A stretch of 64,000 nucleotides of DNA from Tessaracoccus sp. MC1679. Its GTDB lineage: Bacteria; Actinomycetota; Actinomycetes; Propionibacteriales; Propionibacteriaceae. Where the stretch lies: NCBI RefSeq assembly GCF_014164775.1, contig NZ_JACJGB010000004.1:186001-250000 (forward strand), in the 5' to 3' direction. Position numbers and translations under genes: made by a program. A model generated the notes under the pieces. That model had not been told where the DNA came from and did not search any database. It was given only the letters and a program-made list of their open reading frames with translations. Shown here piece by piece: positions 1 to 64,000 of this stretch. Within the stretch, counting starts at the first letter, position 1. Each line of letters opens with the position of its first letter.

Positions 1-459
1 GCGGGCGATCAGCACCCGTTGCTTCTGCCCACCGGACAGGGCGCTGAAGGGCCAGCGGGCGCGAGCGCTCAATCCGACCAGGTCCAACGCTCGGTGCAGC
101 GCGTCGCGGTCCTGCCTGCCCAGCCATTGGAACGGGCGACGGTGGGCCAGCCTCCCGGAGGCCGCCACTTCCCACACAGTCGCGTTTGCGACCGCCACGG
201 AGGAATGTTGAGGCACGTACCCGATCCGGGACCAGTCACGGAACGTCTCCAGGGACTGCCCGAACAAGTCCACCGTGCCCTCCTGGTGGGGGACCAGGCC
301 AAGCAATGCGCGGATCAGCGTCGACTTGCCTGAGCCGTTGCCACCCAACAGGGCAACGGCCTCGCCCTCCGCAACCGAGATCGACACGTCCCGGAGGACC
401 GGCATGCCGCCCAGTGAGACGAAGAGTCCCTCGGCGTGGAGCGGATCAGCTGCAGTCAT
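1..459 (-). CDS. znuC: Zinc/manganese ABC transporter ATP-binding protein, 3'-truncated by the window edge
   Basis: This is the ATPase subunit of a high-affinity metal importer, which would energise uptake of zinc delivered by the binding lipoprotein encoded just upstream. Reading leftwards from the ATG at 459, 153 codons are visible before the window ends. They hold a Walker A motif GGNGSGKST near residue 40 and the ABC signature LSGGQ near residue 142. The Walker B and the rest of the ATPase lie outside the window. The ATG overlaps the end of the upstream znuA-like gene by 14 nt, so the two are probably translationally coupled. Family assignment (ZnuC/MntB type) rests mainly on this neighbour; the ATPase alone would only be called an ABC protein. 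Confidence 0.85.
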   Translation of the reverse strand, partial: MTAADPLHAEGLFVSLGGMPVLRDVSISVAEGEAVALLGGNGSGKSTLIRALLGLVPHQEGTVDLFGQSLETFRDWSRIGYVPQHSSVAVANATVWEVAASGRLAHRRPFQWLGRQDRDALHRALDLVGLSARARWPFSALSGGQKQRVLIAR

Positions 460-1387
460 TGGCGGTGGAGAGTGCGGAGAGGTTGGCGCGCATGATCGAA
501 GGGTAGTCCGTGCCGGGGGACTGGTCGGTGATCCCCTCCAGCGGATCGAGCACGGCTGTTTCGAGCCCGAGGTCCTCGGCAATTGAGGTCGCCACCGCGT
601 CGGAGGTGAGCGTTTCGAAGAAGATCGTCGTGACGCCGTGGGCGCTGGCCTCGTCCTGGATCTCCTTGATCCGCGCCGGCGAGGGTTCATCGTCGGGGCT
701 CACCCCGGAGATGCCGATCTCGGTCAGCTCGTAGCGGTTGGCCAGATAGTGGAATGCGGCGTGCGTGGTGATGAACTCGCGTCGGGCGCACTCATCGAGT
801 CCGGCGGCGAGCTCGGTGTCCAGGACGCCGAGCGCAGACACGCTCTCGGCGGTACCGGCAGAATAGTCACCAGCGTGTTCGGGATCGATCTCGGCCAGCT
901 GCGCGCCCAGCTCCTCCACGAGCGCGGCCATGCGGGTGGGATCCTGCCAGAAATGGGGATCGAACTCGCCATGGTCGTGTCCGTCATCGGCGGTGTGCTC
1001 CTCCTCCTCGGCGCCGTGGACATGCTCCTCGGCCACGGGAAGCAGATCGACCACCGTCGCCGCATCGAGGACCCGCTCGGCACCCGACTGCTCGATCGCA
1101 TCGTCGACCGCGGGCTGGAACCCGGAGAGATACACCACGAGATCCGCATCGGCCAGGGAGGCGATCTGCTGCGGCGTGAGCTCGAGATCGTGCGCCTCCG
1201 CTCCCGGGGTGGTGAGTGTCGTCACTGATCCGTGTTCGCCCAGGACGGAGGAGGCCGCCCACTCGAGTGGGTAGAAGGCCGCTACGACGTGAGGCGCGGG
1301 CTGGTCGGACGCGGGGGAGGATCCGCAGGCCGCGAGGAGCAGAACCGCAGCGGCGCTGACGCCGACGAGTCGAGACATGTGAGACAT
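446..1387 (-). CDS. znuA: Zinc ABC transporter substrate-binding lipoprotein (ZnuA/AdcA type, cluster A-I)
   Basis: This protein binds zinc outside the membrane and passes it to the ABC importer. The N-terminus has a lipoprotein signal with the lipobox LLAAC (LVGVSAAAVLLLAACGSS), so it should be membrane-anchored. A His/acid-rich loop (HVHGAEEEEH, then DDGHDHGEFDPHFW) precedes the conserved DPHFWQDP motif, which is characteristic of zinc-specific ZnuA proteins. Another metal-ligand region is TTHAAFHYLANRY. The reading frame stays open to a TTG at 1402, but a Zur-like box covers that stretch, so ATG 1387 or ATG 1378 is the more likely start; no good ribosome-binding site is visible for either. 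The length of about 313 residues is normal for the family. It is followed by the ATPase gene with a 14-nt overlap. Confidence 0.9.
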   Translation of the reverse strand: MSHMSRLVGVSAAAVLLLAACGSSPASDQPAPHVVAAFYPLEWAASSVLGEHGSVTTLTTPGAEAHDLELTPQQIASLADADLVVYLSGFQPAVDDAIEQSGAERVLDAATVVDLLPVAEEHVHGAEEEEHTADDGHDHGEFDPHFWQDPTRMAALVEELGAQLAEIDPEHAGDYSAGTAESVSALGVLDTELAAGLDECARREFITTHAAFHYLANRYELTEIGISGVSPDDEPSPARIKEIQDEASAHGVTTIFFETLTSDAVATSIAEDLGLETAVLDPLEGITDQSPGTDYPSIMRANLSALSTANDCS

Positions 1388-1402
1388 GAGAACCATTATC
1401 AA
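1386..1402. promoter_or_regulatory. Putative Zur operator upstream of and overlapping the znuA start
   Basis: The plus strand reads ATGAGAACCATTATCAA. It is an imperfect palindrome with the half-sites TGAGAA and TTATCA, close to the Zur boxes known in actinobacteria and proteobacteria (TGANAA-N-TTNTCA type). It abuts the start codon of the zinc-binding lipoprotein gene. A zinc-loaded Zur dimer bound here would block transcription or initiation when zinc is plentiful. The site was found by eye. Confidence 0.65.
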
Positions 1403-1562
1403 TTAGACAAGCGTGGGCGTCAAACCCGATCGTCACGATTTGATAACTCCCTGACGAAAGTAATGCGCTGCGGGTGTCGACGGTGGCAATATCTCGACTG
1501 GAGCGCGCTTGACAACGATCGTCAGGCGATGAGTCAACTCCCACGCAAAGGAGCGATCTGTC

Positions 1563-2879
1563 ATGCGGAAAAAGATTTCCTTGATTTCCGGCCTCGCGGC
1601 CCTGAGTCTGCTGGCCACCGGATGCCTCGGCGGCGGATCCACCCCTGAGGCCTCGGAGGCCGAGGGTGAAGAGACCGCCAAGGAGACCATCCAGGTCATG
1701 TACGCCTTCTCGGGCGATCAGTCGACGGCCTTCCAGTCGGACATGGACACCTGGGGCGAAGCCAACGGCATCACCTTCGACTGGATCCAGTCCAACGAAT
1801 TCGAAGTCCAGATCAACTCGAAGGTCCAGTCGGGCAACGCCCCCGACATCGCGATCTTCCCCCAGCCGGGCATCCTCAAGGCGTTGGCCGAGGAGGGGGA
1901 GCTGGCCGAACTGAGCACCCAGGTGGATCTGGGCCAGCTCGAGTCGGACATCATCCCTGGATTCCTGGACGCGGCCACCGTCGACGACGTGGTCTACGGG
2001 GCTCCCATGGCCATGAACGGCAAGTCCTTCTACTGGTACAACAAGCCGGCGTTCGAGGAAGCCGGGTACACCGTGCCCGAGACCCACGATGACCTGCTGG
2101 CCCTGCTCGATCAGATCAAGGCCGACGGCGTCGCCCCCCTGTGTTACGGCATGGAGTCCGGCTCGGCCACCGGCTGGCCGGCCACCGACTGGATCGAGGA
2201 CTACGTCCTGCAGACCGGTGGCATCGAGGTGTATGACCAGTGGGTCAGCGGCGAGATCAAGTTCGACAGCCCCGAGATCCGCGAGGCGTTCGCCGTCTAC
2301 GAGGAGGTCCTCATGACCGAGGGCAACGTCTACGGCGGGATCCAGAACTCCTCGTCCAACTCCTTCGCCAATGCGCTCAACCCGATGTTCGACCCCGAGC
2401 CCAAGTGCTACCTGGGCAAGCAGGGCAACTTCATCACTCAGCAGGGCTTCTTCCCTGACGAGATCTTCGCCCAGCTGGACACCGTGGTGGGGATGTTCGT
2501 GACCCCGAGCGTCTCAGGTGAGAGCCCTGTTCTGGGTGGAGGCGACCTTGCGGCCGCGTTCACCAAGAACGACGCCAACGTCAAGAAGGCCATGGCCTTC
2601 ATGACCACCGATCCCGAGTTCGGCGACGCCCAGGTCGGTACCGGCGCATGGCTGTCCCCGCTGAAGACCTTCGATGTCGAGAAGTACCCCAACCAGGTAC
2701 TCAAGGACGTCGCGGCTGAGGTGGCCGATTCGTCGGTGTTCCGCTTCGACGGTTCGGACCAGATGCCCGGCGCCGTCGGCTCCGGCAGCTTCTGGACCGG
2801 CATGGTGGACTTCACCAGCGGCCGCACCGATCTCGACGCCACACTGCAGGCCATCGACGCCAGCTGGCCGGCGAGCTAG
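1563..2879 (+). CDS. Sugar ABC transporter substrate-binding lipoprotein (CUT1 family, AglE-like)
   Basis: This is the extracellular sugar receptor of a CUT1-type importer. It has a lipoprotein signal peptide ending LLATGC, then an acidic linker and a family 1 solute-binding fold. The recognisable segments are NAPDIAIFPQPGILKAL, a hinge region near GAPMAMNGKSFYWYNK, and the late AFMTTDPEFG helix. The 438 residues are typical of AglE-like alpha-glucoside binders. A strong Shine-Dalgarno (AAAGGAG, 1547-1553) lies 9 nt before the ATG. Two permease genes follow, then an alpha-galactosidase and a ROK repressor. The context therefore favours alpha-galactosides such as melibiose or raffinose, although the protein itself resembles alpha-glucoside binders; the exact ligand cannot be read from the sequence. 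Confidence 0.88.
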   Translation: MRKKISLISGLAALSLLATGCLGGGSTPEASEAEGEETAKETIQVMYAFSGDQSTAFQSDMDTWGEANGITFDWIQSNEFEVQINSKVQSGNAPDIAIFPQPGILKALAEEGELAELSTQVDLGQLESDIIPGFLDAATVDDVVYGAPMAMNGKSFYWYNKPAFEEAGYTVPETHDDLLALLDQIKADGVAPLCYGMESGSATGWPATDWIEDYVLQTGGIEVYDQWVSGEIKFDSPEIREAFAVYEEVLMTEGNVYGGIQNSSSNSFANALNPMFDPEPKCYLGKQGNFITQQGFFPDEIFAQLDTVVGMFVTPSVSGESPVLGGGDLAAAFTKNDANVKKAMAFMTTDPEFGDAQVGTGAWLSPLKTFDVEKYPNQVLKDVAAEVADSSVFRFDGSDQMPGAVGSGSFWTGMVDFTSGRTDLDATLQAIDASWPAS

Positions 2880-2954
2880 TCGCCCCTTCCCAACCCGCGT
2901 CGGCGGTGGCTCGCTCTCGGGTCACCGCCGACTCCACCCCTCAGGAGCACCTCT

Positions 2955-3947
2955 ATGTTTGAGAAACTCGGCCTCGCGCTCGGCGCGGTCGCGGTGGGTG
3001 TGCTGGGCGCAGTTGCGCTGTTCTGGCTGTTGAACAAGGCGTGTGAGCTTCTCCCGAAGAAGTGGGAGCTCCGCCTCAAGCCCTATGCGCTGCTGTTGCC
3101 GGCCTACGCCGCGATCGGCATCTTCCTCCTCTATCCCGCCGCGGAGACAGTCATCGCCAGCTTCCGGCGCGGCCGCAACGGCCGGCTGATGGAGTTCGTC
3201 GGCCTCGCCAACTACACTGCCCTCTTCACTGATCCCAGGTTCATCAACACCCTGATCAACAACGTGCTGTGGATCATTGTGGCCCCGGCAGCCATTGTTG
3301 CCGCGGGTCTGCTGGTCGCCGTGCTGGTGGACAAGCTGAAGCCCATGGCGGAGAAGACTGCCAAGTCCATCATCTTCCTGCCCATGGCGATCTCGATGGT
3401 GGGCGCCGCAACCATCTGGAACCTGGTCTACGCCTGGCGTCCCGAGGGATCGTCCCAGGTGGGTCTGCTCAACGCGATCCTCGTGGGGTTGGGCGGGTCC
3501 CCCCAGACCTGGTTGCAGATTGACGCCGTCAGGTTCAACACCTTCCTGCTCATGGTGGTCTACATCTGGACCCAGGTGGGCTTCGCCATGGTGCTGCTCT
3601 CGGCCGCGCTCAAGGGCGTTCCGGAGGACACCATCGAGGCCGGCCGGATCGACGGCGCCTCGGAGACCGCCATCTTCTGGCGGATCATCCTCCCGCAGGC
3701 GTGGCCCACGGTGATCACGGTGTTCATCACCGTGCTCATCGGCGTCATGAAGATCTTCGACATCGTTTACTCGATGACCAACGGCAACTACAACACCAAC
3801 GTGCTGGTCAACGGGTTCTATGCGTCCCTGTTCCGGAATGGTGATCCCGGCACGGCCTCAGCCATCGTAGTGATCCTCATCATCGCCATCATCCCGGTCC
3901 TGGTATACCAGGTCCGCCAGTTCCGGCTCCAGGAGGCGAACTCATGA
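2955..3947 (+). CDS. Sugar ABC transporter permease, MalF/AglF type
   Basis: This is the first membrane subunit of the importer. It has an extra N-terminal membrane segment (VGVLGAVALFWLLNKAC) ahead of the usual six-helix core that begins YALLLPAYAAIGIFLLY. The cytoplasmic EAA loop, which docks the ATPase, reads AGRIDGASETAIFWRIILPQ. The 330-residue length is usual for MalF-like subunits lacking a large periplasmic loop. A Shine-Dalgarno AGGAG lies just before the ATG, in a 75-nt gap after the receptor gene. The stop codon overlaps the start of the next permease by 4 nt, so the two subunits are coupled. Confidence 0.92.
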   Translation: MFEKLGLALGAVAVGVLGAVALFWLLNKACELLPKKWELRLKPYALLLPAYAAIGIFLLYPAAETVIASFRRGRNGRLMEFVGLANYTALFTDPRFINTLINNVLWIIVAPAAIVAAGLLVAVLVDKLKPMAEKTAKSIIFLPMAISMVGAATIWNLVYAWRPEGSSQVGLLNAILVGLGGSPQTWLQIDAVRFNTFLLMVVYIWTQVGFAMVLLSAALKGVPEDTIEAGRIDGASETAIFWRIILPQAWPTVITVFITVLIGVMKIFDIVYSMTNGNYNTNVLVNGFYASLFRNGDPGTASAIVVILIIAIIPVLVYQVRQFRLQEANS

Positions 3948-4849
3948 CCACCGTAGTGGCCCCGAAGAAGGTCAAGACCAAGCGTGGTGAGGAATCGGGC
4001 CGGTCGGTGGGCTCGGGGAAGTTCCTGTGGGTGATCGAGTCACTGGTCGTGATCATGTGCCTGCTGTGGCTCATCCCCACCATCGGCCTCCTACTGACCT
4101 CGCTGCGCCCGCGCTCCGAGGCCAACGCCAACGGGTGGTGGAACGTGTTCGCCAACCCCGCTCAGATCACGATCGACAACTACCGCGAAGTGATGACCAC
4201 GGGCGCCATCCCCTTCGGCGACGCGTTCATCAACTCGATGACGGTGGCCATCCCGGCGACGATCATCCCCATCCTCATCGCCGCGTTCGCCGCATACGTG
4301 TTCACGTTCATGGAGTTCAAGGGTCGTGACGTGTTGTTCATCGTCATCGTCGGCCTCCTCGTGGTGCCCAACGCGGTGTCGTTCGTGCCCCTGTCCATCA
4401 TCTTCCAGCAGCTCGGCATCAACGGTCAGTTCGCCACAGTGTGGCTAGCGCACACAGGCTTCGGCATGCCGCTGGCTGTCTACATCCTGCGCAACTACAT
4501 GGCGTCGTTGCCGAAGTCGGTGGTGGAGTCCGCCGAGATCGACGGCGCGTCGCACTGGCAGACGTTCTGGCGGCTGATCATCCCGATGTCGATGCCGGCA
4601 CTGGCCTCGTTCGCGATCTTCCAGTTCCTCTGGGTCTGGAACGACCTGCTAGTGGCGCTGATCTTCCTCGGGCAGGGCGAGAACGCGGTGCTCACCATTG
4701 CCTTGGCCGGAGTCCTCGGCACACGAGGCGAGAACTGGCACCTGCTCACCGCTGGCGCCTTCATCTCGATGATCCTTCCGCTCGTCGTGTTCTTCGCGCT
4801 CCAGCGCTACTTCGTCCGGGGTCTCACCTCGGGCGCCGTCAAGGGCTGA
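3944..4849 (+). CDS. Sugar ABC transporter permease, MalG/AglG type
   Basis: This is the second membrane subunit, pairing with the preceding MalF-type permease. An N-terminal basic cytoplasmic segment (KKVKTKRGEESGRS) is followed by six predicted membrane spans and the EAA loop ESAEIDGASHWQTFWRLIIP. It ends with ALQRYFVRGLTSGAVKG, a C-terminus typical of MalG-like proteins. The start ATGA overlaps the stop codon of the upstream permease. No ATPase gene follows. In many actinobacteria one MsiK/MsmX-type ATPase serves several CUT1 importers, so the missing subunit is probably encoded elsewhere. A perfect hairpin follows directly. Confidence 0.92.
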   Translation: MTTVVAPKKVKTKRGEESGRSVGSGKFLWVIESLVVIMCLLWLIPTIGLLLTSLRPRSEANANGWWNVFANPAQITIDNYREVMTTGAIPFGDAFINSMTVAIPATIIPILIAAFAAYVFTFMEFKGRDVLFIVIVGLLVVPNAVSFVPLSIIFQQLGINGQFATVWLAHTGFGMPLAVYILRNYMASLPKSVVESAEIDGASHWQTFWRLIIPMSMPALASFAIFQFLWVWNDLLVALIFLGQGENAVLTIALAGVLGTRGENWHLLTAGAFISMILPLVVFFALQRYFVRGLTSGAVKG

Positions 4850-4852
4850 CCC

Positions 4853-4891
4853 CTACCGCGGGCCGGTGGCATCGTCACCGGCCCGCGGTAG
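4853..4891 (+). terminator. Perfect 16-bp hairpin after the sugar ABC operon
   Basis: CTACCGCGGGCCGGTG and its exact complement flank a 7-nt loop (GCATCGT), 3 nt after the permease stop. There is no T-run, which is common for GC-rich actinobacterial terminators. It probably ends or stabilises the importer transcript and separates it from the downstream enzyme genes. The TAGCCT hexamer at its 3' edge may double as the -10 of the next gene. Confidence 0.8.
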
Positions 4892-4902
4892 CCTTCACTA
4901 CC

Positions 4903-5205
4903 GTGCTCGTCGTCACCCGATTCTCCGCCCCAGGCCCCCACTTCGTCGCCGAAGCCCGGTCCGTCATCGACTGGTGGGCCGCGCGGCCCGGCTGCCTAGC
5001 CATGGACCTCGTGCGAAATCTCGACGATCCAGATCTCTTCGCCCTCGTGAGTCGATGGGCCAGCGTGGGCGAGTACCGACGCTCGTTCAACGGCTACGAG
5101 GCAAAGATGATCCTCACCCCCCTCTTGTCCCGCGCGGTCGACGAGCCGAGCGCCTATCTACCCGTCGACGAGGTGGGCGACAACCGTCCGCGCGGCACTT
5201 ACTGA
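4903..5205 (+). CDS. Small antibiotic-biosynthesis-monooxygenase-like (ABM, dimeric alpha-beta barrel) protein
   Basis: This 100-residue cytosolic protein reads VLVVTRF at the start, then a segment FVAEARSVIDWWAARPGC, a strand with DLVRNLDDPDLFALVSRW, and GEYRRSFNGYEAKM. That strand-helix-strand pattern is typical of ABM-domain proteins, which are small heme- or quinone-related oxygenases or simple ligand-binding dimers. The GTG start is preceded 8 nt upstream by TAGCCT, so the message may be leaderless. It sits between the sugar importer and the alpha-galactosidase but has no obvious part in sugar use. The reading frame is open further upstream into the permease gene, but that part is a shadow. 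The exact function is unknown. Confidence 0.7.
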   Translation: MLVVTRFSAPGPHFVAEARSVIDWWAARPGCLAMDLVRNLDDPDLFALVSRWASVGEYRRSFNGYEAKMILTPLLSRAVDEPSAYLPVDEVGDNRPRGTY

Positions 5206-5239
5206 ACGCCGCGCGGCACCAACTGAACCCAGGGAGTCC

Positions 5240-7387
5240 ATGATGAACACCCGACTTCTTCTCACCGCCCAGGGTGTCTCGATTGCGGTGATGGTGGCCG
5301 AGTCGCGAATGCCCGAGGTCGTGCACTGGGGCCACGAGCTTCAACCCCTCACCACGGACCAGTTCGACTCTCTCGCCCTCGCCAACGTGGTCCAGGTGGG
5401 GCCGAACAACCCGGATCTCCCGCCCCGCTTCGGCATCCTGCTCGAGGGGCGCTACGGGTGGGCGGGCCGGCCCGGTCTGGTCGGGTCCCGGGAAGGCCGG
5501 GACTGGACCCCCGACTGGGCTGTCACCGACATCCTGGTTGATGGACGCCCTGCAGAGCCGCTGGAACACCTGGGGCCTGCCACCGTCGAGTTCCATGCGC
5601 ACTCGGCCACGTCGCTGCTCAACCTGACGATCACGCTCGAACTCACACCTGAGGGTCTGGTCCGGTTGCGCGGGGAGTTGACCAACCTCGATGAGGCTCC
5701 GTTCGCCGTCGAGGAGCTCACCCTCGCGATGCCCGTGCCCAGCAGGGCATCGGAGCTGTTCGACTTCGCTGGACGCTGGGGCGTGGAGCGGTTCCCTCAG
5801 CGGCGAGAGTTCACCGTCGGCCAGCATCGGCGGGAGGGCCGGCACGGGCGGACCGGGGCCGATGCCGCCTACGTCCTGCACGCCGCGACACCCGGACTCG
5901 GCTTCCGCGCCGGCGAGGTGTGGTCCGTCCACACGGCCTGGAGCGGGAACCACCTCCACGTCGCGGAGCGGGACTTCATCGGTCATCAGGTCCTCTCCGG
6001 CGGGGAACTCCTCCTGCCCGGCGAGGTGGTTCTCGGTGCCGGTGAGAACTACCGGACGCCATGGCTGTTCTTCAACTACGCAGACGGGCTAGACGCCCAG
6101 GCCGATCGCTTCCACGCCTGGCTTCGGGCACTGCCCCACGCCCCGTCCGCTGAGAGGCCCGTGACGCTGAACGTCTGGGAGGCCGTCTACTTCGATCACC
6201 ACGCCACCCGCCTCATCGATCTCGCCGAACGCGCGGCCGCCCTTGGCGTGGAGCGCTACGTGCTCGACGACGGCTGGTTCGGGGCCCGTCGCGACGACCA
6301 TGCTGGCCTGGGAGACTGGGTGGTCTCGCCCGACGTGTGGCCGGATGGCCTCCACCCGCTCGTCGACCGGGTCAAGAACCTCGGGATGGAGTTCGGGCTG
6401 TGGTTCGAGCCCGAGATGATCAACTTGGACTCGGATCTGGCGCGGGCGCATCCCGACTGGATCATGCAGCCCGCCGGACGGCTGCCCGTCGAGGCCCGCC
6501 AGCAGCACGTCCTCAACCTGTCGATCGACGGCGCGTGGCGACACGTCTTCTCCCAGATGAGCGCCATCCTGACGGAGTACCGGATCGATTACGTCAAGTG
6601 GGACCACAACCGCGATCTCATCGACGCGGGGACGGCGCCGCACGGGGAGCCGGCCGTCCACGCCCACACCGTCGCCTACTACCGGCTGCTCGACACTCTC
6701 CGGCACCAGCACCCCGATGTGGAGTTCGAGTCGTGCAGCTCCGGAGGCGCGCGGGTGGACCTGGAAGTGATGCGCCGGGTTGAGCGGGTCTGGGTCTCCG
6801 ACGTGATCGACCCCCACGAGCGCCAGCGGCTCCTGACATGGACGAGCCAACTGCTTCCTCCGGAGTTTCAGGGCAGTCACATAGCGTCCGGCCGTTCCCA
6901 CAGCACGGCGCGCTGGCACGATATCGACTTCCGCGCCGCGACCGCCGTTTTCGGCCACCTCGGCATCGAATGGGACCTGGCACAGGCGACCGAGGAGGAG
7001 CTCGGGCAGCTGCGGTGGTGGATCGACTGGTACAAGGCCAACCGTGGGGTGCTGCTGGGGGGCCGCCAGGTGCGGGTGGACATGCGGGAGCCCGAGTGCT
7101 ATTTCAAGGGTGTGGTGACACCCCGCAAGTCCATCTTCTCGTTGTCGGTGCTTGCGGCCAGCCCGGTGGTCAGCCTCGGTGTTCTACAGTTCCCCGGCCT
7201 CGACCCCGAGGCCACCTATCGCGTCACCGTCATCGACCGTCAGCTCGTGCCGGCGATCCACATCGTGCCCTGGGAGGCCGCCGAGGCGCCGCTGGTGCTT
7301 CCCGGGCATGCACTGATCCACGCCGGCATCCGGGCCCCACAGATGCAGCCGGACACCGCGGTGATATTCGAGCTCGACCGGCTCTGA
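5240..7387 (+). CDS. Alpha-galactosidase, glycoside hydrolase family 36
   Basis: This enzyme hydrolyses terminal alpha-1,6-linked galactose from melibiose, raffinose and related sugars, presumably in the cytoplasm because no signal peptide is present. An N-terminal beta-sandwich precedes the TIM barrel, which holds YVLDDGWFGARRDDH and the motif FGLWFEPEMIN. The nucleophile is the Asp in YVKWDHNRDL (about residue 455). The acid/base is the Asp in SDVIDPH (about residue 521), preceded by FESCSSGGARVD. Its 715 residues match bacterial GH36 group I enzymes. A GGGAG ribosome-binding site precedes ATGATG. The ROK regulator gene begins 1 nt after the stop, so the two form an operon. Confidence 0.95.
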   Translation: MMNTRLLLTAQGVSIAVMVAESRMPEVVHWGHELQPLTTDQFDSLALANVVQVGPNNPDLPPRFGILLEGRYGWAGRPGLVGSREGRDWTPDWAVTDILVDGRPAEPLEHLGPATVEFHAHSATSLLNLTITLELTPEGLVRLRGELTNLDEAPFAVEELTLAMPVPSRASELFDFAGRWGVERFPQRREFTVGQHRREGRHGRTGADAAYVLHAATPGLGFRAGEVWSVHTAWSGNHLHVAERDFIGHQVLSGGELLLPGEVVLGAGENYRTPWLFFNYADGLDAQADRFHAWLRALPHAPSAERPVTLNVWEAVYFDHHATRLIDLAERAAALGVERYVLDDGWFGARRDDHAGLGDWVVSPDVWPDGLHPLVDRVKNLGMEFGLWFEPEMINLDSDLARAHPDWIMQPAGRLPVEARQQHVLNLSIDGAWRHVFSQMSAILTEYRIDYVKWDHNRDLIDAGTAPHGEPAVHAHTVAYYRLLDTLRHQHPDVEFESCSSGGARVDLEVMRRVERVWVSDVIDPHERQRLLTWTSQLLPPEFQGSHIASGRSHSTARWHDIDFRAATAVFGHLGIEWDLAQATEEELGQLRWWIDWYKANRGVLLGGRQVRVDMREPECYFKGVVTPRKSIFSLSVLAASPVVSLGVLQFPGLDPEATYRVTVIDRQLVPAIHIVPWEAAEAPLVLPGHALIHAGIRAPQMQPDTAVIFELDRL

Positions 7388-7388
7388 C

Positions 7389-8465
7389 ATGGCGCCGTGG
7401 CCCCTCGACCCCACCACCCGCAGCGTCGCGCTGGCCGTCCTGCGGCACGGGCCGATCTCCCGGGCCGAGGTGGCGAGGCTACTGGGTCTGTCATCGGGGT
7501 CCCTGACCAGAATCACGAAGCCGCTGATCGAGACCGGTGTCCTTGAGCAGGGCGCTCCGTCGGCGTTCGAGATCGGCCGGCCGCCCCTGCCGCTCAGGAT
7601 CGTCGATGAGTCGGCCAGATTCCTGGGCATCAAGATCGTCCCCGGTCATGCGTGGGTGGTGGGCACGGGCCTGGCGGGGGAGATGCACCACTCCGAGGAG
7701 GTTGACCTGGACACGGCCACTTTGGAGTCGACGGCCCAGGTGTTGGCCGGCGTGGTGCGGCGGTTCCCGGGTGTCTCGGCTGTGGGCGTGTGTCTGCCCG
7801 CCTCCGTCGAGCCACACGGGGTTCTCCACGCCACGCGGATGCTCGGCTGGCCCGGCGGCGGGAACCTGGCCGCACGGCTGATCCAGCTCACCGGAGTGGA
7901 CTGCGCCACCATCAACGACATCGACGGATTGACCCTGTTCCAGCACTGGTTCGGCATGGGGCGTGGCCTGACCCAGTTCGCCGTGGTCACTTTCGGGTTG
8001 GGGGTCGGCTGCGGCGCCGTGGTGGACGATGGACTGCTGCTGGGGCGCCAAGGCGCCGCGAGCATCCTGGGGCGTCTCTGGCTCCCCGATGGTCGGGTCT
8101 TCGGTGATGTCTTGTCGATGGCCGCCGTCGAAGAAGCAGCCGCAGCCCTCACGGGACGACGGCTGACCTTCGAGGAGGTGCTGGTGGACGCGGATGCCCG
8201 GCCAGCTGTCGAGGATGCCTCGCGGGCGATCGGGTGGCTGGTGCGGGCCGCTGCCATCGCGTTCGCCCCGGAGCGGATCCTCGTGACGGGGGAGGGCATC
8301 GACCTGCTCGGGGGATCCTTGGACGTCGTCACCGGGGTGCTCGAGTCGGACTGGCGCGAGGACCTCGACGTGCCGGAGTTGGTGCTGCAGACGCTGGACT
8401 TCCGCGATTTCGCGCGCGGTGCGGCGGTGGCCGCCATCAGGCTGCGGTTCACAGCGCCGGCCTGA
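7389..8465 (+). CDS. ROK-family transcriptional regulator (NagC/XylR type)
   Basis: This is a sugar-responsive DNA-binding repressor. The N-terminal winged helix (GPISRAEVARLLGLSSGSLTRI, residues about 20-40) is followed by the ROK sugar-kinase-like fold beginning near RFLGIKIVPGHAWVVG. The usual repressor cysteine zinc cluster (CxCGxxGC) and a clear catalytic Asp-based kinase signature are not evident. The corresponding region reads FGLGVGCGAVVDDGLLLGRQGA, so this is a regulator rather than a kinase, with a degenerate ROK motif. It lies directly behind the alpha-galactosidase and probably controls this sugar locus, with an alpha-galactoside or galactose as inducer (inference). Confidence 0.87.
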   Translation: MAPWPLDPTTRSVALAVLRHGPISRAEVARLLGLSSGSLTRITKPLIETGVLEQGAPSAFEIGRPPLPLRIVDESARFLGIKIVPGHAWVVGTGLAGEMHHSEEVDLDTATLESTAQVLAGVVRRFPGVSAVGVCLPASVEPHGVLHATRMLGWPGGGNLAARLIQLTGVDCATINDIDGLTLFQHWFGMGRGLTQFAVVTFGLGVGCGAVVDDGLLLGRQGAASILGRLWLPDGRVFGDVLSMAAVEEAAAALTGRRLTFEEVLVDADARPAVEDASRAIGWLVRAAAIAFAPERILVTGEGIDLLGGSLDVVTGVLESDWREDLDVPELVLQTLDFRDFARGAAVAAIRLRFTAPA

Positions 8466-8502
8466 CGTAGGCTGGGTGGCCGCCGACGTACCCAGGAGTC
8501 AC

Positions 8503-9654
8503 ATGCCCGCGATCTCGCCACTTCGTCTGCACGCGCCCAGCCGTCCCGACGCCGTCGTCGTCCAGCTGCCAGTGGTCCTCGCGCCGATGGCCGGGGTCAC
8601 CAACGCGGCCTACCGGCAGCTGTGCCGGGAGCAGGGCGCGGGCCTGTACGTGTGCGAGATGATCACCTCACGAGGCCTGGTGGTGGGCGACCCTAAGACC
8701 CGCGCCATGCTGCAGTTCGACCCGGGCGAAGCCACCCGGTCCGTGCAGCTCTACGGTGTCGACCCGGGGGTGATGGCTGAGGCGGCCCGGATCCTGGCGC
8801 GGGACTACGCAGTGGCCCACATCGACCTCAACTTCGGCTGCCCGGTACCGAAGGTCACCCGCAAGGGTGGCGGGGGCGTGCTCCCGTACAAGAGGGACAG
8901 GCTGCGCGCCATCGTGCGCCAGACGGTCCGCGCCGCCGACGAGTTCGGCGTCCCCGTCACCATCAAGACCCGGATCGGCATCGACGGCGAGCATGAGACC
9001 TTCCTCGACGCCGGGCGGATCGCCCAGGAAGAGGGGGCTGCCGCCATCGCCCTGCACGGGCGAACCGTGGCGCAGGCCTACTCCGGTGAGGCGGACTGGT
9101 CCCGGATCGCCGAGCTGGTGGCGGCCGTCGACATCCCGGTCCTCGGAAACGGGGACATCTGGGAGGCGGAGGACGCGCTGCGGATGATGGACGAGACGGG
9201 CTGCGCAGGGGTGGTGGTGGGCCGCGGCTGCCTGGGTCGGCCATGGCTGTTCGGCGACCTGGCCGCGGCCTTCGGCGGCGAGGATTTGCGGCACCGGCCC
9301 ACGCTGGGTGAGGTGGGAAGGACGCTGACGCGCCACGCCGAGCTGCTCACAGGATACGTCGGCGAGCGGCACGCATTGACGGACCTGCGCAAGCACATGG
9401 CCTGGTACTTCAAGGGCTACCCCGTGGGGGAGCTGCGCCGCCGGTTCGCGATGGTCTCGACGCTCGACGAGCTTCGCGACCTCGTATCTCAGCTCGACCA
9501 CGACGCGGGGTTCCCCGAGACGGAGCTGGGTACTGCCCGTGGGCGGCAAGGGTCGCCACGGGCTCGGGTGGTGGTGCCGTACGGTTGGTACGACGACACC
9601 TCCGGGTGTGAGCTGGATCTATCTGACGCCGAGATCGGCGTGAGCGGAGGATGA
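8503..9654 (+). CDS. dusB: tRNA-dihydrouridine synthase (DusB family)
   Basis: This flavoenzyme reduces specific uridines in the tRNA D-loop to dihydrouridine using NADPH. The FMN-binding TIM barrel begins with LAPMAGVTNAAYRQLCREQG. It contains DLNFGCPVPKVTRKGGG, the family signature with the catalytic Cys at GCPVPK, then ALHGRTVAQAYSG and VLGNGDIW. The C-terminal helical RNA-binding region includes KHMAWYFKGYPVG. The start at ATG 8503 is supported by CAGGAG 7 nt upstream; the frame is open to 8419 but that part overlaps the ROK gene. At 383 residues it is normal for actinobacterial DusB. Its stop overlaps the next small gene by 4 nt. Confidence 0.94.
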   Translation: MPAISPLRLHAPSRPDAVVVQLPVVLAPMAGVTNAAYRQLCREQGAGLYVCEMITSRGLVVGDPKTRAMLQFDPGEATRSVQLYGVDPGVMAEAARILARDYAVAHIDLNFGCPVPKVTRKGGGGVLPYKRDRLRAIVRQTVRAADEFGVPVTIKTRIGIDGEHETFLDAGRIAQEEGAAAIALHGRTVAQAYSGEADWSRIAELVAAVDIPVLGNGDIWEAEDALRMMDETGCAGVVVGRGCLGRPWLFGDLAAAFGGEDLRHRPTLGEVGRTLTRHAELLTGYVGERHALTDLRKHMAWYFKGYPVGELRRRFAMVSTLDELRDLVSQLDHDAGFPETELGTARGRQGSPRARVVVPYGWYDDTSGCELDLSDAEIGVSGG

Positions 9655-9896
9655 CCGTGGCGGAGCCGCAGGACGAGACGACCAACGAGCCGCGCAAGAA
9701 GCTGCCGATCTGGGCGCAGATCGGGCGCGTCGTTGCGCTTCTCGGCGTCCTGGTTCTGTTCGTCAGCGCCTATTTCGTCTCGACCACCACCGGTGTCGAG
9801 GCCGGGGAATGGGAGCGGATCGGCAGCAGCGCCTTCGGCATCGCGGTGATGGGGGTCGCGATGCTGTTCCTCGGCCGCGCCCAATCGCGAAAGTAG
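9651..9896 (+). CDS. Small two-span membrane protein of unknown function
   Basis: This 81-residue protein starts with a charged cytoplasmic tail (AEPQDETTNEPRKKLP). Two hydrophobic segments follow: VVALLGVLVLFVSAYFVSTT and AFGIAVMGVAMLFLG. They are separated by a short polar loop, and the protein ends in RAQSRK. The ATGA start overlaps the dusB stop, so it is translated from the same message. No known domain is recognised. Its size and topology would also fit a membrane-associated accessory peptide, but nothing ties it to tRNA modification beyond the overlap. Confidence 0.7.
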   Translation: MTVAEPQDETTNEPRKKLPIWAQIGRVVALLGVLVLFVSAYFVSTTTGVEAGEWERIGSSAFGIAVMGVAMLFLGRAQSRK

Positions 9897-9981
9897 ACCC
9901 CAGCGGGGACGGCCGTGACCGTGTCGTTATTCTGAGGCAATCGCTGGCCCCCCCGGGCCGGCCCGGTCCCAGGAGGTCCCC

Positions 9982-11268
9982 ATGGGCGAAACGGCAACGA
10001 TCATCATCGACGGGGTGAGACACGAACTCCCCGTCGTCACCGGGACAGAGGGCGAGCGGGCGATCGACATCTCGTCGCTGCGCGCTTCCACCGGGCTCAT
10101 CACGCTCGACGACGGCTACGGCAACACCGGCTCCTGCAAGTCGGCCATCACCTTCATCGACGGGGAGGCGGGGATCCTGCGCTACCGCGGCATCCCGATC
10201 GAAGACCTGGCGCAGCGCTCTAGCTTCATCGAGACCGCCGAGCTGTTGATCTTCGGCCGTCTGCCGGACGAGGATGAGCGGGCGGAGTTCCGTCATCTGC
10301 TCACCGAGAACGCCGCGCTGCACCGCGACATGCGCAAGCACTTCGACGGGTTTCCCGCCACGGCCCACCCGATGGCCATTCTGTCGGCGATGATCAATGC
10401 GCTGCAGACCCATGAAGTGCATGAGGCGCAGTTCACGGACGCTCAGCGCTTCAAGTTGGCGGCGGCAGGGCTCATCGCCAAGACCCGCACCATCGCGGCG
10501 GCCTCGTACAAGTCCCACATCGGCCAACCCATCGCCTATCCCCGCTACGACATGAACTATGCGGAGAACTTCCTCCACATGATGTTCTCGGTGCCCTATC
10601 GGGACTACGAGGCCACGCCCGAGGTGGCGCACGCGCTCAACATGTTCCTCGTCCTCCATGCCGATCACGAGCAGAACTGTTCCACGTCGACGGTGCGCAT
10701 GGTCGCGTCGGCGGGAGCGAGCATGTTCTCCTCGGTCTCCGCCGGGGTCAACGCCTTGTGGGGCCACCTGCACGGCGGGGCGAACATGGGCGTCATCGAG
10801 ATGCTCGAGCACCTGCGAGACACCGGGATGAAGCCCCAGGACTACATCAACCGGGTCAAGGATCGCTCGTCCGGGGTCAAGCTGATGGGCTTCGGGCATC
10901 GCGTCTACCGCAACTTCGACCCCCGGGCCATCATCCTCAAGGCTGCCGCAGACGAACTGCTCGACAAGATGCACATCACCGATCCGCTGCTCGACATCGC
11001 ACGCGAGGTTGAGCAGGCAGCGCTGGCCGACGACTACTTCGCCTCGCGTCGGCTGTACCCCAACGTCGACTTCTACTCGGGCATCATCCTGCGCGCCATC
11101 GGGATCCCGCTGGACATGTTCACGGTCATGTTCGCCATCGGCCGCACCCCCGGGTGGATCGCGCACTGGAAGGAAGTCTCCGAGAACCCGGCGCAGCGGA
11201 TCTACCGGCCGCGTCAGGTCTACGTGGGCAACCAGGTCTCCGAGTGGGTGCCGCGGTCCGAGCGCTGA
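9982..11268 (+). CDS. gltA: Citrate synthase, type II (hexameric form)
   Basis: This enzyme condenses acetyl-CoA and oxaloacetate to citrate, the entry step of the TCA cycle. The 428 residues carry SCKSAITFIDGEAGILRYRG near the N-terminus. Active-site segments are LHADHEQN, ALWGHLHGGAN (catalytic His) and the late VDFYSGIILRAIGIP, which carries the catalytic Asp. FGHRVYRNFDPRA supplies CoA/oxaloacetate ligands. The extended N-terminal region with a beta domain is typical of type II GltA enzymes. AGGAGG lies just before the ATG. It stands alone between dus and dgt, with an 85-nt upstream gap for its own promoter. Confidence 0.96.
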   Translation: MGETATIIIDGVRHELPVVTGTEGERAIDISSLRASTGLITLDDGYGNTGSCKSAITFIDGEAGILRYRGIPIEDLAQRSSFIETAELLIFGRLPDEDERAEFRHLLTENAALHRDMRKHFDGFPATAHPMAILSAMINALQTHEVHEAQFTDAQRFKLAAAGLIAKTRTIAAASYKSHIGQPIAYPRYDMNYAENFLHMMFSVPYRDYEATPEVAHALNMFLVLHADHEQNCSTSTVRMVASAGASMFSSVSAGVNALWGHLHGGANMGVIEMLEHLRDTGMKPQDYINRVKDRSSGVKLMGFGHRVYRNFDPRAIILKAAADELLDKMHITDPLLDIAREVEQAALADDYFASRRLYPNVDFYSGIILRAIGIPLDMFTVMFAIGRTPGWIAHWKEVSENPAQRIYRPRQVYVGNQVSEWVPRSER

Positions 11269-11289
11269 GGTAGGTACGGTTGGGAGACC

Positions 11290-12396
11290 ATGGACACACC
11301 GCTACCGCGCACCAGGCTCTGGGCCTCAACGATGCAGGGTCACGGGGAAGGGGTGATCACGGCGCATGCCACGTCATCGGCACGCACGTCCGTCCGTGAC
11401 CCCCGCCGTCGTGAGCGGCGCGAGGAGTTGGAGCGGCTCACGCTGGTACCCGAGGCGAGCTTCGCCGGTGGAGCCGGCAACCGGGCCCGTCCGGAGGAGC
11501 CGGATGAGCTCCGCACGTGCTTCGAACGCGACCGGGACCGCATCGTCCACTCGGCGGCCTTCCGGAGGTTGGCGGGCAAGACCCAGGTGGTGGTCTACCC
11601 CACGGATCATCAGCGCACCCGGCTGACCCACGCCCTTGAGGTGGCGCAGGCCGCCGTGGCGATGGCCCGCGGCATCGGGGCCAACGCGACACTTGCCGAT
11701 GCCATCGCTCTGGGGCATGACTGCGGGCACGGCCCTGGTGGCCACGCGTCCGAGGACGCCTTCGACCAGTTCGTGCCAGGCGGCTACGATCACGGCCCTT
11801 GGGGCGCGGACGTGGTGCTGCGCCACCTCAACCTCACGGTGGAAACGTTGGACGGCATCCGCAACCACTCGTGGTCGCGTCCCGCACCGGCCACCCTTGA
11901 AGGCGAGATCGTCTCCTGGGCGGACCGGATCGCCTACTGTGCGCACGACCTGGAGGACGCAGTGTCGGCGGGGATTGTCACGCTCAGCGAGGTTCCGGAG
12001 GTGGTTCGCGAGGTGGCGGGTGTCACCCGGACCCGGCAGTTGGCCACCTTCATCAACGCCGTCATCGACACCACGGCCCGAACCGGGGTGGTCGGCATGG
12101 ATCCGGCCAGCGCCGAGGCACTCGGTCAGCTGCGGCGTTTCAACTACGAGCGCATCTATACCCGCCCTGAGTCCGTGGCGCAGTCGCACACCGTGGTGCG
12201 GGTCCTGACGGACCTGGTGGAGTACTACCTCGCAGCGCCGTCGACGTTGCCCGAGGAGTTCCGTGGCGACGATCTGCTCCGTGGCGTGGTCACCTATGTG
12301 GGCGGTATGACCGACCGGTTCGCCTTCGAGCAGGCGCGCCTCCTCCTCGGCTGGGACCCCGCGCAACTGCCTCGCGGTATCGGCCGCGGGGCCTGA
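11290..12396 (+). CDS. dgt: Deoxyguanosinetriphosphate triphosphohydrolase-like protein (HD domain)
   Basis: This enzyme hydrolyses dNTPs to deoxynucleosides and triphosphate. The HD phosphohydrolase site is spread over TRLTHALEVAQ (first His), GHDCGHGPGGHASED (the HD pair) and IVSWADRIAYCAHDLED (late Asp). A conserved N-terminal FRRLAGKTQVVV marks the Dgt family. The 368-residue length matches the short type 2 dGTPase-like group found next to dnaG in actinobacteria. ATG 11290 is preceded by TACGGT 9 nt upstream, compatible with a leaderless message; an internal ATG at 11332 is an alternative. dnaG begins only 24 nt after the stop. Confidence 0.92.
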   Translation: MDTPLPRTRLWASTMQGHGEGVITAHATSSARTSVRDPRRRERREELERLTLVPEASFAGGAGNRARPEEPDELRTCFERDRDRIVHSAAFRRLAGKTQVVVYPTDHQRTRLTHALEVAQAAVAMARGIGANATLADAIALGHDCGHGPGGHASEDAFDQFVPGGYDHGPWGADVVLRHLNLTVETLDGIRNHSWSRPAPATLEGEIVSWADRIAYCAHDLEDAVSAGIVTLSEVPEVVREVAGVTRTRQLATFINAVIDTTARTGVVGMDPASAEALGQLRRFNYERIYTRPESVAQSHTVVRVLTDLVEYYLAAPSTLPEEFRGDDLLRGVVTYVGGMTDRFAFEQARLLLGWDPAQLPRGIGRGA

Positions 12397-12420
12397 GCAG
12401 GCAGCGGGTACAGTGGCCCC

Positions 12421-14253
12421 GTGGCGGGCCGGATCAATGACGAGGACATCGCGGCCGTCCGTGAGCGCAGCCGGATCGACGACGTGGTGGGCGGCTACGT
12501 GGCCCTCCGTAACGCAGGCGGGGGATCGCTGAAGGGGCTGTGTCCCTTCCATGACGAGAAGACGCCCTCCTTCACAGTGACCCCGTCACGCGGCTTCTAC
12601 TACTGCTTCGGCTGCGGTGAGGGTGGGGACGTGATCACGTTTCTGCAGAAGCAGCAGAACCTCTCCTTCACGGAGGCCATCCAGGTGCTCGCGGACCGGG
12701 CGGGGATCGTGCTGCGGATCGAGGACGACGGCGGCCCGGGGCAGGTTCCAGGGCTGAGGAAGCGGATCCTTGAGGCCAACGAGGCCGCGCAGGAGTTCTA
12801 CGCTGCCCAACTCGAGTCCGCCGAGGCGATCGAGGCACGGCACTTCCTCCACGGCAGAGGGTTCGACCGCGCCGTGGCGCAGCGGTTCCGCATCGGCTAC
12901 GCGCCCCGGCACGGCGGGGCGCTGCGGCAGACGCTGCACTCCCAGGGGTTCGCGGATGACGTCCTCCACGCTGCGGGGTTGACCAGGCAGGGGGGGAGGG
13001 ACTTCTTCGTCGGCAGGGTGCTGTGGCCGATCCGGGACTCCGCCCAGGCCGTCCTGGGCTTCGGGGCTCGACGGATCTATGACGACGACCGACTGCCGGC
13101 CAAGTACATCAACACCCCGGAGTCGCCGGTCTACAAGAAGTCGCACGTGCTCTACGGGCTGGACCTGGCGCGGCGCGAGATCGGACGAAAGGCCCAGGCA
13201 GTCATTGTCGAGGGCTACACCGACGTCATGGCGGCCCACATGGCTGGCGTGGAGACGGCCGTCGCGTCGTGCGGCACCGCCTTCGGCGACGATCATGCGC
13301 GTCTTCTCCAGCGTCTGATGGGCACGCAGGACGGGTTGCACGGCGAGGTGATCTTCACCTTCGACGGTGACAAGGCCGGTCAGGCCGCAGCGCTGAAGGT
13401 GTTCAAGGGCGACCAGAATTTCATCACCCAGACCTACGTGGCCGTCGAGCCGACGGGTCTGGACCCCTGCGACCTGAGGCTGCAGCAGGGCGATGCCGCG
13501 GTGCGCGAGTTGGTGGCGCGCCGGATACCGCTCTACCGCTTCGTGATGTCCAACATCGCCAAGAGCTACGATCTGGACCGCGCCGACGGGCGCCTCGGGG
13601 CCGCACGAGAAGGTGCCGAGCTGATCGGTGCGATCCGGGACCAGTCCCTCGTCAACCAGTACCTGCGGGAGCTCGCCGGCGTGCTCGGCATGGATCTCGA
13701 TGAGGTGCGCAGGGAGGCGTCCAGGGTCCGCCATCGGGGTGCCCCGGCCGAGCAGGTCGCGGCAGAGTCCCCCGAGAGGCGCGCTCCGGATCCGGAATGG
13801 CCGAGCCCGGACGACCCGGCGCTGCGCCTCGAGCGCGACACGCTGAAGCTGATGCTGCAGCACCCCACCACGTTCGATGCGGCGTGGAACGCGGTAGAAG
13901 CTGAGGACTTCACCCACCCCGGCTATGCGGCTGTGTTCCGGCTGCTCGCCTCGGTGGACTACGGCGATGCCTGGATCGACAGGCTCCGATCCCAGGCGCC
14001 CACTGATCTGGTCCGGCAACTGATCGTCGCGCTCATCGTCGAGCCGCTCCTCAGGGAGGCCGACGAGACGTATTCCCTCGCCCACACGGCGCGGCTCCGG
14101 CTGGCGCGGGTGAACCGCCAGATCGCCGATCTGAAGTCAAGACTCCAGCGCACCGACCCGGTGAAGGATCCCACTGGCCACCGCGCCCAGTTCGCCCACC
14201 TGACGGAGTTGGAGATGCGGCGCAAGGCGCTCCAAGCGGTTGGTTTGGGCTGA
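12421..14253 (+). CDS. dnaG: DNA primase
   Basis: This primase makes the RNA primers for lagging-strand synthesis at the replication fork. The N-terminal CHC2 zinc finger is visible as CPFHDEKTPSF and YYCFGCGEGGD (Cys41, His44, Cys62, Cys65). The RNA polymerase/Toprim core follows, with VIVEGYTDVMA and the metal-binding FTFDGDKAGQ. The C-terminal part is the DnaB-interaction helical domain, starting around residue 460. At 610 residues it is of usual size. The start codon is GTG with TACAGT 6 nt upstream, suggesting a leaderless transcript independent of dgt. The pairing with dgt is a common actinobacterial arrangement. Confidence 0.96.
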   Translation: MAGRINDEDIAAVRERSRIDDVVGGYVALRNAGGGSLKGLCPFHDEKTPSFTVTPSRGFYYCFGCGEGGDVITFLQKQQNLSFTEAIQVLADRAGIVLRIEDDGGPGQVPGLRKRILEANEAAQEFYAAQLESAEAIEARHFLHGRGFDRAVAQRFRIGYAPRHGGALRQTLHSQGFADDVLHAAGLTRQGGRDFFVGRVLWPIRDSAQAVLGFGARRIYDDDRLPAKYINTPESPVYKKSHVLYGLDLARREIGRKAQAVIVEGYTDVMAAHMAGVETAVASCGTAFGDDHARLLQRLMGTQDGLHGEVIFTFDGDKAGQAAALKVFKGDQNFITQTYVAVEPTGLDPCDLRLQQGDAAVRELVARRIPLYRFVMSNIAKSYDLDRADGRLGAAREGAELIGAIRDQSLVNQYLRELAGVLGMDLDEVRREASRVRHRGAPAEQVAAESPERRAPDPEWPSPDDPALRLERDTLKLMLQHPTTFDAAWNAVEAEDFTHPGYAAVFRLLASVDYGDAWIDRLRSQAPTDLVRQLIVALIVEPLLREADETYSLAHTARLRLARVNRQIADLKSRLQRTDPVKDPTGHRAQFAHLTELEMRRKALQAVGLG

Positions 14254-14334
14254 AGCGGCGCCACACCCCAGGGGGTACCTGACAAAGCCCGGATTGCATT
14301 GTCATGTCGCGTGTGCCTAAAGTCTCTTCATGTC

Positions 14335-14350
14335 GAGACACTGTTGTCTC
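14335..14350. promoter_or_regulatory. Inverted repeat before the DUF485/symporter operon, possible operator
   Basis: GAGACA and TGTCTC flank a 4-nt spacer (CTGT), forming a perfect 6-bp palindrome 19 nt before the start codon. A second, overlapping half (GTCTC at 14322-14326 paired with GAGAC at 14335-14339) suggests two regulator sites or alternative pairing. The location between promoter and ribosome-binding site fits a repressor site for acetate uptake genes. The regulator is not identifiable. Confidence 0.4.
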
Positions 14351-14369
14351 ATCGACCTTCAGGAGAATC

Positions 14370-14732
14370 ATGTCCCAAGGCCGCACCGTGGATCCGCTGG
14401 ATCCAGTCGATTCCAGAGCCGTGTACGTCGAGGTGTCCACGAGCCCCGACTACCTGGAGCTACGTTCCAGTTTCCGTCGGTTCGCATTCCCCATGACCAT
14501 CGCAGGTGTGGCGTCCTACTTCGTCTACGTCGTCGCGTCCATCTACGCCGTCGATTTCATGTCCTCGCCGTTCCTCGGGATGCGGGGTCTCAACACCGGC
14601 ATCATGCTGGGGCTCTTCCAGTTCGTCGTGGTGTGGGTCTGGACCGCCATCTACGTCAACTACGCCAATCGCAGGTTGGATCCGCTGTCAGCCCGCATCA
14701 AGGAGCGCATTGTGAATGAGGGTGCGGCATGA
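14370..14732 (+). CDS. DUF485 membrane protein, symporter partner
   Basis: This small inner-membrane protein almost always sits directly before ActP-type acetate symporters. The 120 residues have a soluble N-terminus with the family-typical DYLELRSSFRRFAFPMTI, then two membrane spans (SYFVYVVASIYAVDFM and IMLGLFQFVVVWVWTAIYVNYA). A short tail ends LDPLSARIKERI. ATG 14370 is chosen because AGGAG lies 5 nt upstream; the frame is open further back without support. The stop overlaps the symporter start by 4 nt. It probably assists assembly or activity of the transporter, though the precise role is unsettled in the family. Confidence 0.9.
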   Translation: MSQGRTVDPLDPVDSRAVYVEVSTSPDYLELRSSFRRFAFPMTIAGVASYFVYVVASIYAVDFMSSPFLGMRGLNTGIMLGLFQFVVVWVWTAIYVNYANRRLDPLSARIKERIVNEGAA

Positions 14733-16354
14733 TGAGCCTGCTTGAGACCGCGCAGTACGGCAATCCGCTGATCAACATCGCCGTCTTCGCCATCTTCGTC
14801 GCCGCAACACTCGCGGTGGTCATCGTCGTAAGCCGCCAGAAGACCAAGGCGTCGGACTTCTACACCGGCGGGGCTCAGTTCTCCGGGCGCCAGAACGGGC
14901 TGGCCATCACTGGTGACTACCTGTCTGCCGCCGCATTCCTGGGCGTCACAGGCGCGATCGCCATCTATGGCTACGACGGACTCCTGTACTCGGTGGGCTT
15001 CTTCGTCGCTCTGCTGCTCGCGCTGTATCTGGTCGCGGAGCCGATGCGCAACACCGGCAAGTACACGATGGCAGATGTGCTCAGCTTCCGGATGAACCAG
15101 AAGCCGGTGCGCACCGCGGCCGCGACGTCCACCCTTGTGATCTCGTTCGTCTACCTGCTCGCGCAGATGGCTGGCGCCGGTGGCCTCGTCGCGCTGCTGC
15201 TGGGTGTGTCTGACAAGAACATGCAGGGCGTCGTGATCGCGCTCGTGGGCCTGCTCATGATCGTCTACGTCCTCATCGGCGGCATGAAGGGCACCACCTG
15301 GGTCCAGATGATCAAGGCCGTGCTGCTGGTCAGCGGCGCCGCGGTGATGACGTTCCTGGTGCTGATGGGAGAGGGCTTCAACCTTGATGCCCTGGCGCTC
15401 GGCGCTCAACAGGCGGCGCTGGACGCCACCACGGGCAATGGGATCGACCTTCTGCAACCCATGGCGCGCTACGGCGCCACTGAATGGACGAAGCTCTCCT
15501 TCCTGTCGCTGTCGATCGCCCTCATCGCCGGGCCGTCGGGGCTCCCACACGTGCTGATGCGCTTCTACACGGTCCCCACCGCGAAGGAGGCCCGCAAGTC
15601 CGCCGTGTGGGCCATCATCCTCGTGGGCGTGTTCTTCCTGTTCACACTCGTTCTCGGCCTAGGCGCGGCCAAGCTCGTGGGACAGCAAGCCATCGTTGCG
15701 GCCCCAGGTGGCGCCAACTCCGCGGCGCCGCTACTGGCGCTGACCCTGGGCGGAGAGATCTTCATGGGCGTCATCTCCGGCATCGCCTTCGCCACCATCC
15801 TCGCGGTGGTGGCCGGGCTCACGATCACAGCCTCGGCATCGTTCGCCCACGACGTCTACAACTCGATCCTCAAGGACGGCAAGGCCGACCCGGCGCAGGA
15901 GGTCCGGGTGGCGCGCTACACCTCCGTTGTGGTGGGGGTGCTGGCCATCCTCGGAGGCATCGTCGCCAACGGGCAGAACATCGCGTTCCTCATCTCGCTG
16001 GCGTTCGCGGTGGCTGCCTCGGCCAACCTCCCGTCGATCCTCTACACGCTGTACTGGAAGAGGTTCAACACCCGCGGGTCCGTGTGGTCGATCTACACCG
16101 GCCTGATCTCGGCCGTGCTGCTGATCGTCTTCTCGCCCGCCATCTCCGGCTCACCCACCTCGATGTTCGGCGAGAGCGTGGACTTCTCCTGGTTCCCGCT
16201 GGACAACCCGGCGCTGGTCAGCGTCCCGCTGGCCTTCCTTGCAGGGTGGCTCGGGACGGTCACGTCGAAGCAGCGAGGCGACGAGGAGTTCGCGATCGAG
16301 ATGGAGGTGCGCTCGATGACCGGCGCCGGGGCTGGTGAGGCGATCTCTCACTGA
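14729..16354 (+). CDS. actP: Sodium:solute symporter, probable cation/acetate symporter
   Basis: This membrane transporter takes up acetate or related short carboxylates with sodium or protons. The 541 residues carry about thirteen hydrophobic spans. Family motifs include DFYTGGAQFSGRQNGLAI, GDYLSAAAFLG and GPSGLPHVLMRFYTV, the last an SSF signature seen in ActP. A later segment reads TITASASFAHDVYNSILKD. Preceding DUF485 is the usual partner. The C-terminal tail (EFAIEMEVRSMTGAGAG) is hydrophilic. The 3' end converges with the sigma-factor gene, whose frame runs 95 nt into this one. Substrate assignment follows the DUF485 pairing and motif match. Confidence 0.9.
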   Translation: MMSLLETAQYGNPLINIAVFAIFVAATLAVVIVVSRQKTKASDFYTGGAQFSGRQNGLAITGDYLSAAAFLGVTGAIAIYGYDGLLYSVGFFVALLLALYLVAEPMRNTGKYTMADVLSFRMNQKPVRTAAATSTLVISFVYLLAQMAGAGGLVALLLGVSDKNMQGVVIALVGLLMIVYVLIGGMKGTTWVQMIKAVLLVSGAAVMTFLVLMGEGFNLDALALGAQQAALDATTGNGIDLLQPMARYGATEWTKLSFLSLSIALIAGPSGLPHVLMRFYTVPTAKEARKSAVWAIILVGVFFLFTLVLGLGAAKLVGQQAIVAAPGGANSAAPLLALTLGGEIFMGVISGIAFATILAVVAGLTITASASFAHDVYNSILKDGKADPAQEVRVARYTSVVVGVLAILGGIVANGQNIAFLISLAFAVAASANLPSILYTLYWKRFNTRGSVWSIYTGLISAVLLIVFSPAISGSPTSMFGESVDFSWFPLDNPALVSVPLAFLAGWLGTVTSKQRGDEEFAIEMEVRSMTGAGAGEAISH

Positions 16355-17159
16355 GGCCGGTGGTGCGATCCCCGTCGAGGAGGGCGCGCGCCTGCTCGAT
16401 GGCCTCATGCTCCCAGCGGTGGACTGTTGATTGTGAGGCGCCCAGCCTGCGGGCCGTGTCCGCCAGGGTGAGCGCCTCACCGACAACGCCGAACCGGAGC
16501 TCCAGCACCCGACGATGTCGCGGACCGAGAAGTCCGAGGAAGTCCAAACCCACCGACTCAACCCTGGCGAAGCTGGCCTCGGTGGCGGGGTCCGCCGCCA
16601 TGACGTCGTCGAGGCTCACCATTTTCACCATCGCGCGATGCGCGGCCGTGAGCGAGACGCCTGCAGCCTCGGCGGCCGCCGTCATGCCGATGCTGTTGCC
16701 GATGGATGCCTGGGTGTCCCGCTCCACTCCCGCGAGCCGAGCGGCCCGGCGGTCCGCGCGGCTGGCGGCGGGGCGCCCGATCCGGTGCCGGGCCCCTTCG
16801 GACAGTGCCCTCACCACGAACTCGAAGACGTAGGTGGTGAAGCGCACGGTGCGCGTGTAGTCGTAGCGCTGAATCGCCTCGGCAACGGCGACGCACCCGT
16901 CCTGGAACAGATCCTCGGGCGGAAGGTCGTGGGTCGCGGCGATGCGCCTGGCCTGCTGCATGGAGATCTTCAGGCCGACGGCCCAGAACTGCTGCATGGC
17001 CTCCCTCCCCAGGCCGACGATCTGGCAGAGTTCGGCGTCTGGTCCGTGCAGCTCAAGAAGGTGCGCGGCATAGAGCCCCGCCTCCACCGCGCGTGCGCAG
17101 GCCAGGTCCTGCCCGGGGCCGAACCATGCATCGGGGAGTTGCAGTGCGTTGAAATCCAT
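16260..17159 (-). CDS. Sigma-70-family RNA polymerase sigma factor of unusual architecture
   Basis: This protein directs RNA polymerase to a set of promoters. The visible parts are a region 2-like helix set (ATHDLPPEDLFQDGCVAVAEAIQRYDYTR, then VRFTTYVFEFVVRAL, about residues 72-125). A region 3-like helix-turn-helix (IGMTAAAEAAGVSLTAAHRAM) follows. Region 4 reads LGPRHRRVLELRFGVVG then TLADTARRLGASQSTVHRWEHEA. No canonical region 1.2 is seen; a roughly 70-residue N-terminal segment of unknown type takes its place. The frame remains open for 95 nt inside the convergent actP gene, giving a basic tail (PHQPRRRSSSAPPSR) that may be artefactual. Start ATG 17159 is preceded by an AGGGAG-like site. 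Target genes are unknown. Confidence 0.75.
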   Translation of the reverse strand: MDFNALQLPDAWFGPGQDLACARAVEAGLYAAHLLELHGPDAELCQIVGLGREAMQQFWAVGLKISMQQARRIAATHDLPPEDLFQDGCVAVAEAIQRYDYTRTVRFTTYVFEFVVRALSEGARHRIGRPAASRADRRAARLAGVERDTQASIGNSIGMTAAAEAAGVSLTAAHRAMVKMVSLDDVMAADPATEASFARVESVGLDFLGLLGPRHRRVLELRFGVVGEALTLADTARRLGASQSTVHRWEHEAIEQARALLDGDRTTGLSERSPHQPRRRSSSAPPSRSRTPRRLAAST

Positions 17160-17264
17160 GGCCACAGCCTCGCTCCCTGGGGCTCCCGACTGCGGCCCCT
17201 GATCTGCGTTGTGGACAACTTCATACGGACAACACTTCTTATCCACACGGAGCACAATGGGGTC

Positions 17265-17756
17265 ATGGAACTGTTCAACCGTCTCGACCCTGTCATCCTC
17301 GAGGGGCTCAACGAGGCCCTCGGGCACCGTGCCGACGTGCTGGCCCATGGGATGGGGGAGGGGGTGGTGCTGGTTGGCACACGGGCCCACCTTGCCCGAC
17401 GCGTCGGTGACACGTGGCGGGTGTGGGGCTGGGAGGAGGTCGGCAGCGGCTCCTGGATCGGGGAGGCCGACAAGTTCCGCTGGCGCACCGTCGAAGGTGA
17501 GAGGTTCGAAGCGCAGCTCACCGATCCGGGCAGGCTGCCTGAGCTGTTCCAGGAGCGCGTGCAGGCCTCCACCGTCGTGCAGAGCGTGGTGGACGGGACC
17601 AGGGGCCAGGTGCAGATCGTGGGGCGCAGGAGCCTGGGAGAGAATCCCAAGCTCCACTGGTACGCCGTGCCCGCCGGTGGTGCGGACCTGGAGGATCCCG
17701 CCACGCGGGCGGCCGTGGTCGCGGAGACAGACCGCCTTGCCACCGAGTACTTCTGA
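17265..17756 (+). CDS. Conserved actinobacterial hypothetical protein
   Basis: This soluble 163-residue protein has no signal peptide or membrane span. It opens with MELFNRLDPVILEGLNEAL, has Trp-rich strands (DTWRVWGWEEVGSGSW and KFRWRTVEGERFE), and ends LATEYF. Similar proteins of this style occur in actinobacteria, but no function can be named from motifs. It is transcribed divergently from the sigma factor gene with about 105 nt between the starts, which probably holds both promoters. ATG 17265 is preferred because upstream codons in the same frame lie inside the antisense of the sigma gene. tRNA-Asn follows 83 nt after the stop. Confidence 0.7.
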   Translation: MELFNRLDPVILEGLNEALGHRADVLAHGMGEGVVLVGTRAHLARRVGDTWRVWGWEEVGSGSWIGEADKFRWRTVEGERFEAQLTDPGRLPELFQERVQASTVVQSVVDGTRGQVQIVGRRSLGENPKLHWYAVPAGGADLEDPATRAAVVAETDRLATEYF

Positions 17757-17839
17757 GGCGAGCGGCGAGCGGCGCGAGGCCGATTCGCACCACCTGGATC
17801 GATCTGCTAACGTACTTCAGGCGCGTGGGAAACCACCGT

Positions 17840-17915
17840 TCCCTGGTAGCTCAATTGGCAGAGCATTCGACTGTTAATCGAAGGGTTACTGGTTCGAGTC
17901 CAGTCCGGGGAGCCA
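17840..17915 (+). tRNA. tRNA-Asn (anticodon GTT), CCA encoded
   Basis: The cloverleaf can be folded by hand. The acceptor TCCCTGG pairs with CCGGGGA with one wobble, the anticodon stem-loop reads CGACTGTTAATCG with GTT, and the T-arm reads ACTGGTTCGAGTCCAGT. Discriminator G and CCA are encoded. A strong terminator begins 5 nt later. A degenerate copy of its 3' half lies in the island near 56512, so this or a related gene was probably an attachment site. Confidence 0.95.
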
Positions 17916-17920
17916 TGCGA

Positions 17921-17960
17921 AAGCCGCTCTGACTAGGTTAAACACTAGTCAGGGCGGCTT
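17921..17960 (+). terminator. Terminator of tRNA-Asn
   Basis: A 16-bp stem with one G-T wobble (AAGCCGCTCTGACTAG against CTAGTCAGGGCGGCTT) encloses an 8-nt A/T-rich loop and is followed by CTTCTTC. It ends the tRNA-Asn transcript. A diverged copy of the same hairpin occurs at 56530-56581. Confidence 0.85.
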
Positions 17961-18014
17961 CTTCGTCGATAGGAGTGCGACATCCGGGCAACGTCCGTGG
18001 GCCAGGAAGGGTGC

Positions 18015-19409
18015 TCAGCTGAGCTCAGCCAGGTCCCCGAGGAATGCTTGGGCCCAATCGTCGATCGTGTGAGTCTCCACCTGCTTCTTCAAGGCGCGCA
18101 TACGTCGCTGGCGGGCACGCACCGTGTCCGTGGCCGCCTGCATCAGCGCGGACTTCATCCCGTTGAGGTCGTAGGGGTTGACGAGATAGGCCTGCTTCAG
18201 TTCCAGTGCTGCGCCCGCGAACTCGCTCAGCACCAGCGCGCCGCTGGTGTTGGGGTGGCAGGCCACGTACTCCTTCGCCACCAGGTTCATCCCGTCCCGA
18301 AGCGGCGTGACCACCATCACGTCAGCGATCCTGTACATGGCCGCCATGGTCGCCCGAGGGTAGCCGGCGTGCCTGTACACGATTGCGGGGCGCCCGACCC
18401 CTCCCACCTCCGAGTTGATCCGGCCCACCAGTTGGTCGATGTCGTCTCGCAGGCGCTTGTACTCCTCGACGCGTTCACGCGACGGTGTGGCCACCTGGAC
18501 GAAGACGACATCCGACGGATCCAGCTTGCCTTCCGCGAACAGCTCACCCATCGCGCGGACCCTCTGCCGGAGCCCCTTGGTGTAGTCCAACCGGTCCACG
18601 CCCAGGAAGACCAGCTTGGGATGCCCCAACTCGTCGAGCAGCGACTCGGCCTCCGCGATCACTTCCGGGGAAGCGGCCAGGTCTGCGAAGCCCTGGGCGT
18701 CGATCGAGATCGGATAGGCGCGGGCTGCACAGCGATGGCCCGACGTCACGCGGACCGTGTCACGCTCAACCTTGTGTGTGGTGAGCCGGCGCACCAGCCG
18801 AAGGAAGTTGGCGGCGCCCCCGGGCACCTGGAAACCGATCAGATCCGCCCCGAGCAGCCCCTCAAGAATCTCCTTGCGCCACGGCAGCTGGGAGAAGATC
18901 TCCCCGGGCGGGAAGGGGATATGCAGGAAAAAGCCAATCCTCAGGTCTGGCCTCAACGCACGGAGCAGTTGCGGGACAAGTTGGAGCTGGTAGTCCTGGA
19001 CCCACACCGTCGCTCCTTCGGCCGCAGCCTCTGCAGCCGCCTCCGCGAAGCGCTTGTTGACCGTCACGTAGGCGTCCCACCACTCCCGGTGAAACTCGGG
19101 AAAGGCCACCGTGTCGTGGTAGAGCGGCCACAGCGTGGCGTTGGAGAATCCCTCGTAGTACTCCTCGTGCTCCTCGGCGCTCAGCGGCACCGGCACGATG
19201 TCGTAGCCGTCGTGGGCGAAGGGTTGAACGGTTTCGTCCGCCGCGCCATGCCACCCCACCCACGCGCCACCCTGTTGGCGCATCACCGGTTCGAGGGCGG
19301 TGACCAGACCGCCTGGCGAGCTGCGCCAGTCGACTGACCCGTCGTCTCCTGTCACCCGGTCCACCGGAAGCCTGTTCGCGACGACGACAAAGCTGGCACG
19401 TTCCATCAT
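18015..19409 (-). CDS. otsA: Alpha,alpha-trehalose-6-phosphate synthase (UDP-forming)
   Basis: This enzyme transfers glucose from a nucleotide sugar to glucose-6-phosphate, forming trehalose-6-phosphate. The 464-residue GT20 protein has [12 protein letters not shown] at the N-terminus (substrate loop), [10 protein letters not shown], and [15 protein letters not shown]. The motifs [29 protein letters not shown] and [16 protein letters not shown] complete the active site. A GAGGAGG sequence lies upstream of ATGATG. It is divergent from otsB, with 68 nt between the start codons, so a shared control region is likely. The product would serve as osmoprotectant or carbon store after dephosphorylation. 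Confidence 0.96.
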
Positions 19410-19477
19410 GGTTCCTCCTCAACTCGCCCCCACCCTACCGAGCCCGACAGGGCATCGCTGCGTGGCAGAGTGGGTCC

Positions 19478-20305
19478 ATGACGACCTGGCATGCACGAAC
19501 CCCAGCCGCCCACGACTTCCTGGCCGCCGCAACAGCAGCCCCCGACTCGGTCCTTGTGGCCCTGGACTTCGACGGCACTCTTGCGCCCATCGTCGACGAC
19601 CCTGAAACCTCGGCGATGCATCCCGAGGCCGCGGATGCGCTGGCCGGCCTGGGGCCGAAGGTCGGGCAGGTGGCCATCATCACCGGGCGTCCCGTGGCGA
19701 AGGTCCGCCAACTCGGACAGCTTGAGCGACGCGCCGGCCTGGGCGGGGTCATCGTGATGGGGCAGTACGGGGCAGAACGGTGGGATGCGCGTACAGGCGT
19801 CGAGACCCCGCCCGAAACGCCCCAGAGCGTCGCCGTGGCCACGGTGCAGATCGAACGGGCGCTGGCGGATCTCGGACTGCCAGGCGTGCACCTCGAGGAC
19901 AAGGGGCAGGCGATCGGGATCCACGTGCGTCGTTGCCCGGACCCCACGGCCGCCTTCGCGACGCTGAAGCCCGTCGCCGCGGAGATCGCAGAGGCCAACG
20001 GACTGACCCTCGAGCCGGGCAAGCACGTCCTTGAGTTGCGCTCGTCCTCGATGACCAAGGGCGATGCGCTACGCGCACTCATCGAGGAGACCGGAGCCAC
20101 CGTCGTGGCGATGTGTGGCGACGACCTTGGTGACCTCCCTGCCTTCGATCTGCTGCGGGAGTTGCGCGATGACGGTGTGACCACCTGCATCGTCGTGAGC
20201 GGATCCCACGAACTCCCCGCGTTGATCGACCATGCCGACGTGGTGGCCGACGGTCCCGCGGGAGTCGCGGCCTGGCTGGCCGCGTTGTCGCGGCACCTAC
20301 CCTGA
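19478..20305 (+). CDS. otsB: Trehalose-6-phosphate phosphatase
   Basis: This HAD-superfamily enzyme removes phosphate from trehalose-6-phosphate to give trehalose. The HAD nucleophile motif is ALDFDGTLAPIVDDPE (nucleophile Asp in DFDGT). Motif II lies in VAIITGRP, and motif IV in MCGDDLGDLPAF. HADs need Mg2+, held by these Asp residues. The 275-residue size is typical. It is transcribed away from otsA, completing the OtsAB route. A tRNA gene on the opposite strand follows 22 nt after the stop. Confidence 0.94.
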   Translation: MTTWHARTPAAHDFLAAATAAPDSVLVALDFDGTLAPIVDDPETSAMHPEAADALAGLGPKVGQVAIITGRPVAKVRQLGQLERRAGLGGVIVMGQYGAERWDARTGVETPPETPQSVAVATVQIERALADLGLPGVHLEDKGQAIGIHVRRCPDPTAAFATLKPVAAEIAEANGLTLEPGKHVLELRSSSMTKGDALRALIEETGATVVAMCGDDLGDLPAFDLLRELRDDGVTTCIVVSGSHELPALIDHADVVADGPAGVAAWLAALSRHLP

Positions 20306-20327
20306 TCAGCTTGGCCTGATCCGAACG

Positions 20328-20401
20328 TGGGGCGAGCGGGGCTCGAACCCGCGACCCGCGGATTATGAGTCCGCTGCACTAACCGGCTGTGCTATCGCCC
20401 C
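20328..20401 (-). tRNA. tRNA with CAT anticodon (elongator Met, or Ile2)
   Basis: On the minus strand the acceptor GGGGCGA pairs perfectly with TCGCCCC. The anticodon stem-loop reads GCGGACTCATAATCCGC with CAT, and the T-arm reads CGCGGGTTCGAGCCCCGCG with minor mismatch. Discriminator is A; CCA is not encoded. It lacks initiator features such as an unpaired first base pair. A CAT anticodon can belong to elongator methionine tRNA or to isoleucine tRNA whose C34 becomes lysidine. Sequence alone does not decide between them here. Confidence 0.9.
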
Positions 20402-20440
20402 TGGGTCGCCCGCCAGCATATCGCGTGCCCGAGGCGAGGT

Positions 20441-21319
20441 TCAGAGACGAGGGTTCGGCGACGGGTCGCCCGGCCCTGACTCGTCGCCGCTGGGCTGATT
20501 CATCGACGGGCTCTGCGTGTAGGGCCCCGGGTCGTTCCCCGGGCTGCCCGACGGGCTCCCACTGCCATCGCCCTGGGACGGCGAGGCGGACTGAGGGCTG
20601 CCTGAGCCCGATCCTGAACCTCCGCTGCCCTCACCCATCGACGGGATGGGCTGCGGCGCGTTGACCGGCGGCTGATTCTGGAACAGCAGGATGGCCAGCA
20701 GCAGCGCTAGCGCCGTCAGGAGCGCCATGAGCAGGAATGACACCAGCACCGTGATCCACCCCGCGCGATCGGTACGGCCGGGCCAGGGGAGTGGCCACAT
20801 GCGGGTGGCGCCCCGCTCGGTCCGGCTGATCCAATGAAGCCGGTAGTCCGGCCCCGCCGGCTCGCTGAGCGGCGGGATGCGGGACAGATCGACGGCGCGA
20901 AGCACGCGGTCTGCCTCGTGGACCGCCGCCAACGAGCCGTCGAAGGCGAGCGCGACCCACGGGGCCAGCGGGGGGTGCTGCGAAAGCTGAGGGTCGCCGC
21001 CCTCTTCCCGGAACCGGACGGACATGCGCCCCTCATGCTGCCCCTCTCCGCCTCGCGCCACCACGGTGTCGATGTGCATGGCGTTGACCTCGCCGGAGAA
21101 GCGTGCGCGAGCGGCAGCATCCGTAGCGGCGCCCGCAGACAGCAGAATCAGCAGCACCGAGTCGCCGCCGTCCTCGTGAGCGGCGAAGGCCGTGCCTGCC
21201 GGCGTCGCAGTGAGGCGCGAATCGAGCCAGAAATCGCCGACCCGGGCGGGATCGTCGTCCCGCAACGGATGATGGCCGGCCTTCGGGGCCGGCGCGGCGG
21301 GATCGTCGTGCGTGCTCAT
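20441..21319 (-). CDS. Membrane-anchored hypothetical protein with a Ser/Gly/Pro-rich tail
   Basis: This 292-residue protein has a soluble N-terminal domain of about 185 residues, including DDDPARVGDFWLDSRLTATP and GDSVLLILLSAGAATDAAARARF. One strong membrane span follows (ITVLVSFLLMALLTALALLL), then a low-complexity tail of repeated GSGSGSP/SQGDGSGSPSG units. The order suggests a cytoplasmic domain tethered to the membrane with an extracellular disordered tail. No known domain is recognised. The start at ATG 21319 is one of several possibilities (21328 is also plausible). It is divergent from the MoxR operon, with roughly 130 nt between the starts. Confidence 0.7.
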   Translation of the reverse strand: MSTHDDPAAPAPKAGHHPLRDDDPARVGDFWLDSRLTATPAGTAFAAHEDGGDSVLLILLSAGAATDAAARARFSGEVNAMHIDTVVARGGEGQHEGRMSVRFREEGGDPQLSQHPPLAPWVALAFDGSLAAVHEADRVLRAVDLSRIPPLSEPAGPDYRLHWISRTERGATRMWPLPWPGRTDRAGWITVLVSFLLMALLTALALLLAILLFQNQPPVNAPQPIPSMGEGSGGSGSGSGSPQSASPSQGDGSGSPSGSPGNDPGPYTQSPSMNQPSGDESGPGDPSPNPRL

Positions 21320-21446
21320 CGGTACCATCAAACCACGGTGCGCAAGAACGCTGCGCCACCCGATGCGCCTCCGTGAAGCCATGTGGGTGCTGTGACGGGG
21401 GCGCTATCGTTGAGCGCGGGTCACCCGAGCCAGAAGGAGTCACCGC

Positions 21447-22511
21447 GTGAGCACTACGCCGACGCAACACACGCAGCTGCCCCGCGATGTCGCGGACGCC
21501 GCGCGCCTGCTGGGTCAGGCGGTCAGCCAGGTGCAGCGCGTCATCGTCGGCCAGGAACACATGGTCCAGCAGCTGATGGTGGCCCTTCTTGCCAAGGGGC
21601 ACTGCCTGCTCGAGGGTGTGCCCGGTGTGGCGAAGACACTGGCGGTGCGGTCGTTCGCCACGGTCGTGGGCGGAGACTTCGCCCGAGTTCAGTTCACCCC
21701 GGACCTGGTGCCCTCGGACATCGTCGGCACCCGGATCTACTCCGCCAAGTCCGAGAATTTCGAGATCGAGCTCGGTCCCGTGTTCGTCAATTTCGTGCTC
21801 GCCGATGAGATCAACCGCGCACCCGCGAAGGTCCAGTCGGCCATGCTCGAGCTGATGGCCGAGAAGCAGGTCTCGATCGGCGGAAAGACGTATCCGGCGC
21901 CCAAGCCCTTCATCGTGATCGCCACCCAGAACCCCATCGAGTCCGAAGGCGTCTACCCCCTGCCCGAGGCGCAGCGGGACCGCTTCCTCCTGAAGGTGGA
22001 CGTGCCCTACCCGCGCGGCAACGAGGAACTGGAGATCCTCCGACGGATGAGCGTCAGCCCGCCTGAGGCGTCGCGTGTGTTGGATCCGAGCCTCGTCCGC
22101 CATCTCCAGGACATGGCGTCCAACGTCTTCGTCCACAATCTGGTGGCCGAGTACATCGTCCGTCTCGTCCTCGCCTCCCGCACCCCGGCCGAGTTCGGCA
22201 TGCCGGACCTCACCGGCGTCATCCAGATCGGCTGCTCGCCGCGTGCCACGCTGGGCCTGGTCGCGGCCGCCCGCGCCCTGGCGCTCATCAACGGCCGCGA
22301 CTATGTGCTTCCCACCGATGTCCAGGCCGTCGCCAAGGACGTGATGGCCCACCGCATCGTCCTCGGCTTCGACGCGGTCGCCGACAACATCAGCACAGCG
22401 GATGTGGTCGACCGGATCCTGGCGATGGTTCCCGCACCCACGCCCGTGTGGAGCGAGCAGCAACGGCAGGTGGCGCACGAGCAGCACGCGCACCAGCCCG
22501 GACGCAGCTAG
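21447..22511 (+). CDS. MoxR-family AAA+ ATPase
   Basis: MoxR ATPases act as chaperones that mature or insert metal cofactors into partner proteins containing von Willebrand A domains. The Walker A motif has the MoxR-specific form EGVPGVAKT (about residue 54). Walker B is LADEINRAPAKVQSAMLE. Sensor 1 is FIVIATQNPIESEGVYPLPEAQRDRF and sensor 2 lies around GCSPRATLGLVAAARA. The 354-residue length is typical. GTG start with AGAAGGAG upstream. The next genes encode DUF58 and two VWA proteins, the standard MoxR operon order; the client is unknown. Confidence 0.93.
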   Translation: MSTTPTQHTQLPRDVADAARLLGQAVSQVQRVIVGQEHMVQQLMVALLAKGHCLLEGVPGVAKTLAVRSFATVVGGDFARVQFTPDLVPSDIVGTRIYSAKSENFEIELGPVFVNFVLADEINRAPAKVQSAMLELMAEKQVSIGGKTYPAPKPFIVIATQNPIESEGVYPLPEAQRDRFLLKVDVPYPRGNEELEILRRMSVSPPEASRVLDPSLVRHLQDMASNVFVHNLVAEYIVRLVLASRTPAEFGMPDLTGVIQIGCSPRATLGLVAAARALALINGRDYVLPTDVQAVAKDVMAHRIVLGFDAVADNISTADVVDRILAMVPAPTPVWSEQQRQVAHEQHAHQPGRS

Positions 22512-22520
22512 GGAGGGCCC

Positions 22521-23600
22521 ATGGCCCAACCCGGCTTCTCGTTCACCGGCCCACCCCCGCAGGGTCCTCCGCTGCCGCCTCCGGACAAGACCGGCGCCGA
22601 GTGGTCCGTCCTCAGGCCACCGGCAGGCCCGACCATCCCGTTGAGCAAGCTCGCCCCGGAGGCTGCGCTGCGCAGACTCGAGCTGACGATCGTGCGCCGG
22701 TTGGAGGGGTTCCTGCACGGCGACCACCTTGGGCTCCTGCCGGGCGCCGGGTCGGACACCAACGATGCGCGTGTCTACCAGCCGGGTCAGGACGACGTCC
22801 GCAAGATGGACTGGGCCGTGACCGCACGCACCACCGTCCCGCACGTCCGCGACACGATGGCGGACCGTGAGCTCGAGGTGTGGGCGCTCCTCGACGTGAC
22901 GCCGTCGATGAACTGGGGCACCGAGGGGGTCACCAAACGGGACCTCGGGATCGCGGCCATCGCCACCATCGGCTTCCTCAGCCAGCGGATGGGGGACCGG
23001 TTCGGCGGCATGATGATGCTCCCGGACCGGGTCAAGCGGCTGCCCGCCCGCTCCGGCCGCACCGCGCTCTACGGGCTCCTGCGCAAGATGTTGACCGAGC
23101 CGATTGTGCCGGACCATGCACCCGGACAGCTTGAGCTGGCCGACGGCATCGAGCAGATGACCCGGTCGCAGCGCCGCCGCGGTATGAGGGTGATCGTCTC
23201 CGACTTCCTCACCCCCGGAGACGCCGAGCTAGACCCGGCCGTGCCGCCGCCGTGGGAGCGGGCCGTGCGGCGTCTCGCGGTGCGCAACCAGGTGCTGTGC
23301 GTCGAGGTGATCGACAGGCACGAGATGGAGTTCCCGGACGTGGGCGAGATGCTCATCCACGACCCCGAGACCTCGTTCTCCCGCTACGTCAATACCTCCG
23401 ACGACGCGGCCAGGCGGCGAATGGACGCCGCGACAAAGGCGCAGCGTGAGCGCATCAAGGTGTCGCTGCGCCGCGCCGGAGCCGGCCACATCCAGCTGCG
23501 GACCGATCGCGACTGGGTGGCCGACATCGCCCGCTTCGTGCTCAACTACCGCCGGGTGGCAGGCATGCTGCATCAGCCACCCCAGGGGGTGAGCAAGTAG
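22521..23600 (+). CDS. DUF58 domain protein of the MoxR operon
   Basis: The DUF58 signature is GSDTNDARVYQPGQDDVRKMDWAVTART (family pattern RxYxPGDDxRxIdW, near residue 85). It is followed by a VWA-like fold starting ELEVWALLDVTPSMNWG, which has a partial MIDAS (DVTPS). The 359-residue protein lacks the N-terminal membrane spans found in some DUF58 members and is probably cytoplasmic. A Pro/Gly-rich N-terminus precedes the domain. The start is 10 nt after moxR and the stop is immediately followed by the next GTG, so the genes form one operon. The role is unknown beyond the MoxR association. Confidence 0.9.
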   Translation: MAQPGFSFTGPPPQGPPLPPPDKTGAEWSVLRPPAGPTIPLSKLAPEAALRRLELTIVRRLEGFLHGDHLGLLPGAGSDTNDARVYQPGQDDVRKMDWAVTARTTVPHVRDTMADRELEVWALLDVTPSMNWGTEGVTKRDLGIAAIATIGFLSQRMGDRFGGMMMLPDRVKRLPARSGRTALYGLLRKMLTEPIVPDHAPGQLELADGIEQMTRSQRRRGMRVIVSDFLTPGDAELDPAVPPPWERAVRRLAVRNQVLCVEVIDRHEMEFPDVGEMLIHDPETSFSRYVNTSDDAARRRMDAATKAQRERIKVSLRRAGAGHIQLRTDRDWVADIARFVLNYRRVAGMLHQPPQGVSK

Positions 23601-24560
23601 GTGATCCCGGACTTCCAGAACCCCGAGCGGTTGTGGACGCTGGCCCTGCTGCCGGTGCTCATCGTCGTGTACCTGATCCTGCTCCGCCTCAAGGGCCGGA
23701 TCGCCCTGCGGTTCACCAACACCGGTGTCCTTGCCAGGGTCGTCGGGCATCAGCGCCGGTGGACACGGCACCTGGCAGTCGCAATGTCGCTGGCCTCGCT
23801 GGTGGCCCTCGGGCTTGCCTACGCCAACCCGTTGGGCACCGAGCGCCAGCCCCGCGAGCGCGCCACCGTGGTGATGGTCATCGACACGTCCTTATCGATG
23901 TCTGCTGAGGACGTGCCGCCGGACAGGCTCACCGCCGCGAAGGAGGCGGCCGTCAGCTTCATCCAGGAGATCCCGGACGCCTACAACGTGGCCGTCGTCG
24001 CGATGGACGCCAACCCCTCCATCGTCGTGCCGCCCACCACGGACCGGGGCGTCACCGAGCGTGCGATCAACTCGTTGGAGCTCGCGGATGGAACCGCGAT
24101 CGGGGAGTCGATCACCTCCGCGCTCCGCGCCGTCGATCAGGCGCCCCCGGGCGACGCCGAGGACGAGCCCGCTCCCGCCATGATCGTGCTGCTCTCGGAT
24201 GGCACCAACACCGAAGGGCCCCCGGCCGAAGGACCCACCGCCGAGGCGCAGGAACGGGGAGTCCCCATCTTCACCATTGCCTACGGCACGCAGAATGGGT
24301 TTGTGGACCTGGACGGGCAGCGAGAGAACGTGGCACCCGACACGGCTGCCCTGAAGGCGATCGCTGACGCGACGGGAGGGCGGGCCGTGGACGCAGACGA
24401 CGCCGCGTCGCTGGTGGAGGCCTACCGTGACATCGGCTCGGTGGTGGGGTTTGAGGACGTGAAGAAGCCGATCACGGCCCAGTATGCGTTCTTCGCGCTG
24501 GGGTTCGCCGTCGTGGCTGCACTCGGCGCGGTCATGATGGCGGCACGGTGGCCACGATGA
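23601..24560 (+). CDS. Von Willebrand factor A domain membrane protein (BatA-like)
   Basis: Two membrane spans flank a VWA domain. The first span is LWTLALLPVLIVVYLILL. A further N-terminal hydrophobic segment is TRHLAVAMSLASLVALGLAY, and the last span AQYAFFALGFAVVAALGAVM lies at the C-terminus. The VWA MIDAS reads VVMVIDTSLSMSAED (DxSxS), with the distal metal Asp in IVLLSDGTNTEGP. The metal-binding site is therefore intact, implying ligand or partner binding near the membrane. GTG start directly follows the DUF58 stop codon with no gap. The stop overlaps the next VWA gene by 13 nt. Confidence 0.92.
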   Translation: MIPDFQNPERLWTLALLPVLIVVYLILLRLKGRIALRFTNTGVLARVVGHQRRWTRHLAVAMSLASLVALGLAYANPLGTERQPRERATVVMVIDTSLSMSAEDVPPDRLTAAKEAAVSFIQEIPDAYNVAVVAMDANPSIVVPPTTDRGVTERAINSLELADGTAIGESITSALRAVDQAPPGDAEDEPAPAMIVLLSDGTNTEGPPAEGPTAEAQERGVPIFTIAYGTQNGFVDLDGQRENVAPDTAALKAIADATGGRAVDADDAASLVEAYRDIGSVVGFEDVKKPITAQYAFFALGFAVVAALGAVMMAARWPR

Positions 24561-25513
24561 TTCCCCTGGCGCTCGAGTTCATGCTGCCGCAGCGCCTGTG
24601 GGCGCTCCTGGTGATCCCCCTGATCGCGGTGCTCTATGTCGTGCTGTCGGGGCGGACCACCCACCGCCCCATGAGCAGCCGGCTGCGTCTGGTCGTGCCC
24701 AAGGATGCCGCCTGGAAGCGCCACGGGGCCGTGCTTCTCGCCCTCCTCAGCCTGGGATCGCTCATCATCGCCTGGGCGGTCCCGAAGGATTATGTGGACA
24801 AGCCGCGGGACCGCGCCACCGTGGTGGTCGCCCTCGACGTGTCGTGGTCCATGGAAGCCGAGGACGTTGATCCCAACAGACTCGCCGCCGCTCAGGCTGG
24901 GGCCAAGGCGTTCATCGGCTCCCTGCCAGAGCGGTTCAATGTGGCACTTGTGACCTTCGCCGGCACCCCGAATGTCGCGGTGCCGCCCACGATCGACCGC
25001 GGCGTGATCGACCGAGCCATCGACGCTGTGGAGCTGGCCCCCTCCACCGCCGTCGGTGAGGGGGTGTACGCGAGCCTCGATGCGCTGAAGCTGGTGCCCC
25101 CGGACCCCGATGATCCAGAGGCGGTTGCGCCCGCTGCGATCGTGCTCCTCTCAGATGGTGCCACCAACATCGGCCGCTCCTCCTCGGGCGCCGCGGCGGC
25201 GGCAAGCGAGGCCGGGGTGCCCGTCCACACCATCGCGTACGGCACTGACAACGGCTTCGTCGAGCAGGATGGCCAACGCCAACGGGTGGCGGTGGACCAC
25301 TACGAGCTCTCCGAGATCGCGAGGCTCTCAGGCGGAAAGAAGTACGCGGCTGAGAGCAGCAGCCAGCTGCGCGAGGTGTACGAGGCCATCCGCCAGTCCG
25401 TGGGCACCGAGAAGGTCCCCGCGGATGTTACCGACCGCTACGCCGGATTGGCGATCATCTTCGCCGTCCTCGCGGCCCTGGGCGTCATCTCGTTGGGGGC
25501 GCGCTGGCCATGA
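24548..25513 (+). CDS. Second von Willebrand factor A domain membrane protein (BatA/BatB-like)
   Basis: This 321-residue paralogue has the same plan as the preceding gene. Its N-terminal span is QRLWALLVIPLIAVLYVVL and its C-terminal span YAGLAIIFAVLAALGVISLG. The MIDAS is VVVALDVSWSMEAED and the second metal segment IVLLSDGATNIGRS. The GVPVHTIAYGTDNGFV segment closely parallels the FTIAYGTQNGFVDLDG stretch of its neighbour, showing a tandem duplication. The start overlaps the upstream gene and the stop overlaps the PLP-binding protein gene by 4 nt. It probably works with the first VWA protein and the MoxR ATPase. Confidence 0.92.
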   Translation: MATMIPLALEFMLPQRLWALLVIPLIAVLYVVLSGRTTHRPMSSRLRLVVPKDAAWKRHGAVLLALLSLGSLIIAWAVPKDYVDKPRDRATVVVALDVSWSMEAEDVDPNRLAAAQAGAKAFIGSLPERFNVALVTFAGTPNVAVPPTIDRGVIDRAIDAVELAPSTAVGEGVYASLDALKLVPPDPDDPEAVAPAAIVLLSDGATNIGRSSSGAAAAASEAGVPVHTIAYGTDNGFVEQDGQRQRVAVDHYELSEIARLSGGKKYAAESSSQLREVYEAIRQSVGTEKVPADVTDRYAGLAIIFAVLAALGVISLGARWP

Positions 25514-26196
25514 GCATCGCGGAGCGGCTTGCCTTGGTACGCGCGGAGATCGACGACGCGTGCCGCGCCGCCGGCCGAGATCCAGCCGCCGTGCGGCTGC
25601 TTCCCGTGTCGAAGTACCACGGCCCGGATCAGATCCGCGAGGCCCACGCCGTGGGCTACAGCCTGTTCGGGGAGAACAAGGTGCAGGAGTTGGCGGCCAA
25701 ACACGCGGAGCTGGCGGGTGAGGGAATCGGGTTCGCGGTGATCGGACACGTCCAGACCAACAAGGCCAAGGCCGTGGCCGAACTCGCCGCCGAACTGCAT
25801 TCGCTCGACTCACTGCGGCTCGCGGAGGCCCTGCAGCGGCGCCTCGAGCAGCTGGGCCACCGCCTCCCGGTGTTGATTCAGGTCAACACCTCCCAGGAGG
25901 AGGCGAAGTTCGGCATCGCGTCCGAGGACGCCGTGAACTTCGCGCGTGAGCTGGCCGCATTCGACGCTCTTGAGGCGCGGGGACTGATGACGATGGCGGT
26001 CAACAGCCCGGACGTCTCGGCCGTGGCCGCCTGCTTCTCCAGCCTGGTGGAGGCGCAGTCCCGCATCCGTGACGCCGTGGGGGGAGGCTGGGACGAGCTG
26101 AGCATGGGCATGTCCAGCGACTTCCGCATCGCCATCGCCCACGGAGCCACCACTGTGCGTCTCGGAACCGCAGTTTTCGGTCCGCGCGGCTACTGA
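25510..26196 (+). CDS. YggS/PROSC-family pyridoxal-phosphate-binding protein
   Basis: This single-domain alanine-racemase-like barrel carries PLP and helps control PLP and amino-acid homeostasis; no enzymatic reaction is firmly established for the family. The PLP lysine is in RLLPVSKYHGPDQI (Lys at about residue 37). Conserved segments are GENKVQEL, FAVIGHVQTNKAK, PVLIQVNTSQEEAKFG and LSMGMSSDF near the C-terminus. At 228 residues it has the standard size. It is coupled by ATGA to the VWA operon, so it is likely co-transcribed with it, although function seems unrelated. The stop overlaps the convergent S9 peptidase gene by 7 nt. Confidence 0.94.
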   Translation: MSIAERLALVRAEIDDACRAAGRDPAAVRLLPVSKYHGPDQIREAHAVGYSLFGENKVQELAAKHAELAGEGIGFAVIGHVQTNKAKAVAELAAELHSLDSLRLAEALQRRLEQLGHRLPVLIQVNTSQEEAKFGIASEDAVNFARELAAFDALEARGLMTMAVNSPDVSAVAACFSSLVEAQSRIRDAVGGGWDELSMGMSSDFRIAIAHGATTVRLGTAVFGPRGY

Positions 26197-28025
26197 GGCA
26201 GGTTCTCGATCTCCAGGCGCGGAACATCCGGGCTCGCGGGCATGCCGAAGACCTGTTCGAGGAACGAGACCTGGGCCTCCAGGGACCGGCGCCTCGCAGC
26301 CAAGGTGCGGAATCCGTGGCCCTCACCGTCGAAGACAAGCAGCGCCACCGGTTGCCCGGCGGAGCGCACGGCCTCCGCCATCTTCCTCGCCTGCGTCGGT
26401 GGCACCACCTTGTCCTCCGAGCCCTGGAGGATCAGCATGGGGGTGCGCAGGTTCTCAAGGTGGTTGATGGGGGAACGGTCCTCGTAGACGGACCGTCCCT
26501 CAGGCCAGGGGGCCACCAGCCCGTCGAGGTACCGCGACTCGGCCTTGTGCGTGTCGGTGGCCAGCGTTGGGAGGTACCCGATGCCGTAGCGGCTGATCCC
26601 GGCGGCGTAGATGTCCGTAGAGACAAGAGACTTCAAGGTGGTGAAGCCGCCCGCGCTGCCGCCGGTGATGGCCACGCGATCCGGATCGACGTGTCCCGCC
26701 TCCACGAGGGCAAGCACCACCGCCTCCGCATCGGCCACGTCGAGCTCTCCCCATCGTCCACGGAGCCTGTCGCGGTAGACCCTCCCGAAACCCGTCGAGC
26801 CCGAATAGTTGACGTCAACGACGGCAAAGCCGCGCGAGACCCAGAACGCGATGCCCGCGTCGTAGGCGCAGGTGGCCATCGACGTGGGGCCGCCATGGGT
26901 GTACACGATCAGCGGTGCCCTCTCGGCCTCCGGCAGGTACAGCCAGGAGTGCACCGGCCCCGCGGGGCCGTCGGCCCAGAACGCGATGGGGGACACGGCA
27001 GCAGGCTCGGGACTCGCCGCCCCCGCCACGTGGCTGATCGTTCCGTCGCGCAGGATGGAGACGAGGGTCGCAGGGCGATCCGTCCACTGGGCCACCACGT
27101 AGAGCGTCCCGTCCTGGGAGGCCACTGACTCGATGGCGGCCGTACCCGGAAGCGGGTGGCTGACTTCTCCGGTGACGCTGTCCCACAGGGCCAGCTCGCC
27201 GCGGCCCTCGCGGAACACTACCGAGGCGACGACCCGATCCTCCACGACGGCTGCCGGCGGGGGAGTGAGCACCCAGGTGGGACCATCGCAGTCGTGGGCC
27301 ACGCGCCATGCGGGTCCGCCCACCACCCGCCAGTTCCAGAACCCGGACGTGTCCTCACTGACGGCCAGCACCCCGTCGTCCAGCCACAGGGGGTGCTGCG
27401 TCGAGACCCCCGCGCGGCCGGCGACCGGGGCAGCGGCTGCGGTCTGCGTCAGAGGAGCCGACCACACCTCAGAGGTGTCCCAGCTCATGTCGGGATGGTT
27501 CCACTGATACCACGCCAGCAGCCCCGAGCGAAGAACCGGCCCGGCGTAGAAGTCTGCCCCCGTCGCGAGCACCCTGCCACCGTCGGGGTCGAGTGAGGAG
27601 AGGGGGAGTGCGACGATCTCGGTGCGGGGCTCGGGTGAGGCCGAGTGGTCCTCACGCACCGCTACGGCGACGCCGTTCGCGAGGCTCAGGTGGAGGCCCC
27701 CGTAGACGAATGCGGTGTCCTGCTCCGTCAGCGGGCGGCGGCCGTCCCCGTCGTCGAACCAGATCTGCCCGGTGCGGTCGTCGCAGTACACCAGTGCGGC
27801 GCCGTCGGCCGCGTACGCTCCTCCGCCGTACTCCATCACCCGTGAACGGACCACGGAGTCAGGTGTGAGGTCCGTGACGACGCCCGCCGCCCAGCGACGC
27901 ACCGTCACCCGGCCGTCCTCGGCGGCGATGGTCGCCAGCCAGTAGATGCCTGCGGCGGTGGCCTGCACCTGCGAGATGGCGTCGGGGACATTCAGCACGG
28001 CCTCAAGCGGCATGGGATCACGCAT
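26190..28025 (-). CDS. S9-family prolyl oligopeptidase-like serine peptidase
   Basis: This is probably a cytosolic dipeptidyl or oligopeptidase with the prolyl oligopeptidase fold. An N-terminal beta-propeller (residues about 1-350) shields a C-terminal alpha/beta hydrolase. The nucleophile is in AITGGSAGGFTTL (GxSxGG). The catalytic Asp lies in LILQGSEDKVVPP and the His in LVFDGEGHGFR. No signal peptide is seen. ATG 28025 gives 611 residues; ATG 28013 is also possible, while the frame open to 28133 is not supported. The first domain ends before the HGGPTSMATCAYD motif that starts the hydrolase (oxyanion region). Confidence 0.9.
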   Translation of the reverse strand: MRDPMPLEAVLNVPDAISQVQATAAGIYWLATIAAEDGRVTVRRWAAGVVTDLTPDSVVRSRVMEYGGGAYAADGAALVYCDDRTGQIWFDDGDGRRPLTEQDTAFVYGGLHLSLANGVAVAVREDHSASPEPRTEIVALPLSSLDPDGGRVLATGADFYAGPVLRSGLLAWYQWNHPDMSWDTSEVWSAPLTQTAAAAPVAGRAGVSTQHPLWLDDGVLAVSEDTSGFWNWRVVGGPAWRVAHDCDGPTWVLTPPPAAVVEDRVVASVVFREGRGELALWDSVTGEVSHPLPGTAAIESVASQDGTLYVVAQWTDRPATLVSILRDGTISHVAGAASPEPAAVSPIAFWADGPAGPVHSWLYLPEAERAPLIVYTHGGPTSMATCAYDAGIAFWVSRGFAVVDVNYSGSTGFGRVYRDRLRGRWGELDVADAEAVVLALVEAGHVDPDRVAITGGSAGGFTTLKSLVSTDIYAAGISRYGIGYLPTLATDTHKAESRYLDGLVAPWPEGRSVYEDRSPINHLENLRTPMLILQGSEDKVVPPTQARKMAEAVRSAGQPVALLVFDGEGHGFRTLAARRRSLEAQVSFLEQVFGMPASPDVPRLEIENLPQ

Positions 28026-28159
28026 GGGGCCTTGTCTACCATGCCCCCCGCAGCAACCGGGCGTTGCGCGCAGCCTCCATTCGTGGGCACAATAGGCCCA
28101 CACCTGGGCGGGCCTGATCGCAGGGGAAGGCAATCCGGCCCAACCAGGAGGTACCGACC

Positions 28160-28684
28160 ATGTCTGCTCGTTTCGACACGATCAGTCAGCCCGTCGCGCG
28201 GGGGATGGTGTTCATCCACTCCGCGTTGGCTGCGCTGTGCCCGCATGTCGAGTGGGCCGGAGGTGCCGTCCTGGGCACTCGCATGGACCTCGAATGGTCG
28301 GAGCAGCCAGCCGAGCCGGGAAGCCGCCGTGCGGAGCTGTCCTGGACAGGTCCAGTCGGCACCGGAGCGGCTCTCGCCAGCGCATTGAGCCGGCTCACCC
28401 GGATCAGGTTCGAGGTGACGGAGGAACCCACGCCCGGCAGCGACGGTCAGCGATACTGCTTCACGCCCACCCTGGGCGCCTTCAGTGCCGTGGTGGGCGT
28501 ACACGGGGACATCCTGGTGCCGGAGGATCGTCTCCGACACGCCGTGGCCACGGAGGCACTCGGGGGCGAGCCCTTGCTCAAGGCACTCGAATCACTGCTG
28601 GGCGTCCCGTGGGACGAGGAACTCGACGTGTTCCGGCACGCCGGCGAGGACGCTCCCGTGCGGTGGCTCCACCAGGTGGTATAG
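28160..28684 (+). CDS. DUF3145 domain protein
   Basis: This 174-residue protein is nearly universal in actinobacteria and of unknown function. The conserved N-terminus GMVFIHSALAALCPHVEWAGG and TRIRFEVTEEPTPGSDGQRY, then the late GVPWDEELDVFRHAG, match DUF3145. It is soluble, with no membrane span. In actinobacteria such as Streptomyces it is found beside the fab cluster, as here, suggesting a link to lipid or envelope physiology, although that is inference from gene order. A strong AGGAGG lies upstream of the ATG. Confidence 0.9.
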   Translation: MSARFDTISQPVARGMVFIHSALAALCPHVEWAGGAVLGTRMDLEWSEQPAEPGSRRAELSWTGPVGTGAALASALSRLTRIRFEVTEEPTPGSDGQRYCFTPTLGAFSAVVGVHGDILVPEDRLRHAVATEALGGEPLLKALESLLGVPWDEELDVFRHAGEDAPVRWLHQVV

Positions 28685-28697
28685 CCACCGCCCAGGA

Positions 28698-29954
28698 TCA
28701 GTCGGTGACGTTCTCGTTGGTGACGAGCACGGCCACGTTGTGGCCTCCGAAGCCGAAGCTGTTGTTGATAGCCGCAAGCGGGCCGGAGGGCAGCGCTCGG
28801 TTCGAGGTGGCCACGTCGATGCCCAGGTCTGGTTCGATGTTCTCCACATTGATCGTGCCCGGAACCATCCGGTCCCGTAGCGCCAACACGGAGGCCACCG
28901 TCTCGAGTGCTCCCGCGCCACCGAGCAGATGCCCGGTCATGGACTTGGTGGAGGTCACCACCACGTGGTCCGCCTCAGCACCCAGCGCGGTTCGGATGGA
29001 GCCGGCCTCGGTGACGTCACCTTGGGGCGTCGAGGTTCCGTGCGCGTTGACGTGCACGATGTCACGGGCGGTGAGACCCGCTTCCCGAAGCGCCTTGATC
29101 ATCGCCTGGGACTGACCGTAGCCGTCCGGGTCCGGCTGGACGAGGTCGTGGCTGTCGGCCGTGATGCCGGCGCCGGCGAGGGTGCCGTAGATCCGGGCGC
29201 CACGGGCCTTGGCGTGCTCCAGAGTCTCGATCACCATGAGGGCGGCGCCCTCGGCGAGCACGAATCCGTCGCGGTCCACGTCCCACGGGCGCGAGGCGCG
29301 CTCCGGCTCGTCGTTGCGCCGAGACAGCGCCTGCATCTGACCGAAGGCTCCGATGGGGAGCGGGTGCACGACGGCCTCTCCGCCCCCGACCAGGACCACA
29401 TCGGCGCGGCCGAGGCGGATCATGTCGAGACCCAGCGAGATCGCCTCATTGGAGGAAGCGCAGGCCGAGACAGGGGTGTGCACGCCCGCACGGGCGTGGA
29501 TTTTGAGGCCGAGGTTGGCCGCGGGGGCATTGGCCATCAGCATCGGGATGGTGAACGGCGAGACGCGGCGGACGCCCTTGTCCTTCATCACGTCCCACTG
29601 GGAGAGCAGGGAGTGCAGCCCACCGATGCCGGTGGCGGACACGACGCCCAGCCTGTCGGGGTCGACGGGATTATCCTCGCCGAGGCCGAAGCCGGCGTCC
29701 GCCCAGGCGGCCAGGCCGGCGATCTGCATGAGTTGGGTGGAGCGGTCGAGTTTGCGCGCCTCGACGCGGTCCAGAACCTCGCTCGGGTCCACGGCCGCCT
29801 TGGCAGCGATGCGAGTGGGAAGCTGCTGAGCCCACTCCTCGGTCAGCGCCACCACGCCGGAACGTCCGGCGAGCATCGCAGTCCAGGTGCTGGCGACGTC
29901 TCCGCCGAGTGGTGTGGTCGCACCGAGACCGGTGATCACGACTGTGGTGGACAT
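28698..29954 (-). CDS. fabF: 3-oxoacyl-[acyl-carrier-protein] synthase II
   Basis: This enzyme condenses malonyl-ACP with growing acyl-ACP in fatty-acid elongation. The catalytic triad is complete: Cys in TPVSACASSNEAI, His in VHVNAHGTSTPQGD and His in KSMTGHLLGGAG. The C-terminal FGFGGHNVAVL is the family-typical glycine-rich loop. Length (418) is standard for KAS II. GAGGAG lies just before the ATG. It is the last gene of fabD-fabH-acpP-fabF, but a strong hairpin separates it from acpP. Confidence 0.96.
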   Translation of the reverse strand: MSTTVVITGLGATTPLGGDVASTWTAMLAGRSGVVALTEEWAQQLPTRIAAKAAVDPSEVLDRVEARKLDRSTQLMQIAGLAAWADAGFGLGEDNPVDPDRLGVVSATGIGGLHSLLSQWDVMKDKGVRRVSPFTIPMLMANAPAANLGLKIHARAGVHTPVSACASSNEAISLGLDMIRLGRADVVLVGGGEAVVHPLPIGAFGQMQALSRRNDEPERASRPWDVDRDGFVLAEGAALMVIETLEHAKARGARIYGTLAGAGITADSHDLVQPDPDGYGQSQAMIKALREAGLTARDIVHVNAHGTSTPQGDVTEAGSIRTALGAEADHVVVTSTKSMTGHLLGGAGALETVASVLALRDRMVPGTINVENIEPDLGIDVATSNRALPSGPLAAINNSFGFGGHNVAVLVTNENVTD

Positions 29955-29989
29955 GGGGATCTCCTCGTCACTGCATGGGGGGTCGATGG

Positions 29990-30016
29990 GGGGCGGCCGG
30001 GTGTGCGGGCCGCCCC
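29990..30016 (-). terminator. Hairpin between acpP and fabF, possible attenuator
   Basis: GGGGCGGCC pairs perfectly with GGCCGCCCC around a 9-nt loop, located 9 nt after the acpP stop on the minus strand. No T-run follows. It may let some polymerases stop after acpP and so keep FabF below the level of the abundant carrier protein, or it may block mRNA decay. Confidence 0.6.
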
Positions 30017-30025
30017 TCGCATGCG

Positions 30026-30271
30026 TCAGTTGGACGCGCGCTCGATGTAGGCGACAGCGTCGCCGACGGTCTTGAGGTTCTTGGCGTCCTCGTCGGGGAT
30101 CGAAACGCCGAACTTGTCCTCGCAGGCGTAGATGATCTCGACCATCGACAGCGAGTCGACGCCCAGGTCGTCGACGAAGGACTTGTCCAGCTGGACATCC
30201 TCGACTGCGACGCCGGCGATGTCGTTGACGATCTCGGAGAGATCTGAGCGGATTTCTTCAGTGCTAGCCAT
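30026..30271 (-). CDS. acpP: Acyl carrier protein
   Basis: This 81-residue acidic helical protein carries the growing fatty acid on a phosphopantetheine arm. The modified Ser is in DDLGVDSLSMVEI. The N-terminus EEIRSDLSEIVNDIAGV and the C-terminus VGDAVAYIERA are standard for ACP. ATG 30271 is chosen because AGGAAGG lies about 7 nt upstream; the frame is open to 30307 but without a ribosome-binding site. It is flanked by fabH and fabF in one operon. Confidence 0.97.
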   Translation of the reverse strand: MASTEEIRSDLSEIVNDIAGVAVEDVQLDKSFVDDLGVDSLSMVEIIYACEDKFGVSIPDEDAKNLKTVGDAVAYIERASN

Positions 30272-30315
30272 GGTGTGGCTCCTTCCTAGGTTCTTCTCTT
30301 TGGACACTCGTGGGG

Positions 30316-31305
30316 TCAGGGCAGGATCACGGTCTGGCCGGCGAACACGAGGCCCGCTCCGAAGCCGATGATCAGTGCACTGTCACCACTTTTGGCCTGC
30401 CCGGATTCGAGCAGCGCCTCCATCGCCAGCGGAACCGATGCCGCCGACGAATTGCCCATCTGGATGATGTCGCGGGCGACCACGACATCCTCGGGCAGCT
30501 TGAGGTGGCGCAACATCGAATCCGTGATCCGGTTGTTGGCCTGGTGGGGGATGAAGCAGTCCAGCTCATCGGCGGTGAGGCCGGAAGCCTCAAGCGTCTC
30601 GACGGCCTTCTCGACGATGGCCGTGGTGGCCCACTTGAACACCTCGCGACCCTCCATGTGGATGTAGGGACCTCCGGCGCCGGGCTCGACCCCGCGCCAG
30701 TCGTCGACCTCGATCACCTCGTGAGCCTCGGGCTTGGACCCCCAGACGGTGGGGCCGATCGCGGGCACGTCGCTGGGGCCGACGATGACGGCCCCAGCGC
30801 CGTCGGAGAAGAGGAAGGCGGTGGAGCGGTCGGTGGTATCGGTGTAGCTGGAGAGCACCTCCACGCCCAGCACCAGTACGTGTCTGGCGGAGCCGGTGCG
30901 GACCATGGACTCGGCCAGGCTGACGCCGTAACAGAAGCCGGCGCAAGCCGCCGAGATGTCGAAGGCGGCCGGGGCCGGGAGACCGAGGTCCTTGGCGAGG
31001 ATCGCGGCAAGCGCCGGGGTCTGCATGAAGTGCGAGATGGTGGCCACGATGACGGCGTCGACGTCCGCGGGCTGCAGCCCGGCGCGCTCGATCGCCTTTC
31101 GGGACGCCTCCAGGCCGAGGGTCTCAGCGTCCTCGCCGTCGGCGACCCAGCGACGCTCCTTGATTCCCGTGCGCTGAGTGATCCACTCATCGGTGGAGTC
31201 GATCATGGTGCACAACTCGTCGTTGGTCACGACACGACTGCCGCGGGCACCTCCGACGGACATGATGCGGGCATACTCGGCGCCGGTTGAGGACTTGAGG
31301 GGCAT
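30316..31305 (-). CDS. fabH: 3-oxoacyl-[acyl-carrier-protein] synthase III
   Basis: This enzyme starts fatty-acid synthesis by condensing an acyl-CoA starter with malonyl-ACP; in actinobacteria it often prefers branched or propionyl starters (not readable here). Its catalytic Cys is in ISAACAGFCYG, the His in CFIPHQANNRI and the Asn in IQMGNSSAASVP. The 329-residue length fits KAS III. Start ATG 31305 lies 7 nt after the fabD stop, so the two are coupled. The longer frame to 31641 is an overlap shadow of fabD. Part of the fabD-fabH-acpP-fabF operon. Confidence 0.95.
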   Translation of the reverse strand: MPLKSSTGAEYARIMSVGGARGSRVVTNDELCTMIDSTDEWITQRTGIKERRWVADGEDAETLGLEASRKAIERAGLQPADVDAVIVATISHFMQTPALAAILAKDLGLPAPAAFDISAACAGFCYGVSLAESMVRTGSARHVLVLGVEVLSSYTDTTDRSTAFLFSDGAGAVIVGPSDVPAIGPTVWGSKPEAHEVIEVDDWRGVEPGAGGPYIHMEGREVFKWATTAIVEKAVETLEASGLTADELDCFIPHQANNRITDSMLRHLKLPEDVVVARDIIQMGNSSAASVPLAMEALLESGQAKSGDSALIIGFGAGLVFAGQTVILP

Positions 31306-31312
31306 GTCTGAC

Positions 31313-32248
31313 CTACTCGGACTCGGGGGTGGGCTGGCTGTGGGTGCGGCAGAACTCGCGGGCCTCGTCGAGCTGATCGGGGGTGTTGAGGGCGAACAGC
31401 TCAACCCCCTTGAGGTTGCGCTTGGCAATGCCCGTGAGAGTACCGGACGGGGGCAGCTCGAGGAGGCCCGTGACGCCCATGTCGCGCATCGTGTCCATGC
31501 ACAGGTCCCACCGCACCGGGTTGGCAACCTGCAGGATGATCCGGTCCAACGCTTCACTGCCGCTGGAGACGGCCGCCCCGTCGGCGTTGCTGAGCAGCGG
31601 CGTGACGGGGTCGCTGGCGCGCATTCCCTCTGCTTTGGCACGCAGCCGGTCCACCGCGGGAGCCATGTGGACGGTGTGGAACGCCCCGGCCACGCTGAGC
31701 GGGATCAGGCGGGCCCGCCGCGGCGGGTTCTCGGACAGGACCTCGAGCTCTTCGACGGTGCCGGCTGCGACGATCTGCCCGGATCCGTTGTTGTTGGCCG
31801 GGGTCAGGCCCGCGGCCTCAATCGCCGCGAGGACCTCGTCGCGGTCCCCGCCGATCACGGCGGTCATCGACGTGGGCCGGGCCGCGGACGCCTCCGCCAT
31901 GGCCAGGCCGCGTTCGCGGACGAGGGCGAGCGCCTCCGTCGGGGAGATCACACCGGCGAGAGCAACGGCGGCCAACTCGCCCACCGAGTGCCCCGCAACC
32001 ATGCCGACGCCCTCGAAAGAGGGGAGCAGCTCCGCCGCGACAGCCAGGGCGGAGGCCACCAGGAGCGGCTGCGCGACGGCGGTGTCGCGGATGGTCTCGG
32101 CATCCGCCTCGGTGCCGTAGTGCGCCAGGTCCAGACCCACCGCCGTCGAGTAGAGGGCAAGGCGCTCCGCGAACGCGGGCTCCGCCAACCAGGGAAGGAG
32201 AAAACCGGGGGTCTGGGCACCTTGGCCAGGAGCAACAATCACGAGCAC
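31313..32248 (-). CDS. fabD: Malonyl-CoA:ACP transacylase
   Basis: This enzyme transfers malonyl from CoA to ACP. The N-terminus LVIVAPGQGAQTPGFL contains the oxyanion Gln. The nucleophile Ser is in MVAGHSVGELAAVAL and the catalytic His in VAGAFHTVHMA. GTG 32248 is preferred as start because it gives the MLVIVAPGQG beginning seen in other actinobacterial FabD proteins; GTG 32257 is an alternative. At 311 residues it is of usual size. It heads the fatty-acid synthase operon, and two inverted repeats lie in the 100-nt region before it. Confidence 0.94.
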   Translation of the reverse strand: MLVIVAPGQGAQTPGFLLPWLAEPAFAERLALYSTAVGLDLAHYGTEADAETIRDTAVAQPLLVASALAVAAELLPSFEGVGMVAGHSVGELAAVALAGVISPTEALALVRERGLAMAEASAARPTSMTAVIGGDRDEVLAAIEAAGLTPANNNGSGQIVAAGTVEELEVLSENPPRRARLIPLSVAGAFHTVHMAPAVDRLRAKAEGMRASDPVTPLLSNADGAAVSSGSEALDRIILQVANPVRWDLCMDTMRDMGVTGLLELPPSGTLTGIAKRNLKGVELFALNTPDQLDEAREFCRTHSQPTPESE

Positions 32249-32285
32249 GACAACCACTGTGCCCGTGCGGAGAGTCGGCTGCGGG

Positions 32286-32298
32286 CGTGAGACTCACG
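32286..32298. promoter_or_regulatory. Palindrome upstream of fabD, possible FasR operator
   Basis: CGTGAGACTCACG is a perfect 6-bp inverted repeat with one central base, 38 nt before the fabD start. In Streptomyces coelicolor FasR binds the fabD promoter region. This palindrome, with its position between the regulator gene and fabD, is a candidate site. Assignment is inferred from position, not from a known consensus. Confidence 0.45.
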
Positions 32299-32316
32299 AA
32301 TTTGCCCACCCGGCCT

Positions 32317-32333
32317 TTGTGGGAACCCCACAA
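32317..32333 (-). terminator. Hairpin after fasR
   Basis: TTGTGGG and CCCACAA form a perfect 7-bp stem around a 3-nt loop (AAC), 16 nt downstream of the regulator stop codon on the minus strand. It could be the terminator of the regulator gene, or a second operator near the fabD promoter. No clear T-run follows. Confidence 0.5.
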
Positions 32334-32348
32334 GCCGGCGATCCGCGC

Positions 32349-33533
32349 TCAGCCGTTGAGCCTGCCCAACGTGATGGCCATCCGCAGCACATAGGCCTCG
32401 CGGGCGTCGGTGGGGTTGTAGCCGGTGGCCTCCTGGATCCGCTTCAGGCGATAGCGCACCGTGTTGGGGTGCACGAACAGGGCCCGTGCGGTGGCCTCCA
32501 TCGAGGAGCCGCAGTCCAGGAACCCGACGCAGGTCTCCAGGAGCTCCTTGTTGGCGGCCAGCGCCGGGAAGATCTCCGACGCGAGGGTGCGCCGCGCATG
32601 CCCGTCGCCGGCGAGGGCGCGCTCGGGGAGGAGGTCCACCGACAACAGCGTCTGTGGCCCCTCCGGCCAGGCCTTCGCAGCCCTGAAACCGGACGCGGCA
32701 GCGCGCGCGGACTTCGGAGCCCCCGCCAGTCCGTCCACCGTCGGCCCCACGACCACGGGACCAGCGGCGAAGAAGTCCCGCAGCTTGGAGATCCGCTCGC
32801 AGGTGTCGACGGGGTCGCCGACTCCTGCCCCGCCCGCGATAACCACGAGCCGATCGCCCTGCGGGGCCGCCAGCACGTCGAGCGACAACTTCGACGCGGC
32901 GCGACGCAGCCCGTCGAGCACGGACGCCTCCTGCGGGGCTCCGCCGATGGCCACCACCACCTTCGACTCGGTGTTCCAGCCCAGAGTCGAGGCCCGCGAC
33001 AGCACGGACTCGTCTGTCTCCGCGCGGACCACGGCGTCGACGATGGTGGCCTCGATCCGCGAATCCCAGGCGCCGCGGGCCTCCGCGGCACGGGCGTAGA
33101 TGGCGGCCGCGGCGAACGCGATCTCGCGGGAGTAGTGCACGATGCCCAGTTGAAGTGCCTGCCGGTCACCCCTGGGGAGAAGGTGCTGGATCTGCTCCTC
33201 CACCACCTCGGTGGTGGTGCGGACGAGGTCCACGGTCTGCTGGAGGCTGATCCGGCGCGCCATGGCCCGCGGGGCGGCGTCGAAGATCGACTCCGGGGTG
33301 AAAGGCTCGCCCGCGAACCAGGTGACGAAGCCGTCGATGCCGGAGCGGGCCAGGATGCCGATCCAGGAGCGTGACTCGGCGTCCAGCTGGCTGAACCACT
33401 CGTGCCGGGCGACGAGGGCGGCCAGTGTCGCGGTGTTCATCTCCGAGGTGGAGGCCTGAAGCCGCTTGATGAGGCCGGCGCGAGCGCGGGCCGACGAGAT
33501 GAGCGCGGGCGCCGTCCCTGGCCGAAAGTCCAT
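32349..33533 (-). CDS. fasR: PucR-family transcriptional regulator of fatty-acid synthesis (FasR-like)
   Basis: This is a likely activator of the adjacent fatty-acid synthase operon, by analogy with Streptomyces FasR, which occupies the same place before fabD. The 394-residue protein has no clear ligand-binding domain motif. Its N-terminal half includes ISLQQTVDLVRTTTEVVEEQIQ. Its C-terminal PucR helix-turn-helix reads CGSSMEATARALFVHPNTVRYRLKRIQEATGY in two pieces around residues 340-375. ATG 33533 has no strong Shine-Dalgarno. It is the first gene of the block on the minus strand, 100 nt upstream of fabD. Confidence 0.87.
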   Translation of the reverse strand: MDFRPGTAPALISSARARAGLIKRLQASTSEMNTATLAALVARHEWFSQLDAESRSWIGILARSGIDGFVTWFAGEPFTPESIFDAAPRAMARRISLQQTVDLVRTTTEVVEEQIQHLLPRGDRQALQLGIVHYSREIAFAAAAIYARAAEARGAWDSRIEATIVDAVVRAETDESVLSRASTLGWNTESKVVVAIGGAPQEASVLDGLRRAASKLSLDVLAAPQGDRLVVIAGGAGVGDPVDTCERISKLRDFFAAGPVVVGPTVDGLAGAPKSARAAASGFRAAKAWPEGPQTLLSVDLLPERALAGDGHARRTLASEIFPALAANKELLETCVGFLDCGSSMEATARALFVHPNTVRYRLKRIQEATGYNPTDAREAYVLRMAITLGRLNG

Positions 33534-33587
33534 CCCGCCAGCCTAGTGGTGTCCTCCGTCGCTTCACCGGGGCTACGCTGGACAGCC

Positions 33588-34325
33588 ATGGGACGCAAGG
33601 TATTCGTGATCGGCATCGGCCCCGGCGGGCTGGGGCAGCTGACGCTGGACGCCGTCGACGCCATGAACCAGGTGGACGTCTTTCTCGTCGGGGATCACAG
33701 TGAGGACCAGCCCGATCTCGTCTGGCTCCGCAGCGAGCTGCTGCGCCGGCATGTGAACAGGCCGCACCGCGTGATCACGGTGCTGGACCCCAAGCGGGAG
33801 CACCCGGGGGCGGTGGATACGGGACGGCTCGCCACCTACAGCCACATCCTCTCCGGCCTGCCGACCGACGACGCGGTGGGGTTTCTCGCCTGGGGCGATC
33901 CGGGGCTCTACGACTCGATCCTGCGTGTCGTCGACGCACTCCGCGACAGATTGGCGCTCGAAGTCACCGTCATCCCGGGAGTGAGTGCCCTGCAGGTGCT
34001 GGCCGCCGCGCATCAGATCGCCCTGAACGCGGGCGCCTCCGTGCACATCACCACGGGGGCCCGGTTGCTCGCGGAGTACCGGCCCGAGCTCGGCGACGTG
34101 GTCGTGATGAATGACCCCGCCTTGGCCTGCCGAGGACTGATCGGGGAATTCCCGGACACCGAAGTGTTCTGGGGCGCCTACCTGGGCACCCCAGATCAGG
34201 TTCTGGCCAACGGGCCCCTGCGCACCATCGCCGGAGACCTGGCCGAACTGAGGCAGCGGCTCCAGGCCCACCATGGCTGGATCCACGACACGTATCTCCT
34301 CCGGCCTTTTCCTGACGCACGTTAA
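33588..34325 (+). CDS. cobF: Precorrin-6A synthase (deacetylating), CobF
   Basis: This enzyme methylates C-1 of precorrin-5 in the aerobic cobalamin pathway using SAM and releases acetate. The 245-residue SAM-methyltransferase fold starts MGRKVFVIGIGPGGLGQLT (SAM loop GIGPGG). It has the family-specific GFLAWGDPGLYDSILR and VTVIPGVSALQVLAAAHQIALN. ATG 33588 is preceded 8 nt upstream by TACGCT, a leaderless -10. No other cobalamin gene is nearby, so it is isolated here. The length and the GDPGLYDS motif separate it from other precorrin methylases. Confidence 0.88.
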   Translation: MGRKVFVIGIGPGGLGQLTLDAVDAMNQVDVFLVGDHSEDQPDLVWLRSELLRRHVNRPHRVITVLDPKREHPGAVDTGRLATYSHILSGLPTDDAVGFLAWGDPGLYDSILRVVDALRDRLALEVTVIPGVSALQVLAAAHQIALNAGASVHITTGARLLAEYRPELGDVVVMNDPALACRGLIGEFPDTEVFWGAYLGTPDQVLANGPLRTIAGDLAELRQRLQAHHGWIHDTYLLRPFPDAR

Positions 34326-34415
34326 CAATGCGTAACAAACGCCGGGCCGGGTCTCACCGTCGACCCCCATCGTTGCTAGGTTGACGCCGTTCGCCGAGAT
34401 TGAAGGGCTATCGCC

Positions 34416-35822
34416 ATGGAAGAACTGACCACAGTGCTCGAAACAATCGCGGGATTCGTGTGGGGCCCGTTCCTGCTCATTCCGCTGCTCCTGCTCACCG
34501 GCCTGTGGCTGACCATCAAGCTGCGCGGCATCCAGTTCCGCACGCTTGGGTCCGCCCTGCGGTTGGCGCTGTGGGAGCGCAAGGACGCTGACGCAGAGGG
34601 TGGCGACATCTCCCAGTTCCAGGCCCTCACCACGGCCCTCGCGGCCACTGTCGGGGTCGGAAACATCGTCGGCGTGGCCACCGCCATCTCGATCGGCGGC
34701 CCAGGAGCTCTGTTCTGGATGTGGGTCACTGGCCTGGTGGGAATGGCGTCGAAGTACTCGGAGGCCTTCCTGGCGGTGCGCTTCCGCACCGTCGACGCCA
34801 AGGGCGAGGCTTCCGGCGGCCCGCAGTACTACCTGAAGAAAGCGCTGCCGGGAACGTGGGGGGTGGCCCTCAGCATCATCTTCGCCGTGTTCGCCGTCCT
34901 CGCAAGCTTTGGCATCGGCAACATGACGCAGGGCAATGCTGTCGCGGCCAACGCCCAGAATGCGTTCGGAGTGGACCCGCAGATCACCGCGATCCTGATG
35001 GCGGTCTTCGTGGGCGTGGTGATCATCGGGGGCATCAAGACCATCGGCAACGTGACGGCGGCCCTCGTTCCCTTCATGATCGTCTTCTACATCCTGGGCG
35101 CCCTCTACATCCTGATCGTCAACATCGTCGATCTGCCGGGGGCGTTGGCTCTTGTCTTCGGGCAGGCGTTCACTGGCCAAGGTGTGGCCGGCGGTATGTT
35201 CGGCAGCCTCCTGCTCACGGTGCAGATGGGCGTGGCGCGAGGCATCTTCTCCAACGAGTCCGGCATGGGTTCGGCGGCCATCGCCGCCGCCGCCGCCCAG
35301 ACGACCCACCCCGTGCGTCAGGGCCTGGTGTCCATGACCCAGACCTTCATCGACACACTCGTGGTCGTGTCGTTCACCGGACTGGTGCTGGTCACCACGG
35401 GTGTGTGGAACGCCGACGCCAGCCCCGCGGTGCTCACCTCGATGGCCTTCAGCCACGGGCTGCCCGGTGACTGGGGCGGCTACATCGTGTCCATCGGCGT
35501 CATTCTCTTCGCCCTCTCCACCATCATCGGGTGGTCCTACTACGGTGACCGCTGCGTCGAGCGGCTGTTCGGTGCCCGGGCAACGATGGCCTACCGCATC
35601 GCCTTCACCATCGTGGTCTACATCGGTGCCACCGTTCCGCTGGGCGTGGTCTGGGCGTTCGCAGACGTGATGAACGGTCTCATGGCACTGCCCAACCTCA
35701 TCGGCCTGCTCCTGCTCTCCGGCCTCATCGCGCGCGAGACCAGCCATTACCTCAAGAACGATCCGAAGCTCCGGGCGGGTCGCAAGGAAGTCGACAAGTT
35801 CATGGTGGATCAGCCCCGCTGA
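34416..35822 (+). CDS. Alanine or glycine:cation symporter (AGCS family)
   Basis: This membrane protein takes up alanine or glycine with sodium or protons. It has about ten spans in 468 residues. The AGCS signature is seen in FQALTTALAATVGVGNIVGVATAISIGGPGALFWMW (read in pieces) and in GGPQYYLKKALPGTWG. The later MGVARGIFSNESGMGSAAIAAA is the other family motif. The C-terminus is cytoplasmic and basic. ATG 34416 lies in a 90-nt gap after cobF; no glycine riboswitch was recognisable in that leader. The substrate cannot be decided further. Confidence 0.92.
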   Translation: MEELTTVLETIAGFVWGPFLLIPLLLLTGLWLTIKLRGIQFRTLGSALRLALWERKDADAEGGDISQFQALTTALAATVGVGNIVGVATAISIGGPGALFWMWVTGLVGMASKYSEAFLAVRFRTVDAKGEASGGPQYYLKKALPGTWGVALSIIFAVFAVLASFGIGNMTQGNAVAANAQNAFGVDPQITAILMAVFVGVVIIGGIKTIGNVTAALVPFMIVFYILGALYILIVNIVDLPGALALVFGQAFTGQGVAGGMFGSLLLTVQMGVARGIFSNESGMGSAAIAAAAAQTTHPVRQGLVSMTQTFIDTLVVVSFTGLVLVTTGVWNADASPAVLTSMAFSHGLPGDWGGYIVSIGVILFALSTIIGWSYYGDRCVERLFGARATMAYRIAFTIVVYIGATVPLGVVWAFADVMNGLMALPNLIGLLLLSGLIARETSHYLKNDPKLRAGRKEVDKFMVDQPR

Positions 35823-35827
35823 TCTCG

Positions 35828-36844
35828 GTGCCAGTGGACCCGGTCGCGGTGCTGCGCGAGTGCGCGTTCTGGCTGGAGCGTGCACTCGCGGACACGTACC
35901 GCATCCGCGCCTACCGTGAGGCCGCCGACGTCGCGGAGGCGATCGACCCCCGCGACCGCCCGGTGACGGAGGCAGGCTGGCGGGAGTTGCCGGGATTCGG
36001 TCCCAGGACGGCCTCTGTCGCGGCGGCCGCCCTGTCCGGTCATCTGCCGGAGGCCCTCGCGCGGCTCCGGGAGGAGGGGAGGGCCTCCCTGGATCCGGCA
36101 GGTGACACTCTCCGTGCAGTACTTCAGGGCGACCTCCACACACACACCTCCTGGTCCGACGGTGGCTCCCCGCTCGCCGAGATGGCGGCGGTTGCTGAGT
36201 CACTGGGTCACGCCTACTTTGCTGTCACCGACCATTCCCCGCGGCTGAGGGTCGCCAACGGACTGAGCCGGGAACGGCTGCTGGCCCAGTGGGACGAGAT
36301 CGAGCGGGTGCAGAGGCAGCTGTCGATGCGACTCCTGCGTGGGATCGAAGTCGACGTTCTCAAGGACGGCTCGCTTGATCAGGCGGACGACCTGCTGGGT
36401 GGGCTGGACATCGTCGTGGCCTCTGTTCATTCCGACCTCCGGGCGGATCCGGCCAGTATGACGATGCGGATGATCGGTGCGATCTCCAATCCGCACACCA
36501 CAGTGCTGGGGCACTGCACCGGCCGGAAGTTGCGCGCCGATGGGACGTGGCGCGAGCAGTCACGATTTGACGCGGAACTTGTGTTCGCGGCCTGCGCCAT
36601 GTTCGGAGTGGCCGTCGAGATCAACTCGAGGCCGGAACGCCAGGACCCGCCCGTGGAGCTCCTGGAGATGGCTGTCGAAGCTGGGTGCCTGTTCAGCATC
36701 GACTCGGATGCGCACGCCCCGGGCCAACTGGACTTCCTCACCTACGGGGCGGCGAAGGCAGCCGCTGTAGCGATCGATCCGGATCGGATTATCACGACGT
36801 GGCCGGTCGACCGGCTGCTGGCACATGCGCGGCGCCACCGCTGA
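35828..36844 (+). CDS. PHP-domain phosphoesterase with an N-terminal helix-hairpin-helix (PolX-like, no polymerase core)
   Basis: A short helical/HhH-type N-terminus (RAYREAADVAEAI, then ELPGFGPRTASVAAAAL, residues about 20-70) precedes a PHP metallophosphoesterase domain. The metal ligands are seen in GDLHTHTSWSDGGSP, VTDHSPRL, GIEVDVLKDGSLDQ, VASVHSD and GHCTGRKL. The C-terminus ends with EINSRPER and FSIDSDAHAPGQLDF. This order resembles the HhH and PHP parts of PolX without the polymerase palm. It could be a 3'-5' exonuclease or other phosphoesterase. GTG start right after the symporter stop; the two may be co-transcribed. Confidence 0.83.
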   Translation: MPVDPVAVLRECAFWLERALADTYRIRAYREAADVAEAIDPRDRPVTEAGWRELPGFGPRTASVAAAALSGHLPEALARLREEGRASLDPAGDTLRAVLQGDLHTHTSWSDGGSPLAEMAAVAESLGHAYFAVTDHSPRLRVANGLSRERLLAQWDEIERVQRQLSMRLLRGIEVDVLKDGSLDQADDLLGGLDIVVASVHSDLRADPASMTMRMIGAISNPHTTVLGHCTGRKLRADGTWREQSRFDAELVFAACAMFGVAVEINSRPERQDPPVELLEMAVEAGCLFSIDSDAHAPGQLDFLTYGAAKAAAVAIDPDRIITTWPVDRLLAHARRHR

Positions 36845-37027
36845 CGATGCGGCCGGGACAAGGCTATGGCCCCGTCGTGACTGGTCCCCCCAACCTACCC
36901 ATCACGACGTGGCCATCTGCTGATAGCAATTCTGCGGCTGCTGAGGGTCGGAATTCCCCAGTGTCCGGTACTGGTCTGACTGGTGACGGTACTGGCATTC
37001 CTACGGGTTCCACGTGCGTTGGTCGCG
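36845..37027. other. Convergent intergenic region between the PHP gene and the LuxR regulator
   Basis: 183 nt without a gene. The 14-nt word ATCACGACGTGGCC occurs at 36791-36804 inside the PHP gene and again at 36901-36914. GTCGTGA and TCACGAC flank a longer loop around 36875-36907. No T-rich terminator is evident and no convincing small gene was found. Confidence 0.5.
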
Positions 37028-39811
37028 TCAGGACCGGGCAGAGTGCAGGAGCGCACGCAGCTCGACACGCGACCCTGCCCCAAGTTTGGCCAGCGTGTTG
37101 CGGACGTGGAACTCGACGGTGCGGACCGAGACGAACAGCTCCTGTGCGATCTCCTTGTTGGTCCGGCCGCTCAGAACCAGGCCGGTGATCTCGCGCTCCC
37201 TCGCTGTGAGTCTGGCGAGGAGGGCAGAGGTCTCGGATGCGGTCACCGGGGCGGCGCGGGGAGGGGGGCTCAGTGAGGAGAGACGCATCTGGAGCGCCTC
37301 CAGTCGCTCAGCCCACGACCGCGCACCCGCCTGCACCAGAAGAGCGGTGGCGGCGCCCAGCTCACCCAGGCATACGCCCGCGTCGTCAGCCCACTCGCCG
37401 GTGCCGACGAGGAACTGGGCCCAGTCCTCAGCCAGGACGGCACCCAGCAACTGGAGCCCGCGAGGCGTATCTTCCTCCCGTCGCCGCTGCAACGCCGCAT
37501 GGGCCAGAGCGAACGACGCCGACGCAGAGGCATGGTCTCGCGACCCTACGGCGAGCAACGCGTCCATGTGGTGATGGAGATACGCCAATGCACCCGGGGC
37601 GACGTCGAGCGCAGACACCTGGTCCCTCGCCATCTTCGCCGCTGCGAGATCGTCGATCGCAACGTGGGAACGGACCCGCAGGACTGAGGTGGCCGCCCCC
37701 GGGAACTGACCGGTGAGTGGACTGCTCCAGAGCTGGCCGAGGGTCTCGGCCACGGTCCAAGGGTCGCCCTCGGCTGTGGCGGCGAATGCACGCACGACCA
37801 TCACCGCGCCCATGGCGGAGTTGAAGCCGCGGGGGCCAGCCACTTCGGCCACATGAGCGAGCATCCGTGATCCTTGCTCTTCGCCGCGACAGACAGGGAT
37901 CAGCGCGGCAATCGCCTGCGCATGGAGAGCGCCCACGTCTCGGAGGTCTTCGAGGGCAATCGTCAGTCCCGGCTCGATGGAGGACTGAGCGGCATCCCAC
38001 TCGCCACTGAGAAAGCCCAGCCGATGCCGTACCAAGGAGGGCCACAGTTCGTAGCCGGGAGGTGCCGTCGCCATCCGGAGCAGTCGATCAAGCTGGTTCT
38101 GAGCAGCCAGGTTGCGCATCGCGCTGAGATCCAGGGAGGCGGCCACCGACAGGGCAGCCGTGTGGGCTGCCGAGTCCGCTGCCAGGTCGGTCAGCGAGGG
38201 AGCCTGCAGACCCGGCACCTGCTCCGTCCCAACGGGTGTGGCCCATTTCGCGGCGAACGACAGCCACATCGTCAGCAGCCCGTGGAGGGCGGCCGCCTCC
38301 GATGGGTCGGCGTCCGACAGCCCCCTCCGACCACGACCCGCCTCGATCCGGCGCCCCAGTTCGTCACGCACGGAAGCCATTGCCGCGGGCATGTCGCGCG
38401 CGCCGATGGAGGCGCGGCTGCGGCCCAGGAGCTCGAACGAGTGGGCGAGCAGCAGCAGCAGGGTGTCGTCCAGGTCTGCGAGGGGGAGTCCATCGGCCAG
38501 GGGTAGCCTCCGCACGCCCACAGCGGTGGCGTCTACTGCGCACTGGAGAACCGAGCGCGCCACTCCTGGGAGCATTGCCCTGATCCGGGGTTCGAGTTGG
38601 TTGATGACCCCCGCACGGCGTGCGCGCAGCGCGTAGAGGCACGCCAACGGGAGCTGGGCGTCATCGAGACTGCAGGCCCACATCATGAGCTGCGAAGCGA
38701 GTTCGAGGTCACGGACCTGGGCTGCTGCGCGGGCGCTGGCCAGCAACTCGGTGAGCAGGGCGTCATCGCGTGCACCGCCGAGGGCCAACACGCGGTGACG
38801 GAGTCCTTCGACGCCGGGCAGCGCATCCGCGAGAGCCCGATGGGTGGCCAGGATGGTGGCTGGCGCCGCGTACGACGCGACGGCGGCGGGCACCTTGGGT
38901 CGTTGATCATCGCCGGCCAGCACGCGGGCAGCACGTAGGGCCTGGAGATCTGCGCGTCCATGGCCAAGATCGCGCATGACCCGGTCCAGCTGGGCTGGGG
39001 GGAGCGGACCGCCGAGGGCCAGGGCGAGCACCGCGGCAACGTCGTGCGGGCTCGGGTCCTCTCGCAGCCACCGGGAAATCCTCATCACAACCTCGGCGCT
39101 GTCTCTGTCTCCCAGCTCGGCGATGGCAGAGGCAAGGGTGGCACCTCCGCGGCGGAGGCGAGCCGTCAGTTCGTCCACCAGCCCGGGGTTTCCCCCCGTG
39201 GCCTCCATGACGATGCGGAGCTGGCGCGGGTTGAGGGGCGCGAAGAGGATGCTGCGGAAGAAGGCCTGCACCCCGTCCTCGTTGAGCGGCCCAAGCTCGA
39301 GATGGCGCCCCCTCTTTCCGACGGTGACGTGTTGGATCATGCGCTCCGCGAACCACCCCGTCGTGGTCCTGCTGGTGGCGACGAAGAGCGCCGGCACCGT
39401 GTCCAGCCTCCTGATCACGTGCCAGAACGCCTCCTGGGACGGCTCGTCGAGGTGATGCAGGTCGTCGATGATCATCGCGAAGGGACCGTCGAGCCGCTCG
39501 ATGAGGTTCACCACACCGATGGCGAAGGTGGGGACCCCTGCGCGGTTGCGCAGATCAATGAGCTCGGGGGCGGTCTCAGGGAGTTGCTCGTCGATCAGCC
39601 GGTCGATCGCACCGAAAGGCACATCGCGTTCGGCCTCGAGTAGGAGATGGGTGTAGGTGGGCATTTCAGAGGCGATGGTGCCCGCGAGGCGGGACTTGCC
39701 GATCCCCGGCGGGCCCGTGAGGAAGAGAACCTGCGTGCGGCCCTCGCGGACAGCGGCCACCAGGGCGGCGATCTGACGCTGCTCCTCGACGCGACCCACC
39801 AGTGGCCCCAT
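37028..39811 (-). CDS. Large ATP-binding LuxR-family transcriptional regulator (LAL, AAA+ STAND type)
   Basis: This 927-residue regulator begins with an NTPase module, [14 protein letters not shown] then Walker [16 protein letters not shown] (about residue 35) and Walker [19 protein letters not shown] long helical, TPR-like middle section follows. The C-terminal LuxR-type HTH is [28 protein letters not shown] then [15 protein letters not shown] (in pieces). LAL proteins respond to small molecules such as sugars through the middle region. ATG 39811 is chosen; a GTG 3 nt earlier is an alternative. It is alone between the PHP gene and aceE, so its targets are unknown. Confidence 0.9.
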
Positions 39812-40034
39812 CACTCACCCCCCTGACTCGCGTTCTACGTTGCGTGTGACTGTCCACGATTCTCCCGCACGCGAGGCTTACGGCGCGGACAAACCCCGGC
39901 AATGGCAGCATCAACAGATTGCGAGCCGGGATGGCCGGAGCCGAGAAATGCGTGCAATTGTCGCGCTAGGGTTGGGCATCCGGCATTGGGCCCATCAGCG
40001 CATGCCGTCGACTCTTTCATCGAGAGGAACATTC

Positions 40035-42794
40035 GTGAGCCAGAACGAGGCCGGGCCGATCCTCAACGGTCTACCCACCAATCTGCCAGACATCGACCCC
40101 GCAGAGACTGCGGAGTGGCTCGAGTCCCTGGACGGGGTGATCGACGCCGGAGGCCGGAACCGCGCCCGCTACGTGATGCTCAAGTTGCTTGAGCGGGCGC
40201 GTGAGCGTCACATTGGAGTGCCGTCACTGACGGGCACCGATTACGTCAACACCATCCCGGCCGTGAGCGAACCGGCCTTTCCTGGGGACGAGACGCTGGA
40301 ACGAGGCATCCGTCGGCTCCTGCGTTGGAACGCTGCCGTGATGGTGCACAGGGCCCAACGCCCCGGGGTGGGCGTTGGCGGTCACATCGCGTCTTACGCC
40401 TCGTCCGCGACACTCTACGAAGTGGGCTTCAACCACTTCTTCCGAGGCAAGGACCATCCGGGCGGCGGAGACCAGATCTTCTTCCAGGGCCACGCGTCTC
40501 CCGGCATGTATGCCCGCGCATTCCTCGAGGGCCGCCTGGACGAGAACGACATGGACGGCTTCCGCCAGGAACGCTCACACTACGTCGACGGTGAGCTCAG
40601 GGCGTTGCCCAGTTATCCGCACCCGCGTCAGTTTGACAGCTTCTGGGAGTTCCCCACGGTGTCGATGGGGCTCGGCCCGCTCAACGCCGTCTATCAGGCC
40701 CAGTTCAACAGGTACCTCCACAACCGCGGCATCAAGGACACCTCCCAGCAGAGGGTGTGGGCGTTCCTCGGTGACGGCGAGATGGACGAGGTCGAGTCGC
40801 GCGGTGTTCTTCAGTTGGCCGCCAACGACGAGCTGGACAATCTCACCTTCGTCGTCAACTGCAACCTGCAGCGCCTGGACGGGCCGGTGCGTGGCAACGG
40901 CAAGATCATGCAGGAGCTGGAGGCGTTCTTCCGCGGGGCCGGCTGGAACGTGATCAAGGTCGTGTGGGGCAGGGGCTGGGACCCGCTGCTGTCCAACGAC
41001 TCGGAGGGCGCGCTCGTCAACCTGATGAACGCCACCACCGACGGCGACTTCCAGACCTTCAAGGCCAATGACGGCGCATATGTGCGCAAGCACTTCTTCG
41101 GCCGGGATCCGCGCACCGCGGCCATGGTCAAGGACTGGTCGGACGAGGAGATCTGGCGCCTCACCCGCGGCGGTCACGACTTCACGAAGGTGTACTCGGC
41201 CTACAAGTCGGCTGCTGAGTTCACCGGCGCACCCACCGTGATCCTGGCGCACACCATCAAGGGCTACTTCCTGGGCAAGCACTTCGCGGGTCGCAACGCG
41301 ACGCACCAGATGAAGAAGCTGGCCCTCGATGACCTCAAGGCCTTCCGCGACCGTGTGGACGTGCCGGTCACCGACGAGCAGCTCGAGGCGGACCCCTACC
41401 GCCCGCCCTACATCCATCCCGGGCAGGAGGATCCCCGGATCAAGTACCTGCAGGACCGCCGCCGTGAGCTCGGCGGCTATCTGCCGGACCGCCGTGGGGA
41501 CAAGAAGTTCATCTCGCTGCCGGCGGAGAAGGCGTACGTCTCGTCGCGCAAGGGCTCCGGCAACCAGCAGGTGGCCACCACCATGGCCTTCGTGAGACTG
41601 CTCAAAGACCTCATGCGGGACAAGGAGTTCGCTCCGAGGGTGGTCCCGATCATCCCCGACGAGGCACGCACCTTCGGCATGGACGCCTTCTTCCCCACCA
41701 TCAAGATCTACAACCCGCACGGCCAGAACTACACTCCCGTGGACAATGAGCTGTTCCTCAGCTACCGCGAGTCCAAGACCGGACAGATCCTGCACACGGG
41801 CATCAACGAGGCGGGTTCGCTCGGTGCGTTCACGGCCGCCGGTTCGGCGTACTCCACCCATGGTGAGCCGATGGTGCCCATCTACGTGTTCTATTCGATG
41901 TTCGGGTTCCAGCGCACCGGCGACGCGATCTGGGCGGCGGCTGATCAGCTGGCCCGCGGCTTCCTGATCGGCGCGACGGCGGGGCGGACAACGCTCACTG
42001 GCGAGGGCACCCAGCACATGGACGGACATTCGCCCATCCTGGCGTCCACCAACACTGCGGTGGTCTCCTATGACCCGGCCTACGGCTACGAGATCGCGCA
42101 CATCGTCAAGGACGGTCTGCGGAGGATGTACGGGGATGATCCGGAGAACATCATCTACTACATGACCGTGTACAACGAGCCCATCGTCCAGCCGGCCGAG
42201 CCGGAGGGCGTCGAGGTTGAGGGCATTCTGCGCGGGATGTACCTGTACCGGACCGGTAGCTTCGACGGGTTGGGAGAGGATGCGCGCCGCGCGCAGATCC
42301 TCGCCTCGGGGGTGGCTCTGCCATGGGCGCTCGAGGCTCAGGACCTTCTCAAGGCTGACTACGGCATCGTCGCGGACGTGTGGAGCGTCACCTCCTGGGG
42401 AGAGCTGCGTCGCGAGGGTCTGCAGCTGGACGAGGAGAGGTTCTCCGATCCATTCGGCGAGCACGGCCCCACCTGGGTGGAGCAGAAGCTCGGTGGGACC
42501 GCCGGTCCGGTGGTGGCCGTCTCCGATTACATGCGCGCCGTCCCTGATCAGATCCGGCAATGGGTCCCTCGCGACTACATGACGCTCGGCGCTGATGGCT
42601 TCGGATTCTCGGACACTCGGGCGGCGGCGCGGCGCTACTTCAACATCGACGGACCGTCGATCGCAGTGGCCGTCCTCCAGCGTCTCGCCGTTGCAGGCGA
42701 GGTCCCGACGGAGTGGGCCACCGAGGCCGCGGCCAAGTACAGGCTGGACGACGTCACCGCCGGGTCCTCAGGCAACGCTGGTGGAGACGCCTGA
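40035..42794 (+). CDS. aceE: Pyruvate dehydrogenase E1 component, homodimeric type
   Basis: This thiamine diphosphate enzyme decarboxylates pyruvate and reductively acetylates the lipoyl E2 subunit, feeding acetyl-CoA to gltA and fatty-acid synthesis. The TPP/Mg motif is [17 protein letters not shown] followed by [11 protein letters not shown]. The N-terminal [26 protein letters not shown] and the later [12 protein letters not shown] match AceE. At 919 residues it is of normal size for the single-chain E1. GTG 40035 has GAGAGG upstream and gives the expected MSQNEAGP N-terminus; the frame is open to 39840 without a good start. DUF3052 follows. Confidence 0.96.
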
Positions 42795-42851
42795 TCTCAG
42801 CTATCGAGGGGGTGTGATGCGAGAACCCTGGTCTTCTGGCAGGCTTGCCCT

Positions 42852-43292
42852 GTGGACAACGCAGAAGTCAAGGGCCTCGCATCGACCAACGAAGGAGTGA
42901 CCGGAGCGGAGCTCCTGGGGCTGGAGCCAGGCTTGGTGGTGCAGGAGTTGGGATGGGACGAGGACGTCGACGCGACACTTCGCGACGGCGTGATGGACAT
43001 CATCGACGGGGAGATGATCGATGAGCCCCTCGAGGCCGTGGACGTCGTGCTGCTCTGGTGGCGTGACGAGGACGGCGACGTCGTCGACGGACTTGTGGAC
43101 GCGCTCACGGACCTGACCGACTCGGGATACATCTGGCTGCTCACCCCGAAGGTCGGGAGGCCGGGATTCATCGGCCCCAGCTCGGTGGCGGAGGCAGTCA
43201 CGATTGCGGGCCTGTCTCTGACGAAGACGGCCAACGTGGCGGCCGACTGGCAGGCGACGAAGGTCGTCCGACCCAAGGGCTCACGCAGATGA
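42852..43292 (+). CDS. DUF3052 protein
   Basis: This 146-residue soluble protein is a frequent neighbour of aceE in actinobacteria. It has an acidic N-terminus (VQELGWDEDVDATLRDGVMD), a Trp-containing core (DVVLLWWRDEDGDVVDGL) and ends KVVRPKGSRR. GYIWLLTPKVGRPGFIGPS and GLSLTKTANVAADW match the DUF3052 pattern. No catalytic residues are known for the family. The stop overlaps the phosphofructokinase start by 4 nt, so the three genes aceE, DUF3052 and pfk may be transcribed together. Confidence 0.88.
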   Translation: MDNAEVKGLASTNEGVTGAELLGLEPGLVVQELGWDEDVDATLRDGVMDIIDGEMIDEPLEAVDVVLLWWRDEDGDVVDGLVDALTDLTDSGYIWLLTPKVGRPGFIGPSSVAEAVTIAGLSLTKTANVAADWQATKVVRPKGSRR

Positions 43293-45499
43293 CCGCGCGC
43301 ATCGGCGTCATGACGTCCGGCGGTGACGCGCAGGGCATGAACGCCGCGGTGCGCGCCATCGTGAGGACCGGCATCCACGAGGGCGCCGAGGTGTTCGCCA
43401 TCCGCGAAGGATGGCAGGGAGCCATTGAGGGTGGTGCGCAGATCGCGCAACTGGGGTGGAGCGATGTCTCCGGGATCCTGAACAAGGGTGGCACGGTGAT
43501 CGGCACCGCGCGATCCATGGAGTTCAGGACCCGTGAAGGCCAGCTGACGGCCGCGCAGAACCTCGTCGAGCGGGGAATCGACAGGCTCATCGTCATCGGC
43601 GGAGATGGGTCGCTGACCGGGGCGCGCAACCTGTGCGTCGCCTGGCCGACCTACATGGCCGAACTCACCGAGGCGGGCCGGATCAGCCCGGAACAGGCTG
43701 AGGCGCATCCCAGACTTCACATCGCGGGCCTCGTGGGATCCATCGACAACGACATGGTCGGCACGGACATGACCATCGGTACGGACTCCGCGCTGCACCG
43801 CATCACCGAGGCGATCGACGCGATCAGCTCCACCGCGGAGTCGCACCGCCGCACCTTCATCGTCGAGGTCATGGGTCGGCACTGCGGCTACCTCGCCCTG
43901 ATGAGCGCGATCGCGGGCGGGGCCGACTACACGTTCCTACCGGAGTCTCCGCCCAGACCGGGGTGGGAGGACAGAATGGTGGAGGTGCTGGCCCGCGGAC
44001 GCGCCGCCGGACGTCGCGATTCCATCCTGGTGGTCGCGGAGGGGGCGGCGGATCGCGAAGGCGCCCCGATCACGGCGGACCGGATCCAGGCGGTGCTGCG
44101 CGAGCGTGCCGGTGAGGAGGCCAGGATCACGATCCTCGGTCACGTGCAGCGCGGGGGTACTCCCTCCGCCTACGACCGCTGGATGGCGACGGCGTGCGGC
44201 GTCGAGGCGGTCCGGCGAGTGCTCGAGGCCGATGATGAGAGCGAACCCGTGCTCGTGGGCGTCCGCCGGGACAGCGTCGATGGCACGCCACTTCTCGGCG
44301 CCGTTGAAGCCACCCACCGGATCAGCAACTTCATCGCCGAGGGTCAGTACGAATCGGCGGTGACGGCCCGGGGCCACGGCTTCACCACGATGATCGACAT
44401 CTACCGGATGCTCTCTGAGGCCAGGCCCAGCGTCGCGCCGTCGTCGGAGCCGAAGCGCATCGCCATCATGCACGCCGGCGCCCTCGCGCCCGGCATGAAC
44501 CAGCTCGCGCGCGTCGCGGTCAGGTCCGGCCTCGATCTCGGCCATGAGATGTTCGCCGTCCAAGGCGGCGTGCCGGGCCTCGTCGGCGGAGACCTCCGCG
44601 AGGTGAACTGGTCGGACGTCGAGGGCATGGCGCACACAGGTGGGGCCTCCTTCGGGACGCGGCGCTACGTGGCCCAGGAGCACGAGCTCTACCAGATGGC
44701 GCGATCACTGGAGGAGCATCGGATCGACGCGCTCCTGGTGATGGGCGGGTTCCATGCCTACGCGACGGTGGACCTGATGGAGCGTGAGCGTCGTCGCTAC
44801 CCCGCCTTCAACATCCCGGTCGCCATCCTGCCCGCCAGCATCGACAACAACCTGCCCGGGTGGCCGATGGCCGTCGGCGCCGACACTGCGCTCAACACCG
44901 TGGTGAACTCGATCGACATGGTGCGCATGTCCGCCTCGGCGAGCAAGCGGGCCTTCGTCGTTGAGACCATGGGCCGCACGTGCGGCTTTCTCCCTCTGCT
45001 CGGTGGCATCGCCGGCGGCGCGGAGAAGGCCTACCTCCCCGAGACCGGGATTTCCCTGGAAGAGCTGTCGACAGACGTGGAAGCGTTGGTCGACGCATTC
45101 GAGACGGGGCGCAGCTTCTACCTTGCTGTGATGGGGGAGGAGACGAGTGAGCACTACACCTCGGATGTCCTGGCCAAGGTGTTCGAGGCCGAAGGCCACG
45201 GTATGTATTCCGTCCGCAAGGCGGTGATCGGCCACATCCAGCAGGGGGGCAACCCCTCGCCGTTCGATCGCATCAACGCCACCCGTCTCGCCTACCAGGC
45301 CCTGGTGAACCTGGATCAGCAGCTGAGGGAGGGCACCTCCACCTATGTGGCGGCGCACAGCCCCACTCCTGGGCTGATGGCGCCGCTCCGGCAGGTGACC
45401 GACGCGATGGACTGGGACCTGCAACGGCCCAGCGAGCAGTGGTGGATGAGCCTCCGGCCGGTGTTCGACAAGCTGAGCCGACGCCCCGGTCAGGAGTAG
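43289..45499 (+). CDS. pfkA: Tandem-domain (eukaryote-like) ATP-dependent 6-phosphofructokinase
   Basis: This enzyme phosphorylates fructose-6-phosphate in glycolysis. The 736-residue protein contains two PFK units fused head to tail. Unit 1 (residues 1-380) starts IGVMTSGGDAQGMNAAVRAIV, with ATP-type GGDGSLTGA and the active-site segment VGSIDNDMVGTDMTIGTDSA near residue 150. Unit 2, from about residue 388, begins RIAIMHAGALAPGMNQLARVAV. Its equivalent is ILPASIDNNLPGWPMAVGAD near 516, where the catalytic Asp of SIDND is changed to Asn. Unit 2 is therefore probably regulatory, as in animal PFKs. The ATGA start overlaps the DUF3052 stop. GGDG, rather than GGDD, indicates ATP rather than pyrophosphate as donor. 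Confidence 0.9.
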   Translation: MTARIGVMTSGGDAQGMNAAVRAIVRTGIHEGAEVFAIREGWQGAIEGGAQIAQLGWSDVSGILNKGGTVIGTARSMEFRTREGQLTAAQNLVERGIDRLIVIGGDGSLTGARNLCVAWPTYMAELTEAGRISPEQAEAHPRLHIAGLVGSIDNDMVGTDMTIGTDSALHRITEAIDAISSTAESHRRTFIVEVMGRHCGYLALMSAIAGGADYTFLPESPPRPGWEDRMVEVLARGRAAGRRDSILVVAEGAADREGAPITADRIQAVLRERAGEEARITILGHVQRGGTPSAYDRWMATACGVEAVRRVLEADDESEPVLVGVRRDSVDGTPLLGAVEATHRISNFIAEGQYESAVTARGHGFTTMIDIYRMLSEARPSVAPSSEPKRIAIMHAGALAPGMNQLARVAVRSGLDLGHEMFAVQGGVPGLVGGDLREVNWSDVEGMAHTGGASFGTRRYVAQEHELYQMARSLEEHRIDALLVMGGFHAYATVDLMERERRRYPAFNIPVAILPASIDNNLPGWPMAVGADTALNTVVNSIDMVRMSASASKRAFVVETMGRTCGFLPLLGGIAGGAEKAYLPETGISLEELSTDVEALVDAFETGRSFYLAVMGEETSEHYTSDVLAKVFEAEGHGMYSVRKAVIGHIQQGGNPSPFDRINATRLAYQALVNLDQQLREGTSTYVAAHSPTPGLMAPLRQVTDAMDWDLQRPSEQWWMSLRPVFDKLSRRPGQE

Positions 45500-45520
45500 A
45501 CCTCTGAAATCGGTGCTTCA

Positions 45521-46384
45521 CTAACAGGTGCCGACGACCACGCCGAAGGTCTCCGTGGCCGCGCACTCCATGTCTGCGAGCTGAGCCAGGACGGGTGAGC
45601 CCTCGGCGACACTGTCGGGCACGGTGTCGCGGAAGACCAGTGATTGAGCGTCCGCGTCGCGCCGGATGATCGTGAACTCCACCTTCGCCGCAACCGTGTC
45701 GCTGGTGCGGGTTCCCGTGAAGGCGCACGAGACACCGCTGGCACCTCCGGTGAGGGGCACATCGACGACCACCGACTCGGCGACACCGGTGAACGCCTGC
45801 TGCTGGTCGGTCACGAGATCGCGGCAGGCCTGGGTGAGATCCTCCCCGACGGTGGTCAGGGTGACAGCCTGCACGCGGACGTCTGTGGCCGGCTCGCGCA
45901 GGCGCACCAGCCTGCGATCATCCTGCACCACCTCGTCGGCGTACACCTCCCATCCATCCGGGACGGTGAGGCGCACATCGCCCAGGTCCAGTTCAGCGGG
46001 GGGAGAGGGGCCCGGGGACGACTCGTCCAGGGAGGGTGACGGCTCCGTCGACGGGCTGGATCCGCGGTCGGAGGACTCCGTGGACGAGGTCGACGCTTCG
46101 ACCCTGCTCGACGACGGGGAGGGTGCCGGGGACGTGGTGCCGGTGCTCCGGGGGCCGAGAATGAGATAGAGGCCACCGATCAGCACTGTCATCGCGACGC
46201 CCAGCGCAGCCAGCGACATCCATGCAAGTCTGGCCCCCTCGTCCTCCGGCGGGGTGGCGACGGCGCGTCGGGCACGGCCGGGATGCGGGTGGCTCCTCGG
46301 CGGGTCGGGGAGAGGGCCTCTTCTGGGGGTGGGGGGCGGAGATGGCATCCCTTCGGGGGGCAGGGCGCGCCGACCGGTGTCCAT
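45521..46384 (-). CDS. Membrane-anchored extracellular hypothetical protein with a Ser/Pro-rich linker
   Basis: This 287-residue protein has a basic, Pro-rich cytoplasmic N-terminus. One membrane span (AWMSLAALGVAMTVLIGGLYLILG, read in pieces) follows near residue 55. A low-complexity linker (SPAPSPSSSRVEASTSSTES and so on) leads to a C-terminal domain of about 150 residues. The domain includes LGDVRLTVPDGWEVYADEVV and SVVVDVPLTGGASGVSCAFTG, then ends AATETFGVVVGTC. Only the topology is clear: an extracellular beta-rich domain on a flexible stalk. It converges with pfk. The tRNA-Val gene lies upstream, transcribed in the same direction. Confidence 0.75.
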   Translation of the reverse strand: MDTGRRALPPEGMPSPPPTPRRGPLPDPPRSHPHPGRARRAVATPPEDEGARLAWMSLAALGVAMTVLIGGLYLILGPRSTGTTSPAPSPSSSRVEASTSSTESSDRGSSPSTEPSPSLDESSPGPSPPAELDLGDVRLTVPDGWEVYADEVVQDDRRLVRLREPATDVRVQAVTLTTVGEDLTQACRDLVTDQQQAFTGVAESVVVDVPLTGGASGVSCAFTGTRTSDTVAAKVEFTIIRRDADAQSLVFRDTVPDSVAEGSPVLAQLADMECAATETFGVVVGTC

Positions 46385-46402
46385 GGTGCCTCCCTCCGGC
46401 GG

Positions 46403-46479
46403 TGGTGGGCGCAGAGGGACTCGAACCCCCGACTCCCTGCTTGTAAGGCAGGTGCTCTAACCAACTGAGCTATGCGCCC
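46403..46479 (-). tRNA. tRNA-Val (anticodon TAC), CCA encoded
   Basis: On the minus strand the acceptor GGGCGCA pairs perfectly with TGCGCCC. The anticodon stem-loop CCTGCCTTACAAGCAGG carries TAC in a 7-nt loop (CTTACAA). The T-arm is CGGGGGTTCGAGTCCC. Discriminator A and CCA are encoded. The D-arm reads AGCTCAGTTGGTTAGAGC. All features are canonical. Confidence 0.95.
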
Positions 46480-46557
46480 GGCGTGGACCAACCCTAGCCA
46501 ATGGCGGCGAGGCCAGCCACCGTGGAAGTGGGACGCCGACGAAGTGGGTCTCCGCCG

Positions 46558-47013
46558 TCAGACCAAACGGCTGCGGATGAGGGCAGCGATGGCCTTTCCC
46601 TCGGCGCGACCCTCCGCGCGTGACGTGACCGCCTTCACCAGCGCGCCCATCTGCTTGATCGTGGGCGGCTCCGCGAGACGCCCGATCTCCTCGTCCACCA
46701 AAGCTGCCAAATCCTGCTCGCTGAGCGGCGCGGGGAGATATCCGGCGATGAATTCAGCCTCCGACTGCTCCCTGGCGGCCAAGTCCGAGCGTCCCGCAGC
46801 AGCGTAGGTCTCCGCCGATTCGCGGCGCTTGCGCATCTCCTTGGATACCACCGCCAGTTCTTCCGCATCGCTGAGCTGACGTGCGGTTTCCCCCGCCACC
46901 TCCTCGACGCCGATGGCGGCCATCACCATCCGGATGGTGGTCTTGGCCGCCTCATCCTTTGCGCGCAGCGCTGCCGCGAGGTCCTGCTTCAATTGGTCTT
47001 TCGTCGCACCCAT
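46558..47013 (-). CDS. yqeY: GatB/YqeY domain protein
   Basis: This 151-residue helical protein shares the tail domain of the GatB subunit of aminoacyl-tRNA amidotransferase. Recognisable pieces are LKQDLAAALRAKDEAAKTTIRMV, then KRRESAETYAAAGRSDLAA, then EFIAGYLPAPLSEQDLAALVDEEI, and the final KAVTSRAEGRAEGKAIAALI. The family occurs widely but its stand-alone role is not settled; a tRNA-related function is likely. It is divergent from prfB with about 75 nt between the starts. Confidence 0.9.
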   Translation of the reverse strand: MGATKDQLKQDLAAALRAKDEAAKTTIRMVMAAIGVEEVAGETARQLSDAEELAVVSKEMRKRRESAETYAAAGRSDLAAREQSEAEFIAGYLPAPLSEQDLAALVDEEIGRLAEPPTIKQMGALVKAVTSRAEGRAEGKAIAALIRSRLV

Positions 47014-47072
47014 TCGTCATCCTCTTCTCTGTTGCGCCCCATTGTGTCAGGGCCAGGGAGGCCAACTGCCGG

Positions 47073-47078
47073 TAGGAT
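47073..47078 (+). promoter_or_regulatory. -10 element of prfB, probably leaderless
   Basis: TAGGAT lies 8 nt before the GTG start of prfB, and no Shine-Dalgarno is present. A transcription start near 47085 would place the start codon at or almost at the 5' end of the mRNA. This form recurs before dgt, dnaG, cobF and the ABM gene. Confidence 0.55.
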
Positions 47079-47086
47079 GATCGATT

Positions 47087-48199
47087 GTGGCTCACGATGA
47101 CCTCTCCCAGCAGCTCTCAGACCTCGGTCGGTCCCTAGCGTCGATCGAGGCGGTCGCGGACATCGAGAAGATCCGTTCCGAGATCGCCTCGCTTGAGGAG
47201 GAGGTGGCCGCACCGGACCTGTGGGACGACCAGAGCAACGCACAGCGCGTCACGTCACAGCTCTCATTCAAGCAGGGTGAGGTGGATCGGCTCCTGCGGC
47301 TGCGCTCGCGGCTCGACGACGCGGAGATGATGCTCGAACTCGCCGACGAAGAGGGCGACGCCGAGGCCCGGGCAGACCTCGTCACGGAGGTTCGCAAGCT
47401 CGCCCTGGACATTTCGTCGCTTGAGGTACGCACCCTGCTCTCCGGTGAGTACGACCCCCGGGATGCGCTCATCACGATCAGGGCTGAGGCTGGGGGAGTC
47501 GACGCGGCCGACTTCGCGGAGATGCTCATGCGCATGTACCTGCGCTGGGCGGACCGGCACGGATACCCCACCGAGGTCTACGACACCTCCTACGCGGAGG
47601 AGGCCGGACTGAAGTCTGCGACCTTCGCGGTGAAGGCACCCTACGCGTACGGCACCCTTTCCGTCGAGCAGGGTACCCACCGCCTCGTTCGCATCTCCCC
47701 GTTCGACAACCAGGGGCGCCGGCAGACGTCCTTCGCCGGTGTGGAGGTCCTTCCGGTCACGGAGGAGACCGATCACATCGATATTCCCGAGGCCGAACTC
47801 CGCATCGACGTCTTCCGGTCATCTGGCCCGGGTGGGCAGTCGGTCAACACCACAGACTCCGCTGTGCGGATCACCCACCTGCCCACTGGCATCGTGGTGA
47901 GCTGTCAGAACGAGAAGTCCCAGCTCCAGAACAAGGCCGCGGCCCTGAGGGTGCTGCAGTCGAGGCTGTTGGAGCGGGTCCGGCAGGACCGGGAGAAGGA
48001 ACTCAACGCGCTCAAGAGCGACGGCGGGAACTCCTGGGGTGCTCAGATGCGCTCCTATGTGATGAACCCTTATCAGATGGTCAAGGACCTTCGCACCGAG
48101 CACGAGGTGGGCAACCCGGAGGCTGTCTTCGACGGTGACATCGACGGGTTCATCGACGCCGGTATCCGCTGGCGCAAACGGTCCGAGGTCGAGGCCTAG
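47087..48199 (+). CDS. prfB: Peptide chain release factor 2
   Basis: This factor recognises UGA and UAA and triggers hydrolysis of peptidyl-tRNA. The 370-residue reading frame is continuous, so no programmed frameshift is needed. The codon-recognition tripeptide is SPF in [18 protein letters not shown]. The catalytic GGQ is in [17 protein letters not shown]. The C-terminus [20 protein letters not shown] is typical of RF2. The GTG start has a TAGGAT -10 8 nt upstream. ftsE follows after 269 nt. Confidence 0.95.
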
Positions 48200-48468
48200 G
48201 AGCCTGCTGAGCAATCATGCCTCGGCTGCGGCGCACCGGATCGGGCGATCTGGCACCCCTCCATCTGGATATGGACGTCAAGTACACGCACCAGATGTAG
48301 TGGTGCCACCTCATCCCGCCCGGCACGTCCTCGCCGGAGACAGCATTGTTCAGCACACTCCTAGCGCCAGCCGCCTGCGTGTCGGGTTAGGCCGACTTGT
48401 CCGCGTGATCTAAACTCGCCTTGCGACTGAGAGTTTCTCAGGATCTTCCCCAACCGTCGGAGTGCCGC

Positions 48469-49155
48469 GTGATCACGTTCGAGGACGTCACCAAGTTCTA
48501 CCCAGGGCAGGACAGGGCTGCCCTGCGCAACATCAACCTCGAGGTAGGCCGGGGCGAGTTCGTGTTCCTCGTCGGGCAGTCCGGCTCGGGCAAGACCACA
48601 TTCATCCGTCTGATCCTGCGGGAGTACCGGCCCACCAAGGGCACTCTCTATGTGGCCGGCAAGAATCTCACCACGATGAACCAGTGGAAGGTGCCCGCGC
48701 TACGGCGCCAGATCGGGACCGTGTTCCAGGACTTCCGGCTGCTTCCGGGCAAGACGGTCTACGAGAACGTCGCGTTCGCACTGCAGGTGATCGGGAAGCC
48801 CGCCCGGGAGATCCGCAGCATCGTGCCAGACACCCTTGAGTTGGTGGGGTTGGCCGGCAAGGCTGACCGGCCCTCCGAGGAACTCTCCGGTGGTGAGCAG
48901 CAGCGTGTCGCGATCGCCAGGGCTTTCGTGAACCGGCCCAAGATCCTCATCGCCGACGAGCCCACGGGCAATCTCGATCCCGAGACGTCGGTGGGCATCA
49001 TGAAGCTCCTCGACCGGATCAACAAGGCCGACACCACCGTGATCATGGCCACCCACGACTCGTCCATCGTCGATCAGATGCGCCGCCGGGTCCTTGAGTT
49101 GCGCGACGGTGAGCTCGTGCGTGACCAGGCCAAGGGCGTCTACGGTTCGGCCTAG
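48469..49155 (+). CDS. ftsE: Cell-division ATP-binding protein FtsE
   Basis: This ABC-type ATPase works with FtsX at the septum and controls cell-wall hydrolases. The 228-residue protein has Walker [16 protein letters not shown], the Q-loop in [13 protein letters not shown], the signature [14 protein letters not shown] and Walker [13 protein letters not shown]. The tail [13 protein letters not shown] carries the switch His. GTG 48469 is chosen because it gives the canonical N-terminus (M)[12 protein letters not shown]; the frame is open 48 nt further but has no support. Only 12 nt separate it from ftsX. Upstream the 269-nt gap holds its promoter and a CATCTGG/CCAGATG inverted repeat. Confidence 0.95.
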
Positions 49156-49167
49156 GCAGGAGAGACA

Positions 49168-50070
49168 ATGCGGCATTCACTACGGGAAACCTGGTCCGGG
49201 CTCAAGCGCAACCTGGCGATGACCATCGCGGTCATCGTGACAATGGGCGTCTCGCTGTCCCTTCTCGGCGCTGGCGTGTTGACCTCGATGGAGGTGGACC
49301 TGGCCAAGCGGAGCCTCTACGACAAGATCGAGATCTCCGTGTTCCTCTGCACCGAGAACACGCAGGGCGGCCGGTGCGAGCCGGGCAAGGGCACCACAGA
49401 GGCACAGCGGGAGGAGATTCGTGCCACGCTCGAGGCCAACCCTGAGGTCGGCGCTGTGGTCTACGAGTCCAAGGAGGCCGCGTTCGAGGAGTTCCAGGAG
49501 GTCTTCAAGGACTCGCCCGTGGTAGCGTCGCGCACCGCAGAAGACATGCAGGACTCCTTCCGGGTCAGCCTGGTCAACCCGGAGAACTACGCCGGTGTGG
49601 TCAGCGAGGCGCAGGGACTTCAGGGCGTGCAGAACGTACAGGATCTCCACACCGTGCTGGAGCCGATGTTCAAGTGGCTCGGCGCCCTCCAATGGGGAAC
49701 CATCACCATGAGCGTGCTTCTGTTGTTGGCCGCTTCCCTGCAGATCGCCAACACCATCCGGATGGCGGCGTTCACCCGACGGCGCGAGATCGGGATCATG
49801 CGCCTTGTCGGGGCATCCAACCTCTACATCCTGCTGCCTTTTCTCTTGGAGTCGTTGGTGGCAGGAGTGATCGGGATCATCCTGGCTGCCGGAGCGTTGA
49901 CGCTGGGCTACTGGGTGGTCATTGTGCAGAACGCGCAAACCTCAATCACGGCTTTACCCTGGATTGGCTGGGGTGACCTGGTCACTGCCATTCTTGCCAT
50001 CGCGGCTGTGGGAATAGCCTTGTCTGTCATTCCCACGCTGTTGGCCACCAGAAAGTACCTGCGCGTTTAG
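49168..50070 (+). CDS. ftsX: Cell-division membrane protein FtsX
   Basis: This permease-like subunit of FtsEX has four membrane spans. The first is LAMTIAVIVTMGVSLSLLGAGV. A large extracellular loop (about residues 45-165) includes FLCTENTQGGRCEPGKGTTE. Two more spans flank the cytoplasmic loop RMAAFTRRREIGIMRLVGASN, and the last segment is ILAIAAVGIALSVIPTLLATR. The extracellular loop is the part that recruits a peptidoglycan hydrolase activator. The Cys pair in the loop may form a disulfide. ftsE precedes; an M23 peptidase gene follows 21 nt later and is the likely partner. Confidence 0.95.
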   Translation: MRHSLRETWSGLKRNLAMTIAVIVTMGVSLSLLGAGVLTSMEVDLAKRSLYDKIEISVFLCTENTQGGRCEPGKGTTEAQREEIRATLEANPEVGAVVYESKEAAFEEFQEVFKDSPVVASRTAEDMQDSFRVSLVNPENYAGVVSEAQGLQGVQNVQDLHTVLEPMFKWLGALQWGTITMSVLLLLAASLQIANTIRMAAFTRRREIGIMRLVGASNLYILLPFLLESLVAGVIGIILAAGALTLGYWVVIVQNAQTSITALPWIGWGDLVTAILAIAAVGIALSVIPTLLATRKYLRV

Positions 50071-50091
50071 CAGCCCAAAGGAGGGACCAGC

Positions 50092-51534
50092 GTGACCCGG
50101 GAACTTCCCGACCTGCCCCACGTCCGACGCCCATTCACCAGGATCACGCGCGGTTTCGCAGCCGCGGTTCTCGCACTGGCGCTCACCGCATCAATGGCGA
50201 TGCACTCGGCAGCAGACGAGCTCGATGATCGGCAGGCGCAGCTTCGTCAGCAGATGGCCGAGCAGGCCGCTGTGGTGGAGGGCGCCAACGCCCAGCTGGC
50301 CTCGGCGGTCCAGGCCCACGAGGCTGCACGCAATGAGTTGTCCTACGCCGAGGCGCAGCTGGCCGAGGCCGAGGCCGCCGAGCGTGCCGCCGCGGAGCTG
50401 GACCAGCAGCGCGCAGCCGAACTGAGTGAGGCGGAGGCCGAGCTGGCCCAGGCCAAGGCAGATGTGGCGGCCGCCGTGGCCGCTCTGGAAGCGGTCAACG
50501 GCAGGCTGAACGAGGAGATCCTCGTCACGACTCAGACGAGCCACGGCCTCCTCAATCTGGCGATGCTGTTCTCCGACGTCACCGTCGCCAACCTCAACCA
50601 GCGCGCCCAACTCGCTGAGACACTGTTCGATTCGTCGGCTCTTGAGCTGGACGAGCTCGAGATGCGCAGGTTGATGCTTGAGGATGCTCAGGCGGCCGCC
50701 GACGCCGCTGAAAAGGCAGCGCAGGCCGCGCGGGAGGCCGCCGCGGATCAATTGGCGGCAAGCAAGGCCGCGGCCGAGGCCGCAGCCTCACTGCGCGCAC
50801 AGGTGGCACGCCTGGTGGCTCAGACGAGCGCCGCGGAGGACAACGCCACCTCCCAGCTTGCTGCGGAGGAGAGGCGACAGGCGGCGCTCGCCCAGGAGAA
50901 CGCTGCTGTGGAGCAGCGGATCAAGGACCGGATAGCCGCGCAGAAGGCGGCCGCGGAGAAGGCCGACAAGCAGGCCGCCGAGAAGGCTGCGGCGGAGAAG
51001 GCCGCCCGTGAAGCGGCTGCCCGAGAGGCGGCGGCTAAGCAACAGGCAGCGTCGCGCAGTGCGACCAAGACCACGGCACCCGCCCCCGCCGCAGCCCCGG
51101 CACCGGCGCCCGCGAAGACCAGCACCTCCACCGGGTCCGGGTTCATGTTCCCGGTGGCCGCCCGCATCACGTCGAGTTACGGGATGCGGCTGCATCCCGT
51201 GCTCGGATACTGGAAGCTGCACGACGGCACAGACTTCGGCGCCTCGTGCGGCACCCCCATCCGCGCCGCTGCCTCCGGGGTGGTCTCGGAGCGCTACTAC
51301 AACGCCGGCTACGGTAACCGCCTGATGATCGATCACGGGCGGGTGGACGGATACTACGTGACCACCGGGTACAACCACGCGTCGCGCTACATCGTCGGCG
51401 TGGGCCAGCGGGTCTCGCGTGGACAGGTGATCGGCTACATCGGCAGCACCGGATACTCCACCGGTTGCCACCTCCACCTCATGGTCTGGCAGAACGGTTC
51501 GGTGGTCAATCCGATGGCCCGGTGGTTCGGCTGA
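50092..51534 (+). CDS. Coiled-coil M23 (LytM) murein hydrolase or activator of the FtsEX system
   Basis: This secreted protein has a signal sequence ([25 protein letters not shown]) and a long Ala/Glu-rich coiled coil (about residues 45-330). An Ala/Pro linker ([16 protein letters not shown]) and a C-terminal M23 LytM domain follow. Zinc ligands are in [11 protein letters not shown] (HxxxD), and the HLH motif is in [13 protein letters not shown], so the zinc site looks intact. The coiled-coil-plus-LytM plan equals EnvC, which FtsX controls. The gene lies 21 nt after ftsX. It probably cleaves the septum for daughter-cell separation, or activates another hydrolase. Confidence 0.88.
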
Positions 51535-51553
51535 CCCGTGCCATACTGGTCGA

Positions 51554-52036
51554 ATGCCCAGGGAGATCGGGCGCAAGCTGATTGCGCAGAACAAGAAGGC
51601 TCGGCACGATTACCACATCGGTGACGTGTTCGAGGCCGGCCTGGTGCTGACCGGCACCGAGGTCAAGACGCTGCGCGCCGGCCGTGCCACCCTCCTCGAT
51701 GCGTACGCCACCGTCGATGACAACGGCGAGGCCTGGCTGATCAACGCACACATCCCCGAGTACGAATTCGGCACGTGGCGCAACCACTCGGCGCGGCGGA
51801 CCCGCAAACTGTTGCTGCACCGCAAGGAGATCGCCAAGATCTCTCGAGAACTCGACGGGTCCGGGAAGACTCTTGTTCCGCTGTCCATCTACTTCAACGA
51901 CGGGTACGCCAAGGTGGAGATCGCCATCGGCACCGGCAAGAAGGACTGGGACAAGAGGCACACCCTCGCCGAGCGTGACGCCAAGCGTGAGGCCGAGCGG
52001 GCGCTGGCCAGCAGGAACCGGTACAACCGGGGGTGA
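51554..52036 (+). CDS. smpB: SsrA-binding protein SmpB
   Basis: This protein loads tmRNA onto stalled ribosomes for trans-translation. The 160-residue protein has [25 protein letters not shown] and [20 protein letters not shown] at the start. [20 protein letters not shown] and [10 protein letters not shown] follow, and the basic tail [19 protein letters not shown] ends the domain. The tmRNA gene lies 670 nt downstream, with only the DUF1707 gene between. A CATACT motif lies 6 nt before the ATG. Confidence 0.96.
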
Positions 52037-52100
52037 GTCGGGGTCCGGTCAGGGGCCTTCCGGGTGTGCTGAACCCCCACTGGGCACCACACTTGATCCC

Positions 52101-52694
52101 ATGACCGCTTACCCCCAGCACCCCACCACCCACGTCACTGAGGCGGCCCGGGACCGTGCCATCGCCCACCTGCAGGCGTGCTACGCGCAGGGTCAGCTCA
52201 ACGAGACGGATCTCGACCGGCGGCTCGATCAGGCGTTGGGTGCTCGGGACCGGGCGGAGCTCAACCGATCCCTGGCGGGGCTGGCCCGCATCGCGCCTGC
52301 GGCGCTCCGCGCTCCCGCACCTGGAATTCCGGCCCCCGCCGACAACGTCGGTGCCGGGCTTGCGCAACTGTCCGGCCTCTTCACCTCGTTCGTCGGCCCC
52401 GCCGTCGTCAAGGCCGTGGCCACACCGGGCTCGCGGGTGTGGTGGGAGGCGGCGAGGGCACTGAGCCTGCAGGTGACCATGATGGTGGCAGGATTCGCCG
52501 CCCTGGTGATCGGCCTGGTCCTCGGGTTCGAGGGCCTGATGGGCCTGGTGTGGCTGGCCTGGTTCGCCGCCACCCTCGCCGCGAGCGTCCGCGCGTTCAA
52601 CGGGCAGTCCGGCACCGGCCGGTTCGAGAAGGTCCTGTTGGCCCGTCCCCAGCCGCCGCGTGGTCAGCTTCAGCAGACGCGCTATCATGGGTGA
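52101..52694 (+). CDS. DUF1707 SHOCT-like domain membrane protein
   Basis: The N-terminal DUF1707 domain (VTEAARDRAIAHLQACYAQGQLNETDLDRRLDQA in pieces, residues about 12-60) is short and common in actinobacteria; its role is unknown. A linker (LRAPAPGIPAPADNVG) and two membrane spans follow, LQVTMMVAGFAALVIGLVLG and LMGLVWLAWFAATLAASV. It ends with a short basic tail. ATG 52101 begins the domain naturally; the frame is open upstream through the smpB gene. The protein ends 14 nt before the tmRNA gene, so the two sit very close but are unrelated. Confidence 0.8.
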   Translation: MTAYPQHPTTHVTEAARDRAIAHLQACYAQGQLNETDLDRRLDQALGARDRAELNRSLAGLARIAPAALRAPAPGIPAPADNVGAGLAQLSGLFTSFVGPAVVKAVATPGSRVWWEAARALSLQVTMMVAGFAALVIGLVLGFEGLMGLVWLAWFAATLAASVRAFNGQSGTGRFEKVLLARPQPPRGQLQQTRYHG

Positions 52695-52708
52695 GTACAA
52701 CTCAACAG

Positions 52709-53076
52709 GGGGGTGACTGGTTTCGACTTGGGACGGTAGTTCCAGGGGAAGCGGGTCGAGGATCCATGCTTATCTCGTAAACGATGCATGGAAACCAATA
52801 AGTGCCGAAAACAAGAGCACTCACTTCGTTCTCGCTGCCTGATCAGCGACCGAAGGGTCAGCCCGGACGTGCCTTCCGTCCGGTTCCTGGCCTCATCTAG
52901 AAGGCTTGCTGAGCTTCCTGTGTGTCAGGGGTAGCTCGGGACTTTACTGCCACTGGGCTCGTTTGCGACATGCTGACGTGAGTGCAAGAGCCGAGTAAAA
53001 CGCCTTGTCAGCTGCACCCGGAGAAGCCCTGGTTCATCTCTCGAGGACGCGGGTTCAATTCCCGCCACCTCCACCC
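52709..53076 (+). ncRNA. ssrA: Transfer-messenger RNA (one-piece tmRNA)
   Basis: This RNA rescues stalled ribosomes and tags their products for proteolysis. The 5' end GGGGGTGACTGGTTTCGACT and the 3' T-arm CGGGTTCAATTCCCG flank the gene. The acceptor GGGGGTG pairs with CACCTCC (one G-T pair). The resume codon is GCC at 52804, and the tag reads AENKSTHFVLAA followed by TGA at 52840. The discriminator A is followed by CCC rather than CCA, so the terminal A would have to be set by processing. The integrase gene downstream suggests its 3' end is an attachment site. Confidence 0.95.
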
Positions 53077-53079
53077 CCT

Positions 53080-53110
53080 GGGGCCGTCAGTTCGCTGACG
53101 GCCCCTTTTT
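53080..53110 (+). terminator. Rho-independent terminator of ssrA
   Basis: GGGGCCGTCAG pairs perfectly with CTGACGGCCCC around a TTCG tetraloop and is followed by TTTTT. It closes the tmRNA transcript. It lies 4 nt past the tmRNA 3' end, at the presumed left border of the island. Confidence 0.9.
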
Positions 53111-53183
53111 CCTTGTCAGAAGCGTTTCCCGATCCGGCCCTCTTGCAGAAGAGGGCACAAATAGGCACACTTAGGCCCAGAAA

Positions 53184-53199
53184 CGGTACCTAGGTACCG
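53184..53199. promoter_or_regulatory. 16-bp perfect palindrome upstream of the integrase gene
   Basis: CGGTACCTAGGTACCG is its own complement. It lies 30 nt before the integrase ATG. A 7-bp hairpin (CCCTCTT/AAGAGGG, 53138-53155) and two GGCACA repeats lie just upstream. The palindrome is a good candidate operator for a repressor or excisionase; the GGCACA repeats could be integrase arm sites. Confidence 0.5.
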
Positions 53200-53229
53200 C
53201 AGGTTTCGATCGGATTCGGGGATCTCCAC

Positions 53230-54477
53230 ATGCCTGCAGAGCTGCTGCCCAAGGGCGTGTCCACCGTGCATCGGACACGTCGCGGCCGCGACGTGACCCT
53301 GTACCAGGTCCGCGTCACCTGGCAGGGCCGTCGAGAACTGCTGGGCCGGTTCGACACGCTCCGCGACGCGCGGGCCGCCCTCATCATCGCCCAGGCGGAC
53401 ATGCTGCGGGGCGTGTTCGTGCCACCGGCCGCGCTCCGGGCCCAGTTCCGCGAGCAGCAGGGCCTCGTCCGGGAGGCGGCCCAGACCAGCCGCTACACCG
53501 TGGGGGAGCTGGCCGAGGACTACCTCGAGCACGTCCGGCGGCTGGGCCGTAAGGACTCGACGATCTACGACTATCGCCGCCGCGTCGAAACACACGTCCT
53601 GCCCGCCTTCGGCTCGCACCCGATCGACTCGGTCACGCCAGACGAGGTGCAGCGCTGGTTCGACCGCCTCATGTCGGATCACGGCAACGGCGCCGCGCGC
53701 GGCGCCTACATGCAGCTGAGCGGAATGTTCAACTACGCCACAGGCCAGCTCAAGGGACTCCCATCGGGCTTCAAACCCAAGATTGACCGGTCACCGTGCC
53801 AGGTGGTCGGGGGAGCGCGACACAGGCCGGTCAAGCGCGCCGAGGCGTCCGACCAGGTGGTGACCAGAGACCAGATCAGTGCCATCGCGGCCGAGATGCC
53901 GCAAGGGGAGGTGCTGGCCGTCCTGCTGTCTGGATGGATGGCCCTTCGCATCGGCGAGGTCCTGGGGCTCCAGCGGCGCGACGTACGAGGGGAGTGGCTC
54001 GCCGTCTCGAGAGCCCTGCAGAGCCGGGGCAACGGGCTCGTGCTCGACACGCCCAAGACCAAAGCTGGCATTCGCGAGCTTCCACTCGCCCCGGACTCCG
54101 AGCTGAGGGCAGCCCTCCAAGCGCAGCTCGGCGCTCGGGTCGCTGACGCAGCCGACGCACCGCTGTTCCCGAGGGCCGCCCGCGGCATGCATTACCTGCA
54201 CCCGAACGTGCTCCGGAAACACTTCACCAAGGCGATCGAAGCGGCCAACGCCAAGCTGACGGCAGCCGGCCACCCGCCCGTCCCGAACGGATTCGTGTGG
54301 CATGGCCTGCGCCACTCTGCCCTGACGATGATCGCCGGCGCCGGCGCGACCACGGAGGAGCTGCTGACCTTCGGCGGCCACAGCGACGTCCAGGTCGCGC
54401 AGCGCTACCAGCACGCGACCAAGACCAGGCTGCACTCCCTGGTCGAGAAGCTCTCCAGCGAACGGGCACAGGGCTGA
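53230..54477 (+). CDS. int: Tyrosine-type site-specific integrase
   Basis: This recombinase inserts and removes the island by crossing over at an attachment site, here apparently the ssrA 3' end. The N-terminal arm-binding region (HRTRRGRDVTLYQVRVTWQGR) is followed by the SAM-like core-binding domain (TVGELAEDYLEHVRRLGRKD). The catalytic domain from about residue 215 has Arg in ALRIGEVLGLQ, HxxR in WHGLRHSALTMI, His in FGGHSDVQVAQRY and the Tyr in that RY. All catalytic residues are present, so it looks active. Length 415 is typical of phage or ICE integrases. The gene points away from ssrA. Confidence 0.94.
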   Translation: MPAELLPKGVSTVHRTRRGRDVTLYQVRVTWQGRRELLGRFDTLRDARAALIIAQADMLRGVFVPPAALRAQFREQQGLVREAAQTSRYTVGELAEDYLEHVRRLGRKDSTIYDYRRRVETHVLPAFGSHPIDSVTPDEVQRWFDRLMSDHGNGAARGAYMQLSGMFNYATGQLKGLPSGFKPKIDRSPCQVVGGARHRPVKRAEASDQVVTRDQISAIAAEMPQGEVLAVLLSGWMALRIGEVLGLQRRDVRGEWLAVSRALQSRGNGLVLDTPKTKAGIRELPLAPDSELRAALQAQLGARVADAADAPLFPRAARGMHYLHPNVLRKHFTKAIEAANAKLTAAGHPPVPNGFVWHGLRHSALTMIAGAGATTEELLTFGGHSDVQVAQRYQHATKTRLHSLVEKLSSERAQG

Positions 54478-54547
54478 GCAAAGCCGCTCACGCGCAATCG
54501 CCTCCGGGATCGGGTTACTAGAGGACAAGCAACCGAAGGAGTCAGCC

Positions 54548-54769
54548 ATTTCCGTCCACACGAGTCAGCCCGACCCCCAGTGGCTGTCACTGCAGCAGGC
54601 CGCCCACATCTACGGCATCAGCGTCGACACGCTGCGACGCAGCATCTCGTCGGGGGACCTGCCCGCGGCCAGGTATGGCCCCCGACTGATCAGAGTCCGG
54701 GTCAAGGACCTCGACCGCCAGTTCCGCCGGATTCCCGCGGTTGGCCAGTTGTCGCGTCACCACTACTGA
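54548..54769 (+). CDS. xis: Excisionase-like small DNA-binding protein (MerR-type helix-turn-helix), apparent ATT start
   Basis: A 73-codon frame ends at TGA 54767-54769. It contains LSLQQAAHIYGISVDTLRRS followed by ISSGDLPAARYGPRLIRVRV and KDLDRQF, the pattern of MerR-like excisionases. No ATG, GTG or TTG precedes the domain in frame. A GAAGGAG ribosome-binding site (54535-54541) lies 6 nt before an ATT codon, so ATT, as in infC, is the most likely start (M-SVHTSQPDPQW). It lies 70 nt after the integrase, the usual place for an excisionase, and would direct excision. Start-based gene finders would miss it. A frameshift or loss of a start is the alternative. Confidence 0.72.
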   Translation: MSVHTSQPDPQWLSLQQAAHIYGISVDTLRRSISSGDLPAARYGPRLIRVRVKDLDRQFRRIPAVGQLSRHHY

Positions 54770-54848
54770 CAGGGGCATCTGTAGAGCCAGGCACCTGGTC
54801 CCGAGTGCACTGGTGAGAGTGGACGGCTCCATTTTCTCAACAGGTAGG

Positions 54849-54883
54849 CTAATGAGAATCGCGAGCTATGATTCTCTCATTAG
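54849..54883. promoter_or_regulatory. Inverted repeat immediately before the fic gene, probable operator
   Basis: CTAATGAGAATC (54849-54860) matches the complement of GATTCTCTCATTAG (54870-54883) apart from a 2-nt bulge, with a 9-nt spacer. The right half overlaps the AGGAGG ribosome-binding site of the fic gene. This lets a bound protein block transcription or translation; the C-terminal winged helix of the Fic protein itself is a candidate binder. Confidence 0.6.
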
Positions 54884-54898
54884 GAGGACGCGGAGCGT

Positions 54899-56083
54899 AT
54901 GGAGAACGGGGAAGCCTGGCCGGGCGTCGGATACATCGAGGCGACGTGGCACGCCGATGATCCGGCTGCCAGCAGGCGCCAGCGGGCCTTGAACCGGGGC
55001 GCCTTCCGGTTCGCGGTTCCCGCGGTCGTCGGCGACCTGGAACCGCGGGTGGATCCCGGGCTGGCCGACGAGGCGGACCAGGTCTGTGCAGACATCCGGG
55101 CGTTCGACGCCGAATCGGCCTCGTGGGGTGTCCCGTTCGCGTCGGTCCTGTTGCGCACGGAGTCCGCCTCGAGTTCGCAGATTGAGAATCTGACGGCCGG
55201 GGCCCGGGCGATCGCCCTGGCGTCCCTGGGTGGCAGGACCGGCGCGAACGCGGTGATGATCGCGGCCAACACCGACGCGATGCGAGCAGCCGTCGAGCTG
55301 GCCGACAGGATCAGCCCGAACACGATCAGGGCCATGCACGAGCGCCTCAATGGCGGGGACGACCCGGCCAATGCCGGCAGGTTCCGTGACCAAAGCGTGT
55401 GGGTCGGCGGCCGGTCTCCGGTGACCGCCACGTTCGTGGCGCCCCCGCATGCCCAGGTGGAGTCGGCGATCGACGATCTGTGTTCGTTCGCGCGGCGTAC
55501 CGACCTGCAGCCCATGGTGCAGGCCGCGATCGCGCACGCCCAGTTCGAGACCATCCATCCGTTCACCGATGGCAACGGGCGAACCGGTCGGGCTCTCGTA
55601 TCGTCGATCCTTCGGCACCGTGGGGTGTCTCCGCGAATGACAGTGCCGATCTCGTCGGGCCTCCTGGCGGACACGGAGGAGTACTTCGCGGCGCTGACCG
55701 CATACCGGGGCGGAGACCTTGCACCGATCGTCGAGGCATTCGTCGAGGCCGGCCGCCGGGCCATCGCGAATGCCAACATCCTGCGTTCCGACATCAACGA
55801 TCTCCGCGACCGCATTCTCGCCACGGCTGACCGGCGGACCGCGAACCTGGTGAAGGTCGCGGACCTGTGTTCGGCCGAGCCGGCGCTCACCGCCGAGATG
55901 GTGGCCGACCTCGGTGTACCGGTGGCCAGCGTTTACCGGATCCTCGACCGCATGGCGGAGAACGGGGTCATATGTGTCGAGAAGCCGATCGGTGGCGTCA
56001 GGGTCTGGACCGTCCCTGACCTGCTTTCGGCGCTTGACCGGTTCGCCGAACGGGCAGGACGGCGAACGTTCAGCAGTGGCTGA
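54899..56083 (+). CDS. Fic-domain protein (predicted AMP transferase) with N-terminal inhibitory motif and C-terminal winged helix
   Basis: Fic enzymes transfer AMP, or another nucleotide part, to target proteins. The active-site loop is IHPFTDGNGRTGRALV (HPFxDGNGRxxR, His at about residue 220). An N-terminal SSSQIENL (about residues 90-97) fits the (S/T)xxxE(G/N) inhibitory helix of class II Fic proteins, which hold themselves inactive. The C-terminus (LVKVADLCSAEPALTAEMVADLGVPVASVYRIL in pieces) is a winged helix. The 394 residues equal the common Fic/DUF4172-like family size. It is the first cargo gene of the island. No separate antitoxin gene is visible, consistent with the built-in inhibitor. 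It may regulate a host target or act in defence. Confidence 0.88.
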   Translation: MENGEAWPGVGYIEATWHADDPAASRRQRALNRGAFRFAVPAVVGDLEPRVDPGLADEADQVCADIRAFDAESASWGVPFASVLLRTESASSSQIENLTAGARAIALASLGGRTGANAVMIAANTDAMRAAVELADRISPNTIRAMHERLNGGDDPANAGRFRDQSVWVGGRSPVTATFVAPPHAQVESAIDDLCSFARRTDLQPMVQAAIAHAQFETIHPFTDGNGRTGRALVSSILRHRGVSPRMTVPISSGLLADTEEYFAALTAYRGGDLAPIVEAFVEAGRRAIANANILRSDINDLRDRILATADRRTANLVKVADLCSAEPALTAEMVADLGVPVASVYRILDRMAENGVICVEKPIGGVRVWTVPDLLSALDRFAERAGRRTFSSG

Positions 56084-56086
56084 CCT

Positions 56087-56110
56087 GTTCAAATCCTGTC
56101 AGCCCGACAA
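56087..56110. repeat. tRNA-Pro-like 3' end fragment, candidate att scar
   Basis: GTTCAAATCCTGTCA followed by GCCCGACAA closely resembles the T-arm and acceptor end of actinobacterial proline tRNAs (GTTCAAATCCTG, then CCCGACCA). No tRNA body precedes it; the fic stop codon lies 4 nt upstream. tRNA-Pro is a known integration site of actinobacterial elements such as pSAM2, so this may be a leftover attachment site. The match is short, with about two mismatches judged from memory. Confidence 0.45.
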
Positions 56111-56157
56111 GGTCTTTGACTAGTCAGGACCGCATTCGGAGGGCGCAAATCGGGTCG

Positions 56158-56178
56158 CGTGCCAGATACGTGCCAGAT
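56158..56178 (+). repeat. 10-bp tandem direct repeat, possible integrase arm sites
   Basis: CGTGCCAGAT occurs twice, separated by one A, so the period is 11 bp, about one helical turn. Such spacing is typical of arm-type binding sites for tyrosine integrases or excisionases. It follows the tRNA-Pro-like fragment by 48 nt. Confidence 0.5.
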
Positions 56179-56511
56179 CCGATTCCGGCGCCCACCCTGA
56201 AGCGGCCGTAAGTAGGCATAGCTAGCCACCCCCACGAGTAGCGCAGGAGCCGACAGGAACTCGTTAGGGACTGCGACTCAACATGGGCAACGAGCTGCCC
56301 GAGCCCCGTGGGGATTGGCTGTGACGACTCCCCAAGCTCCAGCCTCACTTCTTCCAGACCTGATCTTGTTCACATCGTCCGAGCTGAGGAGTCCCGGCTC
56401 GGCGATCGTCGCCTCGAGCGACTGCTGCAGGCTCCTGCCAGCAGGATCCGTATCCTCGCCTGCCCAGGAAGCGACTTGTGCGAAACGGTGAGAAGGCGGC
56501 GTCCCGCGTCT

Positions 56512-56617
56512 GGTCGAGTCCAGTCCGGAGAGCCAGCACGAAAGCCGCTTTGACTAGGTAAAACACCAGTCGGAGCGGCTTCTTCATTGCAACCTGGGCA
56601 AGTATCGGGCAACTGTG
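56512..56617 (+). pseudogene. Degenerate copy of the tRNA-Asn 3' half, its terminator and flank
   Basis: The segment TCGAGTCCAGTCCGG then AGAGCCA matches the T-arm and acceptor end of tRNA-Asn at 17892-17915. CGAAAGCCGCTTTGACTAGG and CCAGTCGGAGCGGCTTCTTC then match that gene's terminator. Even the following ATCGGGCAAC parallels ATCCGGGCAAC near 17981. The 5' half of the tRNA is missing and the stem has several mismatches. This is a classical signature of an attachment site, or a scar left by an element that used tRNA-Asn. Confidence 0.7.
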
Positions 56618-57005
56618 AAAGGGCCCTCTACAGGTGAGCGCGTACGCCGAGCACTACTTCCATATGAACCACGAGGGTCCGCCGTCGACACGCCGTCACC
56701 TGCAACGCCAACCCCCGACGACCATGGCTGGCAACTCCCCACTCGGGTGGCTTCCGGCGCATAGGACGCGGGGCTGCTAGGTGCCAGCGCAGGGTCCGAA
56801 CTGCCTCCCGGCAGACCGTCGAGATCTCGGCTGTGACACCTGCGAACGATTTCGGGGTACCCAGTGTCGGTGTCGGTGGTTGTGCATCAGCTGGCCCGCC
56901 CACGGGGCCGCTGGTCGGTTTCCCCGCCGAGTCTCCTATCAGTGGTCCCGGCAGCCTCGATTCTGGCCCTGGGGCGTGACCTCACGGTCATGCCGAGTTC
57001 AGGAC

Positions 57006-57314
57006 GTGTGCAACGACGGCCGGGTGGTCGCTATGGAAATATCCACCGACGGGGTCTTCGGCGCCCGCAAACCTTCGGGACATGGCGCGATCCACACCCA
57101 AGGCTCTGCGGCTCCTGTCGACTATCTGACCGACGTTGTACTTAGGGAGGTCGACGCCCTATTCGAGGACGACAACATCAATCTGGAGCCGCCGCAGCAT
57201 GAACCGAACGATCCCAGCGTACGGCGCGAGAGGTGGCTCTTTGATGTCAGGCTGCCGGATCTGCGCCGTGTCAGGCTCCGAGGGGCGCCTGACAGCTCGG
57301 GGTTTCGGCTCTGA
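57006..57314 (+). CDS. Small hypothetical protein, possibly a remnant
   Basis: A 102-codon frame from GTG 57006 (or 93 from ATG 57033) reads EISTDGVFGARKPSGHGAIH, DYLTDVVLREVDALFEDDN and ends RLRGAPDSSGFRL. The acidic/hydrophobic pattern of the middle part is plausible for a folded protein, but no domain is recognised. The open frame runs back to 56781, where the sequence looks non-coding. It may be the tail of a larger, decayed gene. Confidence 0.3.
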   Translation: MCNDGRVVAMEISTDGVFGARKPSGHGAIHTQGSAAPVDYLTDVVLREVDALFEDDNINLEPPQHEPNDPSVRRERWLFDVRLPDLRRVRLRGAPDSSGFRL

Positions 57315-57766
57315 GTGTGTCTCGTTACCATTGCGTCACTTGAGCGGATCGCTCTGCGGATGAGTCCATGGACGCCGAGCCTCGTGTCTAGACCACCTCA
57401 CCCTGTCGGGGCCCGGTGACTTTCGACTCCCGACATCGCCCGCGGCCGCGTGTCCTGACCAGACTTGGCGCCCGACAAGGGCATGGGCGGTGTTGATCCT
57501 CTTGAGGCTGGCCGGTGTGACCTTGTCCAATGCAGCGTCGTCCCGTCGGCGCGACGCCACCGGAACCCATCGCCTGCACCTGGGGCGGCACCGCGTCGAG
57601 GTCGGGGAACCCTCACTACCGTCGCCAGCGTCAACATCGGGTATCTCCTTTATCAGGAGATGCACCGAAAGCCGTGCAGTCCCCCGCTCCCGCTCCCGCG
57701 TTTGTTGACAGTGGAGGCGGCTAGGATGCGGAGAAGTGCTCGGCTTGCCAGTGGAGGTCTGTCGCT
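57315..57766. other. Gene-poor stretch before the large defence-like gene
   Basis: About 450 nt without a supported gene. A TTGACA at 57705 has no -10 at a normal distance (TAGGAT starts after only 11 nt). A GGAGG ribosome-binding site near 57752 serves the next gene. Antisense frames here show no recognisable protein. Confidence 0.6.
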
Positions 57767-60700
57767 GTGGCAGTAGGTCCAGTAGACCCACCGACGCGCG
57801 ATCAGCGCGGGGTTGGAGGCGCGCGGACTGGACAACAGCGCACGCGAAGAACGACTAAGCCCACTGTTCGGCGACAGACGCCAGTTTCGGAGTCGGAAGC
57901 TTACTCAGCCTCCCGCGCCGGCGCTCGGGCGAGCCGCGGATTCGGCTATCAGCATGCGGTCGGAGCGTGGGTGTGTTCCAAAGTCGCCGTCGGAGAGATT
58001 GCCGCAACCGAAGTAATACCTGAGGGTCTTGAGGACACACAAGTCACGGGGGCCGAGCCCATCTTTATCCAGGCAAAGTCACGCCAGGCATCACAGGGGG
58101 ACTTCACGGTTCGCCAAGTGCTCGGCTTCCTAAGTACGATGATAGAAACGCGGATGGCTCAGCCTCGCGACCCCTTGTCGGAACGACTCGTGCTGGTGCT
58201 GGAACGACCGATCGATGGCGCGCAGTCGGTCCGGTGGGAGCAGTCGCTAGCAGATCTCACGCCTACAAATCGCATTCGCCTGGGCGCGGAGGGGCTCCTC
58301 GGGCCGCTAGCAGACGGGCATATGAGCGTGACGTCCTTGCTGAAGCAAACCGCGATCGTCGTGCTTCCGTGGGGCCAGATTGATAGCGAGACGCTAGCCC
58401 GACTAGCCTCGGCGAGTGGACTGATGTCCGGTGCTGCGGAACCGCTCCTGCACACTCTGCGACAAGCGGTGTCCCATTGCACCTCGAATAACGCCTCGCG
58501 GAGTTTTGCGGAACGGCAGGCGCTCAATCGGCAGTCGATTCAGCTCCTGATCACCAGGACGACGCTGCTGATCGACCAGGGCGCTCTGACATCCGCCGTG
58601 TCAAGTGGCGGATGCGTCCCGGTCGACTTCGACACGTCGATTGAAGATCCGCGATTCTTCGAGGGCATCGACGTACGTCCTGGCCATGTCGTCGCTGGGC
58701 TTCCCGCGCCGCGGATAGAACTTGTGGAGTTCGCATCGGATGCACTCAGGCGGCAGCACGTCGTCCTCCTGACTGGTCCCTCGGGAGTGGGCAAATCCAC
58801 AGTGATGTGGAGCACGGCATATGCGATGCGGGACGTAATCTGGTACGAAGTGACGCGCCTTGAGTGCAGCGATGTGGAAGCCGTGTTGCGCCTGCTCGTC
58901 TCGCTGGGCCCGAAGCCGTCCTCCCCCGTCGGCCTGGTCGTGGACTCTGTGGGCACTAAGGACCCTGCAGCCTGGGATGCCTTGTGCGATCGGCTTCCCG
59001 CCGATGGCTCGGTGCTGATGATTGGCTCCGTTCGCACGGAGGACCTGTCCCTGATTGCAGGTGCGCGTAGCTCGGCTGTTGTCGAGTGCCGTATGGACGA
59101 GCTTGTCGCTCGGGAGCTATTCGAAGCGCTGAGAGAGCAAGGGCGAACTTCCCTGCATGCATGGGAGGATGCCTACGAGGCAAGCGGCAACCTAACGATG
59201 GAGTACACCTACCTCCTCACTCAGGGCCAGAGGCTCTCGGCTGTCCTGGGCGAGCAAGTCCGGCGCAGGGAAGGCGGAAACCGATCGATCGAATTGGAGG
59301 TGCTTCGGCTCGTCACCACCGCGGCACGATGGGGGGCCCGTGTCCCGGCACATGCTCTGGCGGCAATCGCGCCCGACGCCGCCCCACGCCGGGCGGCATT
59401 GAGGCGATTGATCGGTGAACACCTGATCACTCATGACGGAGCGCACTATGGCGGCCTGCATCAACTCCGGGCGAGCGTGCTCTCGTCGGCAGTGCACGAG
59501 ACTCCGCCACCGTCTCTTGAAGCCACGGCGGCGGATCTTGTGCGGGTCGTCGATCCGACGGACCTTCGTACATTCGTGCTTGAGTGCCTTCTCGAGCAGC
59601 CTGGCGCCGCCTCTACTGTGATCGGAGCCCTTCGTGAACGGGTGCAGACAGACCCAGATTTCGCGCTTCTGACCATCGCGCTTCGCACCCTTCGAGCCGC
59701 CGACTTTCGCCGGGACGGCACGTCTTGGGCAAACATCCTTGATGCACACGTGGTTGCCCAGGCCTATCGACCCGTCACAGTATGGCTAGCCCTCACGGAT
59801 TCGGACACTGAGGTACCAGAGCACCTATGGAAACCGGGCATCGCCGCCTCGATTCGCGAGATGAAGGCTGCACCGCAGCAGCCTAGGTGGCGGGACGAGT
59901 TCATTGCCGGCGTGGGAGCGGAGACTCTGCTTGCTTTCGCTGACGCTGCGCCCACGTTGACTGAGATCGAAGCCCTAGTGGCAGCACTTCAGGGCGCATC
60001 CGCAGCACCCGAGCTCGCCCGCGCGATTTCCCAACTGCCGACTGTGGTGAGCTTCGTTGCCGACGCAGCGCCCGAGGCGGCCAGCAAATTCATGGGTCTG
60101 CTCGGGACGATCGACCCGCGCGCGGCCCAGAGCATGCGCGAGACTCTGGGGTCGGATCAGTGGGCAAGATCCATCCTGCTCTCGCTCAATCCCTGGATCG
60201 TGCAGACGGAGAGACACTACTCGGATGACGGCGATCTTGAGTTATCCGCCGCCCTGCTACACGGCGGCGACTGGTTTGGAGTCGACCCGCACGAGCAAGC
60301 AGTCCAAGCCGCTCGAACCCTGCTGAACCTGTATCCCGAGTGCACAGTAAACGTGCGGACCATCAACGCGACTGGGGATCTCCTGACGCAAGAGAACCAT
60401 GAGCCGGGGCGGAGCCAACTGCTCCGCAGATACAACCAGCATCCCCGCGAGATCAGCTGGAACCGCGAGCGTGCGCGCTTGGCTCTGCAACTCGCCTTGC
60501 GGCGATCTGACGTCGAGAGGGCTCAGGCGGTCACCAGACTCGTCCCGGAGGTCGATCGCTTCCTGTCTGAGCTGACCTCGGCCTGGGCCCGCAAAGCTGT
60601 GAACCGCGCCTCGATCCGGGATTTCGCAGAGACTCAGAAACGCATCATCGAAGCAAACGACGCGCTGCCTGCGCACGCTTCCCCTGACATCGCGGAACCC

Positions 60701-61819
60701 GTCTATGACGAGCCCTCGAAGAGCGACCCGAACGTCTTCGATAACGACGACTTCCACGCCCTAGTGGACGGGATCTGCTCGAACATAGCGACCCGGCTAC
60801 TGGAAGGGGAGGACTACAACGCCTTGGCGGCCTACGTGGGCGACACCATTCTCAAGCTGGTTACAAAGGCCCGGTCAGCGGAGAACTGGCAAGATAGTTC
60901 TGACGTGGATCCACAGGTAGCCTTGGAAAACATTGAACGCACACTGCACCACCTCCATGCTGTGCTCGCCGACATCGCATTTGGGCACGAGCCGAAGGAC
61001 ATAGTTCTCGGGGTCGCCTCACTGGGTGGTCGTACCTCCGCCCTATCCAGATGTGCAGAGAGGTCGATTAAACGGGCCACTGATCGGCTGCGCGAGCATC
61101 TGGACCAGGTCGCCTCTGAGGCAGCCACATTGGGTCTGAGCGTTCGTTGGGTCCATCGAGACACGGCCGCCCCGTCCGCAGTCGACTGGCCTCCGATCGA
61201 GGTCGCGCTAATCGTCGATGTCCAAGTAGTCGATGATTGGGGAGCGGCGGCGTCCACTATGCACGCGTTGCTCGCCACCAAAGGCAGCACGATCGATTTG
61301 GGACATCCGATACTGGTCCCTGCAGTTCATGGTTTCGTCGTACCTGCCTTGGGGATCCAGTCCTGGTCTTGCCTCTATCCAGCGGCGCATGCTGCTTTGG
61401 CGTGGGGGACTGGCCTAGGGATACTCATCGGTACTCCGACTGCTGACGCCCTTCAGCGACTATGGAGTGTCCTCCAGGCGATGTCCACCCTCACTCTGCG
61501 AGCGCGTCTGCGAGAGATGCCGCACACTTTCGAGGACCTGCCACCCGAACTCGCCGCCCAATTGGCGCACGAGGTGGGACTAGTGGGCGCCGCACTCACT
61601 GGTTCGTCGCTGGGGCAGGATTGGGAGGTCTGGAGAGCTGAGACAGTCGACATTGTATTGTCCGAGACGAGACAGCCGACTAATTCAGTGCGAGACGTGT
61701 GGGTGGCCAGGGCAACTTCGAGTGCCGATTCGGTGTCTTTGCCACGGGCACAGTTTCAGCTGCTCTGGGAAGCAGTGCTCACGTATGACTTGGAGCACTG
61801 CCCGAACGCCGTTGTTTAG
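57767..61819 (+). CDS. Candidate antiviral defence protein: nuclease-like N-terminus, P-loop (STAND-type) NTPase, long C-terminal sensor-like region
   Basis: This 1350-residue protein is not a known housekeeping gene. Residues about 50-145 resemble the Cap4/DUF4297 double-strand DNA nuclease domain: GFGYQHAVGAWVC, PEGLEDTQV (Asp90) and IFIQAKSRQ (Gln102, Lys104) give a D...QxK pattern. Walker A is LLTGPSGVGKSTVMW (residues 337-345) and a possible Walker B is VGLVVDSVG (Asp393). The remaining 900 residues are mostly helical, without named motifs. That three-part order equals nuclease-armed Avs/STAND proteins, where phage protein binding switches on the nuclease. GTG start with GGAGG 9 nt upstream. 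It sits in an island behind an integrase, with a lower apparent GC content. A restriction-like or other NTPase role cannot be excluded. Confidence 0.72.
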   Translation: MAVGPVDPPTRDQRGVGGARTGQQRTRRTTKPTVRRQTPVSESEAYSASRAGARASRGFGYQHAVGAWVCSKVAVGEIAATEVIPEGLEDTQVTGAEPIFIQAKSRQASQGDFTVRQVLGFLSTMIETRMAQPRDPLSERLVLVLERPIDGAQSVRWEQSLADLTPTNRIRLGAEGLLGPLADGHMSVTSLLKQTAIVVLPWGQIDSETLARLASASGLMSGAAEPLLHTLRQAVSHCTSNNASRSFAERQALNRQSIQLLITRTTLLIDQGALTSAVSSGGCVPVDFDTSIEDPRFFEGIDVRPGHVVAGLPAPRIELVEFASDALRRQHVVLLTGPSGVGKSTVMWSTAYAMRDVIWYEVTRLECSDVEAVLRLLVSLGPKPSSPVGLVVDSVGTKDPAAWDALCDRLPADGSVLMIGSVRTEDLSLIAGARSSAVVECRMDELVARELFEALREQGRTSLHAWEDAYEASGNLTMEYTYLLTQGQRLSAVLGEQVRRREGGNRSIELEVLRLVTTAARWGARVPAHALAAIAPDAAPRRAALRRLIGEHLITHDGAHYGGLHQLRASVLSSAVHETPPPSLEATAADLVRVVDPTDLRTFVLECLLEQPGAASTVIGALRERVQTDPDFALLTIALRTLRAADFRRDGTSWANILDAHVVAQAYRPVTVWLALTDSDTEVPEHLWKPGIAASIREMKAAPQQPRWRDEFIAGVGAETLLAFADAAPTLTEIEALVAALQGASAAPELARAISQLPTVVSFVADAAPEAASKFMGLLGTIDPRAAQSMRETLGSDQWARSILLSLNPWIVQTERHYSDDGDLELSAALLHGGDWFGVDPHEQAVQAARTLLNLYPECTVNVRTINATGDLLTQENHEPGRSQLLRRYNQHPREISWNRERARLALQLALRRSDVERAQAVTRLVPEVDRFLSELTSAWARKAVNRASIRDFAETQKRIIEANDALPAHASPDIAEPVYDEPSKSDPNVFDNDDFHALVDGICSNIATRLLEGEDYNALAAYVGDTILKLVTKARSAENWQDSSDVDPQVALENIERTLHHLHAVLADIAFGHEPKDIVLGVASLGGRTSALSRCAERSIKRATDRLREHLDQVASEAATLGLSVRWVHRDTAAPSAVDWPPIEVALIVDVQVVDDWGAAASTMHALLATKGSTIDLGHPILVPAVHGFVVPALGIQSWSCLYPAAHAALAWGTGLGILIGTPTADALQRLWSVLQAMSTLTLRARLREMPHTFEDLPPELAAQLAHEVGLVGAALTGSSLGQDWEVWRAETVDIVLSETRQPTNSVRDVWVARATSSADSVSLPRAQFQLLWEAVLTYDLEHCPNAVV

Positions 61820-62367
61820 TCGCCTGGACCGCCGCTTGACGGTTGAAGCCGCCCGCGGGCGGTGTTGAATCCGGTGATGAACTCACCTCTTGTGTTCCCC
61901 AGAGGGAACGCGATGCCGCTGTCGTGGAGGAGCGTGAGCCCCGCGGCTCGAATAGGGTCTTTCAGAAGAGGGTACAAGTCTTTCTTGACCACGATGACCC
62001 CGTCGGGGTTGAGCTCAGACGCGCGCTGCACGCAGTCGTTTACATACTCTGCGCGCCTCCTGCGCAGGTGTGCCTGACTGGCGTTCACAGGATGGGGCAC
62101 CAGGTCGATCATGTAGAAGCCGTCGTCGCGAAGGCGTTCGAGCCACGGACGCTTTCCTCGCTTTGCTAGGTCGTCTCTGGTGGCCCCGTAAAATGCCTCC
62201 ACCACTCCGCGAAAGAGATTGTCGTGGCCGAGCCGCTCAGAGTAGAAGAATCGCCTGTTGCTCGGGTCGCCGCCATCGTCAGGGGCGGACTCGGCGATGA
62301 GCAGGAGCCGCACATGGCTCGGTTTCCATGCTTCACGAAGCTGCGAGTACCACGGGTTCTCGGTCAC
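61816..62367 (-). CDS. Hypothetical protein resembling the uracil-DNA-glycosylase fold
   Basis: The 183-residue protein has HVRLLLIAESAPDDGG near the N-terminus. This is like the first motif of the UDG superfamily (strand then GxxPG-type loop; here ESAPDDG). DDGFYMIDLVPHPVNAS and GVIVVKKDLYPLL follow, and the end is GFNTARGRLQPSS. The fold assignment is tentative and the catalytic residues of true UDGs are not all recognisable, so it may bind a nucleotide instead. The start is a GTG with TAGCGT 6 nt upstream, suggesting a leaderless message. It converges on the large STAND gene with a 4-nt overlap, so its promoter is separate. Function unknown. Confidence 0.6.
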   Translation of the reverse strand: MTENPWYSQLREAWKPSHVRLLLIAESAPDDGGDPSNRRFFYSERLGHDNLFRGVVEAFYGATRDDLAKRGKRPWLERLRDDGFYMIDLVPHPVNASQAHLRRRRAEYVNDCVQRASELNPDGVIVVKKDLYPLLKDPIRAAGLTLLHDSGIAFPLGNTRGEFITGFNTARGRLQPSSGGPGD

Positions 62368-62527
62368 AGACTCACGCTACCCCCGGGTCAGGCCGTCGGG
62401 GAGGTCTTCACTCGCACCGGCTCATGCCGCGACCTGGGTACTTTGCCGCCGTCATCCTGGAGCCCTCGAGGGGCCCTCATGAACCCGTTCAGACAGGGGG
62501 TGAAGCGTCCGAGATTCATGCCGCTGC

Positions 62528-63499
62528 TTATCTGGGCTGGCCCTCGGTGAGGGGGGCCGTGTAGTGGGCGTGCTCGAACTCTACCGGGGTGGTGTAGCCG
62601 AGGCGGGAGTGGAGGCGACGGTGGTTGTACCAGTCGACCCAGCCAGCGGTCGCGTACTCGACGTCGGTGACCGTCTTGTAGGGGCCGGGATGGAAGATCG
62701 TGGTACGGATGCACTCGGCCTTGTAGAGACCGTTGATGGATTCCATCAAGGCGTTGTCGTAGGCGTCCCCGACGCTGCCGATCGAGGGCTGGATCTGCTC
62801 CAGAGCCAGGCGTTCGGTGTAGCGCAGCGAGGTGTACTGCGACCCGGCATCCGAGTGCGCCCGCAACGATCCGGGCTGGATCGGGCGGCCATCTCGGTCT
62901 CGCTGCCACACGGCCATCCGCAGCGGGCTGAGGACCAGGTCGGTGTGCATGCTGCCAGCGGCGTGCCAGGCGACGATGCGTTGCGAGAACACATCGACGA
63001 TGAACGCGACGTAGCAGAACCCCGCCCACGTCCGGACGTAGGTGAAGTCCATCACCCACGTGTGATCCGGCCGCGGGGCGGTGAAGTCCCGGTCCAGCAG
63101 GTCACCTGCCCGGTTTGCGCCCTTGCCGGGGATAGTGGTGCGGATCCCCTTGTCGCGCCGCACCCCGGAGAGCCCGAGAGCGGTCATGGCCCGGTCCACG
63201 CTGCCGGCCGAGGCGTCACCGAAGGCAGGCTGGCGACGCACCAGGGCGGTCATCTTCCGACGCCCGTAGAGGCCCTCTGGGGTCATCTGACGCTGCGCCT
63301 GCCTGGTGGTGGTCCACGCCAGGTCACGGACCTTGTCGGCCACGTGCGCATCGCTGAGGGTGCGGGCAGCCACACCACCTCGTTTCCAGGAGCGGTAGGT
63401 CCTCGCGGCGATCTGACAGCCCTGCTCACGCAGGACACGGCAGATCGACTCGACCGCGAACCCCTCGGACTTCATCTGGTCGATGAAACCGGCCATCAA
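62528..63499 (-). CDS. IS3-family transposase, OrfB (DDE catalytic part)
   Basis: This 323-residue integrase-core protein provides the catalytic domain. An N-terminal HTH_21-like region (RQMTPEGLYGRRKMTAL) precedes the core. The DDE residues are Asp in WVMDFTYVRTWAGFCYVAFI, Asp in HSDAGSQYTSLRYT and Glu in DNALMESINGLYKAE. WYNHRRLHSRLGYTTPVEFE marks the C-terminus. All three acids are present. ATG 63499 overlaps the OrfA stop by 4 nt (ATGA). A GCGGGGG/CCCCCGC hairpin just before it may help frameshifting or re-initiation. Confidence 0.94.
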   Translation of the reverse strand: MMAGFIDQMKSEGFAVESICRVLREQGCQIAARTYRSWKRGGVAARTLSDAHVADKVRDLAWTTTRQAQRQMTPEGLYGRRKMTALVRRQPAFGDASAGSVDRAMTALGLSGVRRDKGIRTTIPGKGANRAGDLLDRDFTAPRPDHTWVMDFTYVRTWAGFCYVAFIVDVFSQRIVAWHAAGSMHTDLVLSPLRMAVWQRDRDGRPIQPGSLRAHSDAGSQYTSLRYTERLALEQIQPSIGSVGDAYDNALMESINGLYKAECIRTTIFHPGPYKTVTDVEYATAGWVDWYNHRRLHSRLGYTTPVEFEHAHYTAPLTEGQPR

Positions 63500-63807
63500 C
63501 GGTTGCGGGGGTCGAGTTCCCCCGCGAAGAAAGTCGTTGCCGCTCGCAGGATCGCGACGTCTTCTCGGAGGCGTCGGTTCTCGGCCTTCAACCGCTTCAC
63601 CTCGGCCTGCTCCTCGGTGGTGATCCCGTCGCGTTCGCCGGTATCGACCTGGGCCTGGATCACCCAGCGACGCACGGATTCCTTCCCAACCCCCAGCTGC
63701 TTCGCCACGGCCGCTGCCGCGGCCGTCAGCGACGGATACTCGGACACGTGCTCGGTCACCAGACGCACAGCTCGTGCTTTCAGCTCCGGATCGATCATCT
63801 TGGGCAT
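63496..63807 (-). CDS. IS3-family transposase, OrfA (HTH protein)
   Basis: This 103-residue protein binds the IS ends. MIDPELKARAVRLVTEHVSEYP starts an HTH_Tnp_1 domain, VGKESVRRWVIQAQVD is its recognition part, and EEQAEVKRLKAENRRLREDVA is the leucine-zipper coiled coil. ATG 63807 is chosen because AAGGAG lies about 10 nt upstream; ATG 63816 in the same frame is too close to that site. Full transposase would be an OrfAB fusion. Confidence 0.9.
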   Translation of the reverse strand: MPKMIDPELKARAVRLVTEHVSEYPSLTAAAAAVAKQLGVGKESVRRWVIQAQVDTGERDGITTEEQAEVKRLKAENRRLREDVAILRAATTFFAGELDPRNR

Positions 63808-63872
63808 GGTGCTCATTCTCCTTGACTCAAACAGGAGCGGCATCAAACCTGGGGCGCTTCAACACCAACACG

Positions 63873-63965
63873 GGGAGATCAGCTGACCGCAGACAGGGAG
63901 ATGAGCTGTCCGCCTACAAGGAGATCCCATGACCGCCCACAGGGACTTCCCCGTGTCCCTTGACA
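63873..63965 (+). repeat. Four tandem 23-bp imperfect repeats
   Basis: Units start at 63873, 63896, 63919 and 63942. The first three share GGAGAT, then TGNCCGC and end ACA; the fourth is more diverged (GGGACTTCC). Exact 23-bp spacing suggests protein-binding sites, such as the transposase sites at the end of an IS21-like element. They adjoin the right end of the IS3 element. Not a CRISPR array, since there are no spacers. Confidence 0.6.
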
Positions 63966-64000
63966 CGAGCTCACCCCTCCCCAGAACGGAACCAGCCCGG
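63929..64000 (+). CDS. Possible start of a gene cut by the window edge
   Basis: An ATG preceded by AAGGAGATCCC opens a frame that remains open for the last 24 codons (MTAHRDFPVSLDTSSPL at the start). It begins within the third 23-bp repeat. It is too short to identify; a transposase gene of a neighbouring element would fit the setting. The frame may be chance. Confidence 0.25.
   Translation, partial: MTAHRDFPVSLDTSSPLPRTEPAR

Follow-up and report, generated by a model that had tools for sequence, protein, structure and literature searches.

The window analysed here, 64,000 nucleotides of Tessaracoccus sp. MC1679, carries on its forward strand an intact open reading frame (57767..61819, 1350 codons) whose 1350-residue product we consider, with a probability of about 0.72, to be a single-gene, Avs-like STAND defence protein acting as an antiphage or anti-plasmid sensor. 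This reading is supported by the order of its domains, by its active-site and P-loop residues, by its pattern of conservation and by a context of mobile and defence genes. Judged by alignment with its relatives, the protein is a member of a rare family of large proteins, found in seven of 391 genomes of the order and with distant members in other phyla.

Gene and domain layout

Translation would start at GTG 57767, the sole start codon in the open frame before the first conserved block, with a Shine-Dalgarno-like GGAGG read from the sequence 9 nt upstream (57753..57757, forward strand). An alternative start at residue 40 was dropped since the codon at 57884 is GTT. The protein comprises a Cap4/DUF4297-like nuclease region (residues 50–145; 57914..58201), a STAND NTPase region (residues 286–575; 58622..59491) and a poorly conserved C-terminus proposed to be the sensor (residues 576–1350; 59492..61816), all on the forward strand. 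The initial annotation had recorded three motifs in this ORF, PEGLEDTQV, IFIQAKSRQ and GPSGVGKST, each of which is present, as well as about 900 residues without a recognised motif. In the C-terminus none was recognised here either, but because the STAND and winged-helix region comes after the P-loop the recognised part extends to about residue 575, so that the unrecognised part is shorter, at about 775 residues.

Family and conservation

Alignment of 14 family members, the window protein among them, showed P85, E86, G87, D90, Q102 and K104 of the nuclease region and P338, S339, G340, G342, K343 and S344 of the P-loop to be invariant in all 14 sequences, and the nuclease and P-loop motifs are therefore not chance resemblances. 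For these conservation counts alignment A2 took the place of A1, which starts at residue 40. Mean pairwise identity among the 12 full-length members was 0.415 in the STAND region and 0.359 in the nuclease, with 0.207–0.242 in five C-terminal segments; identity was also low outside the C-terminus, in the N-terminal extension (0.240) and in the linker at residues 146–285 (0.258).

A1 served as the query for the order and class searches, for the search of genome contigs that yielded L011 and for one scan of viral contigs. One of these genome searches covered 293 genomes and gave 51 with a match at E ≤ 0.001; 44 of the 51 were left out as members, having only short matches of <30 bits around the P-loop. 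Genome contigs gave no relative with the window protein as single query and at least one (L011) with the alignment. No relative was confirmed in viral contigs, including a scan with 600 pattern-matching stretches, and 50,697 phage records gave one weak match, to residues 297–508. G742 matched only at model positions 196–549, and an effector swap was considered there; its N-terminus has, by eye, a signature of its own (LEGIEDIDC...IQLKYS), so no swap is claimed. The family was not found in the open-access literature searched, including passages of PMC12931631, PMC7159879, PMC12839542, PMC13092281, PMC11291478, PMC10952713 and PMC12724215, from which we do not claim its absence from print.

Predicted nuclease domain

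That residues ~50–145 form a Cap4/DUF4297-type nuclease domain is a supported prediction. The active-site signature of this group, D followed by QxK, is found as D90, Q102 and K104 in 14/14 members, and a family profile built from these 14 sequences (A6) matches LmuA (9ux7) at E = 4.2e-6, with a weak match to AbpA (8zue; E = 0.03). Two LmuA models match seven and five of the 14 members respectively at E ≤ 1 (best 2.6e-5), and Pfam Cap4_nuclease (PF14130) matches three (best 4.7e-6), exceeding its curated cut-off of 26.2 bits in L004 (30.0 bits), falling just below it in L006 (24.0) and further below in L005 (13.8), with no match in the window protein or in four further N-termini of relatives. 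The profile match to LmuA and the L004 score thus bear out the Cap4/DUF4297-like signature proposed initially, at the level of sequence; a PD-(D/E)XK fold here is a prediction, as AlphaFold did not fold this region (mean pLDDT 48 for the model covering it).

LmuA and AbpA are both phage-defence proteins and work, in Lamassu and AbpAB respectively, with separate partners. Both share with the window family a stretch, G-x-GFxYQ ... PE..ED ... QxK, that aligns with its N-terminus, whereas the window family joins nuclease and STAND NTPase in one polypeptide. DUF4297-HerA likewise places a DUF4297 nuclease under the control of a P-loop NTPase, which in that system is a separate HerA hexamer rather than a fused STAND module. 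According to PMC11291478, DUF4297-HerA is a double-stranded DNA nuclease that acts by abortive infection and whose defence requires the nuclease active site; the same paper draws a comparison with the SeAvs3 Cap4 domain.

STAND NTPase-like region

Residues ~286–575 look like a STAND NTPase with a winged-helix H/R motif. The sequence contains Walker A (337–344), Walker B (D393) and a sensor-1-like arginine (R423), and the winged helix is recognised from its motif only (H565, R568); K343, D393, R423, H565 and R568 are kept in 14/14 members, and we take D393, R423 and H565 to be STAND motif positions. The residue after D393 is D or E in 10/14 members and S, G, N and N in the others, the window protein having S, which may weaken ATP hydrolysis. 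The P-loop/STAND module proposed at the outset is recovered across the family by nSTAND_NTPase5 in 13/14 and nSTAND3 in 12/14 members at E ≤ 1, the window protein scoring below the curated Pfam cut-offs for both (25.6 vs 34 and 25.0 vs 27.2 respectively).

Both AlphaFold models, built from two sequences (the window protein and L011), were poor. Their best part is the P-loop core (block pLDDT 61–87); the nuclease and the C-terminus were not folded. The first row of a VIA-align search with the NTPase core was EfAvs5 (Z 12.8, rmsd 3.6, 143 residues); since it was tied with many AAA+ rows it was not used to argue for kinship with Avs proteins.

Comparison with Avs proteins

Avs3 (AVAST type 3) has the domain order Cap4-STAND-TPR in one large protein. 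The window protein appears to share with it an N-terminal Cap4-type nuclease, followed by a STAND NTPase in the centre and an extended C-terminal region, within a single large polypeptide, so that the Avs-type plan initially proposed stands with respect to predicted domain order. It differs in that a TPR sensor was not recognised and that neither the PADLOC Avs models nor the PDB sequences hit by the family profile gave an Avs match. The SeAvs3 Cap4 domain is cited as an active endonuclease in PMC11291478. Avs5 (SIR2-STAND), as described in PMC12931631, has an effector-STAND plan with a sensing region; that plan is shared, whereas the effector is Sir2 rather than a nuclease, and no match to Avs5 was found among PADLOC models or PDB sequences.

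No Avs HMM of PADLOC-DB 2.0.0 matched the window protein at E ≤ 10 or any of the 14 members at E ≤ 1, and matches of the family to this library were confined to partial nuclease, P-loop or other weak ones. The library's Avs2 models are functional, since the neighbour of the L005 relative scores 968 bits against them; Avs2 is the Avs type confirmed in the library. Comparison with this one Avs2 protein by hhalign gave a probability of 5.6 for A2 and 0.1 for A5 (the C-terminus), and of the 34 PDB sequences that the family profile hit at E ≤ 10 none was an Avs chain. As no Avs HMM matches the window protein, we call its family a separate one with the Avs plan.

In the C-terminus (576–1350) the reported lack of a TPR-like or other known sensor motif is upheld at the sequence level: Pfam TPR matched neither the window protein nor appeared among the 25 of 37 families listed for the 14 members, and profile comparison with PDB sequences gave no credible match (best E = 0.1, a designed coiled coil). 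The AlphaFold model of this part is mostly helical (mean pLDDT 44), with 16 short helices in residues ~557–807 at low confidence, and Foldseek returned weak, suggestive matches to helical-repeat proteins, which suggests helical repeats in the C-terminus.

A mobile element at ssrA

The gene lies on a 60.2 kb element enclosed by a 52-bp exact direct repeat at ssrA. The tmRNA gene that serves as integration site was located at 52709..53076 on the forward strand (ARAGORN, which ends it at 53075; Rfam RF00023, 169 bits). The attL-like copy of the repeat (53058..53109) covers the end of ssrA at its 3' side together with a terminator-like hairpin that follows the gene, and the second copy lies outside the window at 299305–299356 of contig C12. 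By k-mer comparison this is the only exact direct repeat ≥30 nt in the 132.6 kb examined. A 24-mer att search allowing ≤3 mismatches returned the ssrA copy and one other site with three mismatches on contig C9; it missed the second copy because the repeat begins inside the search pattern, and no 12-mer was shared with the first 19 kb beyond the window. The integrase-marked ssrA island described initially is thereby delimited, and is larger than the window shows.

Within the window the element encodes a tyrosine integrase (53230..54477, forward; Pfam Phage_integrase 6.1e-10, Phage_int_SAM_3 2.7e-11), related to one at ssrA in L043 (74% over 343 aa). The Fic and transposase neighbours noted earlier were both found by Pfam, as a SoFic-type Fic protein (54899..56083, forward; Fic 1.1e-19, PADLOC SoFic 1.1e-58) and a two-ORF transposase of rve and HTH_Tnp_1 proteins (62528..63846, reverse), presumably of the IS3 type. 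The element also carries a gene for a TrwC relaxase, as well as genes for a set of type 2 BREX proteins (PglW, PglX, BrxC/PglY, PglZ, BrxD, BrxHI).

Neighbourhoods of the relatives

Neighbours of the relatives were chosen by hand, and their association with defence is given qualitatively. BrxA and BrxC adjoin the relative in L027, where BrxB also occurs (brxABC), and GajA and GajB (Gabija) adjoin that in L011; PDC-S28, a PADLOC candidate, is nearby in L028 and L029 and Avs2 in L005, on a plasmid, whilst the next genes in L030 and L006 are NACHT-type. Some relatives thus lie near known or candidate defence genes, but at several other loci no defence gene was recognised among the neighbours inspected. 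Two scanned neighbours in L031 and six in L032 gave no accepted defence gene, a mad3/mad8 match to an ABC-type protein in the former and a PD-T4-6 match to a kinase and an RmrA match (0.0047) in the latter being discounted. By annotation only, AbiE, HipA toxin-antitoxin and conjugation genes occur in L007, L008 and L004.

Comparison of the 636 neighbour ORFs (≥100 aa) from 16 loci gave five between-locus pairs that matched at 1e-8, one of them (the L028/L029 helicase) a plausible defence gene. Because neighbour ORFs so rarely match between loci, a one-gene system is the best reading of the nuclease-STAND gene. A Fic-STAND pair was considered because an integrase, an RHE_PE00001 (DUF1612) protein and the homologue are consecutive on Agrobacterium pAt; it was rejected, as the Fic and RHE_PE00001 proteins do not match each other at 1e-8 and such a protein is not shared by any other pair of loci among ORFs of ≥100 aa.

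Proposed mechanism and alternatives

We infer the dynamic steps, the DNA target and the role in defence as follows. At rest the ADP-bound STAND and winged-helix domains would hold the protein inactive. When a phage or mobile element enters, the C-terminal region (576–1350) would bind one of its components, and this would open the STAND module so that ATP could bind and the protein oligomerise. The nuclease domains (Cap4/DUF4297) at the N-terminus, thus brought together, would cleave double-stranded DNA, which would halt the invader and might kill the cell.

The same mechanism with another trigger would make the protein a module by which the mobile element excludes competitors or stabilises itself, its STAND part sensing plasmids or related integrative elements instead of phages and its nuclease destroying their DNA. 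The integrase and relaxase of the element, the conjugation genes adjoining the relative in L008 and the prediction that 8/11 plasmid records with a relative are conjugative or mobilizable (four of the 11 are from Agrobacterium and all encode the same protein) agree with this, but antiphage systems ride the same kinds of element, as do the type 2 BREX here and Avs2 on the L005 plasmid, and we regard such a role as rather unlikely. Another doubtful proposal, a sub-case of the preferred antiphage or anti-plasmid sensor, would count the protein among the Avs in the narrow sense, as one more type with an unrecognisable TPR-type C-terminal sensor of terminase or portal. The domain order of Avs3, the 16 short helices and the Foldseek matches point towards it; against it, helical models readily match one another, and the Avs HMMs, hhalign and the PDB matches all failed to connect the family with Avs. 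That the protein is instead a housekeeping or stress-response regulator, as might be thought from the loci with no recognised defence gene nearby, seems very improbable given its rarity in the order, its carriage on plasmids and an integrative element and the retention of the nuclease signature in every aligned member.

The C-terminus could conceivably be a class of sensor new for STAND proteins, triggered by something that is neither terminase nor portal nor JADA. The protein could then act as a second line of defence, firing once a co-carried BREX system (the type 2 set here, brxABC beside L027) is breached, the whole being a long shot in our estimation. STAND sensors are one way for bacteria to recognise phage proteins, and to our knowledge few of their triggers are known. 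A rare nuclease-STAND family with an unrecognised C-terminus, known from several phyla and from mobile elements, would offer a route to new patterns under bacterial immune surveillance, and the Tessaracoccus element is a further example of an integrative element with layered defences.

The nuclease-STAND gene and its relatives

The nuclease-STAND gene is an uninterrupted open reading frame (ORF) of 1350 codons at window positions 57767-61819 (+), containing the motifs quoted in the initial annotation. Its GTG start at 57767, with a GGAGG upstream, is the sole start codon in the open frame before the first conserved block. A 1.7-kb gap (window 56084-57766) lies between SoFic and this gene, and the sole ORF tested there (56781-57311) had no Pfam match at E ≤ 0.1. 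On the other side a convergent ORF of 183 aa (window 61816-62367, -) overlaps the stop of the nuclease-STAND gene by 4 nt; it was without a Pfam, PADLOC or NCBIfam match (E ≤ 10), and carries by its start the motif LLIAESAP, which may point to a uracil-DNA-glycosylase-like protein.

Single-protein searches matched 2 of 147 genomes of the window's family including its own (E ≤ 0.001), 11 of 72,556 plasmid records (1e-5) and, weakly, 1 of 50,697 phage records. Genome counts from alignment searches are lower bounds because only two or three candidates per genome were scored wherever the output states this number. Within the window's order an early family alignment (A1) gave a long match in at least 7 of 293 genomes, its own counted, leaving out 44 more with short P-loop matches only, and at 1e-20 in at least 1 of 394 genomes of the class, namely its own. 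With the nuclease-STAND alignment at 1e-15, at least 7 of 391 genomes of the order (the identical seven) and at least 2 of 396 of the phylum, again including its own, were found; the genome sets overlap among the family, order, class and phylum searches. The 14-member alignment (A2) comprises the window protein and homologues from a Kiloniellaceae MAG (L011), six genomes of the window's order (L027-L032), Agrobacterium (L003), Sphingopyxis (L004), Caulobacter (L005), Marinovum (L006), Ruegeria (L007) and Arthrobacter (L008), those of L006 and L007 being mutually close. The Arthrobacter homologue and the gene content suggest that the window's order is actinomycete. The Sphingopyxis homologue (L004 8950-10848) ends early, directly before an IS21 element, and retains the nuclease and STAND parts.

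Distant proteins of the same plan occur in Pseudanabaena and Hymenobacter (L009 and L010; hhalign probabilities 99.65 and 99.80, respectively) and in a further genome of the window's phylum (G742; 7.8e-41). Because the alignments end at column 648 of 1324 for L010 and at column 926 for L009, the effector-switch part is, judged by these alignments, common to several phyla and the remaining C-terminus not detectably so.

Domains of the protein

The proposed Cap4/DUF4297-like nuclease signature is borne out at the level of the family: an N-terminal family profile searched against 177,635 PDB sequences matched LmuA (9ux7) at 4.2e-6 and AbpA (8zue) at 0.03, and D90, Q102 and K104 are unchanged in all 14 A2 members. 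Pfam Cap4_nuclease was found in three of the 14, with L004 over the curated cut-off and L006 slightly under it; the window protein alone had no Cap4_nuclease match in Pfam and matched LmuA in PADLOC at 0.0035.

For the STAND part, Pfam searches at E ≤ 1 detected nSTAND_NTPase5 in 13 and nSTAND3 in 12 of the 14 members, both scoring under the curated cut-offs in the window protein. K343, D393, R423, H565 and R568 are unchanged throughout (14/14); from general knowledge of STAND and NLR proteins we assume D393 to be the Walker B residue, R423 sensor 1 and H565 an MHD-like histidine. Directly after D393, 10 members have D or E, one relative has G, two have N and the window protein has S, a difference that may bear on hydrolysis. 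AlphaFold, run on two sequences, gave fair confidence for the STAND core only, and VIA-align with the modelled core returned EfAvs5 in the first row, tied with AAA+ proteins.

The C-terminus (residues 576-1350) had been described as lacking a known sensor motif, and at the sequence level this description holds: its profile had no credible match among PDB sequences (the best, at E 0.1, was a designed coiled coil), and Pfam gave no more than weak matches in the window protein (TMP_N 0.28, DnaG_DnaB_bind 0.91). Mean pairwise identity among the 12 full-length members is 0.207-0.242 in the C-terminal segments, 0.415 in STAND and 0.359 in the nuclease; values of 0.240 for the N-extension and 0.258 for the 146-285 linker are likewise low. 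Between the window protein and its nearest relative (L032) it is 0.161-0.324 in the C-terminal segments and 0.441 in STAND. The AlphaFold model of this region is poor (mean pLDDT 44) and largely helical: residues ~557-807 form 16 short helices, after which come mixed alpha/beta structure and helices. Helical-repeat proteins were weak Foldseek matches of the model. The region may be a divergent helical solenoid.

Neighbouring genes and the island at ssrA

When the neighbours of homologues were checked for a defence context, as the initial annotation had suggested, a named defence system was found near four of the 14 loci, the window counted, and a candidate or STAND-type neighbour at five more, these neighbours being hand-picked and without a matched control. 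L027 carries BrxA (8.6e-82) and BrxC, with BrxB a type 1-like set; L011 has GajB (3.4e-242) and GajA (6.1e-114, a piece covering profile 376-619 only), and Avs2 (2.7e-291) lies nearby in L005. The next gene in L030 matches NACHT at 7.2e-7, over the cut-off, and PDC-M54A at 9.4e-10. In L006 a 1458-aa protein (12824-17200) whose gene overlaps the homologue by 14 nt matches NCAB2 (3e-29), PDC-M68A (1.5e-23) and, under the cut-off, NACHT (0.0034), with an endonuclease-effector-like N-terminus; the L003 neighbour matches SMEK_N (3.2e-42) and, under the cut-off, NACHT (0.002), its NTPase part matching Avs2 models. By annotation, L004, L007 and L008 contain HipA and AbiE toxin-antitoxin genes, conjugation genes and IS21 genes; AbiE, which is of abortive-infection type, was left out of the defence count. 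At L031 and L032 (2 and 6 neighbours scanned), matches of mad3/mad8 (with an ABC-type protein), PD-T4-6 (with a kinase) and RmrA (0.0047) were discounted.

Among 636 flanking ORFs of ≥100 aa at 16 loci (the A2 loci, with window portion 47001-64000, plus L009 and L010), five cross-locus pairs were found at 1e-8. One is plausibly defence, the DEAD helicases of the candidate system PDC-S28 at L028 1031-3574 and L029 5442-8042 (38% mutual identity), the sole shared plausible defence neighbour. Since no partner is fixed across the 16 loci, the nuclease-STAND protein most likely acts alone, as a single-gene system.

A search of 31 genomes of the genus located ssrA in 30 and yielded 20 loci, including that of the own genome. 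A relative of the AlgH-like gene (reference L038) lies ≤1.5 kb after ssrA in at least 13 of the 19 others, among which L048 extends only 70 bases beyond ssrA. In the own genome the AlgH-like gene is at position 317916 of C12 (the contig continuing beyond the window), 79 kb past ssrA. A 52-bp exact repeat, the sole exact direct repeat of ≥30 nt within 132.6 kb, starts at window 53058 and C12 299305 and delimits an element of 60.2 kb. From the second repeat to the AlgH-like gene there are a further 18.6 kb (L058, C12 299357-317915), possibly an additional insertion. A related integrase also lies at ssrA in L043 (74% over 343 aa), and L050 matches L043 at the same site (57% over 265 aa); ssrA is therefore a recurrent integration site.

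The nuclease-STAND gene, the integrase and two-ORF transposase (Pfam matches) and SoFic (PADLOC 1.1e-58) all fall inside the 60.2 kb, in agreement with the integrase-marked island originally described. The element also encodes a 1896-aa TrwC relaxase(-helicase) (L033 5320-11010, -; TrwC 1.2e-85), which carries DNAG_N and Toprim domains on its C-terminal side, and a 1202-aa ORF (L033 11774-15382, +) with no match in Pfam (E ≤ 0.1) or PADLOC (E ≤ 0.001). Genes for BrxHI, BrxD, PglZ, BrxC/PglY, PglX (1186 aa, read across two stretches) and PglW (L059 2567-15982 and L060 1443-5684; C12 ~271.6-290.7 kb, beyond the window) are read as a type 2 BREX set.

Relation to Avs and proposed mechanism

The order nuclease, STAND and long C-terminus matches the plan of Avs3, and the Avs-type plan first assigned to the protein is retained. 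The Avs HMMs of PADLOC-DB 2.0.0 matched neither the window protein nor any of the 14 members, for which this database gave partial or weak matches only (LmuA, HamA, mad, PDC-M54A and similar); no similarity was detected to the single Avs2 compared, and no Avs chain was matched in the family-profile PDB search. The protein is therefore classed as a variant and not as an Avs member, and the family appears from its sequences to be Avs-like in plan and outside Avs by testable criteria.

In PMC11291478, DUF4297-HerA and the SeAvs3 Cap4 domain set a precedent for assembly-switched nucleases of this family, and mutations of the nuclease site or the ATPase site of DUF4297-HerA abolish defence. Our best reading is that the nuclease-STAND protein would also be switched by assembly: the C-terminus would detect a component of the invader, STAND would then open and oligomerise, and the nuclease domains would then cleave dsDNA. 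If this reading is true, the nuclease-STAND protein would operate in the manner of Avs.
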